DNA of 64,000 nt from Congeria kusceri (taxonomy: Eukaryota > Mollusca > Bivalvia > Myida > Dreissenidae): assembly GCA_027627225.1 (NCBI GenBank), contig CM051025.1:50714181-50778180 (forward strand). Reading direction: 5' to 3'. The position numbers were made by a program, and so were the translations under genes. Below, piece by piece: positions 1 to 64,000 of this stretch (its first letter is position 1; each line of letters opens with the position of its first letter). The notes beneath the pieces are model-generated. The model searched no databases. It was not told where the DNA came from and saw only the letters and a list, made by a program, of their open reading frames with translations.

Positions 1-525
1 AGGGATCAGATAGCGCGAAGGTTACAGTATTAATGTGTAACCTAACAAAACAATTTCAGGCATTTACATTTAACCCAGAAACGAAATAGATAAATTATTA
101 TTTAATGGGCTGAGTATAGATGGATAGTTTTGGCACTAGAAGTCTAGGCAACAATATGCGGTACTAGTATATGTTTTGATCACACAACCTTCTGGCTGGA
201 GATTTAGTTTAGCGCTGATCTTCGGTCACAAATACTTTTTTTAAGCAAACAAAATTAACATCAAGGTTACACTTTGTGTTTACATACTGCTTCAAGCATT
301 CTACAGGAACCCTCATGGGCATGTATCAAACATAAAAAACTATAATAAAACATTGGCCAACTTCGAACATACTTGTATGTGGTTCAGAGTTTGTTTAAGA
401 AACACGCGTTTTTATTAAATCAAATTAACTATTAACTGTGAACAAACTTGACATATGGCTTAAAATGGTGTTCTGACAATTAGCTATGTTAGTGTTTTAT
501 GTTCGGCAACCTAAAGAATGCTTAC
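1..525. other. Intron 18, part
   Basis: AT-rich intron sequence downstream of exon 18. I see no gene, repeat family or hairpin in it. Confidence 0.6.
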
Positions 526-619
526 TTTATCATTTTTGAAAACTGGTCCGGAGTCAGATGACCACGCCCCTTGAGGTCATACATATTAAAGAACATCCCC
601 GCCTTGTCGTCTGCGTTAC
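526..619 (-). CDS. DUOX: DUOX exon 18 (EF-hand 2, degenerate loop)
   Basis: Acceptor TTCTAG, donor GTAAGC, phase 1 to 2; residues 913-943. The second EF unit has loop [12 protein letters not shown]: positions 3, 5 and 12 are K, R and Q instead of acidic or amide ligands, so normal Ca2+ coordination looks lost. Confidence 0.93.
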
Positions 620-3600
620 CTAGAAACAAAGATAGCCTTATATTTTAGTCATCAACTATACAAATGAAGTTTAACTTAAATTAAAATATTTTTATAATAA
701 AGGTATAAACTGTAACAAACGGAAAATGTTTACTTTGACAGAAATTAAACAAATGCACAGGGAATAATTAACCTTTCAAGGTTTGTGTCACTAAAAGTTA
801 AACTCCTCCCTAGCTATTGTTAAAGGTTAAAGTTCCATTCATCGATAACCACAAACACTTCACAAGCAATACCAGGTGATCTTTTGTGCAAAATTGGTTA
901 ACAGTTAAACAAGTGATATTTGAGTAAATCGATTGGAAAAAAAACGGGATAAATTTGCATATGATTCGCATATGTGGAAACGTCTATTACTATTTAACCA
1001 ACAATTCACTAACATTGCGTTGTTTTGATTTGCCTCAGCAATTAAAATGACATATGAAACACGCCAATATGGGATAAATAAAACAGTCGTTCTTGGCCAG
1101 GTTGGCATCATTTGAGTCTCGTATTAGTGTTCTGTAGCCTTAGTAATAGCTGTCATCATGTTTTTATGAAATATCACTTTTTTTAATGTTTAATTAAATT
1201 ATAATGCAATTTAATAACACGGCTTAATACTAGTATGCATGTTTTTCCAGAATGTTGAATATCTGTATGACGAGGCGTTTGTTGTGCGATCGTATTGTCA
1301 AAAAATAAAAATGAATGGATACTAAAGTATCATGGGCAGCTTTCGCAAGAATGTTAAACATGCTTGAACAAACTTTGTATAGGGTGTTTACTCGTTCACA
1401 GATTTAAGTTCTGTGAGAGCACCTTTAGAAAGAATGTTGAACATCTGCACGAACGAACGTTATACAGATTGTTTACTCGTTCACATATTTTAATTATGAG
1501 ATAGTGCTTTTAGAAAGAATGTTGAACATCTATACGAACGAACTTCATTGAGCTTGTTACAAGTATGTTTGTAAGAAGAAAGTATCTTTCGCCAGTATTG
1601 AACATCTGCTCGTGGAAGCTGACGAAGGCATTTGTTGTGCGACCATATTAATATAGATTCAAAAAATCTATGGATACTTAAGTATCGTTTGGTACCTTTC
1701 GCCAGTATGTTGAACATCTGCATGAACTCGTGGAAGCTGACGAGCCCGTTCTTGTCCTTGTCGACCATGAGAAACATGTTGCGGACAAACGTGGAGGTGG
1801 GTGTGAGCCCCAAGGCCTCGGCGAACTCCGTCCGGGTCAGCTGGATCTTGAAGATCGAGTTGGCCGTCCAGCCGTCCATGTTACTGATGTCCGAGATGTC
1901 CTCCTCCGTCTTGAACGCCTGTTGGCACCATATACTTGTACGTTAAAAGGGGCATGTCGATGGTATTACGCATAATTATAAACACATATTAAAACAAAAT
2001 ATAATGTCCTATTTTCGCAAACGTTTGTTGGATATGACCTTATCGGTTTTGAACGCCTGTGGGCATCATTAACTACGACGTTAAATGGGGCATATTGATG
2101 GTATTTGGCATAATTTTCAAAACATATTAAAACATTTTAATTTCTCAAAGATTTGTCCGAGATGTCATCATCGGTTTTGGCGTTTTCGACTCTACAGCAG
2201 AAAACATAATATATGCGCTTTAAGCCAATATTTTTCAAAGAAAATACTAGTACATGTATAACATTATTAACATTACTGAGTTGCTTTTTCCACCACTAAT
2301 TCTGTCGTATTCCGTTTGTATATACATGTAATACATTGAACTGTTCTTTATTTACTACAAATAAGCTTTAACTAACAGCCTCGTTAAAGTGTCTTTTACG
2401 TCAGTATTTTGTATATAATAAATCATAATTGATATGATATGGCTATAAAACTATGAAAAGTAAATTACGATATAGCCATCGTAGCTTTGAAGTTTGCTGG
2501 AGAAAGTGCACGCTAAACTGACATAATGGACAAAATGGAAGTATCTATCTACCTCGGTTAAAAGTCGGTGAAAGGAGTGTTAGTGGGTTTGGGTGTAATA
2601 AGGGTACATATGAACTAGACCAGGGTGTAGAAGCTATGTAGTTTTAAGGCTTGCAAGTGAACTTTCAACACGAGAGTTGACAACCAGAAGGTACCAACTA
2701 GAAGGTACCAACTGATATTGATCTCAACTCTCGAACCTCACTTTTAGGTCACCAATCTCAAAGTTGTGGTATTCCGGACAAAATAATGTTACACTGGTCA
2801 CGAAAGCAGTAAAAATCGAACGTATCGGTTTATGCAGGATTTTGACAGTGGAAATTTCAAATTAACGACGAACGTTTAACTGCTTGTTAATTGTAGGGTC
2901 CAACCCACAAACGAGAACAATTCAGTGGAAACCACTGGTTAATGGTTATGTCAAAGTTTAAGACAGTTCATAGTCACGGGCGTGTAGGTCAAGGATGGAG
3001 TAAGTGAACAAGAGATGGTACCGGGAGATTTACCGTACCACTACCAAGGCTGTATGATTTTATACTCAGTGTCGATAGGACATATTGATATATTTAAAGG
3101 CGGAGGATTGCTTACGTCTCCAACCTATTTAATATGTCAATATATTGATATTAAGCAAACCTATGTATAGGCATAGATAGATTCAATAATCTATTTTATT
3201 ACGTCACATACCTGTAAACATACGTTATATATATTTATACATGCAACCATATGGCATATATCTCTATACCTATATATAAGCATACGACATATATATCTAT
3301 ACCTGCAAGCAAACGTCAAAAACATGTTAACTTGCAATCCGAGGTCATAGATTATATATAGCCGCAATCCGATGTCATATATATATCTATGCCAGCATAC
3401 AGTCGCCATAGCTGCATGTGTATATATAACTGCAAACTGTTAACAGACAACTGTCTGTCAATCCCAACAATGGTACGTCGTACATGTATGCATTATGTAC
3501 GTCTATACCTGCAAACACGCGTCATAAACATGTACATGTATATCTGTACCTGCAAATATACGTCATATGCACGTGTATCTGTACCTGCAAATATACGTCA

Positions 3601-6600
3601 TATACATGTGTATCTATACCTGCAAACATACGACATAAACATGTATATCTGTACCTGCAAACATAAGTCTTATACATGTACCTGCAAATATACGTCATAT
3701 ACATGTGTATCAGTACCTGCAAAATGCGTCATATATCTGTACCTGGAAATATGCGTCATATATCTGTACCTTCATATATACGTCACATATCAGTACCTGC
3801 AAACATACGTTATATATCTATACCTGCAAATATGCGTCATATATCTGTACTAGCAAACATACGTCATTTATCTCTGTACCTGCAAACATACGTCATATAT
3901 CGATACCTGCAAATATGCGTCATATGCGTACCGGCAAACATACGTCATATATTTGTACCAGCAAACATACGTTATATATCACTTTATTATATACCTGTTT
4001 AAAATATTAACAAAATACATGCTGTATCATCGGTAAAATACGTGTCGTCAAAAACAAAATCCCATATTACGCTACTCGCTATTAACCGATCCCCTATTAC
4101 CGTACTAGTCGGACTACTTTTGTAATGACGTCATCACAGAGTTATGTAAACAAATATAATATATACCTACAATGATTAGTCATTATTGTAGTTTTTAAAC
4201 AAATAAAAGAATGTAAATACACATTTGAAGTTTATCGTGGTATATAATAAAAGGAATATTACGCTAGTCAATTGTTCCAAGAGAAGTATGTATTAGTCTC
4301 GTGGCTTGCGTTATTGCGGAGCCTCTCGTGTGATACGTCATCACACAAGCCACTCGACTAATACATACTCTTGGAATAACTAACTAGCATAATATTCCGT
4401 ATGTACCTGTAAACATAAGTAATATATTTCTGTACTTGTAAACATACGAGATAGATATTTTAACTTGTAATCCGAGGTCATAGACTAACATATAGTCGCA
4501 AACAGATGCCGTATGTATCTGCCTGCAAACAGTCGCCATAGCTGCATGTGTATACATACCTGCAAACAGACGGCATACCTGTCAATACCAACCAGTCATA
4601 CGTCATATACCTTTATACATGCAAACAGACGATATGTATATCTAACATTCAAACCAAAGTCATATATAACCATAGATGTAATCTAAACATACCAGCAGAC
4701 GACATATGTGGGCGCACATACCTGCAGGCAGACGACCCGGATGAACTTGTCGAGGATTTTCTTGCGCATAGCCTTGGTGGTGGCGTTCTTCATGATGAGG
4801 GCCTCCGTCCAGTCCTGTCGGTCTTTCTCCACCTTCACTGTGCGCAGGAAGTCCTCCAACTTCGAAATGAAGTCGCGGAAGAAATCATCGGTAGCGAAGC
4901 GCAGCACCTGAGAATAAGCCAGAATCGAAGCTGTTGATTACTATGGCGTTAGTACTTCAGCTACGTGTCAAATGTCTTATATTTGCAGGTATATAGATAT
5001 TGTAATATAAATATATCCCAAACAAACACTACTATAAATCGCTATACGATATAAGGTGAAAAATGCGCGAATTCATGACCGCGAGCATTAGCCGTTCTTA
5101 TTCATGAATGCGCGAAATAAAATGATTTTACAGTATCTTTAATGACTATTATCAATTACTCTAGTAAGACCTTATTTGATTCATTTCTTCAGTCATTATT
5201 TATCGCCGCGTGTCCACAGATGCGTACGCTCGGGCGTACATTGGGTGTACATCAGAGCCAACGACTACCAAAGTTCTCAATCTCCAACTTAGTCTCAACT
5301 AAAAATAATGACCAATGAGAATTCATGTTACATTTGCACATTTCTTTCCATTGGTTTAATATTTAACAACATTAAGACTAAGATTAAGCTTAAGAATGTC
5401 CACAGTTATGGGGCCAGACTACTTACCAGATCAATCTCGTCCGGCACTCGCACCGAGATGAGGTTAGACGTCACGCACACGCGGAAGTGGATTTTCTTGT
5501 TAACGTAACGTAAGTCAATCATACGCAACGGACGGCGTCCTCCTCGTTCAGTGACGTGGATTTTCTTGCGTTCCACGTCGAATTTGATCTTGACGTTTCT
5601 CTCACCTTCCTTCTCACCCATCCATTCAGAGGCTGAAAGTCATGCCGTTATTTTCATGCGGGACTCATAATGGCAGAATTTGTGAATGGGTAAATGTTGC
5701 TTTAAAATCGTTGATGAAGGAACCTTCCAAACTCAAACATTTTGACTATTTAAAGTAGGATTTAAATCTAAGATTCTTAGATCTGCCCGATGAAACAAAA
5801 ACGGGACTTCAGAGTTATTTAAAGCAGGATTTACATATAAGCTTAATATTCTTAGATTTGCCCGATGAAGCAACAAACTGGATTTTCGTTTAGCCCAAAG
5901 AAAGTTGTATACATGCGTCATCAATATTTTTTGCATAAATATTCAAACAATACAGATTAGCTTTTTTGGTCTGTTTTAGTGCGGTAAGTCAGTAATCATG
6001 GAGACGGTTGGGTCCGTTACCTAGGTGAGTGTTGGGCTCCATGCTCATCTGTTTAGGCGCCTGCTTTCGGCGTTCCTCTGCCATTCGCTTCTGCTGAAGT
6101 CTCGCCATTAACATCATGATTGCGACTGTTCCTGTTGAAACGGAATACATGTAGTACCGTTTCCAAGAACAATAAGACCATGATGAATAAAGAATGTTTT
6201 ATTTAAGGTACCTGATATATGCATTGATCAATCATCTTTCACCTAAATACCGTAATTTCCCTAAATATTGGGACACTTAAAAATAATAGTTTTCTATTGT
6301 CGCATTATTAAGGGACATAAAAAAATAATTATCGAAATTGTGTACCAACATTTAGGGCAATATATGATTAATCTATTTTCATTATATCTATGTCTTGAAC
6401 GAATTAATTATTTCTATTTCGTTGGGATAATAATCGCTTACTAAACTATATTAAATATTTAATTATAAATAAATAATATTTTGTTTAATAGACTGATATT
6501 AATTATATCAATTATTTCTTGCTGGGGACTTAATGGTTATTAATTTAGTAGCTTATTTGAGAAGACCATGTGTCCCAATATTAAGGGTCGCGAAAAATAA

Positions 6601-9600
6601 TTATTTTTCAAAAAATTAGGGGTGTCCCAATATTTAGGGTGTCCCAATACTTTGGGTATTTACGGTATCTTAGGTTATAATAATTGAGTGTCATTTTGTA
6701 CTAAAAATTGAACTCGTACGAGATTTTGTGCAATTTCATTACAATGAAATCACCGTCCAATTCGCAGAACATATCAACTATATCCGAAATGTTCAAAAGT
6801 TGGCATTTTATTTAACGTCAAATTCATTGAATCCATGAAATTATAGAATGAACAGTCGTCCGCAGATTAGTTCGATCATTTAAGATTTAATTGATTGATA
6901 AGTGTTTGACGTCAATTCAGACATGCAATTGTATTAAAGTTAATACATGTTTAAGAAGTACATTAATCGCTGATAAAAATTAATCATTCAAGTTATTTGC
7001 GGCTTTCAATATACTTTTATCCTACCACTAAATGATTTTATAGAAGGAAACTCTACCTGTCAGATAAACTTTTGCTTTATCCGACAGGCAAGGTTTATCT
7101 GACACCCTCATGAATATACTTTTGACGGACTACTTTTACCAGGAATGTGAGTGACGTCATAAACAAGTAATTTTAAAGGTTACGAAATGGGGCGATATTT
7201 AACAGTTCATCTATTGGTGGAAATAAGACACTAAACATTCAGTAATTACATTTTATTATATACCTTACAATAAATACTACATTACAATAAATTAAATAGT
7301 AACACATTTGTAGAGGAAAAAGAATCAATAACAGTTAGCTATCGATACAATACAGGTAGTTTCGGTTTAAAATAACTCGCCAAAATTCGCGTGCGCGCCT
7401 AATGACGAAATCAAATGTTTTACGTCATTCAGTTGAGTTTTAAGTTTACACAGTGTTGGAATTTAAAAAGAGCAATCAGATTACAATCTTTAGTGTTTCT
7501 GTGCTTTTTGGATGGATTATGATAATAAGATTTATATCAAAAAGTGTATCCATGGAACATATGGCTCGAATGGAACCGGTGAGATTAATTCCATTTCAAT
7601 TTTCTATAAGTCGATTGTATTCCGAGCTGGATTGTTGTGGGTGGAGAACGGAGTTGCCATCATAAGGTGTTAGATCTAGTAATTTGGATGCAGTCTTCGA
7701 TTAGTTTACTTTTGAAAGGAAATTTACATAAAGGGTTATTTCTTTGATGAATAAACCGTTTCTTTGTTGGTTGATCAAAGAAAGTCTATCCACAAAGAAT
7801 TACTCGCTTACACCAACTGTTTTAAAAGGAATAGAAGGATTATGTTTGCACCTTTATCGATCATGCCATGTGCGGATTAACAACTCACTATGGAAGCTAG
7901 AACCTCTGTAAAACTGGACTACACGACGTTTTTATCAATGAAAAAATCGGGTGAGTAAGGTGTATTTCATTTTTAATTTTATGCTGTGTCATTCTGGAAT
8001 AATTGAGTCACACGAGTTGTGTGTATATTTTGAAAGATAATAGAAATGGTATATAATAAACATCTCGACGAAGATAAATCCTGCATATACACTTTTGCAA
8101 AGTTAAAATTGCCAGCCATTTTGGTCTTTTGTTGTTGAACAGTTTGGTCGAAACACGGACTTGCATTTGAATAAAACCTTTTATCTACTGTAGTGTGTAG
8201 CATTTGGCATGGTGATCATATTTGAAACGAAGTATATGGCGATATTTTATCTTGTTACACTGCGTTTTGCATTAAATTGTTTCGGACTATTTCGAGTGGC
8301 GGAAACATCATGAATATATCCCATATATATTCCATATTACTACGCAAGGTTAGATTCAGTAAATTTAATGCGTTTTTTTAGTATTGTTTCAAATAATTAA
8401 ACGTTAATAGTGTGTTTGTTAAACATAAAATAAATAAATAAAAATATGGTAGGATAAATAGAATATTAGGTTAGTGTCTTTGTGTACTTGAATTTATCCG
8501 ACTCGTCTCCGAAAGGCTTACACGGCTCGGCAAGCCTCGCCGTGTAAACCTTTCTTTAACTCGTCGGATAAATTCAAGTACACTTAGACACTAACTTAAT
8601 ATTCTCTATATTCAAACTCCACAGGTGCGTTTATGGTGTTCGTCTGGCTATCGCCTGGGAGATCGTGAAGTCAACTCCTATTCAGACAGTATTCCAGCGA
8701 TCTTTCTATGAGACATCATTTACTAGTTCTATCCACGAAGCGGACTCGAAAGTGTCCCAATAAGCTCTAGGCTTTTGACACAATGGAGCTTCAAATAGGC
8801 ACAAATTTCACCCTACCGGAAGTATGAACACCGGAAGTGACGTACCAGGGATACAGAGGCCCAGTGCGAGGAATGACAGGGCAAACGAATACTCGCTTCC
8901 GGAGAAGTAGTCGTAGTGCTTCACTGCCGTGCATTGCTCGATCACGGTCGTACCGTTGTAGGACATGTTGCTGTCAGCCACTAGCTGATCGGGCTGGGGG
9001 CACGGATCACCTAGAAGGAGATGATTGCACGGAATTGTCGAGTGTGCCCCCTATGTGGAAGAGCATAAAGCAGTGACGAATCGGGGATTGCCTACTGTTT
9101 GGCACATGTTTATTACAATTAACAAGCTGTCGTAATAGGATCTTCTAATAGCGTTCTGCCCAGTCGGGCGTTACACCGATCAATCGATACGTATTTTGTT
9201 GCAAAACACAATTTACTTTTTCGAAATTGGGTTTGCGCGAATTTAAGACCGCGCGAATATGTCCGTGATCACATTTGCGCGAAATTTGTACGTCGCAACT
9301 TCAAGTGATTCCACAGAATTCTGTATACAGCCAATATACTTATTCTTCAAGGAAAACTTTGATAAATCTGTAAATATGGGCAACAAACCTGATGAGCATT
9401 TCTATGCACAATGACATATGTTATGAATTATGTGTACTAAACAAGAGGTGAAAGAAATTTCCAATAATACACAATAAGAATTATAATAGGTCAAAAGCAA
9501 TATGTATTCTTACCGAGTATTTTTTCATTTTAATGGGGAGTTAATTCCTTCAGAAAAGGCACCCTTACACAAAACAGATAATATAAAAACAGAAAGTGAA

Positions 9601-12600
9601 ACGTATAGAGACATTTATGACAATGGATTAAGGATTTTGATTTGAAGAGTAACATTTTACATACGCACCTGCCTGGAAAATGAACGGGTTTTTGTTGAAA
9701 TGGTTACGATCTATATTTGTTACAGCCAAAACTACGTCAAGTATCGATATATTCCGTATTTCGTCTATTTCGGTTTTGGTGAATAATCTGTAAAACACAT
9801 AGAATAATGATTAATTATGTTTTCAATGTTTTTTACTTGCCTAGCACGATCTATATGCATTTACTTATAGCGCGAAAATGGTTGTCTTTTTAAATTATGA
9901 GTTCAGCAATCCAATGTTTGTCCTGTTTTTCGAAAGCAACACCCTACACATAAGTGTGATTAAAAGCGACTTGTTCACAGATTTTTGTCACCCAATACAC
10001 AAGTGCGTTTAAAGGGGACTTGTTCACAGATTTTTGTCACCCAATACACAAGTGCGTTTAAAGGGGACTTGTTCACAGATTTTTGTCACCCAATACACAA
10101 GTGCGTTTAAAGGGGACTTGTTCACAGATTTTTGTCACCCAATACACAAGTGCGTTTAAAGGGGACTTGTTCACAGATTTTTGTCACCCAATACACAAGT
10201 GCGTTTAAAGGGGACTTGTTCACAGATTTTTGTCACCCAATACACAAGTGCGTTTAAAGGGGACTTGTTCACATATTTGTGTCACCCAATACACAAGTGC
10301 GTTTAAAGGGGACTTGTTCACAGATTTTTGTCACCGAATACACAAGTGCGTTTAAAGGGGACTTGTTCACATATTTGTGTCACCCAATACACAAGTGCGT
10401 TTAAAGGGGACTTGTTCACAGATTTTTGTCACCCGATACACAAGTGCGTTTTAAATGGACTTGTTCACAGATTTTTTTCACACAATACACAAGTGCGCTT
10501 TAAAGGGACATGATCACAGATTTGTGTCACCCAATACACAAGTGCGCGTTAAAGGGACTTGATCACAGATTTGTGTCACCCAATACACAAGTGCGCTTTA
10601 AAGGGACATGATCACATATTTGTTTCACCCAATACACAAGTGCGCTTAAAAGGGACTTGATCACATATTTTGTCACCCACTACACAAATGCGCTTTAATG
10701 GGACTTGATCACAGATATTTGTCACCCAATACACAAGTAGGCTTTAAAGGGACTTGATCACAGATATTGGTCACCCAATTAAACAAGTGCGTTTTAAATG
10801 ACTTGTTCACATATTTTTGTGCGTTTGAAAGGGACTTATTCACAAATATTTGTCACCCAATACACAAGTGCGCTTAAAAGGGACTTGTTCACAGATTGTT
10901 GTCACCCAAAGTGCGCTGTAAAGGGACTTGTTCACAGATTTTTGTCACCCAATAAACAAGTGCGCTTTAATTGGACTTGATCACATATATTTGTCACCCA
11001 ATACACAAGTGCGCTTTAAAGGGACTTGATCACAGATATTTGTCACCCAATACACAAGTGCGCTTTAAAGGAACTTGATCACAGATATTTGTCACCCAAT
11101 ACACAAGTGCGTTTTAAAGGGAATTGTTCACAGATTTTTGTCCGCTTTTTAAATATGCCAGTAAACGTCTTCACATGACAAATGAAAGCATCTGAACAAA
11201 AGAGCTTAAGTACTATAACAATAAAGGCATACAAAAAGAAAAAAAAAATGTTGCTCACGCCAGTATTCAAACCTCAGGCCTCCGGATCAAATGTCTAACG
11301 CGCTAACCTCTCGGCCTCAAGTGTGATTCAAGTGTTTTCAACAATAGCAACGAAAACAACAGAAGTCAGTAGTGGTATTTTGCTCTATTGTTTATAAGTA
11401 TTCTTTTATTTTTGGAATCTGTGACAACAAAGTTTGAAAATTGTCAATTCGTAAATCCGTGAACACGTCCATTTCAAAGCTGTTTACTTAACACAATAAA
11501 CTCATAAATTTAGGTCGTCTTACCCATTTTTCTCGTTTTCAAACCAGAACCTATCGCCGTCTCGGATGCGCATGAACTGATCGCGCACGATTGTCCGAAA
11601 GAGCTCCCCGAGGCCGTCGGGGGTAGTCTCCAGGAGGCCGCCACTGAACAAGTCCAGATTGTCGGGAGCAGATGTGTTCCCGTACAGCATCTTGAGGTTT
11701 GCTATTGGCTGAAAATAATATTGGATTTACATTGGGTATGCAGAGATAATAAAACATTATATATTATACAACATACGCAGTATTAGTGTGTGTAGCGTGG
11801 CGCGCGACGTTGATCCTTATATTACACTAACCTCAGAAAACGATAAGCTATCAATTATGTTCTGATTTTATTACCTTTTATTATAACATTCAAAGTACTG
11901 AAGAATGTGCCGGAATAAGATATCTCATATCACTATCTTTTTTGCTTCGCATTACAGAGTACATTATATGTAAATACAATGTACTGTCGCGAATGTGACG
12001 TTTCTTAATTAGTTAGAAGTTATGTCGAAAGGTATACGTACACCGCTCATGTACATTCCATTTGGGTACAAATGCTCGTCTGCGAATTGCGGATCTTTCT
12101 CTGAGATGTTATACGTGTTAATTTCCTCCCAGGAAGCCCTCCTTTTCAGTCCATACGCCTCGCGCACGCTGTTGTAATCCGGAAGCCCATGGTCACGTGC
12201 TCTCTGAATATTTATAGCGATGAGGTCGCGGCGGGAAAACTCTAGTGGACCAAACAGGTGCTCTGTTAGGATGCAGAAAACGTCATTTAGGTCATACGAT
12301 GTAACCTTAAGATAAACAACATTTTGTTTAATAAATATTAACATTGGAACGAATGATGAACATTGTCACGTACATGTCGTATGTCCAATTCAAAAGCTGC
12401 ATAACCGATATCCATTTTCTCAGAAATCGCCTATAAACTTTATAATCGATTTGTTAAAATAAGTTTACGTTCAGTTCATAAAAATAAAAAATAAACTTTA
12501 TGTAAATATAATTTTAATATAAAAGTGTGTCAACCAAAGCCTTATTCTTCCACTGTGTAATCCATTCTTTGTAAAGTGTGAAGTGTTACCTCGGAGGTCA

Positions 12601-15600
12601 GGCACTACAATATGGTCCTCACGCTCCGCCAGTGTTACGGCGAGACCTGACAGGAGGTTGTCCAGCGAGGACTTAGAGCCGTCCAGAAATTCCTGGCAGA
12701 AAAATAGTGCTCCAACATATATCAGTGTGTCACTTTACATCTACTAGTGTATTAAAAACCGTTTAAATTCTGAATTTTTAAGCGTAGCTGTCTAAGATCA
12801 CTTTTGGCCTAGATTTCTTGCGATCATTTTATGCAGCGGGAAAACTGAATGCCAATAGAATTGGGCAAATTTTAGGGAATGCAAACTTACAACGATTGTT
12901 TGATGTCTACCAATAACTGTTGCATATTGTTTGGGGATTAAAATGTACATAATTGTTTGCATAAGCAGTTAAAATAAAGTTATAAACATATCTTCGACAT
13001 ACAATCTAGAACTGAACATAATTATGAAAAATTTTACTCATTGTATGTCATGAACTGAACGTAATATTCATTCACAGAATGGAATAATTATTTCGTTTAG
13101 CCTACATAGCTCTATAAATAGCAATTACAATGATTCCATTGGTTGACCGATATCTGAGTATTATCGGTGCTGTGAAACGTTTCGGAGCCATACGTAGATA
13201 TTCGGCGAAGATCAATATGAAATGGTCTATTCTAGCGTATTCAACACACTACATATAAAGGGTGCGTCATTCTAAATATAACGCGGTAAAGCTTTGCTAA
13301 TATACATTCATCAATGAGCGTCTGGAGAATCCTAAACCCGAAAATTTCAATAAATGGGGAATTTATATTTATAAACTTATTGTGCAGGTTAATTTATATT
13401 TGAATTGCGGTTGCGTTTTATTAAGAATTATTTATAATTGCACCTTTCTATCAACTTCTCCAGTAGATGTTATTCAATCTCTAAAAATATTTAACATCTT
13501 TCTATAAATAAAATGTGGTGAAAGAAGTCTCGTAATACGTTGAAATGTTGTTTAAGTTACTTTGACTTCATTTGCATGAATACACTGTTTGCAAAACTAA
13601 TGATACGTATAGTATATTATATAACATAACTATGTACACTCGTCTGATATATAATAATTTTCATTCATTCCCGAAATTATTTTCTGACAATGCTAATTTG
13701 TTAATTTACCTGACAAATTCATGTAACAATTATCGTAACGTAAATTACTAGCATTTAGGTTAGTCATTTTGCGCCGCACGACGTGATTGCCCTGCCCCTT
13801 TTTCTTTGCACCCTGTCCTTTCTTTTTACCTCACCCTGCCCCTTTTAAAGTCTATATGTAACACTATTTCGTTTATCACCGGTGAAAACATTAGAGTATG
13901 ATCGGTTTATTCACGGTACACATATTAAAGACGTTCGCAACAAAAAGAAAATAATTGGGTTAATTTCTCCTTTTGCTTCATTATTTCTTTATTGTACATA
14001 TGTTACACTATACTAATTTCAATCAATAAATATAAAACTGTGTAAGTCATTAAATTCTAGTCAATGGTTAAAAGTTCATAAAGCATTATTATAATAAAAA
14101 ACACACGTATACAATGTATTGCCAAACAAATTAGTTCCAAAAAGATCCATTAAATATCTCCAGTCTATTTTGGCAATTGATGCGTTGTTTATGTCAACAC
14201 GAAACATAAAAAGGCTACACAAGTACCCTATTTAAAGTCCAATATTTCCCAAACAAGTTCGGCGACCCATTCTTTTTATTAATGTCTTGGTGTTAGCATA
14301 CATTGGTGCATGTATGTGCGAAAAATTAAAAAATTCTGTCGTTTGGAACAAAATATATTGATGCATAATAATGACGTTTCATAAGGTATTATTAGCACCC
14401 ATTTGACCTACTTCAATGTCCAGTCAATTTATTATATTTACAGTAATTGTAGGTAAAGCGTATTTCATTACCAAAATACACTTTTATATTGCCAAACAAG
14501 ACATGTGAAAACATACCAGTCGAAAAAACCATAACCTTGTTTGGAAAAAGCTCTCCTTTATACTTAAAACATTGATAAAAATCCAAACTGGTAAAAAGGG
14601 GGCTTCGACAGGTACCGTATTCAAAACCCAATATTTCCGGAAAAAGGCCGGTGACCCCTATTGTTTAACGCTGTTTTAGTTTCAGTATACAATGACACAT
14701 GTATATGACATTTTAAAACAAAATCTGTCGTTTGGAACAAAAGATATTCGTATATTTGATTATTTATTCAAGTTTTCAAAGGCATATTAAATGCATAATT
14801 AACCACATTAAGCGTCCATTAAAAGTCATTTTTTAAATGCTAACTATAGATAAAGCGCGTTTTATCATTAAACTGCAATCGTATATTGCCAAACGAAACA
14901 TTAAAAAAAGTTGCATTTAAAACTCTCCGGCATGTTTGAATATGAACGCTTTATATAATTTAACATTGCTAGCCACACAAACTGAAAAAACGGCTTCGAC
15001 AAGTACTGTATTTAAACCCCAATATTTCCGGAACAAGGCCGGTGTCCCCTAATTTTTAAGACTGTTTTAGTTTTAGGATACATTGACACATGTTTGTGCA
15101 GATTTTTAAGAAAATCTATCGTTGGAAAAAAAATGGAAAAAATTGTTGCGAACGTCTTTAATAAGTTTATCTCAAATTAATTTTTGTCAGATAAGTGTTC
15201 TTAAAGTGTCCAAAAAATCTACAGTCCGAGAAGTCTCCTTAGTAGGGACCAAAAAAGCTGGGGTCCGAGAAGTCACGTAACCGATCATCTAGTCCCTCTT
15301 GTTTCGGGTAAAAAATGACATCTCAATATTATTTTTTAAAGACATTTCTTGTTTTGTTTTTTTAATTCTTAATTATTGGAAAACATAGCCTAGAGAGGCT
15401 ACCTTTCACTGGAAAATTCAGTTGTTAAGTAGGCTAAATATCTTACCTCCGAGCGCTTTCTAGTTTATTGTTGGTATATCTGTCTTTTAATATAGCTACA
15501 AATTAGATGCTCAAACACACAACCAATGCATGCTCCGCTCGTCGTGGCATAAACAACAATTGTGTGAGTATAATATACATGTCACATTACGACCTTTATA

Positions 15601-18600
15601 TAATATGTAATACATAACTTATTGAACTAGATGTGTCACGTACAGACACGGATGCCCCCACGACGCATGTTTGGATACAGACAAAGGGCGTGTCGCCACC
15701 CCTTTACATTAAGCCTTTACATTAAGATTATTCAGCTGTGAAAGTCTGAGCGAAATCCGCCCAGCCGTTATGGAAGAGTTGATTCCACAAAATTTCTTGA
15801 AGTATACATAGTGGAAAAAATGTCAAAGAGCCATAATTCTGCCAAAATTGGTGGCGGCCGAAATTCCTTACTTTACGAACACCTACGCATTAAAGTGGAA
15901 AAATATCAAAGGGCCATAATTCTGCCAAAATGCCTTCCTTTTCGAGGAGTTGAGTCCACAAAATTTCGGGACGTACGTACGTACGGACGGACGTACGGAC
16001 GGACAATTGCAATGCTTTATGCCTCCCACTTTGTGGGGGCATAAAAATGTATAGGCACAAAGCCGTTACAGGTGGGCGTACCTGTGGGTTCCAGAAAGTG
16101 TTACAGAGACGCAGCGCATGCGCCTTACCCGAGGCCCCACCCATCTCAAGGTTCAGCCTCTCAAACGTACAGGTAGCGTCGTTCGCTTTCCTAAAATTTA
16201 TTGTTCAAAGATAGTCGGCGAAGCTGATATCAACACAAAACTATTCAACCAAGGAATAAAGGTAAGTAAAAGGATTTGACGTTGAAACCACAATTCTCAT
16301 ACTTTGTCTTTATCATTGACTTCACAACCAATCAATGATGCATACGATTAATAAAACTGAGTCGTTTAAGAAAATGTTTGTTTACTACCATGATCTAAAC
16401 GCGAAAGAATTTAATGTTTCCCTCATTTTTTTAATACAAGAATCATACAAAATCAATTTGCGGCTGATATAGATTACTTAACAACTTGCAAAACCTTAAC
16501 AATAAACATATTTCATTATTGGTTTGAATAAATACGTGACTGAAATTTTCAACAAAGCAAACTTTGTACAATTTAACTGGCGCTTACCTAACCCAGGTCC
16601 CGGGGGTGACTAGGGTGTGGCCAAATCTAAACGCTGCCGACTGGAACTCTTGGGCGATGCCCGGATGTATATTTGGGTTGTAGCCCTCTGCAATAGACCA
16701 AGATCTTGTGGTTAAAAACCTTAACTCTGAATCCCTACTAGTACGTTTGTTTTGTTTTGTTTTGGCCTTTGCAATGATATACTGGTAATGTGAATAATAA
16801 TTATTTCTTATTCTTTGTTTGTTTCTAACATGTCAAATGTTCTTGATATGTATCTAATCGACGTTTCCAAAAATGTCAATCATATGCAAATTAATCTAGC
16901 GTTTAATCCAAACGTTCTCGAGATCTCCCCCAAAGACACCAAGTACTGGTTCTACCCAGGAAGCGGACTCGAGAGTGTCTCTACAAGCCTTAGGCTTTCG
17001 ATGCAATCGAGCTTAAATAAATATGTTTAAAATAAAAAGAGCACATTATAAAGCTTGTGACGTGTTGGTGATGCTCCGTGAATGGAAATTAATCCATTGA
17101 ATCCATTGACAATTTAAGAGGATTCTGACATGATACACGCTAATGTTTCTATAGACCATGAACAAAATTATCGTTGTTAAACTACTAATAAGCAACGCAA
17201 AAAGAAGTTCTGAGCAGAGCATAGTAAAAAGTTGTTCCAATTACAATTGCAAAATATATGTCAAATCATGTTAGCATCGAAATAATTTTCGCAATATCGT
17301 TGTTTATCGGCCAATAAATAACTCTGTGTCGTTCTAATGCGTGGCTATTAAACAACTCGGGCTAACGCATCAGAACTCTAAATCGTTGTTTATTGGCCGA
17401 TAGACAACGATAAATCGAAAATTATTTCTTAAGTTTATGCGTAAGTGTAAATGTAAGTGGTAAAACTGGAAATGTTTATTGGACCAGTATTCACCAACCC
17501 ATCCTTAGACTTAAGACTAAGAATGAAGAAATTTCTTGAAATGTCTCTGTTGTAAGAACGCTTTTAATTGGAATCTTTCTTTTATTCGCCCGTCTAATTA
17601 CAACATTGTTTATTTAGAATGGTTTGCTAATGACAAAAGCAACATTGATAGCCAGCTTATTTGCGAATGCATAAGTTTTTTTTTAGTCTAAGTCTATTCT
17701 TTATTTTGAAGTCTAACAATATTTTGGTGAAAACGGAACTTGGTCAAGGCTGCTGTTTAATATACTCACTATACGCTGGGATTTCCTCAGTTGATTGCAT
17801 CGTCGAGTTAAAGTGTAGCCATGTCGGTAGCCACTCATACAACACGATATTCTGAAGGGAAATACTTAGTCTAACATGATTCACGCTAATTGTTCTATCG
17901 ACAAAGAACAAAATGATCGTTTTTAAACTAAACATAAACAACGCAAAAAGAAGTTCTGCTTCTGATCGGAGCATAGTATAAAGTAGTTCCAATTACAATT
18001 GCACAAATATATGTCAAATCATGTTCGAATCGAAATAATGTTCGCATTATCATTGTTTATCGGCCAATAAACAACTCTTCTGATGGGTGGCTTAAAAACA
18101 ACTCGGGCCAACGCCCTCGTGGTTTATTCCTACGCATTAGCCGATAAACAATGATAAATTGAACATTATATCTTAATCAATAAATCCAAGCTTTTTTAAA
18201 GCCATACGAGAAGTCCAAATGGCCAAACTCTGGATGAAAATTAAAACCGTCTTCCTATCGCCTGCTTTGTATATACATAAGCTATGAAAAACACTTAAGC
18301 AAAATAATTTTGGATGTAGAGTTGTTTATCGGCTAATAAACAACGATTTGGAGTTCTGGTGCGTAGGTGTTAAACCAGGAGGGCGTTTACGCATCAGAGC
18401 GACTAATCGTTGTTTAGTAGCCGATAAACAACGATAATGCGAAAATTAGTTCCATTCTTAATTGACATGAAAGCATATTCTGCAATTACACTGTGAACTT
18501 TATTTTACAGTTTCGACACTTTTTTTCGGGTTGTTTATTGGAGTTAATATTTAATAAACTGTTCCTTCCAAATGCGTCATTTTATTTTATACTTTCCAGT

Positions 18601-21600
18601 GGTAATGCACTGTTTAAAAACAGTGAAAATTGTCATTCTTTCACTGTTTCACACTGTTTCCAAACACAGTAAATGAAACGGACAGTCGACGATGCCGGGC
18701 TCAAAACTGTAATGTCATGACGTTATAATTCTCGAGATTTGTGTCAAATAAAACGCATTTAGATAGCCCATAAAATGTAGCAAACCGGTGTAAAAAGCTT
18801 AACATAAAAATAAAATTTGTAGGTTTCGGTAGAATATAGATTTTTGATTCACTCGTGATCATAGAAAATATATATTTTACAAATATAAATTTCTATGATC
18901 GCTCGTGAATTAAAATGGGTATTCTAACCGCAGCCAACAAACATAATTTGTCAAATATGAATTAAACTGCCTTTAGTTATGAAACACACTGTGTGTTCTT
19001 TACATGTAAACTAATTGGAAAATCAAACAACGTGACATTCTGAAAGTACACACATAATAAACTATCAAATGTTAGTTGTGTAGTGTGATTTGTATGCTTA
19101 GCAGCATTTTTCTTACTACTTTTGGAATGATACCGATACCAGCCAAATTGGGAAAATTATCATAATTTTCAACCAAATTTGGAATTTTATCACTTTGAGC
19201 AAAAACTGCCAAAAAGAATTCGAAAACAATAAGTTACAATAAATGAACTCTAAAACAACTTTTTCCTTGATTCTTTCACTTGTACTTGTGTTTACATCAT
19301 GTGAAATGAAAGTTAAATGGGGCAAAACTGATCTTGCGTCGGACACGATCAAGAGTCGGACATTTTTAACACCGCTTTTTTCCGACAATATGCTCTTCCG
19401 TATGAAAACAAGTGTAATTTAACCAGAATAAACTTTTCAACTAATCAGATCAATCGTTTTATTTGTTGTGACGTCTTTTCGGGTATTCCTAATTGCCGTT
19501 GCTATAAATAGCTTCAAGGGCGCTTCATATTAAATCGAAACCGCTACAAACGGAAGAGTTGTCTGCTTTTGGAATGGACTACTGTTGATAAAGCTCTACT
19601 AAACTATTTAAGTTTGCCTTTATTCTACAGATTAATAACAAATATGTGTGTTAAGTATGCGTTTAATCGTTGTTTCACTGAGTATTTCTGAAAAATTATC
19701 CGCCTAAACTATGCACCGCATTAGATATAAAGTCGGACAGCAAAAAAATTAAATTTGATTTTGAGTCGGACACTGCCAGTCGCATTATAAATGCTTGTTT
19801 AATTAAATAACCAGCAATAATTATGCATAATTTCCATATTTTAAAACTATCTCAATGCTTTTTCCAGGGCTTAAAAGTACAGCTACATGTCAAGTACGAC
19901 TCCAATTACGTTAATGTATTTTAAAACCTTACTCAGTACCTGGCTATATTTTACATTATACCTTTAAAAAGGTGATGATTTCTATATAGCTGGCTTATAA
20001 TAGAAATGTTAAAGGTATGGCAGTTGTTTGCACGAATTCTAGCGTCTTGGTAACGTGCAAATTGTCAATTAGTTTATCATATACCGGTATAAACAAATGC
20101 GTAAATATTATTTGAAGTAGTGAACGATATACATTATTCATTCAAAATATTGCTAACGAACATCCGACAAAGAATATACATACGTTATACTGGATTTAAG
20201 TCAGCATGCTTCCTTGGTTGACAGTAATATAGTTAAAACTACGATGGGATGAAGGACGTGATTAGTATAATATGCCTATGTTGCCGTTTTGCAATATACA
20301 ATTCAAGTGATAAACAAATGGAAAATGGATTAGGGTCAACTTGAGCATACAACACAAAATGCTGTTGTATTGCGGTCAGGGACTACAAAGACATAGGGCT
20401 GTGTCGGCGTCGGTGTTACCTTCGCCGCAAAGACGCCTTGGAAGAAACGGGCGTACTGTATACAGATCAAGGACCCTGCTACCTTCTAGCAAAATTGAAA
20501 TGTGTCTAGAAATATTCAATTTCTGACGGCCTATGTAGAATTTAACTTCAAATAATTAACTGCTATATGCGTGTTGGTGTTTTCGGCGCTATAATGTGGT
20601 TTAGCAGTTTATGGCTAATGCCGTAACCCCGGTAGGTAACGGAATATACATGCTGTGTTGAGAGTTTTATGCTCCAAATTCGTAATTTCACTCCGAAGCG
20701 ATCCTCTAAGCTATTGTGATTACGAGAACCAGAATAGTGACTTATCGCAACCCATCTGGGACCCATATAAAACAGTTTGCAAAATCCCAAATGGCCCATA
20801 TGGCTTGGCTTGCCCATGCAGGGCACACATGGGAACCTATACTGGACCCATATGGGTCCCATATATTCTTCTGGGGTTGTAATTAGGTAAATGTAATTTG
20901 AATTTCAAATTTTATTACATTTGTTTTTCGCTTACAAAAATCCGATATTCATATTTCAAACCTTCAATAGTTGAACAATTCATATCCGTTGCTAATGATC
21001 GCAAGGTTAAATAAAGGCTCACTTAGCGAAAAATAGCCCTCCTAGCACAACATGTGTATTTTAGTTCTGTGTACGATCAAAGTAGATCTAATTACTTAAA
21101 ATATAAATCAATTATTAAAACACATAATTAAAACACATAACTGTTTACATAATTGGCATGAAACATAATAAAAACATCCAATTTATGGCCATTTACACTG
21201 ATCTATCTCACTGTCCGACTCAATATCAATATCGTCCGACTCACAATCGATTTGGGGTAAGTTGTACTTAGCCATGCATAGTCTATAATCTATGCTGGTT
21301 TCCCCGCGAAACCGGTCAAACTGCGTTGTTGGATTACTAGGCTGGGTACCAGTTCAGGGAAACTCCGCTCTCAGTTCTAAATATAGCTCAAATCCTTCGA
21401 AACTGAGAACACTGTCCGACTCACGATCAGTTTACCCTAAAGGGTCATACATATTAATTATTTTTCCAGATATTTGGAATTTTTATCTTCAAATTGGGAA
21501 AATTTGTAGGTAAATTGGACTGGGAATGGTACCTTTTTAGGGCACAAAGTTTATATAGAGGAATAATGCTGCTTTGTTTTAAATTCAACATTCGTGTAAT

Positions 21601-24600
21601 ATATAATATAATATAGGATCCGACACGAGTTGTCATTTCATACCTTATTTTATAACACGAGTTCAGGAATTTAGTTAGTAAGCTCGCCAAAGGCTCGCTT
21701 ACTAACAAATTTCTTGGACTAGTTTAATAAAATATGATATGAAATGCCATCGAGTGTCACATCTGTTTTATCATATGCGTTCAAACGCAAAAAAAACCCT
21801 TCTAATTTAACCAAAATAAGTTGGTAAATCCTAAAAAATGTGTACTGACATGACGTCATTTCATGTTGACGACGTCATTTTACCAAAATAACGTCATGCG
21901 ATTGGTCAGTCAAAGAATATGTAGCCAATGAAAACGCTCATAATGTTATCTTACACATGTGTAAGATAAAAATACAGTATTCGTAATGGCTGTATTACAC
22001 GGAAATCAAGGTATAGCATGTGATAAATTCTCGATTGCACATTATTATGAAAGACAACTCCATTGGGTAACACAGATAGGTACTGATGATTACCGGACTT
22101 CGTTATCCGAGATGGCAAAGAAAATGTTACAAGAAATTAAAACAAAATATTTATCATATAAATCTATGGCAATATTATATCCTGAAAAATGTGACGTCAT
22201 CATAAAAGTTAAAAAAAAACATCAACATATTTAATTATGTTGTTTATATATGTTACAGTTAAACGTGTACGTATAAATTGCAAGCATTCGAATAATTAAT
22301 CAACGTAAGATTTAGGGTCAAACATACATGTGTGGGTTGGAAGATTTCACATTTGGACATATCTGTATTAATTGTTATATCTACTCAATATACTTATATG
22401 GTATTCTTTACCTGGTGAGTCGCAATGACCTTTTTCCGCGCCAAATTGAACACCTGCTCGTCGTTAAGCGTAGGATGTTGCTTTGAGATTTCGCCTGCCA
22501 GGTAGTTATGGTAACGGAACCACAGAATACCGAAAGCCAGGAGGAACGGGTTTTCATTTCCACGAGGGTTGCCAATCACTGGTTAGAAAAGAAATCACGA
22601 TCATTGTGACTGCAATGCAATCTCATTCAAATCAAATCCTACCATTGTTAGGATCTGAAGACATCGTATTACAGGTCACGTTCAAATGACCTTCTGAACA
22701 ATACAATTGCTTCTTGCACAGAAAAGTTTAGCCACGTTTTTTTAAAGTGATGCATTTCCAGCTATCCTCGGGAATAAATCATTGACAGTTAATTGTCACG
22801 GGGATAACAATGGATATAGTGGTACCTTAGGAGAGTAAACATCCAAAGTTCACGTTAATTTCGTGCACAGTTTGTGTGGTTTATATATGAAGTTATACCA
22901 CAACATTTTGAAGGCGACAGTTTGATTGGCTCCTGAAAAGGTCATCTGAACGTGACCCCTAATACGAAGTCATCAGATCCAGTCAGCGGATAATATAGCA
23001 GCGTCAGACTGGAGATGATTTTAATGAGATTGACTGTAATGTGACTTGACAATTAACTTCGTATTCCGCCAGCCCGTGATAGCTTTTACGTGTGCAAACA
23101 GTAGTAAATTACGAGGGCACGTAGTCGGTTTTTACGTGCACGCTTATCAACTTTTACGTACAGCTCACGTCAAATAAACATTACTATATTTCGCGATTCT
23201 CTCACGCGGAGTCATTCTGCATGCGTGATTTCGTGGCGGCATCTGCTACCACTCTGCGTAACACCATAGATACGCCGAGTTCTAAGTAAGTACTTACTCG
23301 CATTAAATATTATGACTCCTCGATGGCGAGTATATTATTTGTTCTGTTGGAGCTGTAGTGTAATAAGTAATAGCCATTGCGTGCCCATGCATGCAATATC
23401 GCCAAGGGCGCACTTCATTAGCATTTACGTGCAATATCGCCAAGGGCGCACTTCATTAGCATTTACGTGCAATATCGCCAAGGGCGCACTTCATTAGCAT
23501 TTACGTGCAATATCGCCAAGGGCGCACTTCATTAGCATTTACGTGCTGTGTAGCACTATATTCTCAGTCACAAATCATATTTTACACATCTGTGAAAAAA
23601 GGATCTCATTCATCACAGGTGTGCACATTTCTATCATATTCTTCACACATCACAGTCTTATTCGTAACATGTTCTGAGAACATTGTGATCGCATACAGTT
23701 TTTGATATGTATTGAGGTCATATTCTTCTGTGATCTTCTGCAAACCCCGTTTTTTTTTTTGACAATCACATACTTAACTCTTAAAAAATGTGGCAAATGA
23801 GATCGATCATATGTGTGTGAAAAATATGATTTGTGAATAATACGACATTGCAGTGCTGCAACATCGTCGAATACCCACATGTGATATGCCGTTACAGATA
23901 TAATCATATACTAGTTCGTGTCAATGATAAATCTGATAAATGTAGTACGTAATGAATCAGCCCGAGCATGGTGCTGCAAAAGCAAAACTGAGGAGTGTTG
24001 TAGGAAAACCGGGCTTAATGCATGTGCGTAAAGTGTCGTCCCGGATTAGCCTGTGCAGTCCGCACAGGCTAATCCGGGACGACACGTTCCGCGTTTATGG
24101 TATTTTCTGTTTTATGGAAGTCTCTTCTAAACATAAATCCAATGTAGGCGGAAAGTGCCGTCCTGGATTAGCCTTTGCGGACTGCACAGGCTTATCCGGG
24201 ACCACACTTTACGCACATGCATTAAGCCCGGATTTCCCACGACACGCCCCATTTATAATTGTATTTTATGATGTTGTTTCTAAATTACATATGTGGAATG
24301 TAGACACTTCAAATAAAGCCAATTACTTTTATTATAATAAATACATACGTTTTGAAAATGATTTAATTATTACTGTGCCGCAAAGCTCGCATGTGATTAT
24401 TCTGAATGCGCGGCTTGAAGATAGATTAAATATTGAAACTATTTATTGAAAAAAATATTTGTTCTTTTTAAGCGAAGTTTAAGCTTGTGTTCAAGGGTTT
24501 CATTTTGTTTGCTTTCTTTCGTATTTCATCTTTATTGAGCGTTTGAAGTTTAAAACGGGGCGATGCACAAGGTATGAGTAATACTAAATCTTTCGATCAT

Positions 24601-27600
24601 AACATCAAATTTAAACAGTCTGTGCAATGATTTGTCAATTTGATGTTACGGCGTTGAAGTGTTGCATACCGATGTTAAATTTATCTTATGCAAGTAGGTT
24701 TACCTGTTCAACTTCAACAAAAATCAAAATGAGATGTATACTGATAACGGCAAATTGATAAAAGGAAGTTAATTTACATCCAACAAAACATTACAGTATG
24801 TGGAAAAAAAAACAGTGCATTATTATAATAATCCTTAATAATGTACCAACACACTTTGAATACTAAAATGTTACAAGTAAAACTTCTGAACATCTTAAGA
24901 CATTTATTACAAACTACTGAACATATCAAATGCAGGTAGGCATGACTGCCAAAACTTCCATCCACTGTTTTTCTGTCACTAAAAGGTGACATTATGTACT
25001 CGAAAATGAACAATCGTGCGTTAATGTACACCCAAATAAAAAAATTGGTCGTATATGTACACCCAAAATTGTATTTTCTCTGCGTATCTTCCAATTTTTT
25101 AATTTACGCGTTTACGGGCCTTAACTGGGCCTCTGCTGTTAACAAAACCGAACAACTCACGTGTACTGTGTATACAAAAAGAGCAATATGAACGGCGAGA
25201 CGCTAACATCGGATACAGTACTTTTCCAAATGGCAATAACGAAGTCTGTCACACAATATGTAATACATAAGTTTTGTTAAACCTGTTATTGTGGTAGCAG
25301 TGAACCATGAAGCTCAACTATTCAGCAGACTGCAGATCGCATTCAATGACGCAACAGTTTTATTTCAACACAAACATAGCATTTGTTGTTAATAATAGCG
25401 GTGAGGATGACCGATGTCAAGGCTTTAATAGTCCCACCGCACCCGAGGCTGCGTTGTGTTGGGAATGTGTTAGATGGACAATGGGTATCCTTATTTAACG
25501 GTTTATAAATTGGGTTCTATTTAATATTGTTTTGTTTTTAATACCATGTACAGTTAAATAAGTCGTCTATCACGCACACCGACGCTGCATAACCAATATA
25601 TTCGGGTATTTTTTCACTAAATCGTGGTTTGAATTCTATGCCTATGTCATTTATAAAATATCAACAAATAATGCATGTTCAAAAAATATATACTACGTAT
25701 ACAAAGTGTTTTACAGTACGGTAAGACATTGGATACACTGTTTTGTCTATATACTTCAATTGTGAACACAAATAGAATTACATTATTTTCGAAATACATT
25801 AGGCGTAAAAAAAAATGTTTGTTTCAGGTAACATGCCCCCCCAAAAATAGGGTAGGTAGGTCGGGATTTATTTATTTTTTTTATTTTTTTTTGGTAAATG
25901 TTCAACTTGAAGATTGTAAAACTGAATAAATATTCAAAACATATCAGTAATATCCTTAAACATAGTTTATAAGTGGATACTATCAAAACAAAACACTTTT
26001 ATCCAAAAACACATTTAATTATTGAAAAAGGTAAATAAACCAAAAATCAATCTGACAAACCCAATAAAATGTTATAGGGTCGGGGCATTTTTTTAGGGTA
26101 GGTCGGGTAACCTGAAACAAACATATATTTTGTTACGCCTTAGTGTGATGTTAATTCAAAATTGATCAAGTGCCTTTAAAACGTAAAAAGCAGAGCAGTT
26201 GTCTCCTCTTTATTAAACCCTATTATGTCCAAACCGGAATTTATTGGAGTTAGGTGATATGTGCAAAGGTATGCGGTAGTTGTTACTCAAGATGTGAAGC
26301 AACCTGCATTTATATTCAGTTTGCAAGTATCTGTTGTATGCATGGAACATACTGTGTGCAGAACTGAAGGGTTATTGAAATGAAGGCACGTTGTCCTACA
26401 TGGGGGGATGGGGGGTGGGGCTTGCAATTGTCAGGACACGAGATTGCCTTGAAATAATAACAAGAAAACAAGAAAAACATTGATGCACAACACCAAATGG
26501 CGCCGTTATAATATATATTATATCTATGGAGGAGGCAAATGATTTTAAGATATTACCACAAATAAATGTTCAGTGATGTGACCAAGTTAAGTCCCAGTTG
26601 AAAAACTAACGATTTAGTATGATATTGTAATATTGTAAACAGTTATTTGATCACAAATAAGCAAAGAAAGGATTAGATTTTTAAAAAAACACTTGATACT
26701 TTTGTTTGACAGGTCGACTTTTTAAAGGTTTAAAATAAACAAAGCCGCATTAAAATGGTTATGCGCACAACATAAATAACACAAACCCACCTTACGCATT
26801 TTAGAGGCTACGCAGCTGTATCAGCGTCTGCTACTATGCTATTTTTAGAATGATTCACAATAAAATTATGGAGATAAAAAAAAGTTCATTATAATAACGA
26901 CAACATGAAAAAGGAATACACAAACATCGCAACACTATGTGCAGGGGCTATATTCCATAAACATCTTAAGTGAATCTTAAAATATTTTAACTTAAGTAAA
27001 AAAATTCAAATGTTATATTTAAAAAAACTACATATACAATATTTTTTCTATTTATACATACACAAATTAATACTTAATAAACATTTAGCACAATGCACCG
27101 TAAAAACGAAATAAACTCTTAAAATAAAATGTTGCTTTTTAGGTTAAGGGTAAGATATAACTTAGGATTTTTCTGCAATACGGCCCCAGGGCGATACAAC
27201 ACATGCTACATTATATGCTCACTCCAGAAACGTTTCACTGGTTTGAAATTGTGCTCCCGGGGAGGAGGCGGGTTAGCAAACGGCAGACGGATCGTATTGA
27301 GCGCCGGAAAGCTGTCTTTCACCGGAACTGTGGGGTCTAGCGCCTTCAGCCGCCCCTTGTACTTCTCGCTGAGCTCCCGGATGGCGTCCGTCCATGCCTT
27401 TCCGGGACCGTACATCAGCGTTCCGTCGATGAACGGCGTGATTTCGTTCAACTGTTTAAAATAAAGCAAAAGTGACGTCATTTTCAATTAAAGCGTTACC
27501 GCCCCTGTGGTCGTTATTTTTGTCTATGATACGGGTAATAATATATCTTTAATAAAACTGTTAAATCTCTGCATGTAGATGAATGTATTAAAGGAAGTTA

Positions 27601-30600
27601 ATAGAGACGCAACTGAATAAAATTCGTTATCAATATAACTGAAACCTAAACCGTCAGCTACCTGCTGTCTGGGATTGTTTGGCGAGAGACCCGTGCGCTG
27701 GTCATAGCGGGAGCGCAAAACCGGCATCTCAACGTTGCCTTTATTTTCCGGGTCAAAATGCGGCGTCACTGAGCTCTTCACGGGGATGTTGAAGAACTCA
27801 CGCGGACACCCGGGTGTCTGCGCGTCGAGAATCTCCTCGACTACTTGCTGACCTGTGAAACGGGAATTAAATACCAAACATGGGTCTTGAAAGATAAAAA
27901 CTGATATCTACACATTTCCCTTCAATTTTTGCATGAGCATGCAAAAAACAACCACAGCTCCACATAATACTAATGGGTCAGGAAGTTAAATCTATTACGC
28001 GATCATGTAATATGAAAAACTCATTGGCCATGCCACATCTGTGTCGCTTTAGAAATGCGTTTTCAAGTGAAAGAAAATTACATCTGAGGCGTGTCGTGGG
28101 AAAACCAGGCTTAATGCGAGTGCGTAAAGTGTCGTTCCGAATCAGCCTGTGTAGTCCGCACAGGCTGATCCAGAACGGCACATTTCACTTTTATCGTATT
28201 TTCTGTTTCAAAGAATTCGCCTTAAAACTTAAATCCACTGTAGGCGGAAAGTGCCGGCCCGGATCAGTCGGTGCGGACTGCACAGGTTGATCCGGGACGA
28301 CACTTTACGCACTTGCATTAAGCCTGGTTTTCCCACGACATGCCTCATTTACGTGTTTATCAAAGTTTAATTTATTTTATTTATCTAAGTTTTCCGTCGA
28401 CATGCGCTCCAGTGCACTTTTTGAATTACTTGCTATCGAAAATTAGTACTCCGGTCCGGGTCTTTCTAAAAAAACACCAGTTCTGGTTCTACTAAGGAAA
28501 CGGACTCGAATATGTCTCAAGAAGCTTCTGGCTTTTGACACTATCGAGCTTAAATATATATGTTTTAAACACGCCAAGACTGAACTCTAATCCTCACCAA
28601 AGAAGACGAGAAAGGCCGTCCTGTTCCTGACGGAGCCGAGCCCTCCGGGACCACGGTGCCCCGCCCTGCTGATTTCGAAGGGGTTGGGCCGGTCCTGGCC
28701 CGAGGGCATGTACACTCCGTCACTGTACGCCACTGGGCTCTTCCGCAGTAGGTGCGAGTCTGTGGGGTAGAAGCAGATATGGGACTGGGGCGAAAAACAA
28801 AGAAAATAGTACATGTATTTGGAGTTCATGTGTCATGTATATTATTTATACAAGACATAGTAAGTGCGTATCATGTGGAAATAAGCAGATTGGACTGAGA
28901 CAGTACAAAGAAAAAATATTTTGGGATAAAAAACTTCATTTTTTAACATCTAGAAAGACGACATTGTGTTGCAAAGTAAAGGCAATTATGAAACTGCGAA
29001 CATATAAAGAAAAACAACAAACTCAATTAATAGCATATTATTTTGAGAATGAAAACTTCTTTGTTTGAACATTTACGGAAGATGACCGGTCGTTGCGAAG
29101 TCATTGCTGTTTGTGGTCGATGTGGTCCCGTGACGGAAGCCCCTCCATTTTCATAAGGATAACCGGCCCACGGTTCTTATTTCATCAATCAAAATTATTA
29201 TTTTAAAATTAATGTTACACCACAATACATTATTTATCGTGATTAGAATGCTTATTCAAAATGTAATACTAGTTTTATTGGTTGCAATTAGTTAAGACCA
29301 CAGCGAGCTTAAGCCTTTCCTGTTATAACATGCTTATACATTGTCGATAAATCGTGGCCTGATATATGATACCTTTTTTTCATTTTATCTCGCGAACCGA
29401 CACTCATGACCAATCGGTGATGAATATATAAGTATTACTTATACTATTCCCATATTGACATTACCTCCCGAAAGGCGTTACAAAATAGGCTGAAAAGTGA
29501 ATACGTAAGTTTACAACGGATTAATGTTGCAACGCTTCGCGAGTTTTATATTGATTTAAGAAATTGCCTACCTTAAAGGACTATGTCAGCAAAACAAATG
29601 CCTTCCTATTGCACAATAAACTATATTATATGATAGAAATGGACTATACTAAGACATCTGTATTTAATAATTTATAAAATAATATAATAGACGATAAGAT
29701 ATTTGATAAAAACAAATTAGCAATAAATTTAAACAAGAGGGCCACGATGGCCCTAGGTCGCTCACCTGATATCTATGTAAGAAGTTTCATTAAAATATCT
29801 CAATACGTTCTCAAGTTATTAAGCGAAAACTGTTTTTCTATTTTTAGTAACAGTGATCTTGACCTTGACCCCACCCACCACATACGTATAGCAAGCTCTC
29901 GATATTAGGTACCCACGTATGGAGTTTCATTAAAATATCTCAATGCGTTCTTAAAGACGATCGCAACAATTTCCTTCACTTTTTTCCAAAGACAGATTTT
30001 CTTAAAACTTGGCACAAACATGCATAACTGTATCCTAAAACTAAAACAGTCTTAAAAAATAGGGGTCACCGGCCTTTTTCCGGAAATATTGAATTTTGAA
30101 TACGGTACCTGTAGAAGCCTTTTCTCAGTTTGTGTTACTTAGAATGTTGAATAATATAAAGCGTTTATATTCAAACAAAGATGGAGATTTTTTTATGCAT
30201 CTTTTCTTACATGTATCGTTTGGTAATATACATGTGCAGTTTAATGATAAAACGCGCTTTATCTACAGTTATCATTAACCAAATGACTCGTAATGGACGC
30301 TTAACGAGGAATTTTGAATTAAATTTGCCAGTGAATACATCAATAATTTATCAAATATACGAATATATTTTGTTCCAAACAACAAATGTTGTTAAAAGAT
30401 CCCAAATACATGCGTCATTGTATACTGAAACTAAAACAGTCTTAAAAAATAGGGGTCATCGGCCTTGTTCCGGAAATATTGGGTTTTGAATACGGTACCT
30501 GTCGGATTTTTATCAATGTTTTAAGTATATAGGATAGTTATTTTTCACACAAGGTTATGGTTCTTTCAATTGATATGTTTGTACATGCTTTGTTTGGCAA

Positions 30601-33600
30601 TATACATGTGTATGTTGATAATAAAAACGTTTTACCTACATTTACTGCTTAAATAATGAATTTGAATGGACATTTACGTGGTTCGAATGGGAACTAATAA
30701 TGCTTTCTGAAACTTCAATTTTATTAAGTGCATATTTTGTTAAAAATGACAGATTTTCTTAAAATTGCCCACATTACATGCACCAATGTATGCTAACACC
30801 AAAACATTAATAAAAAGAATGGGTCACCGAACTTGTTTGGGGAATATTGGATTTCATATAGGGCACCAGTGTAGCCTTTTTCTATTTCGTTTTAACATAC
30901 ATAAACAACGTATCAATAGAAAGAAGATATTTAATGGATCATTTCTGAACTAAATTTGTTTGGAAATACATTGCATAGTGTGTTTTTGATTATTATATAT
31001 GCTTTATGAACTTTTACTATTAAAAATATATATTAATGGACATAAGAGATGAAATTAGTATATTGTAACCTATAGGTTAGAAACCAGTCAGTCCAATTCC
31101 CATAGGGTCCCATTATAAAACGGCAAACTTTCCAAGCATTTTTCTAGCATTTTGTTTATTTCAGATTGTGCAAGCCTGGTATCAATTTAAAGATCAATCT
31201 GTCCTCTTCCAAAATTTGCAATAAAAATGATATGTCATGTTATAAAAATAATATGTTACTTCTAAGAAAATGCATCTCACTTGAATGCAGGCACCGGTAG
31301 AAAACAGGGTTTCGGCAGTCATATTTCGACAAAAGCCCCATACCACAGTAAACACACCTCAAAAGTTCACAATTCAAGTTAGCCTCCAATGAAATGCACC
31401 AAAATGTTGCAGACACGCATAGGATAATAGAAATAATCACAAAAGGCATGACTGATATACCTAAATGGCTTTTATGCCAGAAGAGAAGAGGAACTCTTTA
31501 GCAATAGGCACTACTTTTGAATGGACCACGGAGGGATACACAATAATTTACTGGTATCTAACCTTAAAGAAAACTCAACATTTTGCTATCATGAAAAAAA
31601 TACTCTTCTACATCATTATTAACCTACTTGTGCCACAAATGCAAAATTTAAGGTCGATCCGCTAAGTAGAAATGGTCCAAAAAAGCATTTGAGAATGACA
31701 CATGATAAGCCATCTGGCTTGCGCTTCAGTACTTGGATTGTATGGGGAGCGTGACCTAAAATTCGCACCTAAATCACATAAACCAGTCAAAATACCAGTT
31801 CATTTAGACTTATTTTAATGCAATGGACAGTAATAAGGTATAAAACGTGTAATATTCGCGTATAACATGATTCGATGTGCTGTGATCTGCATAAGGCGAG
31901 TTTCCGTACTTTTTTTCCATTTTTTTTTAACCGAAAAAAAACAGGTTTCGCTTTAAAAAGTGTTGATAACGTGTCAGTTACAATAGTATACACATTTATT
32001 TGCGTGAAAAGTAATAAACGCAATGAAATAACACAGTTACGTGGTAATTTTATGTATAAGTGGACCCTAAAGGGCCATCCCTGGTTTTCTTAAAGAAAAC
32101 TCAACATTTTGCTATCATTATTAACCTACTTGTACCGCAAATGCGAAATTTCAGGTCGATCCGCTAAGTAGAAATGCCCCCAAAACGCATTTGAGAATGA
32201 CACATGATGAGCCATCTGGCTTGCGCTTCAGTACTTGGATTGTATGGGGAGCGTGAACTAAAATTCGCACCTAAATCACATAAACCAGTCAAAATACCAG
32301 TTCATTTAGACTTATTTTAATGCAATGGACAGTAATAAGGTATAAAACGTGTAATATTCGCGTATATCATGATTCGATGTGCTGTGAGCTGCATAAGGCG
32401 AGTGTCCGTACTTTTTTTCTTTTTTTTACCCGAAAAAAAACAGCTTTCGCTTTAAAAAGTGTTGATAACGTGTCAGTTACGATATTATTGATATTTATTT
32501 CCGTGAAAAGTAATAAACGCAATGAAATAACACAGTTACATGGTGATTTTATGTATAAGTGGACCCTAAAGGGCCGGTCCCTGGTTTTCTTAACGGTTAG
32601 AAACCAGTAAATCCAATTCCCATAGGGTCCCATTATAAACGGCAAACTTTCCAAGCATTTTTCTGGCATTTTCTTTATTTCAGATTGTGCAAGCCTGGTA
32701 TCAATTTTAAGACCAATCTGTCCTGTTCCAAACTTTGCAATAAAAATGATATGTCATGTTACTTCTAAGAAAATGCATCTCACTTGAATGCAGGCACCGG
32801 TAGAAAACAGGGTTTCGGCAGTCATATTTCGACAAAAGCCCCATACCACAGTAAACACACCCCAAAAGTTCACAATTCAAGTTAGCCTCCAATGAAATGC
32901 ACCAAAATGTTGCCAGAAGAGAAGAGGAACTCTTTAGCAATAGGCACTACTTTTGAATGGACCACGGAGGGATGCACAATGATTTACTGGTATCTAACCG
33001 ATATACAATAAAGCAAAAATGAAGCAAAAGGAGAAATTAACACAATTATTTTCTTTTTGTTGCCAACGTCTTTAAGTTATTGAGCGTAAACCGTTTTTCA
33101 ACTTTTAATAACAGTGACCTTGACCCCACCCACCCCATAAGCAAACCTAAGTGTGGTTTCGATATAAGATATGTGTATTAAGTTTCATTAAAATATCGCA
33201 AAGTGTTCTCAAGTTATTGAGCGGAAACCGCTTTTCTATTTTCAGTAACGGTGACCTTGACCCCACCCACCTCATATGCAATACCAAGCAATGTCTCGAT
33301 ATAAGGTATTTATGTATTAAGTTTCATTAAAATATCTCAACGCGTTCTCAAGATATTGAGCGGAAACCGTTTTTTGCACTTTTAGTAATAGTGACCTTGA
33401 CCTTGAACCCTCCCACCCCATATGCAATCCCATGCGAGGTGTCGATATAAGGTATCTATGTATTAAGTTCCATTAAAATATCTCAATGCGTTCTAAAGTT
33501 ATTGAGCGGAAACCGGTTATCTATTTTTAGTAACAGAAAGTCCCAAACAATCAAGTTCATATGGGCCTCCGATACAAAGCCCACATGGGTCCCAGTAAGA

Positions 33601-36600
33601 GAGCCCAAAAGGGTTCTCAACAAGTAGGCCCATATAGGTCACAAAGGGCAAGCCCATATGGGTCCCCATGAGAAAGCTCACGTGTGTTTTCAACAAGCAG
33701 CCCCCTATGGGTCCCAGCAAGTAGGCCTATATGGGCCCAATATGGGAAATACCTGAGCAAACATACCATATGGCCCCATGTGGAACCCATATATTTTTCT
33801 GCCTATATCGGGCCCATATTGGACCAATCAGGCAAGCCCACAGGGGTTCCTTGCAAGTATGCCCATATGGGTTCCGGTAAGCTATCAGACGTGGGCCTGA
33901 TTAGGGCTATATTTGGGCTGATCTTCCACACGGCCCCATGTGGGACCAATAGACATCGTGTTGCCCATATTAAACCCACTTGGGTCGCAGGCATGCAAGT
34001 TCATATATGTCCCAGCAATAAAGCCCAAATGGGTTTCCAACTAGTAAGCCCAAATTGGTCCTATCACGAAAACTTATATATACAATGTTACATACCAAAT
34101 ACGAAACCTCTGGGCAGTTTCAGAGGAGAAGATTTTTAAAGTCATTTTGCTAGTTAAGTCTACATAAACCATGTGAGCCACATGGTGTGGCCAGTTCTGA
34201 CCCCAGGGGCATCATTTGAACAATGTTTGTAGAAGACTACTCAACAATGTAACATGCCAAATATGAAACCTCTAGGCCTTGAGGTTTCAGAGAAGATTTT
34301 TAAAGTCATTCTGCTATTTAAGTCTATATAAACCATGTGACCCCCGGGTTGTGCCCAGCTTTGACCCCAGGGGCATCATTTGAACAATCTTTGTAGAGGA
34401 CCACTACACATTGATACATACAAAATATTACAGTATCCGCCCTACGTTTGGCATCTTAAGCAGCAATATTATGAAATTTATTGACGATCAATAAAAATAT
34501 ATTCCACACATAGCATTTCCAGTTATGTTTAAAAAAATGTGCGGTTGCAGTTTTTGAACAAAATACTAAATTAATATGCCACTCGAATGGGATGGTGTAT
34601 TTCTGTTATGACAGGGCACTCGTCTTTATTTCGTGAAAATCGGTTCAGAATTAATAAAGAAATTATAAATAATGTTACCTGAAGCGAGGGATTATTTCGG
34701 TGGAATGACCCACACAGAACAAAATAGATCACGTGGTACAGGCACCGTTAAATATGTGTCACGACATGATTAGATGGTCACAAGGGCGTCGGCAATGGGG
34801 CGGTAGGGGCGGAGGCCGCTGCCCCAATATTTCGGCAAGTGATCGTCATGTATAAATTCCGCCGCCCCTACTTGGAAATTGAAAAATCGCGCCTCCTTTG
34901 TTGTTTAAAGTCGGTTGATGTTCCGCGTGGTCAATTAAATGACCATCCATCATGCTGGCCCCTAATCCGTGTCAATCAACGGCCCATGTGTCATAAATGA
35001 CACTGATAATGACTGGTACAGATTGGCGCCTCTATGTTTCTCGTAGAGGCCACTTATTAAAGTAGACGGTAAGAGTTATAAACAATATACAGACATCTTT
35101 GTTGGCAATTTTAAACGAGGATTTAAAAAACACGCATATGATATTAATAATTCTAAAACACCTATAACTCAAATCTTAAAATCGAATTTCAAGAAGACAG
35201 AATTCATGTCCCATTTTGCTATTGTCATTAAACATGAATATACCCACCGAATCATCCAGCTAAGTTCAACGTTCGTTCGGAAAGAAACATCCCGAGTTGT
35301 AACATTCATTAAACCCTCAGAAAGTGGTTTCCAACTTACAAACTTATGTTAATATTTCATAGACTGGTATTATAATTGTGTGGATGTACCGGTATTCCAT
35401 ATTTTGTATCATAAAGTGTTTTCTGTGCATCTGACAATTCTTGAGATTGTTTACCAGTTTATACATGCGATTGTTAATTATCTAATTAATAAATTGCACC
35501 AATAAAATTAATGGCCATAATGCATGTGCGTAAAGTGTCGTCCCGGATCAGCCTGTGCAGTCCGCACAGTCTAATCCAGGACTGCACTTTCCGCTTTTAT
35601 GGTATTTTCTGTTTCAAGGAAGTCTCTTCAAAACATAAATCCACTGTAGGCGGAAAGTGCTGACTGCACAGGCTGATCCGGGACGGCACTTTACGAACAT
35701 GCATTAAGCCCGGTTTTCCCACGACGCACCTCATATATTCTTGTAGTTATTGTGTCCAAATTAATTCCTGAAAACAGTTCCTGGAATAGTCTAAAATGTG
35801 ATGTTACACTCATTGAAATGCAGATAAAAAGTATAAATCTGGAAGCCACTTCACCGCCCAGGTTAAATCGCGTGGGTTTCTCGTTTAAATATTTAATATA
35901 AAACAACAACACCAAACGATACTTTTTGATTGGGGCATTTGCACTGTGCCCCTTAAGTGACAGAACACATTTGGATGCTTTTTCTTTCGTAATAGCAAAA
36001 TGTATTTCGCAAAAACGCAACATTACTTCGTTAAATCGTAATTTAATTTAATTTAATTTATTGTATTTTTTACAAGACGCAATATCATTTCGTTTTAACA
36101 CAAAAAAACACTACGTTTTACGAAATACTATTACGTTTAAACGAAATGTTATTTGCGTTTTTACGAAATAATATTTCGTTTGTTCGAAATACTGTTCGTA
36201 ATTACGAAATAAACAAAAAGCATTTTTTTTATTATGGATGTGTATGATATCACTTTAGGAACACCACGTACATTTTAGAGTGATAACATGCATTTAAATT
36301 TAGCATACACATGTATATCTAATACTTGTTTTAATTTTGAAACTGGATCTGTATCAACAAAGTCGTGCTTAGGTGCCGTTTTGTTTAATATTGCATGCAC
36401 CATATGCATAAGAAAAATCACAATTAGTATTATATACATATTTGCGATGTCCTCAAATGGTGTGGGGAACATATTGGCATTAAATTACAATGTTCAAAAA
36501 CTAGTACAAGAGTGTTTGTGTTGAGATTAAAAAGCTCAATTATGTGACGTAGGCTACGTTAATATACAAGAGGTGTGAAAGCAACCGCCAGTCGGCAATT

Positions 36601-39108
36601 CGTATAATCGCATCTTTTTCACACGTATTTAATTGTTACCGTACTTTAATAATTGTTTGTATAATTGCATTTCCCGTATAGGCGCGATTCGTATAATCGG
36701 ACTGTTTTTACATTGAATAAGAAGGCAAAACGACGGGACCGACGCACTTGTTCGTAGTACACCCGCGTTATTTCGTATAATCGCTATCCGCATAATCGCG
36801 ATCCCACTGTACTTCATGTACGAGTAGTGTAAAAGCGGTATCGGTTTTCCCATGTATGGAAACATTATTGCTTCGATGAAGCAAATTGGAAGTGACTCAT
36901 TTCAGACCTCAATATGAATGTATCAAAAAACACTTCCACGCATCAATTACCTAAGTGTTTAAATGTCTTCCTCGTCTGAATTGTGTAATTATATACCGCC
37001 ACCTCAGGATTACAAGGGCCTATCTAACATATGTAAAAGAAGCAGATAGGCCCTTGTAATGCTAAGGTGGCGATACAAACTTCTTACCCATTCAGCCTAG
37101 GTGCATGTAATGCCTTCTGTAAAGAGAAGTGTGCACACATTATACTGATTTGAAATGGTTGGATACACACTTCAAAACACATCCGAATCATTTTGATTTT
37201 TAAATACAAATTAAATCAAGAAGAAGAAAACATTGGCACTGACACTGGCACTCGATCCTCTGCCGTCTCGGTCATTAAGAAAACCAATGCGCCGCATACG
37301 GCTTTACTACTGGCGTGTATAAACTAAATGAGGCGTGTCGTGGGAAAACCAGGCTTAATGCAAGTGCAGTCCGCACAGTTTAATCCTTGACGACACTTTC
37401 CGCCTACAGGGGATTTATGATTAGAAGATACTTACTTGAAACAGAAAATACCATAAAAGCGGAAAGTGCCGTCCCGAATTAGCCTGTGCAAAATAGAATC
37501 TCATTCTTCACACATCGCAATCTCATTCTTCACATTTTCTGTGAAATGTGTGATCGAGTCCAGTTTTTGATATGCACTCAAATCATATTATTCACAAATG
37601 AAAAAAGTCTTCAAATTTTAAAAAAAGTGATTTTTTAAAATCATAATCCTATTTTTCACAATGTATGTGCCCGAAAAACAAACGGGATGATTTACGGTAC
37701 GTTACACTATGCATGGTATGGGACGATATGGTACGGCTCGGCACCAGACGGTTAAGTATGGTACGACTTGGTATGGTATGACATGGTATGGCGTGGTATG
37801 TCATGGCATGGCATGGCATGTACGGTATGGTTTGTAATGCTATGGTATGGAAATGTACGGTACGGTACAATACGGTACGGTACGGTGCGGTGCGGTGCGG
37901 TACGGTACGGTGATGTACGGTTAGGTACGGTACGGTACGATACGGTAAGGAACGATATGGTACCGTACGAAACGATACGGGAGGTACGGTACGCTACGCA
38001 ACTGTACTGTCCAAACATACTTACGAACATGTGCGGAGGTTCTAATAAGATCATTATTTTATCGTCCGTGTTTACGCATATTCTAGTTCGGGCGGACATA
38101 TGCATAGAAATTTTGGTTTTAATTTTCAAAAATAGGTTAATTGGTTAACATCCCAATAAAAAGATGTACGTTCGTATAAACGTACGCGAGTACATATACA
38201 TTTCTATCTCCTAATTCGACAGTACAAACGTATTGACAAACGATTAAGCGCATGCACACATAAGTAGCTCCTAAATACGCGGTGCAAATGGTCACCGCAT
38301 ACTGCTTAAATAAAATTGCTGAAATAAAATTGGAATGCACAGTATATTTCGTGGAAAAATCGTTAAACAGACACGATATATGCGTAATTAAATCAAATAT
38401 TTAGCAATCCATATACTCTATAATAAACCACAAGATGCACGGAACAAAATACGATTTAAGCCACATATGAACGTTCAATTTTAGTAAAATAGTGCTAACA
38501 AGGTGTAGATCTCGGTCAAAAACAAGTACTGAATGACACGCATTATTCGCATATAAACCTTAAGTTTCAATATAAAGTTTTTAGTTCCAAACGTATTTTT
38601 TCACCAAAAACACAGTGATAAGATCACAGTAACTTAAATGAGCTTCTATCACACGAATTATAGCCAAAATGGAAAAGAAATCTGAACATATATCTGAAAA
38701 TTCACTTCATTAATAAAGGCCATAGACACTTTTTGACTTCGTCTATGACGTAGGACGAAATTCAGGAAAATGTGTTGTAAGAATATAAGTAGCGATATCC
38801 ACTGTGTTCCGTAGAACTAAAATAATTGTAATATAATGATGAAAACCCGGAGAAATAAACATTTTCTTGCACTGCACTATGTTTTTTTGTCCGTAAGTAT
38901 GCGGTGCTCATCCATTCATTATGAAAGTAACGTAGTTGTATTACATCAGTATACGGTGACCATATACACCGTGAAATTGGGCTTAGTTTCTCATATTGAT
39001 GACAATACTGATGATGACGTTAAGTATAATGATAATAATGGTGATGACGGAAATAATTATGATGACGATGATGATGATGATGATGATGACGATGGTGACG
39101 ATGGTGAC

Positions 39109-39167
<59 letters not shown>

Positions 39168-40225
39168 CGATGATGATGATGATGATTACTGTATACTTAT
39201 GCTCCAAATAATGATTTCATTGCTTGTCGCGATACAATTTCCTCATAAAATATGTGAAAAATGTGATCCGTACGCATACCCCCTTTTTGGCCAATCACAT
39301 TATTTACACTTATAAATATGACAAATGAGATCCTATTCTTCACAGGCGTGTGAAAAATATGATTTGTGAAAAATATGATCTCACAGTGCTATGTCCTCAA
39401 GATAATATTCGGCAGAATAAAGCAATTGTGCAAACCTCAATCTATGAGCAATTTTGATTATTATATGTGAGTGACAGTTGCGGTTTAAGACGAAGCCATC
39501 AATATGTAAATCTTTCAAATAACTGTGGCTCGAATATTGTCGCAAATCTGGTTAATGTCTATGACAATGTATGTAAGTTTCAATGAGGACACTGCTTTCA
39601 GGGGCGTGTTGAGATTGAATCAGGGATACGCACTGAATTTGTTTTGTTTCTAGAATAGCGAACATGCACTTTAGAGTGCATAGGAGTGTGGTGGCAAATA
39701 TGTCTGTTTACACTCTATAGTATTACATACGCTACAAAACCTAAGGCATTGATTTGTGGTTCAGGGATTTGTTTTGTTTGAATTGTATTTCAAAAGTATG
39801 ACATATTTTTAGAGCAGTATTTGCATAATATACACGACCCTTTACCCATTACATGCGAATTTTGTTTTAATAAGACCATGCTCTCGTGAGGTTTTATTTT
39901 AAACAAGATGTTTTGGGAAGTTTTAATTTTCGATTTTTTAGCCACGGTTTAGCCTTTGCGTATGCCTGGGCAAGTCCGTGGCATTTATTATTTTTTCTTC
40001 CGTTTTAAGCTTAAGTCGATTGATCATTTTAGATTAGATTTACTTGTAGCAAAGTAGTACACAAATAAACCTAAATCAGTTTTGATAACTGCCCCTCAAC
40101 TCGTTCAAAGTTGGTCACCCTTTTCGGTTCGCACTCACCTATCGCGCCCCAGTCCGGATGTATAAGGTTGTTGAACCAGCCGTCTTGTGGGTGCAGTTCA
40201 AAGTCCTCATTCCCGCCCCGTGCAC
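526..40225 (-). CDS. DUOX: Dual oxidase (DUOX), 5' two thirds of the gene, 18 exons
   Basis: Known role: DUOX is a plasma-membrane NADPH oxidase that releases H2O2 outside the cell, with an N-terminal peroxidase-like ectodomain, Ca2+-responsive EF-hands and a C-terminal NOX core; in animals it serves epithelial immunity and cuticle or matrix cross-linking. Seen: 18 minus-strand exons (526-619, 1696-1918, 4722-4907, 5427-5632, 6021-6131, 8846-9010, 9669-9787, 11524-11708, 12042-12262, 12590-12692, 16082-16190, 16588-16687, 17770-17851, 22412-22578, 27223-27451, 27662-27852, 28598-28759, 40139-40225), all GT-AG with matching phases and no internal stop. Motifs in order: DGWFNNL and [49 protein letters not shown] with [31 protein letters not shown], a membrane segment, then two EF units. 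There are at least six N-glycosylation sequons in the ectodomain. The reductase half lies past position 1. Residue numbers used below count from the candidate first exon at 59535-59625. Confidence 0.96.
1230..1640 (-). repeat. Decayed tandem copies of the exon 17 3' edge
   Basis: At about 1239, 1332, 1421, 1506 and 1587 the sequence resembles the exon 17 end (core ATGTTGAACATCTGCA on the plus strand, true copy at about 1707). The 1587 copy also keeps the TTTCGCCAGT and CGTGGAAGCTGACGA parts, but its donor GT is lost. Segments around 1265 and 1632 share a further flank (TTTGTTGTGCGA). The rest of intron 17 (620-1230) shows nothing. Confidence 0.7.
1696..1918 (-). CDS. DUOX: DUOX exon 17 (EF-hand 1)
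   Basis: Acceptor CAACAG, donor GTACCA (weak), phase 0 to 1; residues 839-912. It contains [10 protein letters not shown] and the loop [12 protein letters not shown] (about 891-902), a canonical 12-residue Ca2+ loop with D, D, N at 1, 3, 5 and E at 12. Both exon edges have decayed tandem copies in the flanking introns. Confidence 0.96.
2030..2190 (-). repeat. Decayed tandem copies of the exon 17 5' edge
   Basis: Around 2049 the 12-mer TTGAACGCCTGT recurs 138 bp from its place at the exon 17 acceptor (1911), and a weaker copy lies near 2160-2185. Read on the minus strand, the 2049 copy still has CACAG followed by codons for AFKT, then runs into a stop. The intron between 2200 and 3190 shows no other element. 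Confidence 0.7.
3190..4000. repeat. Degenerate minisatellite, 26-36 bp units
   Basis: About 20 imperfect units of the type ACCTGCAAATATACGTCATA on the plus strand. On the minus strand each gives TTTGCAGGTA-like sequence, so every unit looks like a splice site. Open frames across it are low-complexity Tyr/Cys/Ile strings and are not genes. Confidence 0.9.
4253..4398. mobile_element. Foldback MITE-like hairpin
   Basis: Near-perfect inverted arms starting GGAATATTA and meeting around 4320 (left arm ATGTATTAGTC.., right arm GACTAATACAT..). It separates the two parts of the intron-16 minisatellite. No ORF. Confidence 0.75.
4399..4700. repeat. Second block of the intron-16 minisatellite
   Basis: The same unit type as at 3190-4000 runs up to the exon 16 donor. 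A longer stretch (4458-4570) repeats 3329-3430, including CAGTCGCCATAGCTGCATGT, so the array also has a higher-order duplication. Confidence 0.8.
4722..4907 (-). CDS. DUOX: DUOX exon 16 (helical linker before EF-hands)
   Basis: Acceptor TCTCAG, donor GTATGT, phase 0 to 0; residues 777-838. Charged helical sequence ([30 protein letters not shown]). Its last bases and donor resemble the unit of the minisatellite array immediately downstream (3190-4700). Confidence 0.93.
5427..5632 (-). CDS. DUOX: DUOX exon 15 (cytosolic linker, PH-like region)
   Basis: Acceptor TTTCAG, donor GTAAGT, phase 1 to 0; residues 708-776. It begins [18 protein letters not shown] and is rich in beta-type strands ([20 protein letters not shown]). 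It matches by position and pattern the linker between the first helix and the EF-hands in other DUOX proteins. Confidence 0.9.
6021..6131 (-). CDS. DUOX: DUOX exon 14 (membrane/cytosol boundary)
   Basis: Acceptor CAACAG, donor GTAACG, phase 1 to 1; residues 671-707. Hydrophobic TVAIMMLMA is followed by a basic run [14 protein letters not shown], so the chain enters the cytosol here (positive-inside rule). Confidence 0.9.
6250..6664. mobile_element. TA-flanked MITE (Tc1/mariner-like ends)
   Basis: Termini CCGTAA...TTACGG flanked by TA on both sides, with inner repeats of AATATTGGGACAC in inverted orientation. About 415 bp, AT-rich, no ORF. It lies about 120 bp upstream of the exon 14 acceptor. 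Confidence 0.7.
8461..8604. mobile_element. Foldback hairpin element
   Basis: Arms beginning GAATATTA.GTTAGTGTCT and the reverse complement, joined by a GC-rich centre (ACACGGC..GCCGTGT). No coding capacity. The rest of intron 13 (6665-8460) shows nothing I can name. Confidence 0.75.
8705..8800. repeat. SINE-tail-like dispersed repeat, copy 1
   Basis: About 95 bp sharing GAAGCGGACTCGA and GGCTTTTGACACAAT with copies at 16930-17030 and 28465-28562. It ends about 46 bp downstream of the exon 13 donor. The pattern (short, 3' A/T-rich end) suggests a SINE 3' body; that class is inferred. Confidence 0.55.
8846..9010 (-). CDS. DUOX: DUOX exon 13 (end of ectodomain, first membrane helix)
   Basis: Acceptor TTCTAG, donor GTACGT, phase 1 to 1; residues 616-670. 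It has [10 protein letters not shown], sequons NMS and NGT, then [10 protein letters not shown] leading into [14 protein letters not shown], the start of the first transmembrane segment, which finishes in exon 14. Confidence 0.95.
9669..9787 (-). CDS. DUOX: DUOX exon 12
   Basis: Acceptor TTACAG, donor GTGCGT, phase 2 to 1; residues 576-615. It reads [20 protein letters not shown] and then AVTNID, the end of the peroxidase-like fold, with a sequon NIS. Confidence 0.95.
9960..11145. repeat. 49-bp tandem repeat (minisatellite), about 24 copies
   Basis: The period is exactly 49 bp (for example TTGTTCACAG at 9971 and 10020). Left-hand copies (9966-10300) are nearly identical; right-hand copies diverge and some are truncated. 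Unit core CACCCAATACACAAGTGCG. It fills most of intron 11 (9788-11523). There are no spacers, so it is not CRISPR. Confidence 0.97.
11253..11326 (-). repeat. tRNA-like sequence (tRNA pseudogene or SINE head)
   Basis: On the minus strand it reads GGTTAGCGCGTTAGAC (A-box-like), then a loop with TTTGATCC, then GAGGTTTGAATAC (B-box-like), followed by a T run. Arms pair poorly, so a working tRNA is unlikely. It sits at the edge of the 49-bp array. Confidence 0.5.
11524..11708 (-). CDS. DUOX: DUOX exon 11
   Basis: Acceptor TTTCAG, donor GTAAGA, phase 0 to 2; residues 515-575. It contains LKMLYG, a sequon [18 protein letters not shown] and [12 protein letters not shown]. Confidence 0.95.
12042..12262 (-). 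CDS. DUOX: DUOX exon 10 (RDHG region)
   Basis: Acceptor CTAACAG, donor GTACGT, phase 1 to 0; residues 441-514. It contains [16 protein letters not shown] and [11 protein letters not shown], the animal heme-peroxidase RxRDHGLP motif. A GTGTAC donor two bases earlier was rejected because it would break the frame into exon 11. Confidence 0.96.
12590..12692 (-). CDS. DUOX: DUOX exon 9
   Basis: Acceptor TGCCAG, donor GTAACA, phase 0 to 1; residues 407-440. It encodes [20 protein letters not shown] followed by VPDLR, a highly conserved DUOX signature. Confidence 0.95.
12820..13928. repeat. Large dispersed repeat H2, copy 1 (left part)
   Basis: Matches, in inverted orientation, 40590-41160 (shared landmarks: CAGTTATTGGTAGACATCAA region, AGACGAGTGTACATAGTTATG, AAATGCTAGTAATTTACGTTAC). 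A 0.5-kb stretch near 12990-13480 is absent from the other copy. It continues after the inserted element at 15162. No transposase ORF seen. Confidence 0.7.
13929..15157. mobile_element. TTAA-flanked nonautonomous element, 1.23 kb
   Basis: Termini AGACGTTCGCAACAA and its inverse, with TTAA directly outside at 13925-13928 and 15158-15161. The interior is made of about three 370-395-bp units (TATTGCCAAAC landmarks at 14116, 14486, 14881). Same family as 29955-33071 but in the opposite orientation. TTAA targets are typical of piggyBac and Kolobok superfamilies; which one is unknown as no transposase is present. Confidence 0.8.
15162..15352. repeat. Dispersed repeat H2, copy 1 (right part)
   Basis: Inverted match to 40371-40575 (shared GATCGGTTACGTGACTTCTCGG, read on the opposite strand). 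Together with 12820-13928 it forms the host repeat interrupted by the TTAA element. Confidence 0.7.
15625..16045. mobile_element. Pearl/HINE-like element with ACGG microsatellite
   Basis: Short internal repeats (TCAAAGNGCCATAATTCTGCC twice), then an ACGT/ACGG microsatellite at 15969-16003, then a small hairpin TGCCTCCCAC..GTGGGGGCA and the end GGGGGCATAA. This layout is known from bivalve pearl elements and nonautonomous Helentrons; the assignment is inferred. It ends 37 bp from the exon 8 donor. Confidence 0.5.
16082..16190 (-). CDS. DUOX: DUOX exon 8
   Basis: Acceptor TTTTAG, donor GTACGC, phase 2 to 0; residues 370-406. It contains CTFE and [11 protein letters not shown] with the paired cysteines seen in this part of DUOX ectodomains. 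Confidence 0.93.
16588..16687 (-). CDS. DUOX: DUOX exon 7
   Basis: Acceptor TTGCAG, donor GTAAGC, phase 1 to 2; residues 337-369. It encodes [20 protein letters not shown] and GHTLVTPG, the conserved stretch before the disulfide-bearing loop. Confidence 0.95.
16930..17030. repeat. SINE-tail-like dispersed repeat, copy 2
   Basis: Shares ACTGGTTCTAC, GGAAGCGGACTCGA and ATCGAGCTTAAATA with 28465-28562 and 8705-8800. Confidence 0.55.
17277..17428. mobile_element. Foldback element, family F, copy 1
   Basis: Inverted arms CGTTGTTTATCGGCCAATAA..., centre containing AACTCGGGC. Two relatives lie at 18025-18165 and 18295-18452. Confidence 0.75.
17770..17851 (-). CDS. DUOX: DUOX exon 6
   Basis: Acceptor CTTCAG, donor GTGAGT, phase 0 to 1; residues 310-336, with [12 protein letters not shown] and a sequon at NST. 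It joins exon 7 to complete a Lys codon before [10 protein letters not shown]. Confidence 0.93.
18025..18165. mobile_element. Foldback element, family F, copy 2
   Basis: Arms ATTGTTTATCGGCC..., centre AACTCGGGCCAACG. Same family as 17277-17428, 0.75 kb away on the other side of exon 6. Confidence 0.75.
18295..18452. mobile_element. Foldback element, family F, copy 3
   Basis: Arms GTTGTTTATCGGCTAATAAACAAC and inverse, centre with GGGCGTTTACGCATCAGA. Third member of the cluster. Confidence 0.75.
18825..18935. mobile_element. Foldback hairpin
   Basis: Arms ATTCACTCGTGATCATAGAAA and inverse around an AT-rich centre. No ORF. Confidence 0.6.
19119..21535. mobile_element. Candidate DNA transposon with inverted subterminal repeats
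   Basis: GTCGGACA occurs at 19338, 19355, 19732 and 19764; its inverse TGTCCGAC at 21212 and 21413, with a variant at 21233. The surrounding 25 bp also match in inverted orientation (ACTGATC..GTCGGAC against GTCCGACTCACGATCAGT). The outer parts (19125-19190, 21465-21530) share CCAAATTGGGAAAATT-like sequence, also inverted. No transposase ORF longer than about 100 codons was seen. Confidence 0.5.
21620..21762. mobile_element. Foldback MITE-like hairpin
   Basis: Inverted arms GACACGAGTTGTCATTTCATA / TATGAAATGCCATCGAGTGTC with inner arms TTAGTTAGTAAGC / GCTTACTAAC. The stretch from it to exon 5 (21763-22411) has one unsupported ORF and no other element. Confidence 0.75.
22412..22578 (-). CDS. 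DUOX: DUOX exon 5 (proximal heme helix)
   Basis: Acceptor AACCAG, donor GTAAAG, phase 1 to 0; residues 254-309. It carries [12 protein letters not shown] and [12 protein letters not shown], with the His of the RxHN motif that is the proximal heme ligand in animal heme peroxidases. A foldback repeat starts about 27 bp upstream of the acceptor. Confidence 0.96.
22605..23045. mobile_element. Foldback element close to the exon 5 acceptor
   Basis: Left arm ATTGTGACTGCAATGCAATC.., right arm its diverged inverse ending at 23045; both contain GGTCACGTTCA and GGATCTGA. Arms are about 100 bp with a 230-bp loop. Only 26 bp separate it from the exon 5 acceptor at 22578, so the branch point must be in or beside it. 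Confidence 0.65.
23393..23544. repeat. 38-bp tandem repeat, 4 copies
   Basis: Exactly repeated unit beginning GCAATATCGCCAAGGGCGCA, period 38 bp, essentially identical copies. Confidence 0.95.
23552..23857. mobile_element. MITE with AGCACT termini
   Basis: Inverted ends AGCACT...AGTGCT with CACAAATCATATTTTACAC and its inverse inside. Related segments occur at 37491-37670 and 39310-39394. Confidence 0.65.
23991..24249. mobile_element. Long-inverted-repeat MITE, family M, copy 1
   Basis: Ends GTAGGAAAACCGGGCTTAAT and the inverse; inside each end a near-perfect palindrome around GCCTGTGCAGTCCGCACAGG, joined by TATTTTCTGTTT. About 260 bp, no ORF. Confidence 0.9.
25799..26142. mobile_element. 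MITE with GGCGTAA ends
   Basis: Inverted ends TTAGGCGTAA..ATGTTTGTTTCAGGT and inverse, with GGTAGGTCGGG on both inner sides. About 345 bp, no ORF. The flanks 24450-25798 and 26143-27222 show no supported gene or element. Confidence 0.65.
27223..27451 (-). CDS. DUOX: DUOX exon 4 (peroxidase-like domain)
   Basis: Acceptor AAACAG, donor GTGAGC, phase 0 to 1; residues 178-253. It starts [15 protein letters not shown] and includes [12 protein letters not shown], both typical of invertebrate DUOX. Confidence 0.96.
27662..27852 (-). CDS. DUOX: DUOX exon 3 (distal heme region)
   Basis: Acceptor TTCACAG, donor GTAGCT (weak), phase 1 to 0; residues 114-177. It starts [12 protein letters not shown], continues [12 protein letters not shown] and ends SPNNPRQQ. 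The next intron is only 210 bp. Confidence 0.95.
28086..28346. mobile_element. MITE family M, copy 2
   Basis: Full-length copy: GAGGCGTGTCGTGGGAAAAC at one end and its inverse at the other, with both internal palindromes present. Confidence 0.9.
28465..28562. repeat. SINE-tail-like dispersed repeat, copy 3
   Basis: Shares CCAGTTCTGGTTCTAC.., GGAAACGGACTCGA and TCGAGCTTAAATA with the copies at 8705 and 16930. It lies about 36 bp downstream of the exon 2 donor. Confidence 0.55.
28598..28759 (-). CDS. DUOX: DUOX exon 2 (peroxidase-like domain)
   Basis: Acceptor CCACAG, donor GTGAGG, phase 1 to 1; residues 60-113. It carries [20 protein letters not shown], a sequon at NRT and the LVFFG that leads into the distal heme region. 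Intron 1 upstream of it is 11.4 kb. Confidence 0.95.
29738..29954 (+). repeat. Bivalve ~120-bp repeat family R120, left flank
   Basis: Begins AACAAGAGGGCCACGATGGC (a start I recall from other mollusc genomes), then units with GAAGTTTCATTAAAATATCT and TGACCTTGACCCCACCCACC. It is cut at 29951-29954 (TTAA) by the element at 29955 and resumes at 33072. The region 28847-29737 shows nothing. Confidence 0.75.
29955..33071. mobile_element. TTAA-flanked nonautonomous element, 3.1 kb
   Basis: Termini AGACGATCGCAACAA at the left and the inverse at the right, with TTAA outside both ends (29951-29954, 33072-33075). The interior has units related to 13929-15157 in reverse order plus a block series A-B-B'-A' (31075-31560, 31560-32095, 32095-32595, 32598-33000). 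No transposase frame. Confidence 0.85.
33072..33540 (+). repeat. R120 tandem repeat, right flank
   Basis: Three to four units of GTTATTGAGCGGAAACCG, TGACCTTGACCCCACCCACC and CGATATAAGGTATCTATGTA, continuing the array interrupted by the TTAA element. Confidence 0.9.
33540..34080. repeat. CCCATATGGG-rich degenerate tandem repeat
   Basis: About 15 imperfect units of roughly 30-35 bp built on AGCCCATATGGGTCCCA. A short relative lies at 20745-20875 in intron 5. Followed at 34130-34420 by two copies of a ~145-bp unit (AGAGAAGATTTTTAAAGTCATT). The stretch 34430-35516 shows no gene. Confidence 0.8.
35518..35732. mobile_element. MITE family M, copy 3 (left-truncated)
   Basis: Starts at AATGCATGTGCGTAAAGTGT and runs to the complete right end CCCACGACGCACCTC. 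Confidence 0.85.
36998..37073. repeat. Short inverted repeat
   Basis: Arms CCGCCACCTCAGGATTACAAG and inverse, with GGGCCTATCT / AGATAGGCCC at the tip. Possible small hairpin element. Confidence 0.6.
37330..37490. mobile_element. MITE family M, copy 4 (right-truncated)
   Basis: Left end GAGGCGTGTCGTGGGAAAAC intact, part of the left half deleted; it ends at AGCCTGTGCA directly against the AGCACT-type MITE sequence. Confidence 0.85.
37728..37997. repeat. GGTAC/GGTAT pentamer array
   Basis: Degenerate (GGTAC)n/(GGTATG)n over about 270 bp with short derived units. It produces open frames on both strands that are repeat artefacts. Confidence 0.9.
39061..39186. repeat. (GAT)n microsatellite
   Basis: About 42 trinucleotide units with occasional GAC. 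Poly-Asp, poly-Met and poly-Ile frames here are artefacts. Confidence 0.97.
40139..40225 (-). CDS. DUOX: DUOX exon 1 (start of ectodomain)
   Basis: Acceptor TTTCAG, donor GTGAGT, phase 1 to 1; about residues 31-59. It encodes the DGWFNNL..HPDWGA segment, the most N-terminal conserved part of DUOX peroxidase-like domains. The phase-1 start means at least one earlier coding exon (leader) is required. Confidence 0.93.
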   Translation of the reverse strand: MHGAGMRTLNCTHKTAGSTTLYIRTGAR

Positions 40226-40370
40226 CTGAAACAGGAGCAACCAAATTAAACATTGAAACAATTCTGATCGTTATACCGCATATTCAGTATCATGCAATGC
40301 AGTGATAGGACTTCATTGTATAACATTAATCAAATAGACAATCATATAAATATTTATATGAACAAGAAAT

Positions 40371-41160
40371 GTCTGTCAAAAAGACAATCGGTGTTGAAAT
40401 TAATATTGAGATGTCATTTTTTACCCGAAACATAATACAAGAAGGAAAAGATGATCGGTTACGTGACTTCTCGGATCCCAGCTTTCTTGGATTCCACTAA
40501 TGAGGCTTATCGGACTGTACATTTTTCGGACACCATAAGGAAACTTATAGGACCCAAAATTAATTTGAGATAAACTCAAACATTATAAATATGTGTACGG
40601 TGAATAAACCGATCATACCTTCCATGTTTTCACAGGTGATAAATGGATAACCTAAATGCTAGTAATTTACGTTACTATAATTGTTACATGAATTTGTACT
40701 GCAAATTTAACAAATTAGCATTTCAGAAAATAATTGCGGGAATGAATGAAAAGTATATATCAGACGAGTGTACATAGTTATGTTAAATTATATACTATTA
40801 GTATACGTATCATTAGTTTTGCAAATAGTGTATTCATGCCACGCAAAATGAAGTAAAAGTAACTTTAACTACATTTCGACGTATTACGAGACTACTTTCA
40901 CCGCATTATACTTATAGAAAGATGTCAAATATAATTGTTGACATAAGCGGTTAAAATAAAGTTATATACATATGTTTATAACTTTATTTTAACCGCTTAT
41001 GTCAACAATTATGTAAATTTTAATCCCCCAAAATATGATACAGTTATTGGTAGACATCAAACCATTGTTGTAAGTTTGCATTCACTAAAATTAGAAAACT
41101 TGCAAAATACTATTGGCATTCAGTTGTCCCGCTGCACAATTTAGACAGCTACGCCGAATA
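40371..41160. repeat. Dispersed repeat H2, copy 2 (inverted, lacks the TTAA element)
   Basis: Inverted counterpart of 12820-13928 plus 15162-15352, with the two halves joined at about 40588. It contains a near-perfect 78-bp palindrome at 40934-41011 (arms GTTGACATAAGCGGTTAAAA). No ORF. Confidence 0.7.
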
Positions 41161-42329
41161 ACAAAACGTATTACCATTCGCAACAGCATTTAAAGCTAAT
41201 ACACGTCGCTTCTTTTGAATGCATTGAGAAATTTCAGATCAGCCCTTGAAAAAATCAAAGGGACCATCAGCTTTCATTGCAAATCATACAGATAACATCG
41301 TCTGGCTCAAGGGGCGATATAAATTATGTTCTGCCTTATTGCTGAATTTCATGAGTTTCAAACAAATACGATAAACGACGAAAAAAATCAAATCACATAT
41401 CACGCTTAAAATGCCTCCGACACAAACACAGTAAAATTATGTAAACTAGACGCGACGTCGGACAGGAAAGCAATTTGAAACAGGAATTTAAAAACAATAT
41501 CGTGGGCGTCTTTATCTTAGAATCAAAATACATGTCCATGTGTTTGTCACTTTTTATTTAAGCTTCATACAGCAAATGTAAGAGACGTTTTTTTCCATTC
41601 ACTGCTTTGACAAATTATCGAGATAATTAAGTGCCTACATACCATGGGGACCTTCTACCGAGCACTCTATTAACTCAGAAAACTGTACAGATAGGACTAT
41701 AAATCCAAATTATAAGAACTTAACAAAAATCATAGCCAATCAGATGATCGATCGACAGTCCATTGACCTTGTGAGTACAGTTTAATGATGGGGGTTTGCG
41801 TTTATATTGAGTATTCCTTGTAAGATTTAGACCTATTGAATGAGGCGATATTTAGAAAGTCAACGTAAAAGCAAAGCATTTCCCAATAAATATATACATT
41901 TTGGGTGCACTCATAAACTAAGACAATTTGACAGGTTATTAGTTAAAGAGATAAGATTAAAAAGAGATTAGATTTAAAACGAATCATTTTAAAAGGAACC
42001 TGATATTCAACCAAGGGTCAAAATAATAATTTCTAACATTTTGTTTCAAATTACCATTGAATAAATTAATATTAGAACAAGAGATGTTTGTAAACCATGT
42101 ATGTCCCCCGACTTGCAGCCAAGTCGTGAATACGTGCAATTGTTTAGAAATGTTTTAAATATTGTATGTGCACATTAACACATGGGGAGAAAATTAAAGT
42201 AGATGCTTTAAAAAGTAAATTTAAAGCTGAAAGAAAGATAAAGTATAATTATGGATTTATTTTTACAGTCTATTAAGTATACCTGTTTTCTGTTTGATTT
42301 AAACACCAAATAGGCCAAAACATCTCTAG

Positions 42330-42940
42330 ATATCCTGCGGAAACAAAATGGTCTACGGAGAAAACAGTTTTCATGTTACAAGCCCCTGTGTCCTTCACCT
42401 TTGACCTGTTTACCTCAAAATTGATAGGCCTCTTTCTTTCCTCCCGAGTAACCAGCATACCAACTTGGATGATAGTAAGTCAAAGCGTATTGTATGTATC
42501 ATGCGGAAACGAAATGGTCTACAGTGGAAACAGTTGCAATGTTACTAGCCTCTGTCACCTTGACCCTTGACCTGTTGACCTCAAAATTGATAGGCGTCTT
42601 CCTTTCCTCCCAAGTAATCAGTATACCAACTTAAATGATCGTAGGTCAAAGAGTTCTCTAGATATCGTGCGGAAACGAATTTCATGGTACAAGCCCTGTG
42701 ACATTGACCTTTGACCTGTTGACCTCAAAATCAATAAGCGTCTTCCTTTCCTCCCAAGTAACCAGCATACCAACTTAAATGATCGTAGGTCAAAGCGTTC
42801 TCTAGATATCGTGCGGAAACGAAATGGTCTACGGACAGACCGACCGACCATCCGACCGACCATCCGACCGACCATCCGACCGACCGACCGACGGACAGGT
42901 GCAAAGCAATATACCCCCACTTCTTCGAATGGGGGCATAA
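42330..42940. mobile_element. Pearl/HINE-like element with tandem core and GACC microsatellite
   Basis: Three to four ~160-bp units (CTTTGACCTGTTGACCTCAA, CTTCCTTTCCTCCCAAGTAA, TAGATATCGTGCGGAAACGA), then GACCGACCATCC repeats (42834-42900), then a short hairpin and GGGGGCATAA. Before it, 41161-42329 shows no gene. Confidence 0.6.
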
Positions 42941-43805
42941 TTATTGAGCAGAAACCGTTTTTGTATTTTTAGTAACATTAACCTTGACCTTGATCTGTAT
43001 ATGCAATCTAAAGCACCATTTCGATATTAAGTATATATGTATGAAGTTTCATTAAAATATCTCGATGCCTTCTCAAGTTATTGAGCAGAAACCGTTTTTC
43101 TATTTTTAGTTATGGTGACCTTGATCTTGACCCCACCCACCCCATATGCAATCCCAAGCGAGGTTTCGATATATGGTATCTACGTGTGAAGTTTCATTAC
43201 AATATCTTTATGGATTCTAAAGTTATTAGGCGGAAACCTTTTTTCTATTTTAGTAACAGTGACCTCGTCCCCACCCACCCCATATGAATCCCAAGCGAAG
43301 TCTTGATATAAGGTATCTATGTATGAAGTTTCATTAAAATAGCTCGATGCGTTTTCAAGTTATTGAGCGGAACCGTTTTTTTTTCTATTTTTAGTAACGG
43401 CGACCTTGACCTTGACCCCATCCACCCCATATGCAATCCCAAGCGAGGTCTCAATATAAGGTATCTATGTATGAAGTTTCATTAAAATATCTCGATGCTT
43501 TCTCAAGTTATTAAGCGGAAACCGTTTTTCTTTTTTTAGTTACGGTGACCCTACCCACCCGATATGCAATCTTAAGCGAGGTCTTGATATAAGGTATCTA
43601 TATATGAAGTTTAATTAAAATATCTCGATGCTTTCTCAAGTTATTAAGCGGAAACCGTTTTTCTTTTTTTAGTTACGGTGACCCTACCCACCCGATATGC
43701 AATCTTAAGCGAGGTCTTGATATAAGGTATCTATATATGAAGTTTAATTAAAATATCTCGATGCGTTCTTAAGTTATTGAGCGGAAACCGTTTTTCTATT
43801 TTTAG
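42941..43805 (+). repeat. R120 tandem array
   Basis: About seven ~120-bp units (GTTATTGAGCGGAAACCGTT, ATGAAGTTTCATTAAAATAT, GGTGACCTTGACCTTGACC). Two neighbouring units (43500-43760) are almost identical, indicating recent local duplication. Confidence 0.9.
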
Positions 43806-44028
43806 CAACGGTGACCTTGACCTTTGACCTGTTGACCTTAAAATCAATAGGCGTCTTCCTTTCCTCCCAAGAAACCAGCATACCAACTTAAATGATCGTA
43901 GGTCAAAGCGTTCTCTAGATATCGTGCGGAAACAAAATGTTCTACGGACAGACCGACCATCCGACCGACCGACCGACGGACAGGTGCAAAGCAATTTACC
44001 GTCACTTCTTCGAAAGGCGGCATAATAA
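43806..44028. mobile_element. Pearl/HINE-like element end, second copy
   Basis: A single unit of the 42330-42940 type joined to the R120 array at TGACCTTGACC, then GACC microsatellite (43958-43981) and the GGCATAATA end. Confidence 0.55.
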
Positions 44029-44058
44029 TACATATCCGTTGCACTAATGTAGACAATA

Positions 44059-47000
44059 TTTTTTTTTTTTTTTTTTTGTGGTTTGTAACCTTTATTTCCA
44101 TCATAGTTTGTAAAATATACATTATATGCAAGTCATACAGAGTACAAAGCACATTATATGCAAGTCATACAGCGTAAAAAACATTATATGCAAGCAGCGT
44201 ATAAAATATACATATAGAACGTACAAATATTATACGAATGTTGGTCTAGATTCAGAAACAACATGAAATTGTGAATGCCCATATTATTTTTAAATTATTT
44301 TTTTCAATGCGCAGATTTACGGTATAAAAACAAATTAAAGTTACATTTGTTTTATAGTTATCTACATTTCTTTAACCAAGTCCCTATAGGCTTTGTTCAC
44401 AAAAATTACTTATTAGTGACCATCTTTTTGCTTCAATTTCCGAGAGTTTATAGCTAGTATTAATTGAACAATAAAAATCTAAGCTATTAGTGAGGCCTTT
44501 AAAACTTGGTGTAATGTTATTTCTTCTGCATGTAAAAATATATCTCTTAATCTCTAGACATAGAAGGGTAAGATCCTTAGTTGCAATTGAAGAACCACCT
44601 AATACAAAAGTTTGGCAGTCTATTTCTGTCGTATTAAATAAAGTTCTATTATTTGCAAGGATTTCGTTTACTTTTTTAATTAGATCTTTTGTTTTTTCAC
44701 AGTTCCAGAATAGATGCATAACAGTTTCTTCGCTTTGTTGGCAGAAGCTACATAGATTATTATTGACTATTTTCATTTTGTATAATAAGGAATTTGTACC
44801 TAAAATAGTGTAGATAATTCTAACTTGAAACCATTGTAAGTAACTATCTCTTGTTATGTTAAATAGTGTTTTAAAAATACATTTCCAGTCTTCGTCCGAG
44901 AGAGTAAATACGTCCCATTTTGTTTTGCATAAAGTTGTTTTAACATTTTGATTAAAACAATTATAAATAAACCTATCTTTACTTTCGTAGCAAATAATAT
45001 ATTTCGCATAACACGATAGAGATGGACCAAACGTGAGATGGTCGTTTTTGTTAAAATGTATATTCATTTTATTAATAAACGTTTTTACTGATTTTATAAG
45101 ACCTTCGTAATTCATAAAATTCATGCATGTTCCCGTAATAGTTTCTATCTGTTTTTTCGTTAAGAAAGTGTTAGAATCAATAAGTATATCTCTCACAAAT
45201 CGTATTCCTTTCTCGTAAAGTGATTTGAGAAAAATAGGTTCATTACCAATTTTAAAATTTGTGTTATAAAATAGAGGCATATTTAGAATATCGTCCATAT
45301 GATAAATGTTTAACACATCAAGCAACTGTTCATAGTTTGTAAAAACCTCTAACCAAAAATCATTGTTTATTTTTTTCTTGACATTGGAAATGTATAGTTT
45401 TCCGGTATTAAAAAATTTGCCTATGTCGAACATAGATCTTACAAGTATTGCGCAATTACTATCGCAACATGTATACAATTTTCGTATCCAAGAAAGTTTG
45501 ATTTTTTTACAATATGCATAGATATCTATCATTTGCAAACCACCTTTCTCATAGCTTTGAGTAATTGTAGAACTTCTTATTTTATACGGTGCATCTTCCC
45601 AAACAAAATCCATCAATAATTTGTTCAATTTATGAAGAATATCTGTCTTTGGTGTAGGTAAAGCAAACAAACAATGAGTGAATAATGGTAGTAAAAGTGA
45701 TTTTATGACAGTTATTCTGCCAATTGGTGTAAGGTTTCTCTTTTTCCAGTGGTTAATAATATTGTTAGCTTTAATAAATTTATCAGAAAAATTTTAATCG
45801 ATCATACTTTTAAGGTCAACATCGAACATGATTCCTAATAATTTAAATCTAGTGGTTCCCCATGTAAGTTTGTATTTTGTTTTAATAGCTCTAGTACTAT
45901 ATTTTAAAGATCCGATCCATATAACGTTAGTTTTATCAAAATTCACTTTAAGACCTGAAAACAATGCAAAGTCGTCGAGCATTTCAAGCGCCGAATTTAA
46001 AGAATTTTCTGAACCATCTAGTAACAGAGAAGTGTCATCCGCAAATTGAGAAATCTTGTATTCAACGCCATTTATTTGTATACCCTTTATATTTTTACAA
46101 CATTTAATCTTAATTGCTAATACTTCTGCACATAATATAAATATATACGGTAAAATGGGGTCTCCCTGTCTACAACCGCGGCCTATTGAGAAGCTGTCAG
46201 ATAAGAAGCCGTTCAACTGAACTGATGTTTGAGTGTTTTTGAGAAAAATGTTAATCCAACGTTTAAAACTTGGCCCGAAATTAAATAAATTAAGTGTTTG
46301 TTCAATGCAGTTAAAAGATAAAGTATCGAAAGCCTTCTCGAAATCAATCAACATAATTAACCCAGGAATTTTGTTTTGTTCTGTATAATTCAGTATGTCA
46401 TTTAGCAGACGTGTGTTTTCTCCTATAAACCGCCCTGAGACAAAACCCGTTTGATCCCTTGAAATAAGACTGGTTAAGTGTGGTTTTATTCTATTTGCTA
46501 TTGAGCCAGATGCTATTTTATAGACTGTATTAAGCAGTGTGATAGGTCTCCAGTTTTTAAGGAAATGTCTCGGCTTGTTTTCTTTTGGAATACATGTAAT
46601 AATACCCTGTTTTTGAGTTATAGAAAAGTTATTATTAATGTACGCAAAATTTATACTTCTTAAAACAAAATGTCCAATTTTATTCCAGAAAACTTTAAAG
46701 AAATTTGTAGAGAAGCCATCTGACCCGGGACTTTTATCATTTTCCATATTTTTGAGAGTTCTAGTTATTTCTTCAAATTTTAATAATCCTTCAATTTCGA
46801 GTGATTGGGAGACATTTAATTTATTTACATGAATGGTTTGCAAGTCATTAAGTGTGAAGTCAGATGAGACTTCAACTTTTTTATACAATTTTTTTATAGA
46901 ATTCAGCCGTTTCCTTTAAAATATCATTTTGATTGTTAATAACCGTGCCATCGTCTTTTTGAATAAATGGTATATTTTTTTTGTATAATGTTGCTTTTCT

Positions 47001-48200
47001 AAAGAGCAAAAATAACTGGTTGTTTTCTCTCCTTGTTCTATCCACTGGCCTTTCGACCTTATGATGTGACCTTTTAGTTTTGTGTTTCTAATATTATCAA
47101 GCTCTATATTTAACTGTACAAGAGTTTCTTTGTTAGATTCGTTTAGATTTTGTTCAATTTCTTCGATTTCCTTTAATAATCTTTGCTCGTTTGAAATACT
47201 TAATTTGTTTCTATAACTTGCATAAGCAATAGTTTTTCCTCTTATTTCCATTAATAAAGTTTCTAAAAAGAGTTGGTCATTTATTGTAAACAAAAGCTCA
47301 CTGCTACATATATTGTGAATATTTTCTAAATTGTAGACTGGCAAGCAATATTGTAATTTAATTTCTTCAATTTTATTATTTATACAATTTAAGTATTCAA
47401 TGTCGTGTAAAAGAGAATTATTAAATTTCCACAACCCTTTCGCGTGCTCAATTTTGTTGAATTCAAATGAAATATCTAAAATTGAGTGATCTGATTTAAT
47501 ACTAGGTTTTATATTGGATGATTTTAAGAAGTTACCCATATTTTGGGTAGTCAAAAAGAAATCTAATCTTGCTTGTTGTAGAGGATTGGTACGCCTCCAT
47601 GTGTATCTAATTTTATCTTCATGCAATGCCCTAAAAGTATCAATTAAATTTCTCTTAGAATAATATTTCTTGCATTTATATTATAGTTGTTGGATTTATA
47701 ATTACTATAATCTAATTTGTTATCAAGGACAAGGTTAAAATCACCACAAATTACGTAATCCTCATTTCTAAAATCATCAATAGTATTAAACACATCCTTA
47801 TAAAATTGTGGATTATCTGAATTAGGGCCATAGACGGTAATTAATGAGAAGTGCATTTCCGCATATGTAATATCTAATGCCAACAAGTTACCAATAATAT
47901 CTTTTTAATGTTATGAACTTTTACATCAATGTTATTTTTTACTAATATTGCACATCCTCTCGCATTTGATTTCCCATAACTTATATAGCATTGCCCCTCC
48001 CCCAAGAAGAATACACCTCCTTTTCCAGTTTTTGTGGCCAATGTACATCTTGTAAACAAAATACATTAGAATCAGTTTCTCTCAAAAAATTTAAAACATC
48101 AGTTCTCTTATTTTTACAGTATAGGCCTCGGCAGTTAAGAGATGCAATCTTTATAGATGTCATATTGTATTGACATTAAAATACAACACATCTGCTTGCA
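44059..48200 (-). mobile_element. L1/Tx1-type LINE retrotransposon, sense to DUOX
   Basis: Minus-strand non-LTR element: apurinic-endonuclease domain, reverse transcriptase, C-terminal zinc-knuckle-like CxxC..H..C, then a 3' UTR and a 19-nt A tail (T run at 44059-44077). The 3' UTR has three ~31-bp repeats with CATTATATGCAAG (44119-44200). No ORF1 is visible upstream, so it is probably 5'-truncated near 48200. It lies in the intron before DUOX exon 1. Confidence 0.9.
44384..48163 (-). pseudogene. LINE ORF2 (endonuclease-reverse transcriptase), broken
   Basis: N-terminal endonuclease motifs IASLNCRGL, LQDVHW, VYGPN, GDFNLVLD and SDHSILDI; RT motifs KSPGSDGF, WRPITLLN, GFVSGRFIGENTRL, LIDFEKAFDT, GCRQGDP and FADDTSLL (catalytic Asp pair present); C-terminal CSFCQQSEETVMHLFWNC. 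Broken by five single-base frameshifts in homopolymers (about 48000, 47904, 47650, 46978, 46892) and one in-frame TAA at 45794-45796. Remaining frames: 44384-45670, 45794-46888, 46916-47626, 47644-47886, 47874-48163. In this family it would nick target DNA and copy its RNA in place. Confidence 0.9.
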
Positions 48201-48372
48201 AAATATTGTTCATCAATCTGAGACTAGTTAGTAAAAAAAATTGACAAAAATTTATAGTAAATGGTTTACAGCCCGAAAGGTGTTTTGACAAGCATTTCAC
48301 AGACATTCTAGTTACAAAGGTTACAACAGTATTGCAAAAAGAACAAAAAACAAAAAATAAACAGACAGGCAT

Positions 48373-48373
48373 A

Positions 48374-48406
<33 letters not shown>

Positions 48407-48409
48407 CAA
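48373..48409. repeat. (TA)n microsatellite
   Basis: Alternating TA/TG tract just 5' of the LINE. The 48410-49387 stretch has no gene that I can support. Confidence 0.85.
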
Positions 48410-49387
48410 TTATACTGCATAGAAAAAACACAATAGAGTAAATAATACTGGCTATTATAATTGTAAAGTGTGGTCTAAAATAATAAGAGAAAACTATTTA
48501 GTAAATTCTATGTATCAAGGATATTATATATTGATTATTTTATAGAAGATTTTATTTTCACCCTAAAAACCAATTAAGTGTTATTTATTTTTGATTTTGC
48601 ACAAAAACCCATTTAACAACCTCATAGTTTTTTATATGTACAATATTGTGTTAATGTATCTTAATTCTACAATGAAGATGTTTTAGGTTTTATTGTGCCG
48701 TCTTTTTTTTTAAGCATTATAATAACACCTAAACATAGTGCGAAAAAAAACGAAAGGCGTTTTGGTGTTAGAATGCTACAATTACAGAGAATTATGGAAA
48801 CCTATCGATAAGCTAGATGCAAAATTCACTACCACAATATTAACACGAAATTTTTGTTAACATGCACACCTAACATATAAGTATAGTAAATGGTGAAAAC
48901 AAACACTGGATTTGTGTGTCAAAAAGCCTGAACTAGTATCATTTATAAATATCAAAACAGGGAATAAAAAAGCATTCATTTTTCATTTATGTGTATAAAA
49001 AGTAAAATAAATAAATAATAATAATTCTTAAAAAATGTATTCTTAAAAAATGTATGCACATCGATGGCATTAATATCAATCAGCTGCAATTTTATATCAA
49101 GGATAATCAAATATTATTGACAAAATCATAAATGACGAAATCATTGAAACATTCGTAAGAGGGAACGTATTAACCAAAACAGACAACACGCGGAAGTGCT
49201 TGTGTTCAGCACTCACATCCAAGCTTCGATTGGGCTTTAATAATAACTGGCAAAACTAGAAGGTCATTTGCTTAGTGTATGTATTCCTAGGAGCTGATAA
49301 TACTATACAATATGGAGTCGATAAGCCATAAGGCGTCGATATAAATTGTGTGTTTGTTTGATAAATATACAAATAATCAGGAAAACG

Positions 49388-50213
49388 TAATTATGTATGT
49401 CTGATCGTGTCGCTTAATCATCAATGGCATCCGGACGGGGGGTTTACCTATCAGTAAAATATGTATATAAATATTTATGAACCAGGAAGGAACGGGTGTT
49501 GGGTTAGTGACGTGTCGCAGGTAAATGTTGACCAAAGTTCTTCTGAAATATTTTTCAATTTTCGGAAATTTAGATAACGTTGATCGATGATTTTTGGTGA
49601 AACGATAGTAGTTCAATATGTTAGCTAATGAAAGATTCGTGGCCTGGACTGACATGTAGTAAGTCATAGGTTTACGGTAATTAATACTGACTGCAGTGTT
49701 TGACAATGTGGAAACTATGACAAGCGAAACACTTACTTGATGTCAATATCGTTTTTTTTTATCAGATGACAATCATGAAATAAAAGTATACTACGTGGCC
49801 ATGCGATAATAGGACGATGACACTCTCAAAAGATAGCATAGCAGGATCAGACCTACTGAAATGTCTTGTTCTACTTTCAGCTAGAAATAATCCCGGAAAC
49901 TAATAGCGAATGGTTGACGAGGAATGAAAACATTTCGTTGATTTACACCTTTATTTGTGTTTACGTTTATGACAGAAACTAAGTTATGTGATGGAGTTGG
50001 TGATATAAACAAACACATGAAGTATTCCTGCAAGTGCCACCACAAGTTGATATCATTCCCTGCAACTGTGCGACTACATCAGTTTTTAATATAGCTTTTA
50101 TTTTAATGAATAAAACATCGGCATTAAGGCCTTGCGGGGTGATATGCCTCATATGAGAATATTTCCGTATGAGATCAGCCGGGAATGTTCGTTCGGGGGA
50201 CGAGTGGACTTGT
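49388..50213. repeat. Source-like copy of the 60374-60646 spacer
   Basis: 49388-49545 and 50087-50213 match the two halves of the spacer between the promoter copies almost exactly (landmarks CATCCGGACGGGGGGTTTAC, AAGGCCTTGCGGGGTGATAT). On the minus strand 50213 follows GCCTTGCAG and opens a frame of 78 codons; whether that is an exon is not clear. Confidence 0.75.
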
Positions 50214-51587
50214 ACCATCTGCAAGGCTTCAAATATCTGTTTGTATGTCCGTGGTGAAATTCCGCAAATGTTTCATGCTTAATGCTAGCATTGAAATCGG
50301 AAATCTAGTATTTACTGTTTGACTTGATTAATTTAAGGACTTCAGTGATACAGTTTTGATTGTATTTTCGAAAAACAACAGTACAGTATTGACGAATGCA
50401 TTTACTAATTTAGAAGTATAAACTGTATTATCTATATCAATACCATAATGAAGTTATCGATAATAGTTTCATTAAAATTTATGTTACCGGTAATGGTCAT
50501 TCTGTGAAGGTATAATACAATGGGCATAATAAATAATAAGTAAACATGGTTGTTACCATTTGATTCAAAATCACAGGTGTGTGTGCGTGCTTTGTAATGC
50601 ATGATATGTAGTAGGAAGTACATGAACCTAAATATAAACAATGTGGAAAACTCCGGCTGCATCGGGAGGAAAGAACTTTTATTAGCAGCATGAAGTCCTT
50701 ACACTTTGATACAATATTGTCATTATTGGAATGGGTTTCGTTTAGAATGTCCCTTCCCTGTGAAGATGTCAAGAGCTCCACCCCCCGACCAGGTTCAACT
50801 AGGTTGTATATTGTTTAGACAAACACGTCACTTATCTAGCCCACGTCTTCCGGGATTTTTACCAATACTTGAACTGTTCATGGAACCATAGCAACGTCGA
50901 ACATATTCTCAGTGTAATATTTTAATGCAATATGTTTGTTTAGGAAATAAACACATTGACATTGTCTTTACAATGTGCAAAGCATGTTTATATAATTTTA
51001 TGGAGGTCATTTAAAATGTAATTGAGTGCATCCATCTATACATTATGGAATAATATATGCTAATGAAAAATCCAGATTAAAAGATGATGACAAAATTATA
51101 TTTAACCGGCTCTCAGAAGACAAATCTTGCTGGTGCAGACATTCAGTCAATTGGTCGATTGATCGATCAGTCACTCATTTACTTGCTAGACTGACCGACT
51201 ACTCGAATAGACAAACCAGTCAATCTATTGACCTGTATTCAAAACCCTGATAAATAAGGATAATGTTTGGACGATGAGTATGCTTACTCATTACTAAATT
51301 AACCAGCACACTAGGAGTACATGTGTACGATAAGATAGCGTGCATCATTAATCAGATAATATCACGAGTATATGTGAAATGTATACACGTGACAATCCAA
51401 TCCCCAGCTAATTTACGTGCATACATATTTATTTATGCAAGTCTCATCCAGGCATATGTGCACATTGTAAACTGTGACATATCAATTTAAACAATAAACG
51501 AAGCAAAGTGTCTATTAAATCATTATATCATATTTCAGATAGTTTCTTTGTTCTGCAGTATTCAATAACTGTGATATCAGAACAGAA

Positions 51588-52770
51588 ACTGGTGGGCGGA
51601 GCCTAATATGCAAGCTTATCATGCAATACGTAGTGTGCACTGTATTGAAAGTTACGTAGTTTTAATTTATACGCACGGTACGTATTGCACGGTAAGCTTC
51701 CACATTCGACAGCGCTAAATATGGAAGCATGTCAGACATCACGTGACGTCTAGGAACTGCCCATTGGGATCGGCATTGTAGATAATTGCGATGTGATTGG
51801 TAAATATGGTATAAAACACTTGTAGCATCCGTTGACCCCAATATGTTAATTATTTACTCTCGCCCTGCGGGCCCGTTAAATAACTAACATATTTCGGTCA
51901 AAGTTTGCTACAACTATTGCACATCCACCTTTGCATTATGTTTGGTGTTCTGTAGCCTAAATCAACGGTAGGCTCGTCTTATTTATACGTACTGGTATTG
52001 GCAGTCTATACACACAGGATGACGTCACTCGTCTAACACGTCAGTCTATATACATAGTTGTACATCATGTTATATTTCATTCCCGCAATTGCTATCTGTC
52101 AAACAAGTGTTGCCCGTATAGTCCTATCATACATCTTGGCGAGTGAATAATGCTATCAATGTGTTCGTTTTTAAGGTATTCAGCGTGCTGTCTCTTCCCC
52201 CCCCACACACACCCCCACACCCCCACCCCACCCCACCGCCACACCCCCCAACCGCCCAATCACCATTGTATTGTCCGATATCAATGTATATGCAATTTGC
52301 ATGCACAATATGTAAACAACCGCAACCCGCCAAAGGTAAACATTGCAATAATTTGGTAGCGATATGTCATTGCAACCTGGCGATTGTGCAGGCGGGCGAA
52401 TAAGTAATAGTTGTAGCCTACTTTGACCGCAATATGTTAGTTATTTAACGAGCCCGCAGGCCGAGATTAAATAATTAGCATATTGCGGTCAAAGCGTGCT
52501 ACAAGTGTTTTATACCATATTTACCGATCACATCGCAGAGTTCTACGATGCTGATCCCAATGGGCAGTTCCTAGACGTCACGTGATGTCTAACATGCTAG
52601 GCATGCGTGTCATTTCCAAATTTACCTCTGTCGCAATGTGTTCACTCAGTGCAATCGTTCAGTGCAATAAGTAGAGTGCGTATAAATTACAAATAAATTG
52701 CAATACACCACACGCTATTTATTGCACGATAAACTTGCATATTACGCTCAGTCCACCAGTCACCGTTCTG
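51588..52770. mobile_element. 1.2-kb foldback element
   Basis: Inverted arms of about 310-330 bp (landmarks ACATCACGTGACGTCTAGGA, CTGCCCATTGGGATC, GGTATAAAACACTTGTAG) with a roughly 530-bp loop that holds a C/A-rich microsatellite (52196-52258). Each arm also has a small palindrome TAATTATTTAA..GCCCGCAGG..TTAAATAA. 50214-51587 shows no supported gene. Confidence 0.8.
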
Positions 52771-53443
52771 ATGTTAGAGTTAATGAATACCGAAAAACAA
52801 AGAAAACTCTCTGGAATACGGTATAATTACGAATTAACGATCAATAACAATTTATCTACCAACGCAATGAGATCTTTGCTATGTACACGTAACATAATCT
52901 ATCCGATAATGATGTGCATTAAAAAAAAGTGGACTTCAAATTGTGCACTTTGCCCTACGACAGCGTGGAGAACAAGGGGAAGATATTTGAGATAGGTATT
53001 ATCAAACATATGTGGAGCATTTCGTAGTTAGATATCAGTCGACGTTTGCATTTTAGAACAGCGTGATTGCGTACAAGTGTAACCAAACAAACTTGTAATG
53101 TTAATATGGTAAATAAACTTCATGCCATTATTAATTTGATTAACGATAAAACTGGTAAACCCGTTTATATTATAAATAGGAAAGATTCAGGAGAGCACCA
53201 AACAAACTTAACACATTTTGCAACATGACAATACAACTGACTGATGCATTTGATAAGGTTTGTAAATAGGACTGACAACTTAAAAAAGTGAGAAAAAATC
53301 AATATATAAAAGTGATATTTGTTGTCTAACTGAGAATGCACATTTCCAGGGCCTTGCCACGAACAGTTTAAACTCCTCATCAGCAATTGTTCATGGATTA
53401 ATTTCCATTCTCCGAACATCACATAAACATTGCAAGTATGTAC

Positions 53444-53698
53444 GAGGCGTGTCGTGGGAAAACCGAGCTTAATGCATGTGCGTAAAGTCTCGTCCCGGAT
53501 CAGCCTGTGCAGTCCGCACTGGCTAATCTAGAACGACATTTACCGCTTTCATGGAATTCTCTGTTTCAATGAAGTCTCTTCTAAACGTAACTCCGTTGTA
53601 GGCGGAAAGTGCCGTCCTGGATTAGCGGACTGCACAGTCTAATCCGGGACGACACTTTACGCACATGCATTAATCACGGTTTTCCAACGACGCGCCTC
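53444..53698. mobile_element. MITE family M, copy 5
   Basis: Full length, GAGGCGTGTCGTGGGAAAAC at the left and GACGCGCCTC at the right. The symmetric flanks TAC / GTA extend the palindrome. 52771-53443 shows nothing. Confidence 0.9.
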
Positions 53699-53764
53699 GT
53701 ATGCATTTCGAGGTTTAAGAGACCCCTCCGTGCAGAAGCTGCATTATGTGAGGACCCTACCTAA

Positions 53765-53990
53765 TTACAGAGACTCATCGAACGTTGTGACGAATTTTGA
53801 ATCGTAGCTGCAATTTCCAGTTATAAGTTTGGTGTGGTCTTGTGTTGTGGGGGAAACCGAACGAAAATCCCACCTGTCCGGTTTGGTGACCACCAACCAT
53901 ACATGCGTCGGGACCTGAAATTTATCCCCAGCCGCAGCGTTGAGAAGCGAGCGTGCCAACTACGGCGCTAGCCGGACAGCCGAAACATAG
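53765..53990 (-). mobile_element. tRNA-derived SINE
   Basis: Minus strand starts with a tRNA-like head (GGCTAGCGCCGTAGTTGGCA, A-box-like) and continues into a body with GGTTTCCCCCACAACACAAG, a motif I recall from bivalve and other metazoan SINEs. The 64-codon open frame across it is not a gene. Confidence 0.6.
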
Positions 53991-54876
53991 CAAGCTTTAC
54001 CGCGAGCTTTTTGTGCAAAACAGGTTAAACCGTGATATCCAAATGCAACAATTGGATAAAATTGCAGAATAATTTGCATATGATTTATGGATTTATGTCA
54101 TATCAATTAATAGCTTGCTGTTGGTAATGATCGATGTATCATCTAATTAACAAAGGACAATCAATTCGTTGGATCAATAAACAATTACTGAGTTTCAAAA
54201 CTCTGAACCTAATAGGTACAAATTATGTTACAAACTGAAACTAAATATCGTAAATAAAAGACAATGACAACGGTTGGTACGTATCGACATTAAATTTAGT
54301 TAGCTTAAATTGATGACTATAATTCAAATTAAAACGTGCGTGCTTATTAGACCTAAGGTAATCCATATAATTATATTAATGAAACTGTAACACAGAGTGT
54401 CATCTGTTGTTTAGGTTTGCTTGAACAGTCGGAACTAATACCCCCGTCATGTAGTCACGTTTTCGTCGCCTCGCTTGGCTACGTTTCGCAACTTGGCAGC
54501 TACGTAGTTCAATTCAGGGCCGTGGCCGTACCGCGCCTCAACATACATAGTTCAGGGTAATCTACAAATCTGAATTTGAACAAAATACTGCTACGTTAAA
54601 CCACAACGTACTTATACGTAGTGGTACGCGTAACACAACGTAGAACAACGTAGACTTTACGTAGCACAACGTGAACAGAACGAGAGTCCTGTCAATTTCT
54701 ACGTTATGCTGCGTTATTCACTACGTTTAAGCTACGATACACCACGCATCACTCTCGTTATATTACGCTTAGCTGTGAAGTGCGTTCTTCCACGCAACGC
54801 TACATAATGAAAACTTGTGGTACGATGTCAAATGTAATTGTAGCGTCGTGATAGCACAGTACAGTAACTTCGTAAG

Positions 54877-55725
54877 CCGCGGTCACACTGTCATGATTTT
54901 GGATACGATAGCCCACGATCGATCGTGTTAATCGTGATGAGTCGGGATGCACAGTTTCCCGATTGTATCGTCCTACGTATACCTACGTATACCAACGAGT
55001 CTAGGAGATTGCGAATATCAACGACACTTGTAGGTTACCGCAGCCGATTCACTACGGTTGCACCAAGATATGATACGATCTGTTACGGTTGTAATACGCT
55101 AGCGTCAGGTATACGCTACGGAAACAGACGATTATAGACGATTATTAATGTTTTTCCTACGAGTGTAGTAAAATTAATGAAGATTCATCACAATGAACTT
55201 ACTAGCAGCCAATAATTTTCAAGTTTTACTACGCTTCAGGGCGATTTGGCCATCATCAGGACATCACGATGCCGCGTGCATAATCGTGACATCAACGTAG
55301 GCAAATGTAGTGAGTACGTAGTAACATCCCGATAAACCCGTACAGGCAACGCGACCCAATCGTCGCGTTGTCGTGGTCCATCGTGTATATTCGTGAGTAC
55401 ATGTAGTCATGATAGTTGTCGCTAAAGATCCTACTGGAATCGTAACTGAACCGTAGGACAAGCGTAGAAATCCGTACCATATACGTAGCAAAAACGTACC
55501 ATAACGTAGTACAGTCTTATGATACATATGTCATAAAATCAGTCACGATTAATTACGATTAAACACGAAAGGCTATGATGGTTGTAAGAATGAGCCAGAT
55601 TGAGATACGATGGCACTAGGATTGCCCTACGTTTTGGAACAATCGTGGCGGTGCTACGATACGCCACAAGATTTTGTAAAGTGTGGGCAATCGTATCCAA
55701 AAGCATTACAGTATTACCGAAGCCT
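54877..55725. mobile_element. CGTA-rich foldback element, copy 1
   Basis: Left end AAGCCGCGGTCACACTGTCA, right end its diverged inverse near 55690-55725. The interior is unusually rich in TACGAT/CGTAG words. Confidence 0.55.
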
Positions 55726-55760
55726 TAAGCTTCGGTCAAACTGTCACAATTTTGGTTTAA

Positions 55761-56159
55761 GCCTCGGTCACACAGTCACGATGTTGGCTACGATTGCCCG
55801 AGATTGATCGTGGACGTGTTAATCGTGATGAGTCGGGATGCACATTGTCCCGATTGCATCTTCTTACGTATGCTGACGATTGTTGTAGGACAAGGCTAGG
55901 ATTATCAACGACACTTGTAGGTTTCCGCGGCCGATTCACCACGGTTTCACAAAGATATCTTACGATGTGATACGCTAGCATCAGGTATAGGCTACGGTAA
56001 CAGAAGATTAGAGACGATTGTTAACGTTTAACTTAAGACTTTAGTACGATTAAGGAAGATTTTATCACGATGAACCTACGAGCAGCCAATAATTGGCGTC
56101 ACCAAGATTGAATCAATCGTGGGCAATCGTGGCCAAAATCGTGACAGTGTGACCGAGGC
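55761..56159. mobile_element. CGTA-rich foldback element, copy 2, TTTAA-flanked
   Basis: Ends GCCTCGGTCACAC / GTGTGACCGAGGC with inverted similarity over about 48 bp. Directly repeated TTTAA outside (55756-55760, 56160-56164), consistent with a TTAA-targeting DNA element. About 400 bp, no transposase. The surroundings (54430-54876, 56165-56530) share the same CGTAG-rich wording; 56540-58050 shows no gene. Confidence 0.75.
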
Positions 56160-58050
56160 TTTAACTACATCGAGGCGCAGCGTAGTAAAAATTGATGACA
56201 ACTTGGCAGAACGTGAGTGTCAAATACGTACTAAAACGGCGCGTAATAAAGTTACACTATGACAGGAGCATAAGGCATTTGACCTTTTTGCGAAGATTCG
56301 TTATGTAGCAATCACAGTTCGTTTAACACTACCTTGTCGCAAAATCTTGGTGAAGCGTGGTAAAGCGTGAGCACATACGTGCGGGCATCTGTGTGAATCT
56401 TTGAAGAATCTTGGGTGATCCTCATCGATCGGGAAGCGCTACGGTATTTTTTAACATGTTCAAAACCTTTGTGGCGTATCGTAGTGTCGCTACGATTTTT
56501 TTTCAGAACGTAGCTCAATCCTAGTGCAATCGTATCTGGCTTATTCCTATCGCCATCGAAAAAGCATTATTGGCCTTTCGTGTTTAATCGTTACTGTTTT
56601 TTATAACAATCAGATAAGTGAGCCAACAGATCAGCCTATATGTTTTAATGGAAGCGGACAGGCAAAATAATGCGACCGCTCAGATAAAATTTAATGGCGA
56701 ATGAAATAAAATCTATGAAGTCCTGATAACCTTTCTAAAAAAGGTAAACATTTAAATACAAACGGAAATTAATAATTATCAATCCTGTGTTATGCTAACA
56801 AAGTTTAAAAAGTCGGTATAAATCATTGCTTTCTTACGGCATGTACATAGGTGAAATGCTAAAGACTTCACTGTTTACAAAGCTCTTTTGTTAAACACAA
56901 TATCTTTACTGGTAATTGGCGACGGTAAAATCAGATTTAATGTAAATTTAATGGCGAATGAAAAATATATTGTTGAAAATGGGGATATATCTTGTTATTT
57001 AATATGTATCTATATTTCTGGAAATACCGTCGATATGCCCTTTTAACAACAATCCTAGATCTAGTCAATGTGAATACAGTATAGTTTGAAAAGGCAAAGG
57101 CAGGATTCACTATCTATGCAGTATGCACTATGCACTTTCTTTGAAAAAAATGTATTCGATGTTTTATTAAAATTGTATCAAACTTGTATATTTTGATATG
57201 CTTCTTGTTTTTATATAGACCTAAATAATATGCAAGTGACGCCCGTTAATTTATGCGAGAACATGTTTCTCATCACTGGATGAGCAAGCCAAAGATATGT
57301 ATATGACGTCACATGGGATGCAATCGTTCGTGGTGTGTAAATGTTGCTTTAACGTGCCCATTGGTGGTATTAAAGGTGCAAAGGCAAGGAAAAGAAAAGG
57401 TGACTATCAATAATTTGATGTTGATAACGAAATTTGAAGAGAGGTTCAATGGGCATTCTTTATTTATCAAAAGAACATCTACACATAGTTCTGCGATTGT
57501 ACTGATACTTATGGATTTAATCTGATTTTTATTTCTAATAAAACATGAATTATTTTATGATAAACCGTAAAGATCGATAGATCTTTTCAATTGGGTTGCT
57601 AAACTAGCAACAAAATTAAAATAACTTCAGGATGGATATAATAAACCAAGGTGTTATTTTATGCGTACACAGACCTAACCACATTCGTGATGATTTTATC
57701 AAGGTCGCATAATTCATTAAAATGAAACTGACATGTATTAAATTTCTTACTACTGGTATTAAATACTGTATTTGATGCGAGCCCAAATACAAACAAAACG
57801 TGGAAGGGTATATCCAGATGTTGCAAAACTCTTCATGCCAAACTAGACGCGCAGTAACGCGCAGTACTAGCATGTAAGAAATTTAAGATACCGAGTGGGT
57901 TGTTTTCAAAAATCCTTCCACTGTATGAATTTCAGTACAGAAAATGTAGAAACAGAAGCCACTCGTATACAGTACTTAATCTCAAGTCTACCGCTACGTC
58001 ACTGTTCAGCGAATTTGTGAAGTTATTGGTAAAGTTTACGAAATCATTTG

Positions 58051-58241
58051 AAGCGTGTCGTAGGAAAACCGGGCTTAATGCATGCGCGTCACGTGTCGTC
58101 CCGGATCAGCCTGTGCAGTCCGCACAGGCTGATCCAGGACGGCACTTTCCGCCTACAGTGGATTTATGTGGATTTATGTTTAGAAGAGACTTCCTTGAAA
58201 CAGAAATACCATAAAAGCGGAAAGTGCCGTGCGGACGGCGG
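58051..58241. mobile_element. MITE family M, copy 6 (truncated)
   Basis: Left end GAAGCGTGTCGTAGGAAAAC and first palindrome intact, right half lost after AAAGTGCCGTGCGGA. The edge of the 2.3-kb duplication (58074) falls inside this MITE. Confidence 0.85.
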
Positions 58242-59534
58242 AACATTATTTTGTTTCAATAATCAGGACTTAAAGTTGCATTTCAAAGCAATAACCGTGC
58301 TTTACGCATACGATGTTTCATAATATAGATTGAATAGTACATCTGAAACACAGTAATCAATTAATAGCAATGTACTAATATAAAAAACATTCTACAGAAG
58401 TTTCAAATTTCTTAAACAGTGAAGTATAAGCATTATACAAATGTCTTTACATTTCTATATCAAATTCTTGCTGATTTGTTTTATCAAATATAGCAATATG
58501 TATTATATTAGTTATTCTTTATTTAATGCGTATGTCTAAGTAAAGCGCATTTCTATCATTTAATATCATTTATGGTTCAATAGGAAACCAATTATTCAAT
58601 GGCCTAGTCCCTTTAAAAGTTAAGTTCAACAGTTCTTTGCGCTTTAGTTTTATTCTATATCTTTTCTTATACCACAATTAAAAATTACTTCAATCATTTA
58701 AAAATTAGTGGCAATTACTAAGAATGTTCTAATTTCTGTTTCTCCCATTCAAAGATTACAATTGCCCATCCTCCGTATTTACTTCCTGGTCAACAGCATT
58801 GGTGTGGGCGATTTCAAATAGTATTAGTATTTACTTACTGTATAGCGCAAAATTTCTGCGGTGCCAAATGCTGGCGTTTTTAAAGTGTTTTGAATTGGCG
58901 GTGTCACACAATGGCGCAATCGGCGATAACCGTCAAATTAAAACCATTGATAATAAATTTTTGCCTACTTTTGTTATGATGATAATGGCGAGATACTAGT
59001 GTGATACTAGTGTAGCAGCTCTGTTTTGACCCGGTTAGATAGTTTTCTATATGAATTACGTATTATAAGTTTCTTGGCTCAATGTGGCATTGAACATGTA
59101 TTGTGAATAAATGTTCAATGAATATAATACAGTGAAACAATATGTACTTTAAACCACGTTTATAGAAATGCAAAGAAAAACGCTATGCCATCTCGTGTAT
59201 ACCCGCAAGTGTATACATATTAATCTCGTATATAATTATAGGCTTACTCCAAGTGTTTAATGAACAATTGTTATTGCACTTGTAAAACAAAAGAACATAA
59301 CTGCTTTACGACAGTCAGTGTATAATGAATATCACCAACAATACAAGCGGATAACTGTGATTCGATCTTTGTGAACAAAACGCTTTCAAAAATTGTCAAC
59401 ATTGCGCTTATTTGCAAACACACTGTTTTCTTTAAAAAGAAAACAGTTTGCTGAAATTGAGCTGTGCGTAAAATATTAAAAGTTAGAAACATTTGACATA
59501 GAAATTAGGTTTAAATGATTGAAAATTGTCCTAC

Positions 59535-59625
59535 CAATGATCGCATGTTGAATACTGCAAAGCTGAAGAATCCATATCATCATCCTTTTACACCTGGTGG
59601 CCGTGCGGAATTTGTATAAAGTCAT
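59535..59625 (-). CDS. Candidate DUOX first coding exon, copy 1 (signal peptide)
   Basis: The first ATG after a well-formed core promoter (TATA 59696-59703, initiator A at 59673) opens a 30-codon ORF. It ends at donor GTAGGA with one base left over, which is the phase needed by the DUOX exon at 40139-40225. The peptide has a basic start (KFR, then RCKR), a hydrophobic stretch MMIWILQLCSI and a possible cleavage near IIGA once joined, as expected for a secreted-domain leader. The ATG has A at -3. The link to DUOX is inferred: the intron would be 19.3 kb and no transcript is available. It could instead be the first exon of an unrelated gene. Confidence 0.5.
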
Positions 59626-59670
59626 AGTTCCTGAAGTCCAATACCACAGAAGAAAAACGCTGGAGCAACA

Positions 59671-59703
59671 AGTGAGGCGCACTTTCAATCGAACGCTTTT
59701 ATA
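59671..59703 (-). promoter_or_regulatory. Core promoter, copy 1 (TATA box plus initiator)
   Basis: On the minus strand TATAAAAG occupies 59703-59696 and a TCACTT initiator-like motif follows with its A at 59673, 30 nt downstream of the first T. That is the canonical spacing for a TATA-driven RNA polymerase II start. The implied 5' UTR is 48 nt with no ATG before 59625. Confidence 0.5.
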
Positions 59704-60373
59704 GAGCGCCGATTGAGGAAGTCTTAAATAACCGGATTTTCACGCGTCAGGAGGGACAATACCCATTCCGCTTGGTAAACGGTTAAATGTAGTCTCCCAT
59801 TGATTCTCTAACTTAACATGCGAAAATCGCTAAATTTCGTGTACACATAGACCCGAACAATTCAGTGTTTATCATATAAGGGATGCCTGAGTTGATCGTT
59901 ATTAGATGATCAGGAAAAATAGTTGTATTAATTTTGAACTTAAAAATATATACAACTATATAAACTCGCGATTTGTTTACGACAAAAATGTACATAAGCA
60001 AACCCTTTCGCCTTTGTATATACTATTTTTAACTATTCGCTAAATAAATAATTAAGTAAAAAATGTATACATGTTATATGGAAACAATAGTGCAGTAAAA
60101 TAAAAGTTGTTCGGAAACACAGCGAATACGTAATTGCGAATACGTTTATCCAATCTAGCTCAATTACCATTACGAGTAGATATAATTGCGATGTAAGGTG
60201 CATACTCGAATTATATGGCCAACAAGTGTAAATTGTATAGTGCATAAGAATCACTTAATGCTGTAAGTGGATTTTTCCCGCACAGGAATAATGGTTATTG
60301 TATGGAAGTTATCACGTTATATTCATAACGCAGGTTTGATCCGACTGTCAATGTTATAACGAGTTGTGGTTTG

Positions 60374-60646
60374 ATAATTATGTATGTCTTAATCATCAAT
60401 GGCATCCGGACGGGGGGTTTACCTATCATTAAAATATGTATATAAATATTTATGAACCAGGAAGGAACGGGTGTTGGGTTAGTGACGTGTCGCAGGTAAA
60501 TGTTGACCACCGTTCTTCTGTTTTTAATATAGCTTTTATTTTAATGAATAAAACATCGGCATTAAGGCCTTGCGGGGTGATATGCCTCATATGAGAATAT
60601 TTCCGTATGAGATCAGCCGGGAATGTTCGTTCGGGGGACGAGTGGA
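60374..60646. repeat. Spacer between the two duplicates
   Basis: Consists of sequence matching 49388-49545 fused to sequence matching 50087-50213; about 540 bp present at 49.5-50.1 kb is missing here. Confidence 0.85.
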
Positions 60647-62113
60647 CTTAATGCATGCGCGTCAAGTGTCGTCCCGGATCAGCCTGTGCAGTCCGCACAG
60701 GCTGATCCAGGACGGCACTTTGCGCCTACAGTGGATTTATGTGGATTTATGTTTAGAAGAGACTTCCTTGAAACAGAAATACCATAAAAGCGGAAAGTGC
60801 CGTGCGGACTGCGGAACATTATTTTGTTTCAATAATCAGGACTTAAAGTTGCATTTCAAAGCAATAACCGTGCTTTACGCATACGATGTTTCATAATATA
60901 GATTGAATAGTACATCTGAAACACAGTAATCAATTAATAGCAATGTACTAATATAAAAAACATTCTACAGAAGTTTCAAATTTCTTAAACAGTGAAGTAT
61001 AAGCATTATACAAATGTCTTTACATTTCTATATCAAATTCTTGCTGATTTGTTTTATCAAATATAGCAATATGTATTATATTAGTTATTCTTTATTTAAT
61101 GCGTATGTCTAAGTAAAGCGCATTTCTATCATTTAATATCATTTATGGTTCAATAGGAAACCAATTATTCAATGGCCTAGTCCCTTTAAAAGTTAAGTTC
61201 AACAGTTCTTTGCGCTTTAGTTTTATTCTATATCTTTTCTTATACCACAATTAAAAATTACTTCAATCATTTAAAAATTAGTGGCAATTACTAAGAATGT
61301 TCTAATTTCTGTTTCTCCCATTCAAAGATTACAATTGCCCATCCTCCGTATTTACTTCCTGGTCAACAGCATTGGTGTGGGCGATTTCAAATAGTATTAG
61401 TATTTACTTACTGTATAGCGCAAAATTTCTGCGGTGCCAAATGCTGGCGTTTTTAAAGTGTTTTGAATTGGCGGTGTCACACAATGGCGCAATCGGCGAT
61501 AACCGTCAAATTAAAACCATTGATAATAAATTTTTGCCTACTTTTGTTATGATGATAATGGCGAGATACTAGTGTGATACTAGTGTAGCAGCTCTGTTTT
61601 GACCCGGTTAGATAGTTTTCTATATGAATTACGTATTATAAGTTTCTTGGCTCAATGTGGCATTGAACATGTATTGTGAATAAATGTTCAATGAATATAA
61701 TACAGTGAAACAATATGTACTTTAAACCACGTTTATAGAAATGCAAAGAAAAACGCTATGCCATCTCGTGTATGCTTATACCCGCAAGTGTATACATATT
61801 AATCTCGTATATACGTATAGGCTTACTCCAAGTGTTTAATGAACAATTGTTATTGCACTTGTAAAACAAAAGAACATAACTGCTTTACGACAGTCAGTGT
61901 ATAATGAATATCACAAACAATACAAGCGGATAACTGTGATTCGATCTTTGTGAACAAAACGCTTTCAAAAATTGTCAACATTGCGCTTATTTGCAAACAC
62001 ACTGTTTTCTTTAAAAAGAAAACAGTTTGCTGAAATTGAGCTGTGCGTAAAATATTAAAAGTTAGAAACATTTGACATAGAAATTAGGTTTAAATGATTG
62101 AAAATTGTCCTAC

Positions 62114-62204
62114 CTATGATCGCATGTTGAATACTGCAAAGCTGAAGAATCCATATCATCATCCTTTTACACCTGGTGGCCGTGCGGAATTTGTATAAAG
62201 TCAT
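62114..62204 (-). CDS. Candidate DUOX first coding exon, copy 2
   Basis: Second copy of the 59535-59625 exon, 2,579 bp away in the same orientation. ATG, hydrophobic stretch, donor and phase are all preserved. The only base I find different in the coding part is in the last full codon (ATT against ATA, both Ile), so the peptide is identical. Either copy could splice to 40225. Being farther upstream, this may be the ancestral or the derived promoter. The link to DUOX is inferred, as for copy 1. Confidence 0.45.
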
Positions 62205-62249
62205 AGTTCCTGAAGTCCAATACCACAGAAGAAAAACGCTGGAGCAACA

Positions 62250-62282
62250 AGTGAGGCGCACTTTCAATCGAACGCTTTTATA
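62250..62282 (-). promoter_or_regulatory. Core promoter, copy 2 (TATA box plus initiator)
   Basis: Identical TATAAAAG (62282-62275) and initiator (A at 62252) in the second copy of the 2.3-kb duplication, with the same 30-nt spacing and the same short leader before the ATG at 62204. Confidence 0.47.
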
Positions 62283-63126
62283 GAGCGCCGATTGAGGAAG
62301 TCTTAAATAACCGGATTTTCACGCGTCAGGAGGGACAATACCCATTCCGCTTGGTAAACGGTTAAATGTAGTCTCCCATTGATTCTCTAACTTAACATGC
62401 GAAAATCGCTAAATTTCGTGTACACATAGACCCGAACAATTCAGTGTTTATCATATAAGGGATGCCTGAGTTGATCGTTATTAGATGATCAGGAAAAATA
62501 GTTGTATTAATTTTGAACTTAAAAATATATACAACTATATAAACTCGCGATTTGTTTACGACAAAAATGTACATAAGCAAACCCTTTCGCCTTTGTATAT
62601 ACTATTTTTAACTATTCGCTAAATAAATAATTAAGTAAAAAATGTATACATGTTATATGGAAACAATAGTGCAGTAAAATTAAAGTTGTTCGGAAACACA
62701 GCGAATACGTAATTGCGAATACGTTTATCCAATCTAGCTCAATTACCATTACGAGTAGATATAATTGCGATGTAAGGTGCATACTCGAATTATATGACCA
62801 ACAAGTGTAAATTGTGTAGTGCATAAGAATCACTTAATGCTGTAAGTGGATTTTGCCCGCACAGGAATAATGGTTATTGTATGGAAGTTATCACGTTATA
62901 TTCATAACGCAGGTTTGATCCGACTGTCAATGTTATAACGAGTTGTGGTTTGGTTAATGCTGATGATACTAATGCTAATACCGGCGTGGTTGTTGTTGTT
63001 GTTGCGGTTGCTTTGCAACATCGTCATAACCAATAACAACCATGGATCAATTCTGTTTTGTGGTCATAAAGCATCATCACATATAGGATTTTCCAAGCAA
63101 TATGTTTTTATTTCTATATCTTGACT

Positions 63127-63890
63127 GCGTCACTAGTCACCATCGTCCAATAATATTCAGCGACAGCATCTGTCCGGTATATGGAAATGTAACCAGTCGC
63201 CATCGTCCAACACTGTTCAGCAATAGCATCTGTACCGGTATATGGAAATGTAACCAGTCGCCATCGTCCAACACTGTTCAGCAATAGCATCTGTACCGGT
63301 ATATGGAAATGTAACCAGTCGCCATCGTCCAACACTGTTCAGCAATAGCATCTGTACCGGTATATGGAAATGTAACCAGTCGCCATCGTCCAACACTGTT
63401 CAGGAATTGCATCTGTACCGGTATATGCAAATGTGACCAGTCGCCATCGTCCAACACTGTTCAGCAATAGCATCTGTACCGGTATATGGAAATGTAACCA
63501 GTCGCTATCATCCAATACTGTTCAAAAATAGCATCTGTACCGGTATATTACCGGTATATTAAAATGTAACCAGTCGCTATCGTCCAACACTGTTCAGCAA
63601 TAGCATCTGTACCGGTATATGGAAATGTAACCAGTCGCTATCATCCAATACTGTTCAAAAATAGCATCTGTACCGGTATATTAAAATGTAACCAGTCGCC
63701 ATCGTCCAATACTGTTCAGCAATAGCATCTGTACCGGTATATGGAAATGTAACCAGTCGCCATCGTCCAACACTGTTCAGCAATAGCATTTGCACCGGTA
63801 TACCGAAATGTAACCAGTCGCTGTCGTTTAATACTGTTCAACAATAACATTTGTATCTGTATCGGCATATCGAAATGTATTTCCATTCTA
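63127..63890. repeat. 61-bp tandem repeat (minisatellite), about 12 copies
   Basis: Period 61 bp (GTAACCAGTCGCCATCGTCC, then TGTACCGGTATATGGAAA). A few units carry a small extra ACCGGTATATT duplication. It starts about 0.85 kb upstream of promoter copy 2. Open frames on either strand are artefacts. Confidence 0.96.
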
Positions 63891-64000
63891 CGGCCCATGT
63901 GTGATTTAACGGATATGCTCACAGATATTTGGCTTCCTGAGAAATGTCTCATAATCATGTTTGTATTACAAACGATTTATAATTGTGTCGATTTCAATTG

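Follow-up and report, generated by a model that had tools for sequence, protein, structure and literature searches.

A probable recent partial tandem duplication of the 5ʹ end of a dreissenid DUOX gene, with two candidate promoters and first exons

In the 64,000-nucleotide stretch of Congeria kusceri DNA analysed here (the window), we found two complete copies of a first exon, each with promoter-like upstream sequence, and one set of downstream DUOX exons. This structure is probably a real and recent partial tandem duplication of the 5ʹ end of a dreissenid DUOX gene. Its best reading, from the sequence, would be two tandem promoters with their first exons on one DUOX gene, both leading to the same protein. 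Two observations go beyond the preliminary description of this DNA: the spacer between the copies is DNA of DUOX intron 1, and the single change in the exon sits in the splice donor.

The two copies form a direct repeat. The proximal copy (copy 1, 58071..60373, minus strand) kept the original left, intron-side flank, and the distal copy (copy 2, 60644..62952, minus strand) kept the original right, upstream flank, as read from blastn and the junctions. blastn aligned them with 99.22% identity over 2309 positions, with 12 mismatches and one 6-bp gap, giving a divergence of 0.52% (12/2303); the 2.3-kb direct duplication claimed in the preliminary description was thus borne out. When the whole 1.55-Gb assembly was searched with 58074-60400, at least 84 matches came back; 40 of the 6459 initial candidates were scored, so the repeats may be more numerous than counted. 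Among these matches, only the two in the window were full length. The remaining matches, among those listed, belonged to two short dispersed repeats at query positions 1-159 or 757-974, and exon 1 lies outside both. The dispersed repeat at the left edge of copy 1 extends back to about 58051 and is truncated in copy 2.

Each copy carries the consensus match TATAAAAG on the minus strand, at 59703-59696 in copy 1 and 62282-62275 in copy 2. An Inr-like A is located exactly 30 nt past its first T (59673 and 62252), and the first ATG follows 48 nt downstream of this A (59625 and 62204). The putative transcription starts, 59673 and 62252, are taken from the TATA/Inr consensus matches only. With these starts, the proximal exon 1 would span 59535..59673 and the distal exon 1 62114..62252, both on the minus strand and both identified by the match of their leader to a DUOX protein model described below. 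The exon encodes 30 codons, MTLYKFRTATRCKRMMIWILQLCSIQHAII, and contributes one base to the codon that follows; its last base (59535 or 62114) is followed by GT in phase 1, the donors being TTG/gtagga in the proximal and TAG/gtagga in the distal exon. The combination noticed before, of TATAAAAG, an A 30 nt downstream, a first ATG, 30 codons and a GT donor in the phase that DUOX needs, was therefore confirmed in both copies. So was the claim that the single coding difference is synonymous: the exons differ only at plus-strand 59536 (A) and 62115 (T), which changes ATT/ATA and leaves no difference at the protein level. This base is donor position -2, A in the distal and T in the proximal exon.

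In 300 resamplings from a second-order Markov model, the composite pattern of TATA, Inr-like A, first ATG, hydrophobic leader and phase-1 GT appeared 0.1 times per 30 kb of a single strand. The real sequence had it three times in 164 kb on both strands, namely in the two copies and at an unrelated site to the left of the window, and zero times in 50 kb around a paralog, again on both strands. The pattern alone is suggestive evidence for exon 1, and the case is firm because the homology result given below is added to it.

In the direction of transcription, the locus would comprise native upstream DNA, a distal promoter (P2), exon 1b, 1.5 kb of intron sequence and 270 bp of displaced intron-1 DNA, then a proximal promoter (P1), exon 1a, the rest of DUOX intron 1, and exon 2 onward. 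A transcript from either promoter would be spliced from its exon 1 donor to the common exon 2 acceptor at 40225, with an intron 1 of 19309 nt (P1) or 21888 nt (P2), and because both first exons would use the same acceptor, the same pre-protein would be made. P2 retains the original upstream flank and has the donor that matches U1 better; P1 retains 670 bp of the original flank above the TATA, followed by intron DNA. Transcription from P2 would pass through P1.

That both DUOX starts are active is a tentative prediction, which we hold at somewhat less than an even chance. A serious alternative, also short of an even chance, is that the duplication is real but has a single working promoter, the other being a silent duplicate that lies within intron 1 or the upstream DNA. 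It would fit a proximal copy with an intron fragment 670 bp above the TATA and a donor of lower strength (a U1 duplex of -7.7 kcal/mol against -9.4 kcal/mol for the distal donor; donor strengths were estimated with a weight table and a U1 sequence), and a distal copy that must splice past the proximal exon. However, the first 428 bp upstream of the putative start do not differ between the copies, and in the automatic DUOX model 12 of the 29 remaining donors also have a base other than A at position -2. The more specific scenario of a young, perhaps polymorphic duplication, in which the starts lie under different upstream DNA, the donors are of unequal strength, and epithelial peroxide output would be raised or controlled at two sites with the protein unchanged, is quite unlikely.

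The spacer (60374..60643, 270 bp, no strand assigned) consists of rearranged DUOX intron-1 DNA, about 49388-49545 minus 12 bp, then 50079-50205; about 533 bp in the middle of the source (49388..50205) are absent from it. In blastn, spacer and source shared 97.7% identity along a 133-bp stretch and 99.2% along one of 127 bp, and other genome matches to the spacer were of 36-45 bp only. The intron-1 matches, together with the junction reading, led us to reject an unrelated filler as the spacer. At the join 60373/60374, the two sides have no overlap and one A is unmatched. CTT is shared at one of the junctions. The spacer differs from its source at 4 of about 258 positions, compared with 12 of 2303 between the copies (p 0.07); this higher divergence could hint at conversion between the copies, or at separate events.

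From the junctions we infer that the structure was formed by an 11-kb duplication with deletions or by a serial template switch. The sequence after 60373 would have been joined back to about 49388, leaving an extra unit that lacks about 49546-50078, 50206-58070 and the 12 bp. This unit may have arisen as an 11-kb tandem duplication, with about 8.4 kb lost in later trimming by deletions, or by the alternative route, in one serial template-switching event. A later insertion of the 7.9-kb 50206-58070 segment into a short ancestral unit was rejected, because copy 2 cuts the dispersed repeat that reaches 58051 in copy 1.

The main rival to a real duplication is a false one made in assembly, in which a full-intron haplotype (49388-60373) and a deletion haplotype were placed end to end and left unmerged; it is a fairly unlikely explanation. 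The spacer plus copy 2 do equal a deleted version of 49388-60373, as expected of a deletion haplotype, and genomes of this kind often pose problems with haplotypes: in PMC13015404, purging reduced a quagga assembly from 2.84 Gbp to 1.61 Gbp. However, the copies are 0.52% apart, far below the quagga heterozygosity of 2.45% given in the same paper (PMC13015404), from which the local heterozygosity of this animal may differ. At 2.45%, no more than 12 differences would be expected in 2303 bp with a probability of about 1e-12 (Poisson with a uniform rate; quagga heterozygosity assumed). The window also contains zero N bases, so there is no gap at the join, and without an overlap at 60373/60374 an overlap-based assembler would need a real or chimeric read. 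Among the matches listed, the unit had no other long copy.

The gene that both exons precede was identified with the DUOX2-like protein model of Dreissena polymorpha (P0182, ʻisoform X1ʼ, 1568 aa); the protein search for DUOX relatives found 217 proteins, including full-length close relatives. On the minus strand, exon 2 is at 40139..40225 (phase 1 at both ends; acceptor tgtttcag), the automatic model places exons 3-18 at 1696..28759 (tblastn with P0182 and the spliced model), exon 19 is at 619-526, and the remaining exons lie left of the window to about -8628. Full-length P0182 gave 30 collinear tblastn segments up to residue 1568. The automatic spliced model has 31 exons, with 1310 positions identical to P0182; its last junction is mis-set and out of frame, and the terminal exon is in frame from a neighbouring acceptor. 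The N-terminal peroxidase-like domain is present, the joined exon pieces matching Dual oxidase 1 chain 7d3e_A (phmmer, E 1e-127). Collinearity with P0182 places the EF-hand region, the NOX membrane part and the FAD/NADPH part downstream in one gene; the names of these domains come from the Pfam accessions given for P0182 and are carried over to the window gene. In vertebrates, DUOX and DUOXA form a head-to-head pair with a shared promoter. DuoxA adjoining DUOX was not found here, and DUOXA was rejected as a head-to-head partner: the 12 PF10204 matches listed are on C4, C7 and C8, with none on C2.

P0182 begins with MTLLRILQLCCIHHVIIG-ARGGNE, and the window exon reads ...MIWILQLCSIQHAIIG-ARGGNE, so that the junction residues ...IIGARGGNE are conserved. 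The exon 1 leader is hydrophobic, would supply a putative N-terminal signal peptide, and resembles the D. polymorpha leader, with 10 of 16 residues identical in an ungapped alignment; its score of 52 was reached by none of 20000 shuffles (best 46). When the 18-aa P0182 leader was used as a tblastn query against the 164 kb, the top matches were 59580-59533 and 62159-62112 (E 0.002 each), and the third of the best 8 rows had E 0.99. Exon 1 was indicated by this separate leader query only; the full-length query carried residues 4-18 beyond the acceptor of exon 2, into intron sequence (match 40268-40140, which includes exon 2). A read-through start at 40226-40268 (MFNLVAPVSG...) was rejected in view of the canonical acceptor at 40226 and the two best leader matches, which are the exons 1. 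The link to DUOX, previously drawn from strand, phase, a leader-like sequence and the absence of any competing gene, is thus supported by the D. polymorpha leader, and the position agrees: exon 1 sits between DUOX exon 2 (40225) and, at about 70.3 kb, a divergent plus-strand stretch that has a Fapy_DNA_glyco domain. Taken by themselves, phase, donor and hydrophobicity were rejected as proof, since the control strand yields about as many candidates (3 vs 3 when a TATA-like word was included, in 40226-124000). That exon 1 belongs to a different gene, or resembles a leader by chance, is highly improbable: leader-like candidates without homology are indeed similar in number on the minus strand of 40226-124000 (13) and on the control strand (11), but the D. 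polymorpha DUOX model has the matching leader.

The first exons of PGM1 encode different protein ends. By analogy, PGM1 is a precedent for the DUOX structure, with two first exons, each with a promoter, and one set of downstream exons (PMC7101342). The same paper puts the PGM1 duplication at more than 420 My old, whereas the mussel DUOX copies share 99% identity and code for a single leader. In wheat Vrn-A1a, the promoter region is duplicated, supposedly including the first exon, and the copies differ by deletions; Vrn-A1a is, however, a flowering gene of a plant, and its promoter carries a mobile-element insertion (PMC3095301), whereas here the gene encodes an oxidase of an animal and the spacer comes from an intron. 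UGT1 and the clustered protocadherins also have tandem first exons with common downstream exons, those of UGT1 each with a promoter, but their first exons vary, whereas the DUOX copies differ only synonymously; a variable-first-exon cluster of this kind was rejected for DUOX on that sole exon difference. Complex rearrangements with FoSTeS-type templated insertions (PMC5120786, PMC6258378) reportedly also show short copies, in order, where a duplication is joined; the DUOX structure differs in being an older germline state in a mollusc, which two-step duplication and deletion would fit equally. PGM1 and Vrn-A1a were the only comparable duplications of promoter and first exon found in a limited literature search. 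For DUOX with an alternative promoter and first exon, that search found one paper, on ACE2.

The structure would be a fresh example of an already known type of rearrangement, and the duplication is young enough (0.5%) for its breakpoints to be resolved to the single base. The two DUOX starts could be distinguished in RNA by the one donor base (59536/62115). DUOX produces hydrogen peroxide at epithelial surfaces, and therefore a natural change in the number of DUOX promoters in a mussel can be tested for its effect on dosage, as well as for presence or absence among individuals. If the reading with two starts is true, one enzyme gene would have two almost identical on-switches.

We confirmed the direct, near-identical 2.3-kb duplication that the preliminary description had reported: across an alignment of 2309 positions, copy 1 (58071-60373, with exon 1a at 59535..59673) and copy 2 (60644-62952, with exon 1b at 62114..62252) differ by 12 substitutions and one 6-bp gap. 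The window occupies C2:50714181-50778180 of the assembly. When the 1.55-Gb assembly (1071 contigs) was searched for the unit, the two window copies were the only full copies among the genome matches listed. The remaining matches came from short dispersed repeats that the unit contains at its left edge and near its middle, outside the exon. A short palindromic repeat (CAGCCTGTGC...GCACAGGCTG) was abundant, lying at 58051-58240 and in many other places; it gave 61 match rows in the 164 kb of window plus flanking sequence, self-match and overlapping rows counted.

A false duplication, in which a deletion haplotype was placed beside the full haplotype in the assembly, would give a similar appearance, but it is unlikely, as the window contains no N, the sequences on the two sides of the joint do not overlap, and the copies diverge by 0.52% against a mean heterozygosity of 2.45% reported for the quagga mussel (PMC13015404).

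The promoter and exon anatomy described earlier was seen in both copies. On the minus strand, each carries the TATA-like TATAAAAG, an Inr-like A 30 nt past its first T, and an ATG 48 nt beyond this A, followed by 30 codons up to the donor G|GTAGGA in phase 1. This phase fits exon 2 of the dual oxidase gene (DUOX), which starts at 40225 after tgtttcag and requires one base from exon 1. The exon copies differ only at donor position -2, where copy 1 has T and copy 2 has A, and the U1 duplex was estimated at -7.7 and -9.4 kcal/mol, respectively. Donor strengths were also estimated with a weight table. Because the -2 base varies among 29 other donors of the automatic DUOX model (A 17, T 6, G 5, C 1), both donors are plausible.

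The case for exon 1 from such features alone was weak. In 40226-124000, 13 exon 1-like candidates were found on the DUOX strand vs 11 on the opposite strand, and 3 vs 3 when a TATA-like word was required. The TATA and Inr composite, expected 0.1 times per 30 kb of one strand, occurred in the 164 kb in the two copies and in one further instance.

A third protein search, designed to let in full-length DUOX proteins, led to P0182, a Dreissena polymorpha DUOX2-like isoform X1 model of 1568 aa. It had the top identity among the matches listed (90% across 94% of the 255-residue query region) and was second by E-value to a 2549-aa Pinctada protein with 64% identity. The automatic spliced model was identical to P0182 at 1310 of 1568 positions, with its last junction mis-set. 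The N-terminus of P0182 is MTLLRILQLCCIHHVIIGARGGNEEFELHPQDGW, and fusing the window leader with exon 2 gives ...MIWILQLCSIQHAIIGARGGNEDFELHPQDGW. Between the leaders, 10 of 16 residues were identical, and the score of this alignment was matched by none of 20000 shuffles. When the 18-residue P0182 leader was searched against the 164 kb, the best two matches were both exons 1 (E 0.002 each), and the third had an E of 0.99. With full-length P0182 as the query, exon 1 was absent among matches with E < 0.5 in the 164 kb, and the alignment continued beyond the acceptor of exon 2 into intron sequence. The window leader exceeds that of P0182 by 13 residues, so the stretch from the first ATG to the hydrophobic core is not conserved. 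We regard it as settled, on the leader match to this protein model, that the duplicated exon is DUOX exon 1, and the previously proposed DUOX link is supported.

To the right of DUOX, two plus-strand ORFs, each with a Fapy_DNA_glyco domain at the N-terminus, begin at ~70.3 and ~72.0 kb (L020:6329-6787 and L020:7981-8514 in the stretch right of the window; window 70329-70787 and 71981-72514), so that 40.2-70.3 kb is the most likely location of DUOX exon 1. The ORFs are diverged copies, 1.7 kb apart with 72.6% DNA identity over 457 aligned positions; beside the duplicated DUOX start, they may be either tandem genes or alternative exons. DUOX intron 1 contains a degenerate LINE-like ORF (44384-47680, minus strand; RVT_1 and zf-RVT, two in-frame stops), and a 49-bp minisatellite array lies in a DUOX intron at 9940-11142. 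A second DUOX-like gene is present on the same assembly sequence at C2:9.735 Mb (G000:C2:9735016-9742605), and its exon resembles, as judged by eye, the other D. polymorpha protein, P0224. DuoxA was not found on C2 among the matches listed; on C7, a DUOX-protein match lies <60 kb from DuoxA matches (C7:58295945-58296166, C7:58335811-58347330).

The spacer between the copies (60374-60643) is DUOX intron-1 DNA in unchanged orientation: 60375-60520 corresponds to 49388-49545 except for a 12-bp deletion, and 60517-60643 corresponds to 50079-50205. Elsewhere in the genome, spacer matches were pieces of 36-45 bp. Spacer and source differ at 4 of ~258 positions, above the copy-to-copy divergence (p 0.07), a result that weighs against our reading. 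The novel joint, 60373|49388, includes a single unmatched A, and at a third junction 50205 joins 58071 with CTT common to both sides. Because this junction truncates a dispersed repeat that extends back to ~58051 in copy 1, the original left edge is retained in copy 1 and the original right edge in copy 2. The observed structure could have come from an 11-kb tandem duplication that then lost ~0.53 kb and ~7.9 kb, or from a single event with several template switches, and we prefer neither.

The same pre-protein could be obtained from either copy. The distal start (copy 2) retains its native upstream sequence, in which a 61-bp minisatellite of ~12 copies (63135-63862) lies directly upstream of this promoter copy, while the proximal start retains 670 bp above the TATA, with the intron piece beyond. 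A weak acceptor-like CTCCAG lies at 59659 within the 5' UTR of exon 1a; distal transcripts splicing to it would have a frame that ends at CTA TGA, as read directly from the sequence, and would give an unproductive isoform. From this arrangement we infer that both starts may be used, and that they could affect the dosage of DUOX or allow its separate control.
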